Of a stretch of 32,834 nucleotides of DNA, positions 1 through 32,834 are shown piece by piece; the stretch's first letter is position 1, and each line of letters starts with the position of its first letter. A model generated the notes under the pieces. It was not told where the DNA came from. It was given only the letters and a program-made list of their open reading frames with translations, and ran no database searches. The stretch spans positions 57,169-90,002 of the forward strand of contig JAUNVR010000005.1 in NCBI GenBank assembly GCA_030537595.1, written 5' to 3'. Both the position numbers and the translations under genes were made by a program. This DNA is from Eubacteriales bacterium (GTDB taxonomy: Bacteria > Bacillota > Clostridia > Saccharofermentanales > DTU023).

Positions 1-183
1 AAGGAGGGGCGAGTCGATACGCTCTTAATTTCTGCCGCCTTGATGGAAAAAAGTAGTGGAGTTGAAATCAAAAAGGTCAACGACTTAACCTTCGCGACCT
101 TAGATCAGGGTGGGCATTTTTATGTCTTACCAGCAGAGTACTTTGCCCATGGGGCGGACTACACGGCAATTTTACGCTACTAG
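1..183 (+). CDS. C-terminal fragment of an unknown protein
   Basis: An open frame enters from the left edge and runs 60 codons to a TAG stop. The visible part reads as a normal mixed alpha/beta sequence (for example LLISAALMEKSSG and GGHFYVLPAEYFAHG), but I do not recognise the family. Its stop lies in the palindrome CTAG at 180-183, which also supplies the stop of the convergent murI gene, so the two coding ends overlap by four bases. The frame is stop-free throughout and differs from the murI frame, which supports it being a real gene end. No function is proposed. Confidence 0.6.
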   Translation, partial: KEGRVDTLLISAALMEKSSGVEIKKVNDLTFATLDQGGHFYVLPAEYFAHGADYTAILRY

Positions 184-998
184 AACTCGGGCGGAATGGA
201 GAGGTCACGGAAGCGAGTATCCGCATCCGTGCCCGGTAGAAGTTCAGTAATCATATTTAGAAAATTACTCGAGAGGTCGGAGGCATAGAAAATGTCTTCG
301 GCCTCTTTTTGCTCGGCCAAAAGCTTTAGTTCTGAGAGTCCCTCTTTGACGACTGGCACTAGACTCTCGCTGGGATCATACAACTTAAGTCCGGGATAGA
401 GCCGCTGCAAGCTATTTTTCAAAAGGGGATAGTGGGTGCAGCCGAGGAGGAGACTATCGTAGTTTTTGACCAGATCAAGTGGTAGGTGGTACTGAATCGC
501 AGCATCTAGAAAGGCTCCATCTCGGACCCCTTCTTCCAAGAGGGGAACCCAGGTAGGACAGGCCACTGCGCCCAATTCTAAGTCTGGGCGCAGGACCTTT
601 AGACCGCTCTCATAAAGACCGGAATTAATTGTGGTTTTAGTGCCAAGAATCAGCAGGCGTTCGCCAGGCGCAGCGCTTCTGCTGAGTCTTTGGATCACTG
701 GTTGGATAATGCCAAAGATCGGTAGCTCTGGATGCTTTTTGCGCAGCTCAGGGAGGGCTATAGCGGTAGCTGTGTTGCAGGCGATGATTAGGGCCTTAAT
801 CCCGCGGCGAAGTAGAAAGTCTGTGATTTCGCTAGAGAATTTTAGGATTGTTTTTGCTGACTTAGAGCCGTAGGGTGTGCGCGCTGTATCACCAAAATAG
901 ATGAGCTGTTCATGCGGCAGCTCAGCCTTTAAAAAAGGCAGTACTGTAAGGCCACCTAGCCCTGAATCGAAGATCCCGATAGCTGCTGATTTATGCAT
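180..998 (-). CDS. murI: Glutamate racemase MurI
   Basis: This is a cytosolic, cofactor-independent enzyme that interconverts L- and D-glutamate and supplies D-Glu for peptidoglycan. All family landmarks are present in 272 residues, the usual length: FDSGLGG with Asp11 near the N-terminus, YFGDTARTPYG at 34-44, ACNTAT with catalytic Cys74, and GCTHYPLL with the second catalytic Cys187. The start is the ATG at 998; no convincing Shine-Dalgarno precedes it, so translation may depend on the upstream M42 peptidase gene, which ends 27 bases away on the same strand. With the TPR-like gene further upstream it may form a three-gene minus-strand unit. Identification is secure; the operon is inferred from spacing. 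Confidence 0.96.
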   Translation of the reverse strand: MHKSAAIGIFDSGLGGLTVLPFLKAELPHEQLIYFGDTARTPYGSKSAKTILKFSSEITDFLLRRGIKALIIACNTATAIALPELRKKHPELPIFGIIQPVIQRLSRSAAPGERLLILGTKTTINSGLYESGLKVLRPDLELGAVACPTWVPLLEEGVRDGAFLDAAIQYHLPLDLVKNYDSLLLGCTHYPLLKNSLQRLYPGLKLYDPSESLVPVVKEGLSELKLLAEQKEAEDIFYASDLSSNFLNMITELLPGTDADTRFRDLSIPPEF

Positions 999-1025
999 AG
1001 TAGAATTGCGGCCTGCGCTTTAAAA

Positions 1026-2138
1026 TTATTTGGCCTCAGCAATGAGGCAGTGGAGCAGGGCGATTGTCGCAGTCACTCCACGGCGGTGAATGCGCTCGTA
1101 ACCGTGAGAGTTTGCAACCCCAGTGCCAACTAGAGCAAAGCGATAATCGTAGCCGGCAGCCATTGCGCAGCTGGCGTCAGAGCCGTAGAAAGGATAGATG
1201 TCGACGCAGTGCTCGAGTTCTTTAGCCTTGGCGATATTGACTAATTCTGTAGTGAATTCGAAGTTATATGGGCCAGAGCTATCCTTTGCGCAGATTGAAA
1301 GTACGTGCTCGTCGGTGTCGAGATCTGTTCCGACAACACCCATGTCGACTGCCAGCATATCCTTAATGCCGAGCGGATGTCCGGAGGCGGCACCGTGGCC
1401 GACTTCCTCGTAATTAGAGAAGTAGAGGTAGACCTTGCGGCTGGGCTGGAGACGTCCGGCGGCAATCTCTTCAGCTAAAACCAATAGCATGGCGGCTGAA
1501 GCCTTGTCGTCTAGGTGACGGCTCTTTAAATAACCGTCGCCAGCCAGGCGAGCCCGAGCTTCCAAGGCGACAAAGTCACCGGCAGAAATGCCCAGAGCTG
1601 CAACATCTTCGCGCGAAAACACCTGCTCATCTAAAACTAATTCAACAGAGGCATCGTCACGCTTTTTATCGTTGACTTCGCGCGAGGCGTGAACGGCAGG
1701 ATTGATCAGGTGGACAGAACCTTCGTAGCTTGTACCCTCCCGTGTAAAGACGAGCACGTTTTCTTGCTCGACATAGTTATAGGGGAAGGAGCCGAGAGTA
1801 GTTAAACGCAGGCGACCATCGGCTTTAATATGGCGAACCATTAAACCCAGAGTATCAATGTGAGCGGCGAGTAAGAGCGCAGCATCGTCGGCTTCGGCGG
1901 TCGTGGCATCGTGCTTCGGGTCGAGGCAACACCAGACGCCACCCTTGACTGACTGCCAGGGCTTGAAGCCGAGCTTTTCCAAATAGTCTAGGACGAATTT
2001 CTCAGCCTTTGCGGTATAGCCTGTGGGGCTGGGAATTTCACAAAGTTCTAGCATTAAATTCATGGAGCGGGTGGTCAAATCTGAGATCTGATTGTGGAAT
2101 TCTGTGTTTTCTGGACTACGCTTAATTTCTCTACTCAT
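1026..2138 (-). CDS. M42-family metallo-aminopeptidase
   Basis: This is a 370-residue cytosolic di-metal aminopeptidase of the M42 (FrvX/glutamyl aminopeptidase) family, which trims peptides released by other proteases. The metal and catalytic motifs are in the expected order: AAHIDT (His93, Asp95), SRHLDDK (Asp210), the glutamate pair in NYEEVGHG (Glu244/Glu245), VDMG (Asp265) and a C-terminal HGYER histidine. The length matches the family. The start ATG at 2138 follows an AAGGG ribosome site. The gene lies between a TPR-like gene upstream and murI downstream. Use of amino acids from peptides fits the fermentative lifestyle suggested by the ornithine genes. The natural substrate cannot be read from the sequence. 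Confidence 0.9.
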   Translation of the reverse strand: MSREIKRSPENTEFHNQISDLTTRSMNLMLELCEIPSPTGYTAKAEKFVLDYLEKLGFKPWQSVKGGVWCCLDPKHDATTAEADDAALLLAAHIDTLGLMVRHIKADGRLRLTTLGSFPYNYVEQENVLVFTREGTSYEGSVHLINPAVHASREVNDKKRDDASVELVLDEQVFSREDVAALGISAGDFVALEARARLAGDGYLKSRHLDDKASAAMLLVLAEEIAAGRLQPSRKVYLYFSNYEEVGHGAASGHPLGIKDMLAVDMGVVGTDLDTDEHVLSICAKDSSGPYNFEFTTELVNIAKAKELEHCVDIYPFYGSDASCAMAAGYDYRFALVGTGVANSHGYERIHRRGVTATIALLHCLIAEAK

Positions 2139-2167
2139 ATTTATCCCTTCATCTACTTGTATTTCTG

Positions 2168-2189
2168 GCTGGCAAGTCTTTTTGCCAGC
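2168..2189 (-). other. Hairpin in the leader of the M42 peptidase gene
   Basis: A perfect 8-bp inverted repeat (GCTGGCAA / TTGCCAGC) with a six-base loop lies about 30 bases upstream of the peptidase start. No T-run follows on the minus strand, so it is not a standard intrinsic terminator. It may separate or stabilise the transcripts of the TPR-like gene and the peptidase gene. Confidence 0.45.
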
Positions 2190-2286
2190 TCTAAGAGTTC
2201 AGGTCACGTCTGCTCGAGGCCAAGACGGACTCATTTCATATCCGCCCTATTCTAGCAATAGCTTGGAACGAAAGTCCATGCCCCCT

Positions 2287-2817
2287 CTAAGCATCGCTGG
2301 GCTGCTTTTCAAGTTCGAGGCTGGCTAAAGCTGCGCTAGCGCGTCGGCGGATCTCAGCTAGAGCCTCGGGAGACTTATAGGAGCTTTTTGAGTTTTCACA
2401 ACACTTGGCATAAGTTAAGGCATGTTGAAGATAAATCTCTGCAGTCTCGCTGCTCTTCATGCTGGTAAAAATTTCACCCTGTAAACAGTAGTTTTCAGCT
2501 AAGCGGAGGAAATAATCCGCGGAGCGTGAGCTGCGCCGGTGGAGTTCATGCCGTAAAAGCGCAATGGCTTCTTGGCGATTGCCGGTCTCAACCTCAATTT
2601 CGGCCAATTCACGAATTAATTGCAGCTCGACTTCGCGCTCGTTCCGCTCTAGGCTATCGCGGTAGGCACTGCGCAAGACAGGTAGAGCGCGCAAGGCTTG
2701 CCCACTCTGGCGATAAAGGGAGGCTAACTCTTGCTGTAGGCTGAATTTTTTTGCGGGGCGGAGGTTTTTGGCCGCCAACTCTGTGCGTAGTTCAGAAATC
2801 CGTTCTTCAAAATCCAT
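2287..2817 (-). CDS. Small TPR-like helical-repeat protein
   Basis: A 176-residue, all-helical soluble protein without signal peptide or membrane segment. The central part shows tetratricopeptide-like spacing of aromatic, Ala and Leu positions, for example ELASLYRQSGQALRALPVL, ELAEIEVETGNRQEAIALL and RLAENYCLQGEIFTSM, suggesting three or four repeats that bind a partner protein. No catalytic motif is visible. The ATG at 2817 follows a GAGGT ribosome site at suitable distance. The gene is divergent from the DUF4349 gene and may be the first gene of a minus-strand unit with the M42 peptidase and murI, although 148 bases and a hairpin separate it from the peptidase. The specific role is unknown. 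Confidence 0.75.
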   Translation of the reverse strand: MDFEERISELRTELAAKNLRPAKKFSLQQELASLYRQSGQALRALPVLRSAYRDSLERNEREVELQLIRELAEIEVETGNRQEAIALLRHELHRRSSRSADYFLRLAENYCLQGEIFTSMKSSETAEIYLQHALTYAKCCENSKSSYKSPEALAEIRRRASAALASLELEKQPSDA

Positions 2818-2890
2818 AGTGAGACCTCATTTGTCTTTTTTGGCTAAAGCTAGGCTCATTAACAATTTATTAATATTTGCCTCGTGAAGC

Positions 2891-2917
2891 TTGAACTTCA
2901 GCGCTATATGTTAAAAT
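2891..2917 (+). promoter_or_regulatory. Possible promoter of the DUF4349 gene
   Basis: TTGAAC at 2891-2896 and TAAAAT at 2912-2917 resemble -35 and -10 elements, but the spacer is 15 bases, shorter than the ideal 17. The site lies just ahead of the AAGGAGG ribosome site and would give a very short leader. It is a weak call. Confidence 0.3.
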
Positions 2918-2940
2918 ATACCACAAGGAGGACAAGTAAA

Positions 2941-4047
2941 ATGCCGAGAAAAATAAAGCTTATAACAGCTGTGCTACTCCTATCCCTGGGCCTGAGTCTC
3001 AGCCTTGGCTGTCAATCCACTCATTCGGGCTACCCTGTAGATGATCATAAGTCTGCGGACTATCTTGATATTCCGAATGCTAAGGAAGACGTGTATTATG
3101 ATGAGTTTGCGAATGACTCTGCTTCCGAGGAGGCTATTGACGATTGGCGACCTGGAGCTGATCCGATCACAGGTCAGGAAATTACCGATGGCAAGAAGAT
3201 TATCTACAGCTACAACTTGTACATGGAAACGACAAATGCCGATAATGTTTTAGAAGATAGCCGTAAGTTAATCAAAAAATATGATGCCTATCTGGTGAAT
3301 TCAGAGATTTCAACTCGCAATGGTCGTGATAACCGTAAATTGCGGGATTTCCACTTTGTTTGGAAGGTTAAAGCAGAGCAGGCCTCAGACTTTGTTGAGG
3401 ACCTGAAAGAGTTGGCGACAGTCACAAATTTGAGTGTCTCCAGAGACGATTTAAGCCGCGAATATTATGACACGGCAGCTCGAATCGAGAATAAAAAACT
3501 TGAGGAAAAAAGGCTGCAAGAATTACTCAAGCAGGCCGAGTCCGTCGAGGACATCATGCAGATTGAGGCGCGCCTTAGTGATTTGCGCGCGGAAATAGAT
3601 GGCCTAAGCGGGCAAAACTTAAAGATTGACCGAGATGTTGCAGAATCCACGGTCACAGTTTTCATTTCTGAATTTTACCAGACCGGCTCTAGCACATATC
3701 AGGAAGAGTTGAGTTTTTCCGAACGGGTTCGCGATTACTTTATCATTTCTTGGAACACGCTCCGTGAGGGTGGTGAGGCGATTCTCTACTTCTGCATCGT
3801 TTTTGGCCCATGGCTAATTTTGATTGCACTGATTGTGGTCCTGATTATGCTGCTTGTCCGCAAAGTTAAGCGAAAGAAAAGACCGGCTAGAAAAGCTAAG
3901 CGTAAAAAGTCAGCTCTAAATCAAGCTCTGCCGCCACAGTTTCCAGGTACTGAAGTAGACGGTTCAGTAGAGTCTTGGCAGCAGCCGCTGGGAAGCCCAG
4001 GAGAAGTTAAGCCGGCAGATGATGATGCGCCGAAAATTGAGTCTTAG
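2941..4047 (+). CDS. DUF4349-type membrane-anchored lipoprotein
   Basis: I chose the ATG at 2941, nine bases after a clean AGGAGG (2926-2931), because it gives a short lipoprotein signal peptide with lipobox LSLG|C24; the frame is open further upstream but has no such signal. The 368-residue protein continues with an acidic linker, an extracytoplasmic DUF4349-type domain (about residues 70-260) with a charged coiled coil (KKLEEKRLQELLKQAESVED), then one strongly hydrophobic membrane helix (about 281-306) and a very basic cytoplasmic tail (KVKRKKRPARKAKRKK). It would therefore be tethered by both a lipid and a transmembrane helix. The family has no established biochemical role known to me. It appears to be transcribed alone and ends at a hairpin. 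Confidence 0.85.
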   Translation: MPRKIKLITAVLLLSLGLSLSLGCQSTHSGYPVDDHKSADYLDIPNAKEDVYYDEFANDSASEEAIDDWRPGADPITGQEITDGKKIIYSYNLYMETTNADNVLEDSRKLIKKYDAYLVNSEISTRNGRDNRKLRDFHFVWKVKAEQASDFVEDLKELATVTNLSVSRDDLSREYYDTAARIENKKLEEKRLQELLKQAESVEDIMQIEARLSDLRAEIDGLSGQNLKIDRDVAESTVTVFISEFYQTGSSTYQEELSFSERVRDYFIISWNTLREGGEAILYFCIVFGPWLILIALIVVLIMLLVRKVKRKKRPARKAKRKKSALNQALPPQFPGTEVDGSVESWQQPLGSPGEVKPADDDAPKIES

Positions 4048-4095
4048 CTTTAATTAATTAAAGACTTAAAAGACAGTTTATACTCTCAAATTAAA

Positions 4096-4123
4096 AGAGG
4101 CTGGGGTTAATCCTCCGGCCTCT
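4096..4123 (+). terminator. Hairpin terminator after the DUF4349 gene
   Basis: AGAGGCTGGGG pairs with the downstream CCTCCGGCCTCT over 11 bp, including two G-T pairs, around a short loop. The following bases are pyrimidine-rich but lack a long T-run, so termination may be partial. It lies between the DUF4349 gene and the promoter of the nucleoside operon. Confidence 0.6.
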
Positions 4124-4146
4124 TCGCTTCTCTTTGGCTTTTCGCT

Positions 4147-4152
4147 TATAAT
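4147..4152 (+). promoter_or_regulatory. -10 element of the nucleoside-uptake operon
   Basis: A perfect TATAAT lies about 70 bases upstream of the BMP lipoprotein gene and just after the preceding terminator. No good -35 hexamer is seen 17 bases upstream. The resulting leader contains a small perfect hairpin (CTGCTA at 4174-4179, TAGCAG at 4185-4190). It does not resemble a purine riboswitch. Confidence 0.5.
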
Positions 4153-4222
4153 AGAAACGTTACTACTCTACATCTGCTAAGATATAGCAGAGCACATACA
4201 GGTGCGAAATCTTGGAGGTAAA

Positions 4223-5371
4223 ATGATGAAAAAGTTTTTGAGCTTAGTACTGGCCATGCTGATGGTCTTTGCTTTGGTTGCTTGTGAGCAGCAAAAGGCC
4301 CCAGCAGAAGATGCAGAAGCTGATCAAGCAGAGCCTGCTGAAGATCAAGCGGCAGCAGAACAGGACACGCCCGCAGACGAAGATGCAGCTACTGATGAAG
4401 AGGCTGCAGCCCCACCTGATGTTGATTACAGCAGTAAAAACGTGACCATGATAACGGACGAGGGCGGAATCAATGACGAATCCTTTAACCAGTCAGCTTG
4501 GAATGGTATGGAACGTTTAAAGAATGAGCTGAATGTAAATATCAGCTTTATCGAATCCCACAAGGATGCAGACTACACCCCGAACCTTGAAATGAGTGTT
4601 GACCAGGGCAATGACCTGATCTGGGGTATCGGCTTCCTGATGAAAGATGCAGTTGACAACGCCGCTCGTGACTATCCTGAGCAGCTCTTTGGCTTGATTG
4701 ACGATAACTGGGAAGACGGCGAGTTGCCGAACACAGTCGGCGTTCAATTCAAGGCTGAGCAATCCTCATTCTTGGTCGGCTACATTGCTGGTCTGATGAC
4801 TGAGAGCAATAAGGTCGGAATGGTTATTGGTATGGAGTTCCCAACCATGTTCCGTTTCAGATATGGTTATGAAGCGGGCGTCAACTATGCAGCTAAAGAG
4901 TTAGGCAAAGAGATTGAGTTCCTCTACACCAATATCGAGAGCTTCTCAGATACAGCAAAGGCCAAGGCTTCTGCACAGCAGATGTACCATGATGGCGCAG
5001 ACATTGTTTTCCAATGTGCTGGTCTGGCAGGCAACGGTGTAATCGAAGCTGCTAAAGAGTTGGATAAGTGGGCGATTGGGGTTGACCTCGATCAGAACAA
5101 ACTGGCTCCGGACAATGTTTTAACCTCTGCTCTGAAGAATATTGATATTGCGATCTTCAGCCTTAGCAAGAGAATCTTTGATGGCGAAGACCTAGGTGGA
5201 ACCACCGTCTTCTTTGGCCTCGAAGAAGGTGGCGTCGGTATTGCCCCAAGTTCGGACAAGCACGTTCCAGCCGAGATTTTAGAAAAAGTCTCAGCCCTGG
5301 AAAAGAAGATTGCTGAAGGCGAAATTGAAGTACCCTTCACTGAAGATATGTTTAAGGCGTTCACCTACTAG
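4223..5371 (+). CDS. BMP-family nucleoside-binding lipoprotein
   Basis: This is the substrate-binding lipoprotein of a BMP/PnrA-type ABC importer, a family that captures purine and pyrimidine nucleosides outside the membrane. Signal peptide residues 1-20 end at lipobox LVA|C21. A 45-residue Glu/Ala/Asp/Pro-rich spacer follows, then the BMP domain beginning at VTMITDEGGINDESFNQSAW, with typical DLIWGIGF, FLVGYIAGLM and GADIVFQCAG blocks. A GGAGGT ribosome site precedes two adjacent ATGs (4223 and 4226); the second has the better spacing, and both give the same mature protein. The permeases and ATPase follow after a terminator, a usual way of making the binding protein in excess. The exact nucleoside is inferred from the downstream uridine phosphorylase gene. 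Confidence 0.93.
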   Translation: MMKKFLSLVLAMLMVFALVACEQQKAPAEDAEADQAEPAEDQAAAEQDTPADEDAATDEEAAAPPDVDYSSKNVTMITDEGGINDESFNQSAWNGMERLKNELNVNISFIESHKDADYTPNLEMSVDQGNDLIWGIGFLMKDAVDNAARDYPEQLFGLIDDNWEDGELPNTVGVQFKAEQSSFLVGYIAGLMTESNKVGMVIGMEFPTMFRFRYGYEAGVNYAAKELGKEIEFLYTNIESFSDTAKAKASAQQMYHDGADIVFQCAGLAGNGVIEAAKELDKWAIGVDLDQNKLAPDNVLTSALKNIDIAIFSLSKRIFDGEDLGGTTVFFGLEEGGVGIAPSSDKHVPAEILEKVSALEKKIAEGEIEVPFTEDMFKAFTY

Positions 5372-5397
5372 AATTCCAAATACAGCATATTTGGCGA

Positions 5398-5438
5398 CCG
5401 GCGCCCCTGCCCTTGGCGGAGGGGCGTCGGTTTTTTTT
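5398..5438 (+). terminator. Intrinsic terminator/attenuator inside the nucleoside operon
   Basis: An 11-bp GC-rich stem (arms 5398-5408 and 5420-5430, one G-T pair) with an 11-base loop is followed by eight T residues. It lies between the binding-protein gene and the ATPase gene; the AAGGAGG of the ATPase begins right after the T-run. Partial read-through would give much more binding protein than transporter. Confidence 0.88.
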
Positions 5439-5450
5439 AAGGAGGCGGAG

Positions 5451-7013
5451 ATGACAGAGGAGAGAGTGCCGGCGGTTGAGATGCGCGGGATCGATAAGCG
5501 CTTTGCCATGGTCCAAGCTCTGGATAAAGTTAATTTAAGAGTTGAGAAGGGCACAATTCATGCCCTGCTCGGGGAGAACGGTGCCGGTAAGTCAACCCTG
5601 ATGAAGATACTCTATGGGCTCTATGCTGCTGATTCAGGCGAGATTCTGATTAATGGCCAGCCAGCGGAGATCAAAAGCCCGAAGGCTGCAATTGACCTCA
5701 GTATCGGTATGGTGCACCAGCACTTTATGCTGGTCCAAAATTTCTCAATTGCAGAAAACATTGTGCTCGGCAGCGAGCCGGTAAAGGGTCTCGGTGTCCT
5801 AGATCGGGCTGCAATTAGTCAGGAAATATCCGCATTTGCGACAAAGTATGGGCTGGATGTTGACCCTGAGGAGCTAATCCAGGATGTATCCGTGGCAACC
5901 CAACAGCGTGTTGAAATTTTGAAGGCGCTCTATCGGGGGGCGGAGATTCTGATTCTCGACGAGCCGACTGCAGTTTTAACACCGCAAGAAATAGATTCCC
6001 TATTTAAAACCCTCAGAAGTCTTAAAGAAGAGGGTAAAACAATTATTATCATCACCCATAAATTAAAGGAAATAAAAGCGGTTGCTGACTACTGCACAAT
6101 CCTACGGCGCGGAGTCTTTATTGATACGGTTCGGGTCGATTCTGTGACCGAGGCTGAACTAGCTGAAAAGATGGTCGGTCGTGAGGTTAAACTCAGCACA
6201 GAAAAGGCTAAAATTGAGCGCGGCGAAGCACTTTTAAAAATCCGTGATCTCTATGTAGATGATGAGCGCAAGATAGAGCAGGTTTCGGGAGTATCTTTAG
6301 ATGTGCATGCCGGAGAGATTGTCGCTTTGGCCGGGATTGATGGCAATGGACAAAGCGAATTAATTGATGCGATTACCGGCTTGAGAAAGGCCAAGTCTGG
6401 CTCGATTAGCATGGCCGGAGTAGATATTTATAATCAGCCACCAGCTAAGGTCCACCAAGCGGGGCTGAAGACTATTCACGAAGACCGGCATCGGCGCGGT
6501 CTGGTTCTGGATTTTACAGTCGCCGAGAATACTGTTCTCGAGCGCTATGAGGAGCAAGAGTTTTCGGGTCAGGGCATTGGGGTTTTGAACTGGGCAAATA
6601 TTCGTCGCTATGCTCAATCTTTAATCAAACGCTTCGATATTCGGCCGGCTGATGCCGCAGCTAAGAAGGCTAGGCAGCTTTCCGGAGGTAATCAGCAGAA
6701 GATTATCGTAGCGCGGGAAGTTGATCAGAATCCCCATTTACTGATTGCCTGCCAACCGACTCGCGGCCTCGACGTCGGTGCGATAGAGTTTGTGCGCAAG
6801 GAATTGGTTGCGCAAAGGGATGCCGGCAAGGGAATCTTTTTAGTCTCCTTCGAATTAGACGAAGTACTCGACCTGGCAGATCGAATTCTGGTCATCTACG
6901 CCGGAGAGATTGTGGCCGAGTTGGATCCCAAGGCGACGACCGAGACCGAAATTGGCTTGTACATGTCAGGCGCCAAGCGTGACAGTCTAAGTGAGGAGGC
7001 TTACGATGCTTAA
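5451..7013 (+). CDS. Nucleoside ABC importer, double ATPase subunit
   Basis: A 520-residue cytoplasmic ATPase with two fused nucleotide-binding domains, as in sugar and nucleoside importers of the RbsA/BMP type. The start is the ATG at 5451, six bases after AAGGAGG; the longer open frame is rejected because it would run through the terminator. The N-terminal half has Walker A GENGAGKST, Walker B ILILDEPTAVLT and the switch His in IIITHK. Its signature reads SVATQQRVE instead of the family's usual SVGxQQR, an unusual Gly-to-Ala change. The C-terminal half has the degenerate GIDGNGQSE loop, intact LSGGNQQK and LLIACQPTRGLD, where Gln replaces the catalytic Glu as is normal in this family. The stop overlaps the next start by eight bases. 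Confidence 0.95.
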   Translation: MTEERVPAVEMRGIDKRFAMVQALDKVNLRVEKGTIHALLGENGAGKSTLMKILYGLYAADSGEILINGQPAEIKSPKAAIDLSIGMVHQHFMLVQNFSIAENIVLGSEPVKGLGVLDRAAISQEISAFATKYGLDVDPEELIQDVSVATQQRVEILKALYRGAEILILDEPTAVLTPQEIDSLFKTLRSLKEEGKTIIIITHKLKEIKAVADYCTILRRGVFIDTVRVDSVTEAELAEKMVGREVKLSTEKAKIERGEALLKIRDLYVDDERKIEQVSGVSLDVHAGEIVALAGIDGNGQSELIDAITGLRKAKSGSISMAGVDIYNQPPAKVHQAGLKTIHEDRHRRGLVLDFTVAENTVLERYEEQEFSGQGIGVLNWANIRRYAQSLIKRFDIRPADAAAKKARQLSGGNQQKIIVAREVDQNPHLLIACQPTRGLDVGAIEFVRKELVAQRDAGKGIFLVSFELDEVLDLADRILVIYAGEIVAELDPKATTETEIGLYMSGAKRDSLSEEAYDA

Positions 7014-8121
7014 GCGATTTTTGAAAAACTCTTATTCTTCAATCGTCCTGGCACTCTTATTCGGATTTGTTTCCGGTGCAATAATTCTAGCAATCGCCGG
7101 CTATTCGCCAGCTGAGGCCTACGGGATAATGTTTAAAACCGTCCTCTCAAAGCCCAAGTATATTGCGCAAATTATTGTCAATGCTGCACCAATCATTTTA
7201 ACTGGTCTGGCGGTTGCCTTTGCCTACAATACTGGGCTTTTCAATATCGGTGCTGAGGGCCAGTACGTGGCTGGAACAATCGTTGCTGCGATGCTCGGAC
7301 ATTACCTGCCGCTGCCCGCAGTAATCCACCCCATCTTTATTTTAATCGTAGCCTTTATTGCTGGAGGCTTATTGGGTGCACTAGCAGCCTGGCTAAAGAA
7401 CCGCTTTGGCATTCATGAGGTTATCTCGACCATCATGCTGAACTGGATTATCTTCTATATCAATAACTTTCTGGCGAACCACCCGAAGATCAAGGTTCCG
7501 GGCTCGGTTCACTCACCAGAAATTCGCCCCTCAGCCAGCTTGCTCTTTGTCAGTAAGGAATTCCTGCGCTCAGATAGCGGGCGAGAATTAATTAAGGCAA
7601 AGCCGGTTCTCGGGCAGATTATTAGAACCCCCTTATCCTGGGGAATTCCGCTGGCAATTGTACTCGGCATAGTCTACTGGTTTATTCTCAAAAAGACTCG
7701 CCTCGGTTATACGATGCGGGCTGTTGGCTTAAATAAAGATGCTGCAGAATTCTCTGGAATCCCGGTCAAAAAGAATGTCTTTTCTTCGATGTTCTTTGCC
7801 GGTGGGGCTGCCGGTTTAGCTGGCGCCATTGTGGTTCTAAGCTATGGCCTATATATCTCAACCTTAGGCGCTCAGGAAGGTTACGGCTGGGATGGTATCT
7901 CAGTTTCTTTGATCGCTAGGGCGAATCCAATTGCTTGTATTTTTTCTGGGATTCTCTTTGCCTTCCTGCGTTTTGGCGGTCAGATGATTCAATCGAGAAT
8001 TCAGGCTCCGACCGAAATTATTAATATTATGATTGGTTCAATTGTTCTGGCAATTGCGGTTTCAGGTCTTTTACCGCGGTTAGCGGATTATCTGGAAAGA
8101 AGGGAGAAGAGCAATGTTTAA
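7006..8121 (+). CDS. Nucleoside ABC importer permease 1
   Basis: A polytopic inner-membrane permease of 371 residues belonging to the BPD_transp_2 (branched-chain amino acid/ribose/BMP) family. The ATG at 7006 lies seven bases after GGAGG and inside the end of the ATPase gene, so translation is coupled. Several long hydrophobic helices are visible, together with the family blocks NTGLFNIGAEGQ, FGIHEVISTIMLNWI and GYTMRAVGLNKDAAEFSGI. The last is the cytoplasmic coupling loop that contacts the ATPase. It pairs with the next gene to form the membrane channel. The closest functional relatives are the larger permeases of BMP nucleoside importers. Confidence 0.94.
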   Translation: MLKRFLKNSYSSIVLALLFGFVSGAIILAIAGYSPAEAYGIMFKTVLSKPKYIAQIIVNAAPIILTGLAVAFAYNTGLFNIGAEGQYVAGTIVAAMLGHYLPLPAVIHPIFILIVAFIAGGLLGALAAWLKNRFGIHEVISTIMLNWIIFYINNFLANHPKIKVPGSVHSPEIRPSASLLFVSKEFLRSDSGRELIKAKPVLGQIIRTPLSWGIPLAIVLGIVYWFILKKTRLGYTMRAVGLNKDAAEFSGIPVKKNVFSSMFFAGGAAGLAGAIVVLSYGLYISTLGAQEGYGWDGISVSLIARANPIACIFSGILFAFLRFGGQMIQSRIQAPTEIINIMIGSIVLAIAVSGLLPRLADYLERREKSNV

Positions 8122-9043
8122 TACCATCTTCTTGGCGCTTGCAATAACTCTAATGTATGCAACCCCGCTTTGCTTTACCGCCCTGGGCGGAGTGATTACC
8201 CAGCGTGCTGGGGTGGATAATATCGGTCTCGAGGGGATGATGGCCTTTGGTGCCTTTGCCGCTGCGGCCGTCGCCTATTTTAGTGAAAATCCCTGGCTGG
8301 GCCTGCTCTTTGGTGGCTTGGCAGGAGCTGCTCTGGCCTTAATTCATGCCTTTGTTTCAATCAGCTTAAAGGGGGATCAAACAATCTCCGGCATCGCAAT
8401 TAACTTTATCGGCCTGGGCTTGGCAATTTTTATGACCCGGCTCTTGTTTAATGGTATGGCGAGTACGGATGCGGTGTTAAATAAGATTCCAAAGCTCTTT
8501 AAAACTCTAGGCGTTAAGCTGGAGAATCATCCGCTCCTCCACGCCTTGGAAATTGATTTAACCGTAGTGCTCGCATTTATTTTAGTTTTTGTCGTGCATT
8601 TTGTCCTTTATAAAACAGCCTTTGGCCTGCGCCTTAGGGCTTGCGGAGAACACCCTGCGGCAGCTGACACCCTAGGTGTTTCAGTTGTTAAGATCCGCTA
8701 CATCGCAGTTCTTTTGTCCGGCTTATTTGCGGGCTTAGGCGGCGGGGCGATGACCCTTGCGGTAATTTCTCACTTTACCCCAACTGTTATCTCCGGCCAG
8801 GGTTTTATTGCCTTGGCAGCAGTCATCTTCGGTAACTGGAAGCCAATCGGCGCGGCCCTGGCCTGCTTGCTCTTTGGCTTTGCCCAGGCCCTGACTGTTT
8901 TGCTCACCAGCTACACGGCCTTGCCAACTCAGATCTTAGCCACCCTGCCTTATGTTTTAACCCTACTCGTTCTGATATTCTTTGTCGGACGGGCAGTTCC
9001 CCCAAAGGCCAATGGGCAGCCCTATTTCAAGGGCGAGGCCTAG
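8114..9043 (+). CDS. Nucleoside ABC importer permease 2
   Basis: The second membrane permease of the importer, 309 residues and highly hydrophobic. The ATG at 8114 overlaps the previous coding end by eight bases. Family blocks include QRAGVDNIGLEGMMAFGAF near the N-terminus, KGDQTISGIAINFIGLGL, the coupling loop LRLRACGEHPAAADTLGV and ITLAAVIFGNW-like sequence near the end. It forms a heterodimer with the preceding permease. The four genes (binding protein, ATPase, two permeases) make a complete importer. Confidence 0.94.
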   Translation: MFNTIFLALAITLMYATPLCFTALGGVITQRAGVDNIGLEGMMAFGAFAAAAVAYFSENPWLGLLFGGLAGAALALIHAFVSISLKGDQTISGIAINFIGLGLAIFMTRLLFNGMASTDAVLNKIPKLFKTLGVKLENHPLLHALEIDLTVVLAFILVFVVHFVLYKTAFGLRLRACGEHPAAADTLGVSVVKIRYIAVLLSGLFAGLGGGAMTLAVISHFTPTVISGQGFIALAAVIFGNWKPIGAALACLLFGFAQALTVLLTSYTALPTQILATLPYVLTLLVLIFFVGRAVPPKANGQPYFKGEA

Positions 9044-9045
9044 TC

Positions 9046-9051
9046 TATAAT
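9046..9051 (+). promoter_or_regulatory. Possible internal -10 element before udp
   Basis: TATAAT lies just after the permease stop codon and about 28 bases before the udp start. No clear -35 hexamer is present at 17 bases. It could be an internal promoter that lets uridine phosphorylase be made without the transporter, or a chance match. Confidence 0.3.
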
Positions 9052-9078
9052 AGTCTTATCTAATGAAAGGAATTACTT

Positions 9079-9825
9079 ATGAGCAAGAAATATCATATTG
9101 ACTTAGATGAAAGCATTAATTGTGAAACAGTCCTGCTGCCCGGCGACCCCGGACGGGTTGAAAAGATTGCAGCTAAGCTAGAGCAAGCTGAGTTTTTAGG
9201 ACAGCACCGCGAGTATACGACTTGGCGAGGCAAGCTCGAGGGCAAGAATCTACTCGTGATGTCAACCGGAATGGGCGGACCTTCCACGGCCATTGGTGTC
9301 GAGGAGCTGATCCAGCTCGGGGTCAAGAATTTTATCCGGATTGGAACCTGCGGTGGAATGGATTTAGAGGTCAAGGGTGGAGACATCGTCATCGCCCAGG
9401 CAGCAATCCGGCGTGAGGGCACTAGCCGTGAATACTTACCGCTAGAGTTTCCGGCAGTGGCCAACCTCGAACTGACCAATGCACTAGTTAAGGCAGCAGA
9501 GAATCTGAACTTGCCCTACCACGTTGGGGTGGTTCACTGCAAAGATTCTTTTTACGGTCAGCACTCCCCAGAGACCATGCCCGTAGCCCAGCAGCTCTTG
9601 ACTGAGTGGGAGAGCTGGCTGAGAGCACATACTCTGGCTTCTGAAATGGAATCTTCAGCCCTCTTCTCAGTCTGCCAGGTGCGCGGAGTCAAGGCTGCCT
9701 GTGTGCTCCAGACCATCTGGAACCAGGAGCGTGAGAAGGAAGGTTTAGTTGAGGAGAAGTACACTGGCCCGAACCAGGGTATCGATGTGGCCTTAGAGGC
9801 AGTTAAACTCTTGCAGCAAGCTTAG
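9079..9825 (+). CDS. udp: Uridine phosphorylase
   Basis: A cytosolic nucleoside phosphorylase of the PNP/UDP family, 248 residues. It splits uridine with phosphate to uracil and ribose-1-phosphate. Diagnostic stretches are LLPGDPGRVEKIA (phosphate-binding region), STGMGGPSTAIGVEEL, RIGTCGG, REGTSREY, and the ribose-binding SEMESSALFSVC near residue 195. The last two favour uridine rather than purine phosphorylase, though a broader specificity is possible. The ATG at 9079 follows AAAGGA. Its place directly after the importer genes points to use of imported nucleosides as carbon source or for base salvage. Confidence 0.9.
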   Translation: MSKKYHIDLDESINCETVLLPGDPGRVEKIAAKLEQAEFLGQHREYTTWRGKLEGKNLLVMSTGMGGPSTAIGVEELIQLGVKNFIRIGTCGGMDLEVKGGDIVIAQAAIRREGTSREYLPLEFPAVANLELTNALVKAAENLNLPYHVGVVHCKDSFYGQHSPETMPVAQQLLTEWESWLRAHTLASEMESSALFSVCQVRGVKAACVLQTIWNQEREKEGLVEEKYTGPNQGIDVALEAVKLLQQA

Positions 9826-9843
9826 TTTTGTAGCTGCAAGAGT
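9807..9843 (+). other. Stem-loop spanning the udp stop codon
   Basis: ACTCTTGCAGC (9807-9817) is perfectly complementary to GCTGCAAGAGT (9833-9843), an 11-bp stem with a 15-base loop that contains the udp TAG. No T-run follows, so it is more likely an mRNA stabiliser or processing element than a terminator. Confidence 0.55.
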
Positions 9844-9898
9844 CGACATTAATTTGGAACAAAGACAGTGTAAGGACTGCAATAAGTAGGAGAGTATT

Positions 9899-11116
9899 AT
9901 GAAAATCAAAGCCTTTTATATCCGTGCCGATGGTGCGGATCCGCGTCAGCTGGACGAGTATAATCAGAATTTTGCCGCCGAGATTTCGGCTGCAGCCGGG
10001 CTCGAACTGGAGTTGAGTACAGAGGTCGAAAGTCTAAGGGAGAGTGCAGAGGAATTAGGTTTCCACTTCATTTTTATTGGCTCTGGTGGCTCGGAAATGC
10101 AGTTTTCAAAGCACGCCGATCTGCTAAGCAAGCCAGTGCTCTTAATTACCACACAGGCGAACAACTCACTGCCAGCTTCGATGGAAATTTTGACCTTCTT
10201 GCATGATCGCAATCAGCAGGGCGAGATTTTGCACGGTGAGCCAGAGCAGGTTGCCTTAGCCCTGCGGGAAGAAGTTCATTTGGCTGCGACTAAACAGCGC
10301 CTCAAAGGCATGCGGATCGGGAATACTGGACGCTCTGATTGGCTAATTGCCTCCGGTGTTGATCCTGAGCTTTTAAAAGAAAGATCAGGCCTAGTTTATG
10401 TTGATGTGCCGATGTCGGAAATCATGGCCGAGATTGAGCGGGACGAGTATCCGCAAAATGCTTGGACCGAGGAGCTGAAGCGGCAGAACTGGCCGGAAGA
10501 GCAAATGGAACGCGCCTTGCAGGTTTACGGCGGTGTTAAGCGAGTGGCAGAGCGCTACAATTTAAAAGGGATTTCCCTGCGCTGCTTTGACCTTCTAGCT
10601 CCCTATAAAATCTCTGGCTGCTTGGCGCTAGCAATTCTGAATGCAGAAGGCTTTTGGGCGGCCTGCGAGGGCGATGCTAAATCCCTGGTCTCGATGACCG
10701 TAATCGGGGAGATTACCGGCCAGCCAGTCTTTATGGCCAACCCCTCACGCCTGGACTTCCAGCGCAACCATGCAGTTTTAGCGCACTGTGTGCTACCTTT
10801 AAATATGCCGGAAAAATATAGCTTAGCGACCCACTTTGAATCCGGCCTCGGTGTTTCGGTGGCGGGGGAGTTTAATCCCGGACCGATTACCCTCTTTAAG
10901 ATGAAGGGCGACTTTGTCAATTACCATGTCCAGGAAGGTGAGCTGTTGCGGAATCTGCATGAAGGTTGCCTCTGCCGGACACAGCTGGAGCTACACCTGC
11001 CAGATGGTCTAGACTACTTTGTAAAACGCCCGATTGCCAACCACCAGATGCTGGTCTTGGGTCACCACGCAGATAAGGTCAGACGCTTTTTTGCACAATA
11101 TAGAGAAGAAGATTAA
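9899..11116 (+). CDS. Short L-fucose/L-arabinose isomerase-family protein
   Basis: A 405-residue soluble protein whose second half carries the sugar-isomerase C-terminal pattern: GFWAACEGDAKSLVSM with a metal-binding Glu, the ITGQPVFMANPSRLD block, NHAVLAHCVLP, and the PGPITLFKMKG barrel motif. The N-terminal half is an alpha/beta domain (FIFIGSGGSEMQF). It is clearly shorter than classical FucI (about 590) and AraA (about 500) and belongs with the short isomerase-like proteins whose substrates are mostly not established. The ATG at 9899 follows AGGAG at 9888-9892. Its position after udp suggests an aldose or ketose derived from nucleosides, but this is inference. The next gene starts directly at its stop codon. 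Confidence 0.75.
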   Translation: MKIKAFYIRADGADPRQLDEYNQNFAAEISAAAGLELELSTEVESLRESAEELGFHFIFIGSGGSEMQFSKHADLLSKPVLLITTQANNSLPASMEILTFLHDRNQQGEILHGEPEQVALALREEVHLAATKQRLKGMRIGNTGRSDWLIASGVDPELLKERSGLVYVDVPMSEIMAEIERDEYPQNAWTEELKRQNWPEEQMERALQVYGGVKRVAERYNLKGISLRCFDLLAPYKISGCLALAILNAEGFWAACEGDAKSLVSMTVIGEITGQPVFMANPSRLDFQRNHAVLAHCVLPLNMPEKYSLATHFESGLGVSVAGEFNPGPITLFKMKGDFVNYHVQEGELLRNLHEGCLCRTQLELHLPDGLDYFVKRPIANHQMLVLGHHADKVRRFFAQYREED

Positions 11117-12382
11117 GTGAGTAAAGTAGATAATCAAGACGATTCCCGCCGCGTCAAGGCGCGTGACGAGCATCCCGAGCCAGTTGAAAAGCTGCCACGG
11201 GCCCACTTCATATACCGCTCCTTGCTGAATATTACAAAGCCGCTTTTTAAGCTGCTCTTCAATCTAAAAATCCAGGAGGAGCCCGGGCTCGAAAAGGAGC
11301 ACGGGCCTTGCCTGGTTTTAGCAAACCACGTCTCATACTTGGACGTCTTGCCAGCTGCCTATGCGATGAAGTGGAGAGATATTAACTTCGTCGCCGGGAA
11401 GGAATTATTTTACAAGCCGATCCTAGGCTCCTTACTGCGCTCTTTACAGGCGATACCGAAGGAGCAGTTTTATCCGGATCCGGGCTCAATCGGGCGGATC
11501 CTGAGAATTCTTAGAAATGACGGCGTTTGTATTCTCTTCCCTGAAGGACAAAGATCATATACCGGAGCGCCGCTGGCTTTTTCTCCGGGCGCAGCAAAGC
11601 TGATTAAGAAATTAAAAATCCAAGTTTACACAATCCGCATTAAGGGCGCGGGATTAGCCTGGCCACGCTGGGCAGATCAGCTGCGTCGAGGCAGGATTGA
11701 AGTTGAGTTGGCGAGTTTTATGACTAAAGAAGAGGTGCAGCAGCACTCGCTTGAAGAAATTCAAGAAAAGCTTAGTCGCGCAATTTATCATAATGAATAT
11801 GAGTGGCAGGAGAAGAGCCCGAAAGCGCATAAGTACCGCAGTCGGAAATTGGCTGAGGGCCTAGAGCGAATTATCTACTACTGCCCGAGCTGTAAGTCAG
11901 AGCTAGGTTTTAGAAGTCAGAAAAAGCAAATCTTCTGCCGCTCCTGTGGAGCCAGCTATAAGTTAAATGCGGATTACAGCTTTAACTTGGATCATGCTTC
12001 AAGCCCAGCTAATCCCTACCTCTGGACTGAGCTTCAGTTAAAGCGGATGCGAGCAAAGCTAGAAAGTGCTGAGCCACTCTACTCTGGAAATTTGGAATAT
12101 TGCACCCTGAATCCGGAAAGCAGGGAGCCGGGTCCTCTGCAGAACGGACGCCTGCTTTTGACCGAGCAGAGTCTAGAACTGATTCCTTTGGAGGCTGGTG
12201 AGAAGCTCGAATTGCGCAGTAGTAGTGAGGGTAATACCTATGTCAGTCTGGGCAATTTCGTCCAATTATTCGGCAGTGATGGGACAGTCTATCGCCTGAT
12301 TCCGGAGCATCCGGCCGAGGTCTGTAAAATTGTCGAAGCCCTCCAGGTCAGAGCTGAAGCCCAGGCTCAAAGCCTCAATTAA
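11117..12382 (+). CDS. PlsC-type acyltransferase with C-terminal zinc ribbon
   Basis: The N-terminal half is a glycerolphosphate acyltransferase domain with the catalytic NHxxxxD box (NHVSYLD, His71 and Asp76), FVAGKELF, and the substrate-binding FPEGQRS at 141-147, as in 1-acyl-glycerol-3-phosphate acyltransferases. Residues 256-277 hold a zinc ribbon (CPSC then CRSC, 14 residues between), followed by a beta-rich domain of about 140 residues that I do not recognise. This extension is unusual for PlsC. No membrane helix is obvious. The GTG at 11117 starts right after the preceding TAA and lacks a strong ribosome site, so translation is probably coupled. The stop shares TTAA with the convergent AraC gene. 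The acyl acceptor is not known. Confidence 0.82.
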   Translation: MSKVDNQDDSRRVKARDEHPEPVEKLPRAHFIYRSLLNITKPLFKLLFNLKIQEEPGLEKEHGPCLVLANHVSYLDVLPAAYAMKWRDINFVAGKELFYKPILGSLLRSLQAIPKEQFYPDPGSIGRILRILRNDGVCILFPEGQRSYTGAPLAFSPGAAKLIKKLKIQVYTIRIKGAGLAWPRWADQLRRGRIEVELASFMTKEEVQQHSLEEIQEKLSRAIYHNEYEWQEKSPKAHKYRSRKLAEGLERIIYYCPSCKSELGFRSQKKQIFCRSCGASYKLNADYSFNLDHASSPANPYLWTELQLKRMRAKLESAEPLYSGNLEYCTLNPESREPGPLQNGRLLLTEQSLELIPLEAGEKLELRSSSEGNTYVSLGNFVQLFGSDGTVYRLIPEHPAEVCKIVEALQVRAEAQAQSLN

Positions 12383-13152
12383 AGTACTGTCGGCTCACGA
12401 TACTCACTCGGGCTCAAGCCTGTGGACTGCTTGAACACAGTGGAGAAGTAGGCCGGTGAGTGGAAGCCACAGAGATTTGAAATCTCCTCAATTGAATAGT
12501 TAGTACCGAGGAGATAGCGTTCCGCCTGGCGGATTCTTTCCTTGCGCACGAAGAGGGTCAGATTTTGGCCGGTGACTTCTTTAAAGAGGGTAGAGAAGTA
12601 ACTGCGGTTCAAGAATACGTACTCAGAAACCGCCTTGAGGGATAAATCGGCTGCCAGATTCTCACGAATGTAGTGGACGGCATCTAAGACTGCATGATTT
12701 CTTTCATCGCGAAGTCTAGCTGCGGCTTCGGCGTAGCTTTGGAGAATTTCTTCTCCGACCCGTAGGAAATCGGCCCAGTTTTCGACTGTATGGAGGCGGC
12801 GGCCATTGCTAAAGCAAATTTCATGCAGTGAAATATCAAAGTAGTTCAGGAAGTAATGATAATGTGCCTGATTCATAGCGTTTAGAAAAACGCGGTAATA
12901 GCGCACGACCCCACACTGTTTTAAAAACATAGCTTGAGAGCGCATCCTGAGTAGAGCTTCGGCAAATGAGCCCTGCAAGGTGAGATGACAGATTTCTTGG
13001 AAATGATACATTCTTTCATCTGCACCGATGGGGCAGTCGGAGCTTTCTGCTTCTGGCTTTTGCTGAGGCTGCTCGGCGGCTCCTTGCTCCTCTTTACTCA
13101 GCTCTTTGTCCTGCTGCTTAGGTGAATTATTTTTAGCTAATCTATCTTCCAT
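12379..13152 (-). CDS. AraC-family transcriptional regulator
   Basis: A 257-residue regulator with the double helix-turn-helix AraC domain at its C-terminus (about 154-257): LSLKAVSEYVFLNRSYFSTL, FKEVTGQ, YSIEEISNLCGFHSPAYFS and FKQSTGLSPSEYR. The N-terminal part has a hydrophilic Gln/Glu-rich start and a helical effector or dimerisation region that I cannot assign. I prefer the ATG at 13152, which has AAGGA five bases upstream; an in-frame ATG at 13212 would add 20 residues but lacks such a site. The gene is transcribed away from the nitrogenase-like operon across a 259-base shared regulatory region, so it is the natural candidate regulator of that operon. The ligand is unknown. Confidence 0.88.
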   Translation of the reverse strand: MEDRLAKNNSPKQQDKELSKEEQGAAEQPQQKPEAESSDCPIGADERMYHFQEICHLTLQGSFAEALLRMRSQAMFLKQCGVVRYYRVFLNAMNQAHYHYFLNYFDISLHEICFSNGRRLHTVENWADFLRVGEEILQSYAEAAARLRDERNHAVLDAVHYIRENLAADLSLKAVSEYVFLNRSYFSTLFKEVTGQNLTLFVRKERIRQAERYLLGTNYSIEEISNLCGFHSPAYFSTVFKQSTGLSPSEYREPTVL

Positions 13153-13230
13153 CTTTATCCTTAAAAATAGCATTCTAATTTTTATTAAAGGCTTTGAATA
13201 TAAAGTTACCATAGGCTAACTTTCGTGCTA

Positions 13231-13239
13231 ATTGTAGCA
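13231..13239 (-). promoter_or_regulatory. Extended -10 promoter of the AraC regulator gene
   Basis: On the minus strand the sequence reads TGCTACAAT, an extended -10 element (TGN plus TACAAT). No good -35 is present, which is usual with an extended -10. Transcription would begin near 13224, giving a leader of about 70 bases to the preferred start at 13152. Confidence 0.45.
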
Positions 13240-13287
13240 TAAAAATCTTTTCTCTCGTAGCTGATAATCCGTAGAATTCAAAGAAGC

Positions 13288-13322
13288 AGGCAAATTTTTC
13301 TAAAGCAGAGAGGAGTTTGCCT
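13288..13322 (+). other. Inverted repeat in the AraC/NifH-like intergenic region
   Basis: AGGCAAA (13288-13294) and TTTGCCT (13316-13322) form a perfect 7-bp inverted repeat with a 21-base loop. It is upstream of the larger hairpin at 13344-13384 and may be part of a structured leader or a regulator-binding site. No promoter for the operon could be fixed with confidence in this region. Confidence 0.4.
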
Positions 13323-13343
13323 ATGCTAACCTAAGTAATGCAA

Positions 13344-13384
13344 AAGGCGATTTACCGTGAACTGAGCTTCAGGTAAAACGCTTT
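13344..13384 (+). promoter_or_regulatory. Long leader hairpin before the nifH-like gene
   Basis: A nearly continuous stem of about 16 bp can form: AAGGCG, TTTACC and TGAA on the left pair with TTCA, GGTAAA and CGCTTT on the right, interrupted by one A-A mismatch and one bulged G, around the loop CTGAGC. It ends about 12 bases before the ribosome site (GGAAGGA, 13396-13402). It has no T-run, so it is not a classical terminator. It could be a translational control element or a dimeric-protein operator. It does not match the cobalamin riboswitch core. Confidence 0.55.
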
Positions 13385-13411
13385 ATCTAAATAAGGGAAG
13401 GAAGCAAATTT

Positions 13412-14176
13412 GTGAAGAAAATTGCCATTTATGGTAAAGGCGGAATCGGTAAGTCAACAACTTCTTCGAATCTGAGTGCGGCACTAGCCTCGCTCGGGCA
13501 TTCGGTGATGCAGATCGGCTGCGATCCGAAAGCAGATTCAACAAAGAACTTGATGCATGGCGAGCGGATTCCAACCGTTCTCGATCAAATTGTTGCCAAG
13601 GGCAGAGACTTGAGCTTAGATGATCTAGTCTTTAAAAGCCCGACAGGCGTTCTTTGTGTAGAAGCCGGAGGTCCTGCACCAGGTGTAGGCTGTGCCGGTA
13701 GGGGGATTATTTCAGCTTTTGAAAAATTGGAGGAATTGAAAGCCTACGAGATTTACAAGCCCGATGTCATAATTTATGACGTCTTGGGTGACGTAGTTTG
13801 CGGTGGCTTTGCAATGCCAATTCGTGGAGGTTACGCAAGGGAGGTCTACATTGTTTCGTCAGGCGAAATGATGAGTCTCTATGCGGCGCACAATATCTCG
13901 CGTGCAATCAACAATTTCAAAAAGCGGGGTTACGCTCGTTTAAGTGGCTTGATACTCAATGCCAAAAACATCGAAAACGAGGAGCAACTTGTGCGTCAAG
14001 CTCTTCCTGAAATTGGTACAGACTTGGTTAAAATAGTTCCCCGCTCACCGGAGATCCAGACAGCAGAAGCCAAAGGTATGACTGTATTCGAGGCTTTCGA
14101 GCCCGGCGAGTCAAAAATGCGCGAGACTTATCTCGAGCTGGCAGAGCTGATCATGGCACGCGGGGTCGAGGAATAA
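13412..14176 (+). CDS. NifH-like ATP-dependent iron protein
   Basis: A homodimeric [4Fe-4S] reductase of the nitrogenase iron-protein family (NifH/BchL/CfbC), 254 residues. It passes single low-potential electrons to its partner with ATP hydrolysis. The P-loop GKGGIGKST spans 8-16, the GCDPKADST switch 36-44, and both cluster cysteines are kept: Cys94 in GVGCAGRG and Cys130 in [14 protein letters not shown]. Arg97, matching the ADP-ribosylation site of NifH, is also present. It is slightly shorter than NifH, lacking part of the C-terminal tail. The GTG start at 13412 has GGAAGGA upstream. It is first in a seven-gene operon with NifD-like and NifK-like subunits. No nifB, nifE or nifN is seen in the window, so nitrogen fixation is unlikely. 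Confidence 0.95.
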
Positions 14177-14224
14177 ACCAGGATTCTCTACAAGAATAAA
14201 TAATAGAAGCAGAGAGGTTAGAAA

Positions 14225-15523
14225 ATGCTTAAGAAAACACTTGCCTTAATTTTGGCAATGACCATGCTCTTCGCCCTAGTTGCCTGTGAGCAGCCAGCGG
14301 CAGATAAAGCGAAAGATGCTGCGAAGGTAGCCGAGGATGCAGCAGATGCTGCAAAAGATGCAGCTGATGAAGCTAAGGACGCAGCCGAAGAGGCCGCTGA
14401 CGAGGCTAAAGATGCAGTAGAAGATGCTGCTGATCAGGCAGAAGAAGCAGCTGATGAAGCAAAAGACGCTGCCGATGAGGCTAAAGATGCCGCCAAAGAC
14501 GCCAAGGACGAAGCCGCTGATAAGGCTGACTCAGGAAAGCCACCGCACGGTGATGCTGATGCTGATGAAGAGCACGTCGATGTAGGCGCTCTAGATACAA
14601 TGGAGATCAAAATCGACTACGAGCGCGACCCGGCAAAACCCTTTGTCATGAAGTACCCCGAGTCCTTAGTCGATAAGTACGATGCAGCTCCTGAATTTGA
14701 AGAATATCCGGAAAAGATCATCGTCCTTTCAACTTCCACACTCTACCTGCTGAGCTTAATGGATGTAGAGCCCATTGCTGTCTCCAGAACAGTGAAGAAC
14801 ACCAGAGCCTTTGATGCCTACGGTGAACTGCCCTGGATTGATTCAGGTATGAATACCGTTGACACCGAAACCATCGTTAGCATGGAACCGGATCTGGTCA
14901 TCATGAGTGGTGGGATGCGCGAGAAATTTGGCAGCCTCTTAGAAGAGCTCAAGATCCCCGTGTTCTACACCAGTGAAGGCCCTGGCGTCTCCTACGCTCA
15001 GAACAAAGAAGAGAGCTTGAACCTCGCTGAGATCTTTGGTGGTCAAAAGGCCAAAGATGAGGTTGCAGAAATTTACGCTAAGGTCGAAGACCGCGCCAAG
15101 GCATTCAAAGATGCACACGAAGAAAAAACTACAATGATCCTCTTTGGTATGGATTCAAGCATGCAAGCTTCTTCAAAGTCATTCTTTGGTGGTATCGTAG
15201 CCCAGCTGCCCTTCGCCAACTTAACCGACCTCGACGAGGATAAAGAAATCAGAGTTGCTCCAATCAGCATGGAAAATGTAATTAAGAACAATCCTGAGTA
15301 CATCTTCCTGATTGCTCCTCCGATGGGATATGACCCGAATGCTCTCTTTGGCATCTTCATGTCCAACGTGGCAAAAGATCCCCAGCTGTGGCAGAACGTT
15401 GAAGCGGTGAAGAATGAGAATATCATTGCCTTGCCCGGTAACTACACCACCAGCAAGGGTCTGGAAATTGTCCAGGACTTCAACAATCTGATCAACTTAC
15501 TCGAGGAGAAGCTGGCAGATTAA
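14225..15523 (+). CDS. FecB/BtuF-type substrate-binding lipoprotein with Ala-rich stalk
   Basis: The extracytoplasmic receptor of the metal-chelate importer, 432 residues. A signal peptide ends at lipobox LVA|C21. Residues 24-102 form an unusual Ala/Asp/Glu/Lys stalk built on heptads such as AADEAKD, predicted to be a long charged helix. A short spacer with several Asp and His (PPHGDADADEEHVD) follows, then a type III periplasmic-binding domain (about 128-432) with PEKIIVLSTSTLYLL, MEPDLVIMSGG and NPEYIFLIAPP. That fold binds siderophores, haem, cobalamin or other chelates. The permease gene begins two bases after its stop. Placement inside the nitrogenase-like operon suggests that it collects the substrate or metal for that system. 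Confidence 0.88.
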   Translation: MLKKTLALILAMTMLFALVACEQPAADKAKDAAKVAEDAADAAKDAADEAKDAAEEAADEAKDAVEDAADQAEEAADEAKDAADEAKDAAKDAKDEAADKADSGKPPHGDADADEEHVDVGALDTMEIKIDYERDPAKPFVMKYPESLVDKYDAAPEFEEYPEKIIVLSTSTLYLLSLMDVEPIAVSRTVKNTRAFDAYGELPWIDSGMNTVDTETIVSMEPDLVIMSGGMREKFGSLLEELKIPVFYTSEGPGVSYAQNKEESLNLAEIFGGQKAKDEVAEIYAKVEDRAKAFKDAHEEKTTMILFGMDSSMQASSKSFFGGIVAQLPFANLTDLDEDKEIRVAPISMENVIKNNPEYIFLIAPPMGYDPNALFGIFMSNVAKDPQLWQNVEAVKNENIIALPGNYTTSKGLEIVQDFNNLINLLEEKLAD

Positions 15524-15524
15524 A

Positions 15525-16529
15525 ATGAATAAATCTCGTGTTTCTTTAATTAGGAGCTTGGGAGTTCAAGTAAGTTTAATACTGATACTGTGCCTAATAG
15601 CGCTGCTCTCCTTGACGGTGGGCAGCGCAGGCTACAGTCTTCGTGAGATCTTCAACGGCTTGATGGACGAAAGCTCAACGACGGTTCGCGATATTATCTT
15701 CCACTTGCGCTTACCCAGGATTATCGTTGCAGTTGTCGTTGGGGCTTGCTTGGCAACAGCCGGAGCTCTGCTCCAGGCAGTCATGCGCAACCCCTTGGCA
15801 GACCCTGGCATTATCGGCGTATCAGCCGGTGCAGGAACCGCTGCAACCACGATTCTACTGCTTTTTCCAAATGCTGCTAAAGTTGTACCATTGGCCGCCT
15901 TTGTGGGAGCAATGTTAACTTGTATTTTGATTTATATTCTGGCCTACGACGGAGGCATCAGTCCTCTGCGCATAGTTTTGGCCGGGGTCGCAATCAATAC
16001 AGTCTTAGGTGGCTATAACTCGATGCTGCGCTTACTCTATTCAGATAGTCTGAGTAGTGTTATGGCCTTCATGAACGGTAGTTTAGCGGCAAAATCTTGG
16101 AGCCATGTGCGCCTGATTTTGGCCTATGGTATTGTCGGATTAATTTTGAGTTTTCTCTGTGTGCGTGGGGCTAATGCCTTGCAACTGGGTGATGAGATGG
16201 CGAGTAACTTAGGTTTCAGAGTTTCTTTAACTCGAATCCTGCTCTCAGCCTTGGCTGCCTATCTAGCAGCCGCAACTGTTTCAGTCGTCGGGATGATCGG
16301 TTTTATCGGCTTAGTTGTACCGCATATCAGTAGAATGTTAGTCGGTTCCGACTACCGCAGATTATTGCCCACCAGCATGTTACTGGGTGGGGTGGTTGCC
16401 CTCGGTGGTGATACCCTCGGGCGCGTAATGATTCCTGGTCTGGAATTACCACTCGGCATTATTATGGCAGTTCTCGGCGGTCCGTTCTTCTTATACATGC
16501 TGCGCAGACGTGGCTCAGTAAGGGGCTAG
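15525..16529 (+). CDS. FecCD/BtuC-family ABC permease
   Basis: A 334-residue polytopic membrane protein of the FecCD family, about ten helices. Landmarks are LRLPRIIVAVVVGACLATAG near residue 62, MRNPLADPGIIGVSAGAG, and the coupling region GMIGFIGLVVPHISRMLVG near 260-278. The family moves iron-siderophores, haem, vitamin B12 and related chelates as a homodimer. The start ATG follows the preceding stop by one base, and the ATPase start follows two bases after its own stop, a tightly packed transport cassette. The transported compound cannot be read from the sequence. Confidence 0.93.
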   Translation: MNKSRVSLIRSLGVQVSLILILCLIALLSLTVGSAGYSLREIFNGLMDESSTTVRDIIFHLRLPRIIVAVVVGACLATAGALLQAVMRNPLADPGIIGVSAGAGTAATTILLLFPNAAKVVPLAAFVGAMLTCILIYILAYDGGISPLRIVLAGVAINTVLGGYNSMLRLLYSDSLSSVMAFMNGSLAAKSWSHVRLILAYGIVGLILSFLCVRGANALQLGDEMASNLGFRVSLTRILLSALAAYLAAATVSVVGMIGFIGLVVPHISRMLVGSDYRRLLPTSMLLGGVVALGGDTLGRVMIPGLELPLGIIMAVLGGPFFLYMLRRRGSVRG

Positions 16530-16531
16530 CT

Positions 16532-17392
16532 ATGGACATTAAGGTTAGGAATTTATCCGTTAGCTACGGAAGTAAGAAAGTCATACATGATTTTGACTGT
16601 GAGATTCGTGAGGGTGAAATCCTGACGATTATTGGGCCAAATGGTTCAGGCAAGTCAACAATCCTGAAGGCGGTGACAGGTCTTTTGCCTTATCAGGAGG
16701 GGACGGTCGAGCTTTATGGCCGCGATTTGCAGGATTGGAAAACTAAGGAAATCTCACAAAGGATTGCCGTTTTACCGCAAATCCACCAGGCGCCTGGAGA
16801 CTTTACGGTTGAGGAGTTAATCAGTTACGGGCGGATGCCCCACCAGTCTTGGTTTAAGACTGACTCGAAAGAAGATCGAGAAATTGTCGCTTGGGCGATG
16901 GAAACTACTGGGGTAAAAGAATTTGCAAAGCGCAAAATTCACCAGCTTTCTGGAGGTGAATTACAAAGGGTCTGGTTGGCCTGTACCCTAGCCCAAAAGC
17001 CGCGCATTCTCTTTCTTGACGAACCGACCACTTATCTAGACATCGCTCACCAGCTGGAGATTATGCATCTGGTGCGAGATCTTTGCGATAAAGAGGGAAT
17101 TGGCATTGTGATGGTGCTCCATGACCTCGGTCAGGCCCTCGATGTCAGTAATCGGATTATCGTCATCCAGGATGGGCATAAGTATAGCGATGGAGCAGCA
17201 GAAGACGTAATCAATTGTCAGATGCTGCGTGAAGTCTATGAGGTTAACTGTGACCTGGTTTCAGTGCACAGCCGGCCGCGGCCTTTAATCTCTTATCGCT
17301 TTGACCAAAGACCTGGGCATTATCATCACCACCACCATCACTGTCATTGTGGAGAAAGCAGACAGCAGGGTGTGGTCCTAGAAAATAACTAA
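16532..17392 (+). CDS. FepC/BtuD-type ABC ATPase with His-rich tail
   Basis: The cytoplasmic ATPase of the importer, 286 residues. Walker A GPNGSGKS spans 35-42, the signature LSGGE 139-143, Walker B ILFLDEP 159-165 and the switch His is in VMVLHD. All catalytic residues are intact. Beyond the usual domain end it has an unusual tail, GHYHHHHHHCHCGES at about 262-276, with eight His and two Cys in a dozen residues, a strong potential metal-binding site. A His-rich tail also occurs on the NifD-like subunit two positions away. This may sense, store or hand over Ni, Co, Zn or Fe; which metal is not shown. Confidence 0.92.
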   Translation: MDIKVRNLSVSYGSKKVIHDFDCEIREGEILTIIGPNGSGKSTILKAVTGLLPYQEGTVELYGRDLQDWKTKEISQRIAVLPQIHQAPGDFTVEELISYGRMPHQSWFKTDSKEDREIVAWAMETTGVKEFAKRKIHQLSGGELQRVWLACTLAQKPRILFLDEPTTYLDIAHQLEIMHLVRDLCDKEGIGIVMVLHDLGQALDVSNRIIVIQDGHKYSDGAAEDVINCQMLREVYEVNCDLVSVHSRPRPLISYRFDQRPGHYHHHHHHCHCGESRQQGVVLENN

Positions 17393-17445
17393 GATTTGAT
17401 TAATCATTATCTGTTCTAAGTAAAAGGAAAACTTAAGGAGTTAAG

Positions 17446-18996
17446 ATGGCAGTTGAGAATTTAGGTGAAAAATATTTAAGTCGGGCAAAGAAGCTCTCGG
17501 AAGTGACAGAGATTTACGATGTAAATCCACTTTCCGAGGCGCTCTTTCCGGGGAGCCATTGCCCGCTCTTTGGAGCCCTGTTGGCAATCAAAGAAATTTC
17601 TGGAGCGGCGACTTTAGTCGTCGGCAGCGATGAGTGTACATACTATTCGAAGTCAATGGCAATGGGCTCACCGGAGTTTGGCGAGCAGGCAGAATACTGC
17701 TACTCCCTAGTCCTCGATCAGGCGGACATTAGTTTCGGTTGCCAGGCTAAGCTGAGCGAAGCGATTCGGGAAATTGTCGAGAGCACAAAATTCGAAGTAA
17801 TTTTTGTTGTCACGACATGCCTAGTCGAGTTGATCGGCGATGACTTGGATAGCGTCTGCGAGCAGCTGGAAGCAGAGCTGGGGATTAATTTACCGATCGT
17901 GCATACCGAGCACTTTAAGTGTGAAAATCACCTGCCCGGCCTAGAGCGCGTAATGGCAGCTTGTGCTGAACTAATGACAGAGCCAAAGGAGCAGCGCAGC
18001 GCAGATCAGGCACGCAGAATTAACCTCTTAGGTCACCGCCACGGCGATTTTGAGCAGTCAGAATTGGCCGAGTATCTGGATCGGGCTGGAATTGAAATTC
18101 ATCTAGTCCTGCCCTCTGCTGCAACTGTTGCCGAAATCCGAGCTGCGGCCGAGGTCGATCTAAACCTGGTGACTGACGCAATTGGCCTGGCATTGGCAAA
18201 GGAGATGGAAGCTGAATTCAAGATTCCTTACCTCTACTTTGACCGCTTTGTGACTCCCGAGACAATTACTGCAGCATATGCCAGGCTCGAGGCTGAATTA
18301 TTTACTAAGCAAGGCCTGAGTCTGCCGAGTGAATTAAAAGATTGGCTGGAAAATAAGGCAGCAGAACTGCGTGAGCAGGAAGCTAAGCTACGTCCTCGAC
18401 TCGAGGGTTTAAGCTTCATCTATGGCAACACTCCGCTGGTCGCCTTGGAATACAATGCGTATCTCAGCGAGCTGGGTTTACATCCGGCCTTAATTCAACT
18501 TTCGCGCTTGAATGAAGATGATCTTGTCTACCGCGAGCGGATTCTTAAAGCTTGTGATCCTTATGTGACTAAGAATGCCAATATTGCGCCCTTACAGCCG
18601 ATTTATGACATCTTGAAGCCGGACTTTTACTTCGGGCATGAGTTTGCAGAAAAACTGCGCAAGAAGGGCATAGTTCTAATGGCGATGGATCGCCTGGGTA
18701 AGCTCTATGGCTATCAGCTGACCTCAGCCCTTTTGGAATACCTGAGTGAGGGCTTAGCAGCAAGAGATAAACTTTTATCGGCTAAGCAGCATTTAGCTGA
18801 AGCTCAGGCAGCTGGACATCCAGGCGCCAAAGCTCCGGGCGGGCATCCCGGTGGACATCCAGGCGGACATCCCGGTGGACACCCTGGTGGGCACCCGGGT
18901 GGGCATCCGGGCGCTAGACCTGGCATGGCCTCTCCAGTCGAGAGTAAGAAGCTGAGCGGAGTCCGTTTAGTTAAAAGTAGAAAAGAGGCCGAATAA
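17446..18996 (+). CDS. NifD-like nitrogenase-superfamily subunit with GHPG repeat tail
   Basis: A 516-residue alpha-type subunit of the nitrogenase/DPOR superfamily. Three cysteines fall at the positions of the NifD P-cluster ligands: Cys39 in GSHCPLFGA, Cys64 in SDECTYYS and Cys125 in VTTCLVELIGDD, so an Fe-S cluster is expected. The FeMo-cofactor cysteine appears replaced: LNLVTDAIG aligns with NifD's LNLVQCHRS, giving Asp244. The C-terminus carries one separate GHPG and then six tandem GHPG units (466-489), a flexible His-rich metal-binding tail absent from classical NifD. An AAGGAG site precedes the ATG at 17446, and the NifK-like gene begins directly after the stop. The protein probably forms a complex with it and receives electrons from the NifH-like protein. 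The substrate is unknown. Confidence 0.88.
   Translation: MAVENLGEKYLSRAKKLSEVTEIYDVNPLSEALFPGSHCPLFGALLAIKEISGAATLVVGSDECTYYSKSMAMGSPEFGEQAEYCYSLVLDQADISFGCQAKLSEAIREIVESTKFEVIFVVTTCLVELIGDDLDSVCEQLEAELGINLPIVHTEHFKCENHLPGLERVMAACAELMTEPKEQRSADQARRINLLGHRHGDFEQSELAEYLDRAGIEIHLVLPSAATVAEIRAAAEVDLNLVTDAIGLALAKEMEAEFKIPYLYFDRFVTPETITAAYARLEAELFTKQGLSLPSELKDWLENKAAELREQEAKLRPRLEGLSFIYGNTPLVALEYNAYLSELGLHPALIQLSRLNEDDLVYRERILKACDPYVTKNANIAPLQPIYDILKPDFYFGHEFAEKLRKKGIVLMAMDRLGKLYGYQLTSALLEYLSEGLAARDKLLSAKQHLAEAQAAGHPGAKAPGGHPGGHPGGHPGGHPGGHPGGHPGARPGMASPVESKKLSGVRLVKSRKEAE
18814..18912 (+). repeat. 12-base tandem repeat encoding GHPG
   Basis: Six consecutive 12-base units (18841-18912) each encode Gly-His-Pro-Gly, and one further copy lies at 18814-18825. 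The units differ at silent positions (CAT or CAC, all four Pro codons, GGT or GGC), so the peptide has been kept while the DNA diverged. This argues against a recent slippage expansion. Confidence 0.9.
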
Positions 18997-20199
18997 ATGA
19001 GTGCATTAACTAGATTGTTACCACTGCCCTCAGACCGTATGGGCGTACTTTGGAATCTTTTAGCAATTCAGGACAGCTATGTCATCGAATATGGCCCAGC
19101 CGGCACCACTCACTTTGGTATCGGGCCGCTCGGTCAGCTAAAAATTCAGCCACGTGGCCGCTACTTCGTAACTCACATGGATGAGGGCGACGTAGTCATG
19201 GGCGACAGCTCGAGACTCGAGCGTGCGGTCATGGAAATTGACCGCGATCACAAGCCGGAACATATCTTTATCGTCGGCTCCAGTATCTCTTCCACGATTG
19301 GTACTGACCTAGAGGGTATCGTTTACTACCTCCAGGACCAGGTCCAGGCACAGCTCCACATCTTTGATAGCGGTGGCTTTAAGGGCGATATGCTGGACGG
19401 CATGGCTGATGTTTATAAATCATTGGCTGAACTGGTTCGTGAAAGTGAAGTGGAAGCAGTGCCAGCAAGTGAAAAGTCTGCTAGCTATAATATTCTCGGT
19501 GCTTCCCCGGACCATTTCCGTCTGAGCTCAGACTTAAACGAAATCAAGCGCGTGCTAAACGAGGCCTATGATCTCGAGGCCGCCACCACCTATGTCTTTG
19601 GTGGTAAAATCCAAGATTTTGACCGTGCAGCAGGGGCAGAGTTTTCCTTGGTTTTAAGAGAAGCCGCCCTACCTTTGGCCGAGGCTTTAAAAGAAAAGTA
19701 TGATGTACCCTACCTCTTAGTTGACTTTTATGGCTACCAGGGCTGCCGCTCGGTCCTCGAGGCAATCGAGCCTATTCTGGGCCGCAGTCCCAATCCAGAG
19801 TTCATGCAAGAGCTGAGTGAACGCCAGTCTGAGATTGCCCTATTTCAAATGTCGCGGCGCCGGATGGGTAAGGAACTAAAGCTTTATAGCGTCGGGACAG
19901 AAGAGTTTAATCGTGGTCTGAGCCTGGCCTTTGCTGAGCTCGGCCTAGAATTCGCAGAACAAATCGAACATGTGGAGCCTGAAACTGAGCGTTTAGCAAA
20001 GTTGGCAGGCTGGCAGCAGGGACTGGTTTTCGCCGACAGCGAAAGCTTGCATCGGATGGATCCTTCCAATTATGGAGTGCTGACTTCATTCCCCTGGCTG
20101 AAGCGTTCGCAACACGCTGAGCACTTGCCCTTTATGGGGGTACGGGGGATGGATTTCCTCTACGAGTGCCTCAGTAATTATATCTTTCAAATAGTGTAA
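18997..20199 (+). CDS. NifK-like nitrogenase-superfamily subunit without cluster cysteines
   Basis: A 400-residue beta-type partner of the NifD-like protein, starting directly at the preceding stop codon. The fold is indicated by FVTHMDEGDVVMGDSSRLER, which resembles the NifK TEDAAVFGG region, and by IFIVGSSISSTIGTDLEG, which resembles STTCMAEVIGDDL. In my by-eye alignment all three P-cluster cysteines are gone: GSQGC reads GPAGT (near Thr37), the second is near Tyr56, and the third is Ser96. Only two cysteines remain (in YQGCRS and YECLSN). The cluster would then be held by three NifD-like cysteines and perhaps one non-cysteine ligand, loosely like the Asp in BchB of DPOR; Thr37, Thr38 or His39 are candidates. 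Function is inferred from context. Confidence 0.82.
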   Translation: MSALTRLLPLPSDRMGVLWNLLAIQDSYVIEYGPAGTTHFGIGPLGQLKIQPRGRYFVTHMDEGDVVMGDSSRLERAVMEIDRDHKPEHIFIVGSSISSTIGTDLEGIVYYLQDQVQAQLHIFDSGGFKGDMLDGMADVYKSLAELVRESEVEAVPASEKSASYNILGASPDHFRLSSDLNEIKRVLNEAYDLEAATTYVFGGKIQDFDRAAGAEFSLVLREAALPLAEALKEKYDVPYLLVDFYGYQGCRSVLEAIEPILGRSPNPEFMQELSERQSEIALFQMSRRRMGKELKLYSVGTEEFNRGLSLAFAELGLEFAEQIEHVEPETERLAKLAGWQQGLVFADSESLHRMDPSNYGVLTSFPWLKRSQHAEHLPFMGVRGMDFLYECLSNYIFQIV

Positions 20200-20220
20200 A
20201 AATTTTCCAGGAGGAAAACA

Positions 20221-20763
20221 ATGAAAATTCATGTAGTATATTCAAGTTTAACCGGCTGCACAAAGCAAGTCGCGGAAGCAATCTATGCAGGTTACGAAGG
20301 CGAAAAAGCAATCTCCAAGGTCAGCGATAAGCCAGATCTTAGTGATGCCGATATCGTTGCCTTAGGTTATTGGGTCGACAAGGGTGGCCCGAATGAAGAG
20401 GTGCAAAAATTCATCTCAGAATTAAGCGGTAAGAAGGTCTTTGTCTTTGCAACCTTGGCCTACTTTGCTGATTCAGAACACGGCTTCCAGAGTGTCTGGC
20501 GTGGCGTTGAAGCAGTTAAAGCTGCTGGTAACGAAGTCATCGGACACTATGTCTGTAATGGTGCACTCGCTCCGGCCTTAATCGAAAAATTCAAGAAGAT
20601 GGCTGCTGAGGGCAGTGGCAATCACCATGCCTTTACTCCGGAAAAGGGTGTGCGCTACGAGATTATGAAGAACCACCCGACCCCCGCAGAGCTGGCTCTC
20701 GGGAGTGAACGTTTCAACGAGCGAGTTGAGTTAAATAGAAGAATTGCCGAACTCCAGGCCTAA
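20221..20763 (+). CDS. Flavodoxin-family protein
   Basis: A 180-residue flavodoxin-like electron carrier. The FMN phosphate loop is clear, SSLTGCTKQVAEAI starting at Ser8, matching the T/S-x-T-G-x-T pattern. Central strands are DIVALGYWVDKGGP and KKVFVFATLAY, where the isoalloxazine ring would sit. It is longer than classical flavodoxins (about 140-150), with a helical C-terminal extension. An AGGAGG lies six bases before the ATG. It is the last gene before a strong terminator, so it is the natural electron donor for the NifH-like protein; an auxiliary reductase role is also possible. Confidence 0.88.
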   Translation: MKIHVVYSSLTGCTKQVAEAIYAGYEGEKAISKVSDKPDLSDADIVALGYWVDKGGPNEEVQKFISELSGKKVFVFATLAYFADSEHGFQSVWRGVEAVKAAGNEVIGHYVCNGALAPALIEKFKKMAAEGSGNHHAFTPEKGVRYEIMKNHPTPAELALGSERFNERVELNRRIAELQA

Positions 20764-20790
20764 GTCTTTAAAGCAGATTTTTCAGCCTAA

Positions 20791-20808
20791 GTTTAGGTAT
20801 ATCTAAAC
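20791..20808. promoter_or_regulatory. Palindrome GTTTAG-N6-CTAAAC
   Basis: A perfect 6-bp inverted repeat with a six-base AT-rich centre (GTATAT) lies 27 bases after the flavodoxin stop, before the terminator. A related, less perfect sequence at 20881-20897 shares TATATCTA when read on the opposite strand. The pair may be a two-site operator. Confidence 0.4.
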
Positions 20809-20827
20809 ATTAAATCAGATTTATCAG

Positions 20828-20871
20828 AAAAAGCTCCGCCTTGTGCCATCTGGCCAAAGCGGGGCTTTTTT
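20828..20871 (+). terminator. Strong intrinsic terminator of the nitrogenase-like operon
   Basis: A 12-bp stem (20828-20839 with 20859-20870, one G-T pair) ends in a run of six T residues. It separates the nitrogenase-like operon from the ornithine operon, which therefore needs its own promoter. The A-rich left arm could also allow weak termination in the opposite direction. Confidence 0.9.
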
Positions 20872-20880
20872 GCTGCCCAT

Positions 20881-20912
20881 TTATAGATATATTTAACAAG
20901 TTCCGTTATACT
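20881..20912 (+). promoter_or_regulatory. Promoter region of the ornithine operon
   Basis: A good -10 hexamer, TATACT, lies at 20907-20912. The -35 position (around 20884-20889) has no consensus and instead overlaps TTATAGATATATTTAAC (20881-20897), which resembles the palindrome at 20791-20808. This layout suggests control by a bound regulator. The ribosome site GGAGGT of the first gene follows at 20930-20935. Confidence 0.45.
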
Positions 20913-20941
20913 TAATACAATTGTTTGTGGGAGGTGACTAA

Positions 20942-22306
20942 ATGCAAAAGATTCGTGTAATGATCTGGGGCTTTGGTGCAATGGGCAGCGGAATTGCTCG
21001 TGCCTTGCTGCAGAAAAAGGGCGTCGAAATCTGCGCTGTCTTCGATTTATGGGAAGAGCTGCAGGGACGCGAAATTCATGAATATCTCGGTCTCGAACGA
21101 GGCGAGCATCCGCCGGTTCCAATTGAGTCAGATGCGCTGAAGGGAATTAAAGCAGGCGCTGCAGATGTGGTTATTTTGGCCACGGATTCCTTCACGGCCA
21201 AAGCTTTTCCGAAGCTGAAGCACTGTATCGAGGCCGGAATCAACGTAATCTCGACTGCAGAGGAGATGAGTTGGCCCTGGGCCCAAGAGCCTGAATTGGC
21301 GCGTGACTTAGATCGGCTTGCGAGAATGCATCAGGTCTCTGTGCTCGGCACCGGAGTGAATCCTGGTTTTGTCCTGGATTATTTAATTTTAGCCCTCTCG
21401 GGCTGCCTAATTGATCTCGATCAGATCTCGGCAGCGAGAATTAATGACCTTGCCCCCTTTGGTAAGGCGGTGATGGAAGAGCAGGGGGTTGGGATTTCCT
21501 TAGCTGAGTTTCAGGCTCGCTTGGCCGCCGATGACTTAGCTGGTCACGTCGGTTTCCCAGAGTCGATTTCGATCATTGCGGCCGGACTCGGGATCGATTT
21601 ACCGAGAATTGAGCAGAGTAAAGAGCCAATCGTGTCAAAGACTGAGCGAAGCACCCCTTATGCAGAGGTTAAAGTCGGTGAAGTGGCAGGTATTCGTCAG
21701 CAGGGCAGAGGCTTTACTGCGAGCGGTGAGGAGTTTATTCACCTCGATCACCCGCAGCAAATTAGGCCTGAAGCTGAAGGCGTGAAAACTGGTGACTTCA
21801 TCAATTTAAGCGCCGGCGAATACTGCCTGAAGATGGCGATTGAACCAGAGATTCCGGGCGGTGTTGGCACGATTGCGATGTGTGTCAATATGATCCCTCA
21901 TGTGATTAATGCGGCTCCAGGCTTACGCAATCTTTTGGAGCTACCTGTACCGCGCGCTATCCTCGGTGATATGCGGCAGTTAATTCAGGCCAATGTCGAG
22001 GAGATTAGAAATTATAAGGCAGGCGATTTAGTCGTGATTGAGCGCGTAATTTTGCCGGCCGGAGAAAGGGCGCCTTCAGTTCCAGAGGAAACAGCTGGAA
22101 AGCCTCTAATGGCCTATTACAAAGGCTACTTGAAAGAGGCGGCAAAGACTGGCGATGAGGTCAGTATTGAAACTGTGATTGGGCGCGAAATTACTGGGCG
22201 CTTGAGTAATCGGGAGGTCAGCTACCGCCATAACTTTGGCACTGTAGTTCCGGAGTTAGCGGAGCTTGCCCGTAGCGTACGTGAGCTGGTTCGGGAGGAG
22301 GCATAA
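20942..22306 (+). CDS. ord-ortA: Fused 2,4-diaminopentanoate dehydrogenase and AKP thiolase alpha subunit
   Basis: A 454-residue fusion of two enzymes that are separate in known ornithine-fermentation clusters. Residues 1 to about 349 are Ord, with the nucleotide-binding start WGFGAMGSGIARALL and VLGTGVNPGFVLDYL; it oxidises 2,4-diaminopentanoate to 2-amino-4-oxopentanoate with NAD(P)+. Residues about 350-454 are OrtA: KAGDLVVIERVIL, RAPSVPEETAGKPL, YYKGYL and IGREITGRL, ending RHNFG-VVPEL. OrtA pairs with OrtB, the next gene, to cleave that product with CoA. Both parts are full length and joined in frame without a stop. The ATG at 20942 follows GGGAGGT. The fusion would keep the labile intermediate near the thiolase. 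Confidence 0.88.
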   Translation: MQKIRVMIWGFGAMGSGIARALLQKKGVEICAVFDLWEELQGREIHEYLGLERGEHPPVPIESDALKGIKAGAADVVILATDSFTAKAFPKLKHCIEAGINVISTAEEMSWPWAQEPELARDLDRLARMHQVSVLGTGVNPGFVLDYLILALSGCLIDLDQISAARINDLAPFGKAVMEEQGVGISLAEFQARLAADDLAGHVGFPESISIIAAGLGIDLPRIEQSKEPIVSKTERSTPYAEVKVGEVAGIRQQGRGFTASGEEFIHLDHPQQIRPEAEGVKTGDFINLSAGEYCLKMAIEPEIPGGVGTIAMCVNMIPHVINAAPGLRNLLELPVPRAILGDMRQLIQANVEEIRNYKAGDLVVIERVILPAGERAPSVPEETAGKPLMAYYKGYLKEAAKTGDEVSIETVIGREITGRLSNREVSYRHNFGTVVPELAELARSVRELVREEA

Positions 22307-22307
22307 G

Positions 22308-23714
22308 ATGCGGAAAGATTCATATGCTGAGGTCATGGCAGCAAAGGAAGAGATTATCAAAGCAGCAGTAGGTCTGGATTACAGCCAGTTCGAGCGCGGG
22401 CTCGGCTTTGATTATGCTGGCCTGATGGATTCTGTACCCTATACGGGAGCTGAAGTCCGTGAGATTTTAGCGGGTCTGGGGGTCGGCAATACACCGCTGA
22501 TTGAAGCTAAAAATATTACCCGTTTACTGCGCAAATTTTCCGCGCCAGGTTATGGGGCGAGAATCGTAATTAAGGACGAGGCCCAAAATCCCTCCGGTAG
22601 CTTTAAGGCGCGCCGCGCCGCCCTTTCAGTCTATGAGGCGAAAAGACTCGGCTACGAGGGTGTAGTTGCGGCAACTTCTGGAAACTACGGGGCCGCAGTC
22701 GCAGCCATGGCTGCGAAGCTTAATTTGCGCTGTATTGTGGTGCAGGAGTGCTATGACTCACGTGGCATTGGCCAACCTGAGATTTTAGAAAAGCAGAGAG
22801 CTTGTGAGGCTCTGGGTGCCGAGGTTGTCCAACTTACTGTCGGGCCAGAACTTTTTTATGAGACCCTGTGCATTTTAAAAGAGACTGGTTTTTACAATGC
22901 ATCACTTTACACCCCCTCAGCAATCCGGGGTATTGAGAGTCTGGGCTATGAGCTAATTCAGCAAAGCCGCGAACTCTTTGGCAAGGATCCAGACTATGTG
23001 ATAGCGACCAATGCTGGGGGTGGGAACCTGAGTGGTACTGCTCGCGGGATTCGTGCAGCCCAGGCGGAAGGGGCAAAGGTCTATGCCGCTTCAGTTGATT
23101 TAAGTGGTTTACACATGGCCTCGGATCTAGACTTTAACCGCAAATCCTTTACCACAGGTCATACTGGCTTTGGTATCCCCTTTACAGTCCGCCCCGATCG
23201 CTCCGATGTGCCGCGCAACGCTGCTCGGCCTTTGCGCTATCTGGATGGCTATCTCCTAGTGAAGCAGGGCGAGGTTTTCTACCTGACCGAATGCTTAGCA
23301 GCACTCGAGGGGCTAGAGCGTGGGCCAGCTGGAAATACTTCCTTAGCTGCGGCCTTTGCCCTCGCCAGAACACGGCCTGAAGATGAATTGATTATTGTCC
23401 AGGAGACTGAATACACCGGAGCTGGCAAGCACCCGATGGCTCAATTGAGCTTTGCTCGCCAGCAGGGTATTGACTTGAGCTTTGGTGACCCAGATACGGA
23501 AGTGCCGGGCCAGTCCATAGTTCTGCCGGATAGTCCAGCCGCGCTTAAGCTGCGGGAGTATCCCTTGGAGAACTTACGCCTGTCCGCGCTTCGCCATTGC
23601 TTAGCTGGACGTTCCGTGGCTAGTTTAGCAGCTGAGGAGCTAAGCTATTTAGCCGAGGAATTAGGCCTCGAGCGAGAAGCTTTAGATCCGCTTTTAGAGC
23701 AGTTTGAAGGATAA
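22308..23714 (+). CDS. ortB: 2-amino-4-ketopentanoate thiolase, beta subunit
   Basis: The PLP-binding subunit of the thiolase that cleaves 2-amino-4-oxopentanoate with CoA to acetyl-CoA and D-alanine, 468 residues as expected. It has a fold-type II (threonine-synthase-like) PLP domain: the Schiff-base Lys100 lies in NPSGSFKARRAAL, followed by ATSGNYGAAVAAMA, which binds the phosphate, and TNAGGGNLSG. The ATG at 22308 is preceded by GGGAGGAGG inside the end of the Ord-OrtA gene, one base after its stop. OrtA is supplied by the fused C-terminal domain of the preceding protein, so the complex here must include the whole fusion. Confidence 0.94.
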   Translation: MRKDSYAEVMAAKEEIIKAAVGLDYSQFERGLGFDYAGLMDSVPYTGAEVREILAGLGVGNTPLIEAKNITRLLRKFSAPGYGARIVIKDEAQNPSGSFKARRAALSVYEAKRLGYEGVVAATSGNYGAAVAAMAAKLNLRCIVVQECYDSRGIGQPEILEKQRACEALGAEVVQLTVGPELFYETLCILKETGFYNASLYTPSAIRGIESLGYELIQQSRELFGKDPDYVIATNAGGGNLSGTARGIRAAQAEGAKVYAASVDLSGLHMASDLDFNRKSFTTGHTGFGIPFTVRPDRSDVPRNAARPLRYLDGYLLVKQGEVFYLTECLAALEGLERGPAGNTSLAAAFALARTRPEDELIIVQETEYTGAGKHPMAQLSFARQQGIDLSFGDPDTEVPGQSIVLPDSPAALKLREYPLENLRLSALRHCLAGRSVASLAAEELSYLAEELGLEREALDPLLEQFEG

Positions 23715-23725
23715 AGGAGGATAAG

Positions 23726-24097
23726 ATGCCGAGACCGGATGATTTTGAAAAACGTAGAGCTCACTTAAGAGAATTGAGTGACGAGGAAATTTATGAACGC
23801 TTCTGGCAGCTTGCGAACCAATTAGTTGATCCGCTGTTGGAGGCTGGAAAGATTTATACAACCCCCGCAATCGAGCGCTCAATCCTCCTCCGCATGGGTT
23901 TTTCCTCGGTTGATGCAAAGCCCCTAGTCGACCAAATGATTGAGCGAGAGCTTTTAAACCATGGTGCAGGACATCTAATTTGGCGACTCGGGCAGCATTG
24001 GGATATCGACTATCTGGAAGCCGGGCAGCGTCTCCTGAAGGGAGAGGGCTGGACTGAGCTGGCAGAAATCTTTGGCCAGGAGGTGCAGGATGACTAA
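23726..24097 (+). CDS. oraS: D-ornithine 4,5-aminomutase, small subunit
   Basis: A 123-residue protein matching the small subunit of the B12- and PLP-dependent ornithine aminomutase in size and position. It has RPDDFEKRRAHLRELSDEEI at the start and LVDPLLEAGKIYTTPAIERS, IERELLNHGAGHLIWRLG further on. It stabilises and caps the large subunit, OraE. AAAGGAGG lies eight bases before the ATG. The coding end overlaps the oraE start by eight bases, giving coupled synthesis of the two subunits. Confidence 0.93.
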   Translation: MPRPDDFEKRRAHLRELSDEEIYERFWQLANQLVDPLLEAGKIYTTPAIERSILLRMGFSSVDAKPLVDQMIERELLNHGAGHLIWRLGQHWDIDYLEAGQRLLKGEGWTELAEIFGQEVQDD

Positions 24098-26348
24098 GTC
24101 AAAAGCAGGTCAAAAGATCGACAAAGGCTTGGGCAAGAACCCCTTAAAGGCCAATCAACGCATGGACATTCGCGATGTCTTGGCAGGCTTGGAGGACTAC
24201 CATCCGGCCAGGCATCCCTGGCATTGGCGTGAGGGCCGCAACGAGCCACGGAAAATTGGTGACTTCGAGTATTACGAAAGTTCAAAGCCGGTCAAAGCCT
24301 CAGTCCCGCTTTCCGGTTCTCGGGGCTTTGGCTATATTGATCCGCAGCCGGATTGCGTGATCACTACAGAAATAGCTTCGGGGCGCTTCGAAGATGATAT
24401 TCGCAGAATGCGGATGGCAGCATGGAATGGTGCCGACCACATCATGGTTATTCGGACTGCCGGCCAGTCCCACATTGACTCCTTACTGGAGGGCACGACC
24501 CAGGGTATTGGCGGGATTGCGGTTACACGTAAGCAGTGCCGGGCGACCAGACGCGCCCTCGATTGGATTGAAGAAGAGGTCGGCAGACCTTTGAACTTCC
24601 ACTCCTATGTTTCCGGGGTGGCTGGCCCAGACATTGCTGTAATGTTTGTCGAAGAGGGCGTTTCCGGGGTCCACCAGGATCCGCAGTACAATGTTCTATA
24701 CCGGAACATTAATATGCTGCGCTCATTTGTCGATGCCTGTGAGTCAAAGAAAATTCTCGCCTATGGAGAAATGCTACAAATTGACGGAGCCCATAATGCG
24801 AATGCGACAGCAATGGAAGCCTGGAAGGTGATGCCGGAGCTGATGGTGCAACACGCGATAAACTCCGCCTTCTCACGGCGCGTCGGAATTAAGCCGGAGA
24901 ACATTGCACTCTCGACGGTACCACCGACGGCACCGCCAGCGCCTTGTATGCGCTTAGACTTACCCTATGCGGTAGCCTTGCGCGACCTCTTTAGAGATTA
25001 CAAGATGCGGGCTCAGATGAATACTAAGTACATGGAATCGGATATGCGGGAGGCGACTGTGACCCACAGTTTAAACCTAGTCATCTCGCGTCTGACCTCA
25101 GCAGATATTCAATCGACGATTACTCCTGATGAGGGGCGTAATGTGCCCTGGCACTATAACAATATCGCAGCTTTGAATACTGCAAGACAGGCCTTAACAG
25201 GTCTGGATGGCTTCCGCAAAATGGTTAAGATTGACCGCTCAGGTGAGCTCGGTAAAGAGGCCAGGGAGCTGAAGGAGCGTGCCATCCTCTTTATGGAAGA
25301 AATGCTCGAAAGCGGCGGTTACTTCTCGGCGGTTGAAGCAGGCTTCTTCATCGATTCCGGACTCTATCCAGAGCGTAAGGGTGATGGAATTGCCAGAGAG
25401 CGTGAGGGTGGAATTGGGGCGAATGCTCTGTTCTACCGGGCGGAGGATTATTTTGCCCCGGTCTCAGTGCACTACGGCAATAACAATTTACCTGAAGGCA
25501 TTGAAAGAGCTGAAGACGCAATCGGTGGAGATACCTTCCAATGTCCTGAAAAAATCGTCTTTATTGATGAATTAGACGAGGATGACAACGTCAATAAGAG
25601 GATTGAGGCAAAGCAGAAGTACTACGATCAGCACAACCTAATTCGGCCGGAGGTCGAGTGGCTGGCAGATGGGGTCGTCGTTCTCCAACTCTTCCTCCCC
25701 CTCGACGCACACAGAGCAGAATTTGCGGCGATGGCAATTGGTGAAAAGCTCGGCCTAAAGGACTGCGTTGTAATCAATAAGCAAGTCTGCCACCCGGCTG
25801 AGGGCTGCCTGCTGGAAATGAAGGGAGTAGTCGACTTTGACATTGATATTAATGACTTAGTCATTCCTGAAAAAGTTGAAAATCTCTCTGAAAAAGAAAT
25901 CCGCGCTGCGATTCACGAGCAGCCAATGACTGTGGTTGCGGCAACTGTAGGTGAGGACGAGCACTCGGTCGGCTTAAAAGAAATATTGGATATCAAACAT
26001 GGCGGGATTGAGGGCTTTGGGATTAAGTACCACTATCTTGGCACCTCCTGCCCGGTGGACAAATTGGTCGATGCGGCAATTGAGACTAATGCGGATGCAA
26101 TTTTACAGTCGACAATTATTTCGCATGACGATATCCACATTAAAAACATGCAGCGCTTGGCCCAAATCTGCGTTGAACGTGGGGTGCGCGACCGCTTGAT
26201 TCTGGTCGGCGGTGGTACTCAGGTCAACAATGAGATGGCCTTAGATGCGGGCTTAGACGTCGGCTTTGGCCGCGGCTCCAAGGGTATCGATGTTGCTTCC
26301 TTCCTGGTCAAAAAGCGCCGTGAGAAAGCAGCAGAAGCAGAAGAATAA
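24090..26348 (+). CDS. oraE: D-ornithine 4,5-aminomutase, large subunit
   Basis: The catalytic subunit (752 residues) converts D-ornithine to 2,4-diaminopentanoate by radical chemistry with adenosylcobalamin and PLP. A large barrel region is followed by the C-terminal Rossmann B12 domain, with the base-off motif Asp623-x-His625-x-x-Gly628 (DEHSVG). Lys636 lies 11 residues after the cobalt-binding His. This is the same spacing as His618 and Lys629 in the characterised clostridial enzyme, where that Lys binds PLP. ILVGGGTQVNNEMA closes the B12 fold. I chose the ATG at 24090 because AGGAGG (24078-24083) stands six bases before it; it overlaps oraS by eight bases. Confidence is high. Confidence 0.96.
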   Translation: MTKSKAGQKIDKGLGKNPLKANQRMDIRDVLAGLEDYHPARHPWHWREGRNEPRKIGDFEYYESSKPVKASVPLSGSRGFGYIDPQPDCVITTEIASGRFEDDIRRMRMAAWNGADHIMVIRTAGQSHIDSLLEGTTQGIGGIAVTRKQCRATRRALDWIEEEVGRPLNFHSYVSGVAGPDIAVMFVEEGVSGVHQDPQYNVLYRNINMLRSFVDACESKKILAYGEMLQIDGAHNANATAMEAWKVMPELMVQHAINSAFSRRVGIKPENIALSTVPPTAPPAPCMRLDLPYAVALRDLFRDYKMRAQMNTKYMESDMREATVTHSLNLVISRLTSADIQSTITPDEGRNVPWHYNNIAALNTARQALTGLDGFRKMVKIDRSGELGKEARELKERAILFMEEMLESGGYFSAVEAGFFIDSGLYPERKGDGIAREREGGIGANALFYRAEDYFAPVSVHYGNNNLPEGIERAEDAIGGDTFQCPEKIVFIDELDEDDNVNKRIEAKQKYYDQHNLIRPEVEWLADGVVVLQLFLPLDAHRAEFAAMAIGEKLGLKDCVVINKQVCHPAEGCLLEMKGVVDFDIDINDLVIPEKVENLSEKEIRAAIHEQPMTVVAATVGEDEHSVGLKEILDIKHGGIEGFGIKYHYLGTSCPVDKLVDAAIETNADAILQSTIISHDDIHIKNMQRLAQICVERGVRDRLILVGGGTQVNNEMALDAGLDVGFGRGSKGIDVASFLVKKRREKAAEAEE

Positions 26349-26353
26349 GCAAG

Positions 26354-26377
26354 CTGCCGCTCCAGAAGGGGCGGCAG
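26354..26377 (+). other. GC-rich hairpin between oraE and the GlmL-like gene
   Basis: CTGCCGCTCC and GGGGCGGCAG form a 10-bp stem (one G-T pair) with an AGAA tetraloop, six bases after the oraE stop. It is followed by an A-rich stretch rather than T residues, so it is not a normal terminator on the plus strand. It may protect the upstream mRNA or lower expression of the downstream genes. Confidence 0.6.
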
Positions 26378-26403
26378 AATAAAAATAGAAGCGAAGTGCA
26401 GAA

Positions 26404-27792
26404 GTGAAGAAAGTGGACTTATTACTGGCGGAAATTGGTTCAACTACAACTGTGATGAACGCCTTTACCGATCTCGATAGTGATGATCCAAAGTTCTTGG
26501 GCCAGGGGCAGTCGCACACGACAGTGCTCGAGGGAGATGTTTCGATTGGCTTGCGTTTGGCGCTAGAGGACTTAGAGGCAAAGTTGCCCGGCTGGTCTTA
26601 CGCCGGTGCCGAGATGCTGGCGACCTCCTCAGCAGCTGGAGGCCTTCGGATGACAGTCCACGGTTTAGTTTACGACATGACCGTTAGGGCGGCTCGTGAA
26701 GCAGCCCTAGGCTCTGGAGCAGTTGTCACGATGGTCACCGCTGGGCGCCTGCGCCGCGGTGATTTAAAAAAGATCCAAGAACTCAAGCCAAAGATGTTCT
26801 TTTTAGCCGGGGGCACAGATTACGGGGAACGCGATACGGCAATCTATAATTACGAGCTGCTGATGAGTGTAATGCCAGAAATCCCCCTAGTCTACGCCGG
26901 GAATATCGAAAACCATGAGGAATTGACTTTGCTCGGCGAAGAGGCGGGCTATAAGCTCTACTTATCGGAAAATGTTTATCCCTCCTTGGATCAGTTGAAC
27001 ATCGAGCCGGCTCGCCACTTAGTGCATCAGGTCTTTGAAGAGCATATTGTGCACTCCCCGGGCATGGGGAAGATTCGTGAGCTGGTCTCCGGGCACATTC
27101 TGCCAACCCCTGGCGCAGTTATGGAAGCGACCTTGTTGGCGGCTGAAATGCTCGGTGATGTAATGGTTTTCGATGTTGGCGGGGCGACCACGGACCTGCA
27201 TTCTGCGACCGCAGGAAGCCCGACAATTGAAGCAATCCAAAGTCAGGCCGAGCCTTTTGCGAAACGAACGGTTGAAGGAGACCTGGGCCTGTACGTCAAT
27301 CGGCAGAGCTTAATTGAGCAGTTTAGCCCGGAAGAGCGGAAGGCAAAACTGCCGGAGGCGGAAAGGTTTTTAAAAGAAGCTAAGGAAATTCCCACTGATG
27401 CAGGGGAGCGAGACTTCCTCGAAGCCTTGACGATTAAAGCCTGCGATGTAGCTTTAAAGCGGCACGCCGGCAGATTAGTCAATCTTTATGGGCCGACCGG
27501 CCGACAAACCATAGCCAAGGGCAAGGACCTAAGCCAAATAAAATATGTGATTGGGACGGGTGGTGCCTTGACCCGCCTGCCACATGGGCGCAAAATCTTA
27601 GAGCGTGCTTTGACCGGCCAAAAAAGGGACCTCCTCCTACCGACGGAGGAGCTAAGTTACTTACTGGATCAGGATTACATCATGGCTGCGCTCGGGGTTT
27701 TGGCCAAGCGGCACCCACGGGCGGCTCGTATCCTGCTCTTGAAATCCCTGGGTCTGCCCTTGGATTTAGCCCAGAACGCAGTAGCCGATTGA
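26404..27792 (+). CDS. GlmL/MutL-family ATPase of the aminomutase cluster
   Basis: A 462-residue protein of the GlmL/MutL family of actin-like ATPases, not the DNA-repair MutL. These proteins sit beside B12-dependent mutases and are thought to help reactivate them or exchange damaged cofactor. Visible nucleotide-binding elements are AEIGSTTT (9-16), VFDVGGATTDL (about 255-265) and VIGTGGALTRL (about 382-392), the phosphate and adenosine loops of this fold. MLATSSAAGGLRM and FFLAGGTDYGERD are also family-like. The GTG start at 26404 has only a weak ribosome site. Its place right after oraE suggests that it serves ornithine aminomutase; this is inferred, not shown. Confidence 0.88.
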   Translation: MKKVDLLLAEIGSTTTVMNAFTDLDSDDPKFLGQGQSHTTVLEGDVSIGLRLALEDLEAKLPGWSYAGAEMLATSSAAGGLRMTVHGLVYDMTVRAAREAALGSGAVVTMVTAGRLRRGDLKKIQELKPKMFFLAGGTDYGERDTAIYNYELLMSVMPEIPLVYAGNIENHEELTLLGEEAGYKLYLSENVYPSLDQLNIEPARHLVHQVFEEHIVHSPGMGKIRELVSGHILPTPGAVMEATLLAAEMLGDVMVFDVGGATTDLHSATAGSPTIEAIQSQAEPFAKRTVEGDLGLYVNRQSLIEQFSPEERKAKLPEAERFLKEAKEIPTDAGERDFLEALTIKACDVALKRHAGRLVNLYGPTGRQTIAKGKDLSQIKYVIGTGGALTRLPHGRKILERALTGQKRDLLLPTEELSYLLDQDYIMAALGVLAKRHPRAARILLLKSLGLPLDLAQNAVAD

Positions 27793-27829
27793 CGGAAGTT
27801 TGACGGGAATTGCCGGCGATTGACAGAAA
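27789..27829 (+). repeat. Three direct repeats TTGACrGrAA before orr
   Basis: TTGACGGAAG (27789), TTGACGGGAA (27800) and TTGACAGAAA (27820) lie 11 and 20 bases apart, about one and two turns of the helix. The first overlaps the stop of the GlmL-like gene. The third also reads as a TTGACA -35 hexamer, but no good -10 follows at 17 bases. They may be activator-binding sites for a promoter serving orr and alr. Confidence 0.4.
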
Positions 27830-27915
27830 ATACTTACTTGTAAGCGATAGGTACTGCAATAAACTAGCTTTAAGCTTTAAAAAATCTTTAGCTGTTATTG
27901 CAAGGAGGTACAGAA

Positions 27916-28977
27916 ATGACATATCCATCACTCTTAATAGACCGTAAGAAGTTCCAGGAAAACGCCAGTAAAATGGTCGAATTTCTAAAGTCAAAAAACC
28001 TAGACTACCATCTGGTGACTAAGGCCTTCTGCGCCTGGCCACCTTTAATCGAGGCTTTACATGAGCTTGGGATCAGAAACTTTGCCGATTCACGAATCAT
28101 TAATTTAAAACGGCTGAGACCATATTCAGACTCGAGCCTCTTAACGCGGATTCCGCAGATTTCAGAGGCGGCCGAAGTCGTCGAATTTGCAGATATTTCA
28201 CTAAATTCAGAACTGGCAACAATCCAAGCCTTAAACGCAGCAGCCAAGGCTCAGAATAAAGTCCATAAAATTATTGTGATGCTGGAGATGGGCGATTTGC
28301 GTGAGGGTATGCCACTCAAGCAGGTGCCCTATATCTTCCCGGAAATTATGGACTTAGAGCAGATTGAAGTAATTGGGATTGGCGCAAACTTTAATTGCTA
28401 TGGTGGGGTCATTCCCGACTTTAACTTGCTGCACGCCCTAGCCGTAGTGCGTGAGGACTTAGAGCACGACTATGAACGTAAGTTCCCGCTGATCTCCGGC
28501 GGTAACTCGGGCAGCCTGCACCTTCTCTTGGCAGGTCAATTACCACCAGAGATTAATCACCTAAGGATTGGCGAGGCCTACCTACTGGGTCGCGAGACCT
28601 CCTACGGTAAACGCGTCCTGGACCTACATGAGGATGTGTTCACCCTGCGGAGCGAAATCATCGAGATCTATGACAAGCCTTCAGTGCCCCGGGGTAAACG
28701 CGGCTTGAATGCAGCCGGGGAAAGGACTGAGTTTATTGATCAAGGAATTATTAAACGCGGAATTTGCGCGATGGGTGGACAAGATGTAGTTCCCAAGGGT
28801 TTAAGATCGCTTTTACCAGGGGTTGAGCTACTCGGTAACTCCCAGGATCATACAATATTTAAGTTGGAGGGTGCAGGAGCGACACTAGATGTTGGTGACC
28901 AGCTCGACTTCAGCTTAAATTACGTCAGTTTAGTTCAGGCTTTCACCTCAGAGTACGTGAATAAGGAATTAATTTAG
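27916..28977 (+). CDS. orr: Ornithine racemase
   Basis: A PLP-dependent racemase of the alanine racemase-like N-terminal barrel family, 353 residues. It provides D-ornithine for OraSE from L-ornithine. The PLP Lys is Lys36 in YHLVTKAFCAWP; later blocks are FADSRIINLKRL, VMLEMGDLREGM, ISGGNSGSLHLL and LRIGEAYLLGRETSYG, all typical of Orr. The ATG at 27916 follows AAGGAGG; the open frame a little further upstream is not needed. A 123-base gap with direct repeats separates it from the GlmL-like gene, so it may also have its own promoter. Related YhfX-type proteins share the fold, but the cluster context makes ornithine the likely substrate. Confidence 0.92.
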   Translation: MTYPSLLIDRKKFQENASKMVEFLKSKNLDYHLVTKAFCAWPPLIEALHELGIRNFADSRIINLKRLRPYSDSSLLTRIPQISEAAEVVEFADISLNSELATIQALNAAAKAQNKVHKIIVMLEMGDLREGMPLKQVPYIFPEIMDLEQIEVIGIGANFNCYGGVIPDFNLLHALAVVREDLEHDYERKFPLISGGNSGSLHLLLAGQLPPEINHLRIGEAYLLGRETSYGKRVLDLHEDVFTLRSEIIEIYDKPSVPRGKRGLNAAGERTEFIDQGIIKRGICAMGGQDVVPKGLRSLLPGVELLGNSQDHTIFKLEGAGATLDVGDQLDFSLNYVSLVQAFTSEYVNKELI

Positions 28978-29072
28978 AGAAGCCGGCCAAAGAGAATTAG
29001 GTCGGTGAGAATTAACTAAGCTAAATGCGGCTGAATTAAGAGCTCATTGATTATTACTTGAAAGGAGTCCGC

Positions 29073-30218
29073 ATGACTTATAGTAGAGAAAAGTCGCGAA
29101 CTTGGGTTGAGGTCTCGCGGAGCAGATTGTTATATAACTTGCGGGCAATCCGCAAGCAAGTACCAGCCAGCGCAAAGTTTTGTGTCGTGGTTAAAGCGGA
29201 TGCCTATGGCCATGGCGCTGAGTTTGTGGCCGGAGTAGCCGAAGCCTATGGTCTGGCAGATTTTTTTGCAGTTGCCAATCTTGATGAGGCAGAGCGCCTG
29301 CGCCAGGCAGGGATTAAATTGCCGATCTTAATCATGAGCCATGTGGCAGTTGAAGAAGTAGAGCAGTTATTAGACTTAAATTTACGCCCGACCATAGCTA
29401 GCCTGCGTGAGGCAAGGGCCTATGCCGAGGCCTTAAAGAAATTAGGCAAGAGCTTAAAAGTCCATCTAAAATTAGACACGGGAATGGCTCGACTCGGCAT
29501 CTTATGTCACGAAAAAGAGAAGCAGGCGGTGCTTGATGAACTTAGCGCGATTGGCGAGCTGCCCGAAATCGAAATTGAGGGCATCTTCTCCCACTTTGCT
29601 TCCGCCGGCAGTGACCCAGAATACCAGAAATTACAGTACGCGCGTTTTATTGGGATTTGTAATGGGCTTGCTGAACGCGGGCTTGAGATTCCAATCCGTC
29701 ACATTGCAAATTCCTCAACGATTGTGAACCACCCTGAGATGTCCTTAGACATGGTTCGGGCAGGGATCATTGTCTACGGCAGCTATGAAAGTTATCTCGA
29801 CTATAGAATCCTCCCACTTAAGCCAGTCATGGATTACCAGTCGCGGATTTCAGAAATTCGTCAGATTGAAGCAGGTGAGACAGTTGGCTACGGAAGAACC
29901 TGGACCGCAGAGCGAGCGACTACCCTGGCAGTAATTGAGGCTGGATACTCAGATGGCCTGCCGCGAAGTCTGTCCAATTGTGGTGTAGTTTCAATTCGCG
30001 GCCAGCATTGTCCGATTGTCGGCCGGGTCTGCATGGACCGGAGCATGCTGGATGTTACGGATTTACCGGAGGTCAGAATCGGCGACATAGCACATTTATT
30101 TGGGGGAGCAGAGCCTGATTTCATCAGCGCAGATGAGCAGGCAGCGCTGGCCGGCACAATCTCCTACGAGCTATTTTGTAATGTAAATCGGAGAGTTCCC
30201 AGGATCTACGTTGACTAA
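29073..30218 (+). CDS. alr: Alanine racemase
   Basis: A 381-residue PLP enzyme with all Alr landmarks: Lys41 in VVVKADAYGHG forms the internal aldimine, LKLDTGMARLG follows in the barrel, the opposite-face catalytic Tyr lies in EAGYSDGLPR, and GRVCMDRSMLDVT and SYELFCNVNRRVPR mark the C-terminal domain. The ATG at 29073 follows AAAGGAG; an upstream in-frame TTG is rejected. Alr usually serves cell-wall D-Ala supply. Here it follows orr on the same strand, and the thiolase step releases D-alanine, so it probably also converts that product to L-alanine for further metabolism. Both roles are compatible. Confidence 0.95.
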   Translation: MTYSREKSRTWVEVSRSRLLYNLRAIRKQVPASAKFCVVVKADAYGHGAEFVAGVAEAYGLADFFAVANLDEAERLRQAGIKLPILIMSHVAVEEVEQLLDLNLRPTIASLREARAYAEALKKLGKSLKVHLKLDTGMARLGILCHEKEKQAVLDELSAIGELPEIEIEGIFSHFASAGSDPEYQKLQYARFIGICNGLAERGLEIPIRHIANSSTIVNHPEMSLDMVRAGIIVYGSYESYLDYRILPLKPVMDYQSRISEIRQIEAGETVGYGRTWTAERATTLAVIEAGYSDGLPRSLSNCGVVSIRGQHCPIVGRVCMDRSMLDVTDLPEVRIGDIAHLFGGAEPDFISADEQAALAGTISYELFCNVNRRVPRIYVD

Positions 30219-30225
30219 TTTGCGC

Positions 30226-30255
30226 TCACAGTTGAAGATATAAGTTGAACTGTGA
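30226..30255 (+). other. Short inverted repeat between alr and the next gene
   Basis: TCACAGTT (30226-30233) and AACTGTGA (30248-30255) form an 8-bp inverted repeat with a 14-base spacer, just ahead of the GAGGAG ribosome site of the following gene. There is no T-run. It could be an operator or a weak RNA hairpin. Confidence 0.35.
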
Positions 30256-30272
30256 AAGAAGAGGAGTCAACG

Positions 30273-31493
30273 ATGCGTCGCAAACTGCGCGTTTTTAGAG
30301 AGCAATTTTTCAAGATAGCTGCCTTTGTTATTTTAGGTGCAGTTCTCTTTTGGGTGTATAAAAGGCGAGTAGTCGCGGCCGAGTATATCCCGGCGGAATA
30401 CGTTCGTGTGGCCTTAATTATTGCCCTTTTACTTTATCTCATATATGGTATCTCACTCTTGCAAGGTCTCGGCCATAGCGGCTGGTTAAGACGCTTTGAT
30501 CCGGGTGATCCGGATAGCCTGAACGAGCTGGCTGAGATGAAGCGCTATAAGCTACCGGCAAAGTATGCAGCCCTAGTCCACGATGAGGGTGATGAACTTT
30601 TAGAAAACATTCATCTATACTTGCGCTCGCGGGGTTTTAGCGAGCAGATTAGGCGAAGCTTCGGCCTGGTATATGAGCGGAAGCTCTTTGGTGTCGATAG
30701 CCATTTAAGAGAAAGGTGGCAGCGGGTAATTGTCCTCTACCGCCCCCTTTTAAATGTAATTGTCGTCGACCAGATGCTGAAAGAAGCGATTGATTATATT
30801 GATCGCAGCAGCCCCTATGCAAATATGAATCAGTACATCCTTTTAACTGATATGGAAAATGATCAGGAAGTGCTTTCTGCGGCTGCCGGTGTGGTTAACT
30901 TCCTCGGTAAATTGAATAAGTCCTACCTCAGTCCAATCCTAATTGATCAAAATGAAGGGCGGCTCTTTTTCCCTTCAGACCGTTCTTTAATTAGTTTTAG
31001 ACAAAAACTCTTCCACGATTTTTTCCGCTACGATTTCGTGCTTTTCCTAAAGCGTGAAAGAAAGTCTAAATTAAATGCTCAGTCAGCTAAGCCGATTCGA
31101 GATAAAGAGCCTAGGCTAGGGCGACAAGAGCGTCAGCCCAGGGCAGGTGGCGGACGGCCCAACGCAGCCGATCAGCGGGGCCGAACTGGCTCAGCTCGAG
31201 CCTCCCGTGGCCCTGGCCAGCCTGGGCCTAGACCAAGTCCTGCTACAGCAAAGGAGCGCAAAGCCTTAGCGCAAAAAGAGCTAAGTCGAGAGCGCCTGAG
31301 AGCTGGAAGGCCTGGAGCCGGACTCCAAGCTGGAGCAGATTCTCAGAGCCGAAAAAATCCTCGGCCCGGGCGAGCTGGAAAGCTTCCTAGCTCGCGTCAG
31401 GCGGAAGATCTTAGAGCAGTCCAGCCCCAGCCTGAGAGAGCCCCATTTATAGATTCAGCAAGTAATCAGCGAGCAGCAGAGCGTGATGAATAA
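30273..31493 (+). CDS. Two-helix membrane protein with basic disordered tail
   Basis: A 406-residue protein that I do not recognise. The ATG at 30273 follows GAGGAG by six bases. Two membrane helices lie near the N-terminus (FKIAAFVILGAVLFWVYKRR and VALIIALLLYLIYGISLL), then a soluble alpha/beta domain of about 200 residues (RVIVLYRPLLNVIVVDQML, YILLTDMENDQEV), probably cytoplasmic. From about residue 265 the sequence becomes a long Arg/Pro/Gly/Ala/Gln-rich tail with RGG- and RPG-like pieces, likely disordered and able to bind RNA or membranes. Another frame of the tail region also looks protein-like, so an old frameshift is possible. The last bases overlap the metzincin-like gene. Function is unknown. 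Confidence 0.75.
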   Translation: MRRKLRVFREQFFKIAAFVILGAVLFWVYKRRVVAAEYIPAEYVRVALIIALLLYLIYGISLLQGLGHSGWLRRFDPGDPDSLNELAEMKRYKLPAKYAALVHDEGDELLENIHLYLRSRGFSEQIRRSFGLVYERKLFGVDSHLRERWQRVIVLYRPLLNVIVVDQMLKEAIDYIDRSSPYANMNQYILLTDMENDQEVLSAAAGVVNFLGKLNKSYLSPILIDQNEGRLFFPSDRSLISFRQKLFHDFFRYDFVLFLKRERKSKLNAQSAKPIRDKEPRLGRQERQPRAGGGRPNAADQRGRTGSARASRGPGQPGPRPSPATAKERKALAQKELSRERLRAGRPGAGLQAGADSQSRKNPRPGRAGKLPSSRQAEDLRAVQPQPERAPFIDSASNQRAAERDE

Positions 31494-32535
31494 GCCTGAT
31501 TTAGATCGAGTCGAGCAGCCAGAAAGGCTGAGCTACATACACCCTGAGAGTAGGAAGTTTGAAGTTTTCGGTCGGCCTAAAACACGTCACCCAATTCAAC
31601 TCGAGTTCAGCAAGGAAGGTTTATTACTAAGGCTTTATTTAGTCCTGAATCAAAGGGCTGCTACAGAGCTGCGCGGGCAAAGCCTCTGGAGTCTTGCGAG
31701 AGCAGGGATAGAGAGGGTCTGGCAGCGGGACTTTCTGTTGAGCCCAGAGCTTGAAGAAGCTTTTTTAAACTTTGTTCAGCGGCAGCAGCCAGCAGACCTA
31801 AGTTCTGCAGTCCTCTACCTTGATGAGCGCGTTAAATTAGCCCTCGATGAGGCCAAAGCCTTAGGCCAGGCCGAAGTCTTGCCAAAGCTTCCACTGAGAC
31901 TTGAGCTAAAAGTTGCCGGACCGACAGCTTCTCCGACGCTACATTTAATTAAAAGTATAGTGACTGGGCAAAGGCGAGCTGTGAGAATGTACTTTACCCC
32001 CCTCGAGATCTTTCCCTCCCATGTTGGTTCCGCGCTCTGGCGCAGATTCTGGGGCATCTTTCGTTATGGGCATCTCGAGACCATGGGCTTTAACTGGTCG
32101 CCTGCGGCCCCGGGCTATATTGTCCTCAATAGCAAATTGAATGAAGGGCGGATTGGCCGTGTAGCGGCTCATGAACTCGGGCATATCCTGGGTCTGGGCG
32201 ATGCCTATGCAGCACCCTACCGCTTTTTTTACGAGCATCCGGGCTCAGAAAACTATTTGATGAATTCGAATGGTGAGCTAGCAGAAGAAGAGTTTATTAT
32301 GTTTCTGCGTGCCCATACAGTTAATAAGGCACAGTTCTTTCCCTGGCGCTTTTCCTGGGCTCGAGTCAAGTCGGGGGCGAAAGAAGAAGCAAATTATTAC
32401 CGGCGCAAAGCCAAGGCTGCTAAAATTCAACGTCAGGCGCAAAGAGCGAAGCGCAGAGCGAGGCGAAATCAGCCCGCAGACTTAGACAGAAGGCCTGACA
32501 AAGAGGCGCCGTCTGAGCAAGTAGAAAAGCTCTAA
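31486..32535 (+). CDS. Cytosolic metzincin-like putative zinc protease
   Basis: A 349-residue protein without signal peptide or membrane helix. The zinc site HELGHILGLGD (His229, Glu230, His233, Asp239) is the metzincin HExxHxxGxxD form, and 20 residues later NYLMNSNG supplies a plausible Met-turn (Met259). The first 200 residues are an unassigned alpha/beta region, and the last 50 are very basic (KAAKIQRQAQRAKRRARR). The ATG at 31486 overlaps the membrane-protein gene by eight bases, with a GTG directly before it as an alternative; no strong ribosome site is present, so coupling is likely. A secreted protease would need an export signal, so it may act inside the cell with its partner. Confidence 0.78.
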   Translation: MNKPDLDRVEQPERLSYIHPESRKFEVFGRPKTRHPIQLEFSKEGLLLRLYLVLNQRAATELRGQSLWSLARAGIERVWQRDFLLSPELEEAFLNFVQRQQPADLSSAVLYLDERVKLALDEAKALGQAEVLPKLPLRLELKVAGPTASPTLHLIKSIVTGQRRAVRMYFTPLEIFPSHVGSALWRRFWGIFRYGHLETMGFNWSPAAPGYIVLNSKLNEGRIGRVAAHELGHILGLGDAYAAPYRFFYEHPGSENYLMNSNGELAEEEFIMFLRAHTVNKAQFFPWRFSWARVKSGAKEEANYYRRKAKAAKIQRQAQRAKRRARRNQPADLDRRPDKEAPSEQVEKL

Positions 32536-32588
32536 AAAGTTCCAGAAGAATAAAACTAGCTTTCAGGAAAGTTACACTTTCACTACAA

Positions 32589-32610
32589 AAAGCTTAGCCT
32601 AAGCTTTCTT
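32589..32610 (+). promoter_or_regulatory. Palindrome upstream of the heavy-metal gene promoter
   Basis: AAAGCTTA (32589-32596) and TAAGCTTT (32600-32607) form a perfect 8-bp inverted repeat with a three-base centre, followed by CTT. It covers the -35 region of the next promoter, so it may be a repressor operator. It could also act as a weak terminator for the metzincin-like gene. Confidence 0.5.
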
Positions 32611-32619
32611 TGCTATAAT
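32611..32619 (+). promoter_or_regulatory. Extended -10 promoter of the heavy-metal gene
   Basis: TGCTATAAT is a perfect extended -10 element. The -35 position is occupied by the palindrome rather than a consensus hexamer. The transcript would have a leader of about 115 bases that can form small hairpins (AGCTGA at 32629-32634 with TCAGCT at 32643-32648). Confidence 0.65.
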
Positions 32620-32739
32620 GAAAGAAGTAGCTGAGGACTATTTCAGCTGCCTGAAAATGCTTATATTACAGCCTTTGACCACTTTTAATTGGCAGAGGCA
32701 ATTAGATATTTAATTACGGATGGGGATTAGGAGCTATTT

Positions 32740-32834
32740 ATGCGGAAGAGATTTAAGGTTCATAATTTAAACTGTGCTGCTTGTCAGGCAAATGTTGAGA
32801 AGACATTGAAGGCTTTGGCCGGGGTAAAACAGTA
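32740..32834 (+). CDS. Start of a heavy-metal (HMA) domain protein, probably a copper P-type ATPase
   Basis: Only 31 complete codons are present before the window ends. They show an HMA metal-binding domain: FKVHNLNCAACQANVEKTL, with the CxxC pair that binds Cu(I) and the helix that follows it. The more common GMTC start is NLNC here. AGGAG at 32729-32733 sets the ATG at 32740. It may be the N-terminal domain of a CopA-type copper exporter or a small free copper chaperone; the missing part decides. Confidence 0.8.
   Translation, partial: MRKRFKVHNLNCAACQANVEKTLKALAGVKQ

Follow-up and report, generated by a model that had tools for sequence, protein, structure and literature searches.

By its sequence, the gene alr, which closes the ornithine gene cluster of the window (the whole stretch of 32,834 nucleotides that was analysed), codes for an intact canonical alanine racemase, and alanine racemisation is predicted for its product. 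We propose that alr, at the 3' end of an ornithine operon, is probably the single housekeeping racemase of the cell and does double duty; with orr before it, it would make up an ancestral pair. The enzyme activity, the direction of flux and the co-transcription of orr and alr are what we infer. Both the Alr enzyme and the ornithine pathway are known, and it is the family-wide, mostly single-copy, operon-embedded arrangement that is the variant.

The alanine racemase gene and its surroundings

The mechanical open reading frame of alr runs from a TTG at 29058 to 30218, and the RBS-like sequence AAAGGAG precedes the ATG at 29073, which shows that the start chosen in the initial annotation was correct. 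Its statement that alr directly follows orr on the same strand likewise holds, the two genes lying 95 nt apart (Table 1). No terminator-like site was found in this gap by a simple scan; a promoter scan gave 10 sigma-70-like sites, where 10.9 are expected in shuffled sequences, and is of no evidential use. The Alr product matches the alanine racemase model TIGR00492 with 355.5 bits against a cut-off of 168 and carries PF01168 as its N-terminal and PF00842 as its C-terminal domain. Its closest solved structures are alanine racemases (4y2w, 273 bits, and 4lus of C. difficile, 246 bits), whereas it scores lower against Bsr and lysine racemase (178 and 164 bits). K41, R140, R229 and Y273, numbered from the ATG at 29073, are invariant in an alignment of nine sequences; going by the roles in the G. 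stearothermophilus enzyme, we take K41 to be the PLP lysine, R140 and R229 to be PLP-site arginines and Y273 to be the catalytic tyrosine. Thus, compared with canonical alanine racemases (TIGR00492; 4y2w, 4lus), the sequence, the two-domain make-up and the active-site residues are the same and only the genomic setting differs.

Table 1. Features of the window, positions counted from its first letter
Feature	Position	Strand	Match or remark
murI, glutamate racemase	180..998	-	TIGR00067 198.8 bits, cut-off 146.65
ord-ortA fusion, 2,4-diaminopentanoate dehydrogenase and thiolase subunit OrtA, 454 aa	20942..22306	+	
ortB, 2-amino-4-oxopentanoate thiolase PLP subunit	22308..23714	+	NF040741 747 bits; start inferred, mechanical ORF from 22266
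oraS, aminomutase small subunit	23726..24097	+	PF16552 158 bits
oraE, D-ornithine 4,5-aminomutase large subunit	24090..26348	+	NF040743 1295 bits; start inferred, mechanical ORF from 24072
GlmL-related ornithine degradation protein (Or-4)	26404..27792	+	NF040744 623.5 bits, cut-off 600
orr, ornithine racemase	27916..28977	+	NF040742 388.1 bits; mechanical ORF from 27898
orr-alr gap, 95 nt	28978..29072	+	No terminator-like site; RBS-like site at its end
alr, alanine racemase, 381 aa	29073..30218	+	TIGR00492, PF01168 and PF00842
Protein without assigned family, N-terminal membrane-type segment (by eye)	30252..31493	+	33 nt after alr
Probable zinc metalloprotease, HELGH	31483..32535	+	Weak M6/M7 matches under cut-off

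Upstream of alr, in an operon-like order, are the genes for Ord-OrtA, OrtB, OraS, OraE, the GlmL-related protein, which is presumably the reactivase of the B12 mutase, and Orr. With orr, oraSE, ord and ortAB all together, this locus holds the full gene set for oxidative ornithine degradation. All enzymes of the ornithine cluster of C. sticklandii and C. difficile (orr, oraS, oraE, ord, ortA and ortB) are shared with the window, which differs in having alr at the 3' end and in the fusion of Ord with OrtA. In the fusion protein both models score over cut-off, NF040740 covering residues 4-342 and NF040739 covering residues 359-449. Ord and OrtA are fused in all 23 family loci that hold both. Among 72 named loci from outside the family, drawn from the best 80 of 550, 61 could be assessed and none shows the fusion. 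The fusion could possibly allow channelling from the dehydrogenase to the thiolase.

The start of orr is taken as the ATG at 27916, which follows AGGAGG. The window Orr scores under the NF040742 cut-off of 480, compared with 542 bits for the Orr of Acetoanaerobium. Its function is probably still that of Orr, as neither the PLP lysine nor the aligned arginines have been lost. Its AF2 model (pLDDT 93.8) has the Alr fold and matches alanine racemases over almost the full length with a TM of about 0.7. Alanine racemases, other fold-III racemases and aldolases rank highest in the structural comparison, and YhfX is the sole PDB sequence match.

Downstream of alr, the protein encoded at 30252..31493 has no NCBIfam or Pfam match. 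Its homologue is kept with alr in a congeneric genome, G001 (48% identity), where the homologue of the metalloprotease gene likewise follows (50% identity). Elsewhere in the window a nitrogenase-like set lies just upstream of the ornithine genes at 13412-20763, with NifH (308 bits) and two Oxidored_nitro proteins, accompanied by a FecCD-type ABC transporter and a flavodoxin; this set was not found in the 40 family stretches compared. A BMP-type ABC transporter followed by uridine phosphorylase at 4202-9825 is probably a nucleoside uptake unit, and the transporter matches putative B6 transporter models under cut-off.

Linkage of alr to orr and to ornithine genes

The family set comprised 37 genomes, our own and 36 relatives, which were compared for OraE and Alr; 40 family stretches were mapped with the window proteins and the tally was made by hand. 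OraE is present in 29 family genomes, and in 24 of these the cluster ends with orr followed immediately by alr, counting three in which contig ends split the cluster (G006, G015 and G031) and one in which alr matches as two pieces (G013). Four others are not judgeable: in G018, G020 and G033 the contig stops at or before orr, the sole alr found in G020 belonging to another branch and standing elsewhere, and in G035, whose short contig was only partly covered, no alr was found. The one genome that differs is G001, which has orr-alr on another contig than oraE. Since the orr-alr neighbourhood of the window recurs across the family, the arrangement is not due to chance. The initial annotation had held that a single alr, its independent expression and a lack of linkage in relatives would speak against its proposal; the alr of our genome is indeed single, and the last point is contradicted by these counts. 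An Orr homologue followed by alr is also present in all eight family genomes without an OraE-grade match, although the contig of G029 ends within alr. These eight genomes together with the split in G001 indicate that the family alr is tied first to orr, and the best explanation is that orr-alr is the stable core of the unit. The Orr-adjacent Alrs form one clade on the Alr tree (support 100/99) that requires a single change; therefore, the orr-alr linkage was one ancestral event followed by inheritance. G030 carries an additional alr that belongs to a different branch.

G001 is of the same genus as our genome and is 68% complete. Its orr-alr pair has the flanks of the window, namely, two permease genes, uridine phosphorylase and an acyltransferase upstream and the homologues of the two genes described above downstream, with the acyltransferase adjoining orr and no ornithine block there. 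On the other contig, the OraE fragment is 91% identical to that of the window and the GlmL-like fragment 88% (73% in a second piece; the gene is without its middle), whereas Orr and Alr reach 66% and 63%. The gap of 22 points between the GlmL-like protein and Orr compares with at most 2 points in nine close pairs and 5 to 13 points in three distant ones among 12 other family pairs, Orr being the lower. Either the ornithine block has a separate history in the genus of G001 or the G001 contig is misbinned. These values hint at two modules, one from Ord to Or4 and the other orr-alr.

Outside the family we used an even draw of 398 genomes from the phylum, 65 of which, our own included, have OraE over cut-off. 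In five of the 64 non-family OraE genomes (G084, G175, G309, G333 and G440, from four families) alr lies within 5 kb of oraE, where 0.435 are expected (Poisson P 9e-5, treating genomes as independent), and in ten it lies within 20 kb, where 1.4 are expected. In the other 59 the 5 kb around oraE yielded no alr, although contig ends may conceal one in some, and three of the 64 show no PF00842 match at all. Thus, outside the family, alr is not a regular member of ornithine clusters. Four of the five (G309, G440, G333 and G084) have no PF00842 gene other than the cluster alr, and orr was not found in their ornithine-cluster stretches, so that alr is linked to more than orr alone. That Alr replaces Orr in clusters with alr and without orr was considered and is weakened because Orr-length PF01168 proteins are present elsewhere in each of these four genomes. 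In G175 orr is upstream of ord, and the cluster alr and a second copy share 98.7% identity over 1140 bp.

A further sample, overlapping with the others, consisted of 80 named loci, the best 80 of 550, many of them cut by contig ends. Eight of these (L158-L163, L165 and L166) are from family genomes, seven with orr-alr and one cut at orr. Among the remaining 72, alr is present in eight: upstream of ord in L184 and L186, right after orr in L229, L231 and L236, and without orr in L206, L224 and L237, L224 being the same genome as G084. Of 38 rows from outside the family, chosen by hand with the linked ones included on purpose, 12 carry the linked label; they are scattered over the branches of the Alr tree, where the label requires no fewer than 7 changes. 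L186 and L229 sit on long branches of this tree, whose 69 inner branches include 10 that are open; L251, which yielded no Alr sequence, was dropped, and L102 was not counted as linked. Nothing speaks more strongly for a functional tie than this repeated association of alr with ornithine clusters. The view of the initial annotation that alr is a function not always listed with the cluster is a fair one, as alr closes the cluster across the family and recurs elsewhere.

Two other arrangements were observed. In L206 and L224 the ornithine cluster comes after smc-ftsY-like genes and Alr after a GlmL-like gene, and neither Ord nor Orr was found in these stretches. In L143-L151 (G076, G224, G299, G160 and G121, from two families) alr and oraE share a strand, with alr about 14-17 kb farther downstream.

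Orr homologues without PLP-site residues in a sister genus

In the sister genus g2, represented by seven genomes (G002, G008, G014, G019, G023, G027 and G029; loci L094-L099 and L279), an Orr homologue is present in all seven and an OraE match in none. OrtB is absent except from G027, where locus L280 on contig C34 carries separate OrtA and OrtB genes beside an aminotransferase-like gene; this contig ends after OrtB and the rest of the ornithine cluster was not found on it. The g2 rows form one group inside the Orr of the family and are full length, with NF040742 scores of 301-340 bits in the four scanned. By hhalign (97.3% probability), on which the mapping of the g2 residues also rests, K42, R135 and R223 of Orr, numbered on the 359-aa ORF, pair with K41, R140 and R229 of Alr. 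The lysine is kept in 110 of 110 rows from outside g2, which include loci taken twice for one genome. In g2 it is Q in six genomes and K in G029, and in all seven R135 is replaced by G or A and R223 by I or V. The modelled window Orr resembles the Orr/YhfX group of Alr-fold proteins, and the g2 homologue differs by the loss of residues aligned with the PLP site. No description of an Orr without the PLP lysine was found among the literature matches listed, which were available in part.

Mean identity within g2 is 73% for the Orr homologues and 67% for the neighbouring Alrs (15 pairs from six genomes), and dN/dS is 0.087-0.114 for the former and 0.106-0.153 for the latter (five pairs with dS of 0.46 to 1.03). 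As a control, active Orrs of the family were compared with their Alrs, and they too are more conserved (mean 54% and 45% in 10 pairs), with Orr identity at or above Alr identity in 12 of 12 pairs. The higher conservation of the g2 homologue as special evidence is thereby weakened: Alr is the faster protein generally, and the remaining point is that the g2 protein is not relaxed. By ORF call the g2 alr start overlaps the orr stop by one base in five of six loci, L097 being called with a 180-nt gap, and G029 has the same one-base overlap at its junction. Judged from these sequences the g2 protein is probably a retained pseudo-racemase under purifying selection. On the structural model it is conceivable that Orr has an Alr-like dimer surface.

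It may tentatively be suggested, though we consider it doubtful, that Orr and Alr are a functional pair beyond ornithine fermentation, in which the g2 pseudo-Orr would be catalytically dead and would serve, for example, as a heteromeric partner or regulator of Alr, a role that the window Orr may share. If this is true, the pseudo-Orr is co-translated with the only Alr of the cell under selection as strong as that on active Orr. To our knowledge a pseudo-racemase kept beside Alr has not been described for other fold-type III PLP enzymes. The genus is an apparent natural case of one, and it gives a handle on whether Alr has protein partners.

Role of Alr and the fate of alanine

Our genome, that of a small anaerobic bacterium, is 1.55 Mb in 35 contigs and 96% complete, the window being part of contig C34. 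The second alr that the initial annotation proposed to look for was not found: alr is the sole PF00842 gene found in this genome, and PF01168 is present beyond it only in orr and in a 255-aa protein of YggS size. The presence of murI in the window suggests a wall with D-amino acids, for which the single alr would be needed. Since alr is single copy, it is not a specialised last step only.

D-alanine is given as the product of the OrtAB thiolase in an excerpt of PMC3091704, as the initial annotation had it, whereas L-alanine is the predicted product in an excerpt of PMC8803604 and, if that is right, no racemase is needed. The same part of PMC3091704 states that C. sticklandii, an ornithine fermenter, excretes both L- and D-alanine and is without an alanine dehydrogenase gene. 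A table in the accessible part of PMC9815643 contains orr, oraSE, ord and ortAB without alr and gives alanine without stereochemistry. Among the literature matches listed, available in part, no paper was found that describes alr in an ornithine cluster; the founding paper, which may mention alr, lies outside that scope. The ornithine cluster was reportedly first described by Fonknechten in 2009.

The conversion of L-alanine to pyruvate, as had been suggested, is unsupported by our searches, because in our own genome neither an alanine dehydrogenase (PF05222 and TIGR00518) nor a D-alanine transaminase (TIGR01121) over cut-off was found. The only PF05222 match in it (C34:16712-17143) reaches 202 bits against the alanine dehydrogenase cut-off of 391.85 and fits the transhydrogenase PntA better, with 370 bits against a cut-off of 383, neither cut-off being reached. 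TIGR01121 has no match at all in our genome and is over cut-off in 0 of 59 genomes, our own included, and in 1 of 14 control genomes. Every one of the 29 OraE-bearing family genomes has a PF05222 match, and none of the 8 that lack OraE does. Co-occurrence of alanine dehydrogenase with the ornithine pathway was dropped as an argument since our own PF05222 protein fits PntA better, and for the same reason it is no evidence for oxidation of L-alanine. Within the searches made, which covered racemases, alanine dehydrogenase and D-alanine transaminase, the outlets identified for D-alanine are Alr and the wall pathway.

Most likely, Alr is used in both directions. When ornithine is fermented, OrtAB would, as reported, release D-alanine together with acetyl-CoA, and Alr would convert the surplus D-alanine to L-alanine, which could be exported, transaminated or built into protein; without ornithine, Alr would make D-alanine for the wall. 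DadX, paired with DadA, is a catabolic alanine racemase, and like the window Alr it links one alanine enantiomer to catabolism. The difference is that DadX is a second copy running from L to D for DadA, whereas the window Alr is the only copy and would run from D to L; against the DadX model NF002970 it scores 201 bits and does not reach the cut-off of 600. The alr and dadX genes of E. coli are covered in an excerpt of PMC6146663.

It is possible, though rather unlikely, that alr is a wall gene only, without a catabolic role, and that the ornithine genes settled upstream of an existing pair or gene in the family ancestor, the essential alr fixing the place. Such hitch-hiking would agree with the single copy of alr and the presence of murI, with the one origin of the linkage within the family, and with the orr-alr pair being kept where oraE is absent and, in G001, at the same flanks with oraE on another contig. 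Against this stands that alr has repeatedly, and apparently independently, joined ornithine clusters outside the family, that of G175 with its near-identical second copy among them.

The original proposal in full, that Alr is a dedicated last step feeding L-alanine to pyruvate, is improbable. There is no second alr to cover the wall, the PF05222 protein of our genome fits PntA better than alanine dehydrogenase, and TIGR01121 has no match there; yet alr does stand after orr, D-alanine is a reported product, and the sole PF05222 match of a relative that was scored (G007, L276) is an alanine dehydrogenase over cut-off with 484 bits. Of the proposed last step in ornithine fermentation, what stands is the linkage in the family and elsewhere, while the single copy and the pair in all eight family genomes without oraE speak against it. 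Highly improbable is an Alr of broad specificity acting also or mainly on ornithine, to which the Alrs without a nearby orr in L138, L139, L141, L142 (the same as L224), L206 and L237 might point, because the window has its own orr, its Alr scores best against alanine racemases, and Orr-length PF01168 proteins stand elsewhere in the four such genomes examined.

Should OrtAB indeed release D-alanine, as reported, a cell that ferments ornithine must handle it at catabolic flux. A family whose sole Alr stands in the ornithine operon makes the fate of this D-alanine directly testable, and the arrangement would tie the supply of wall precursors to an energy pathway.
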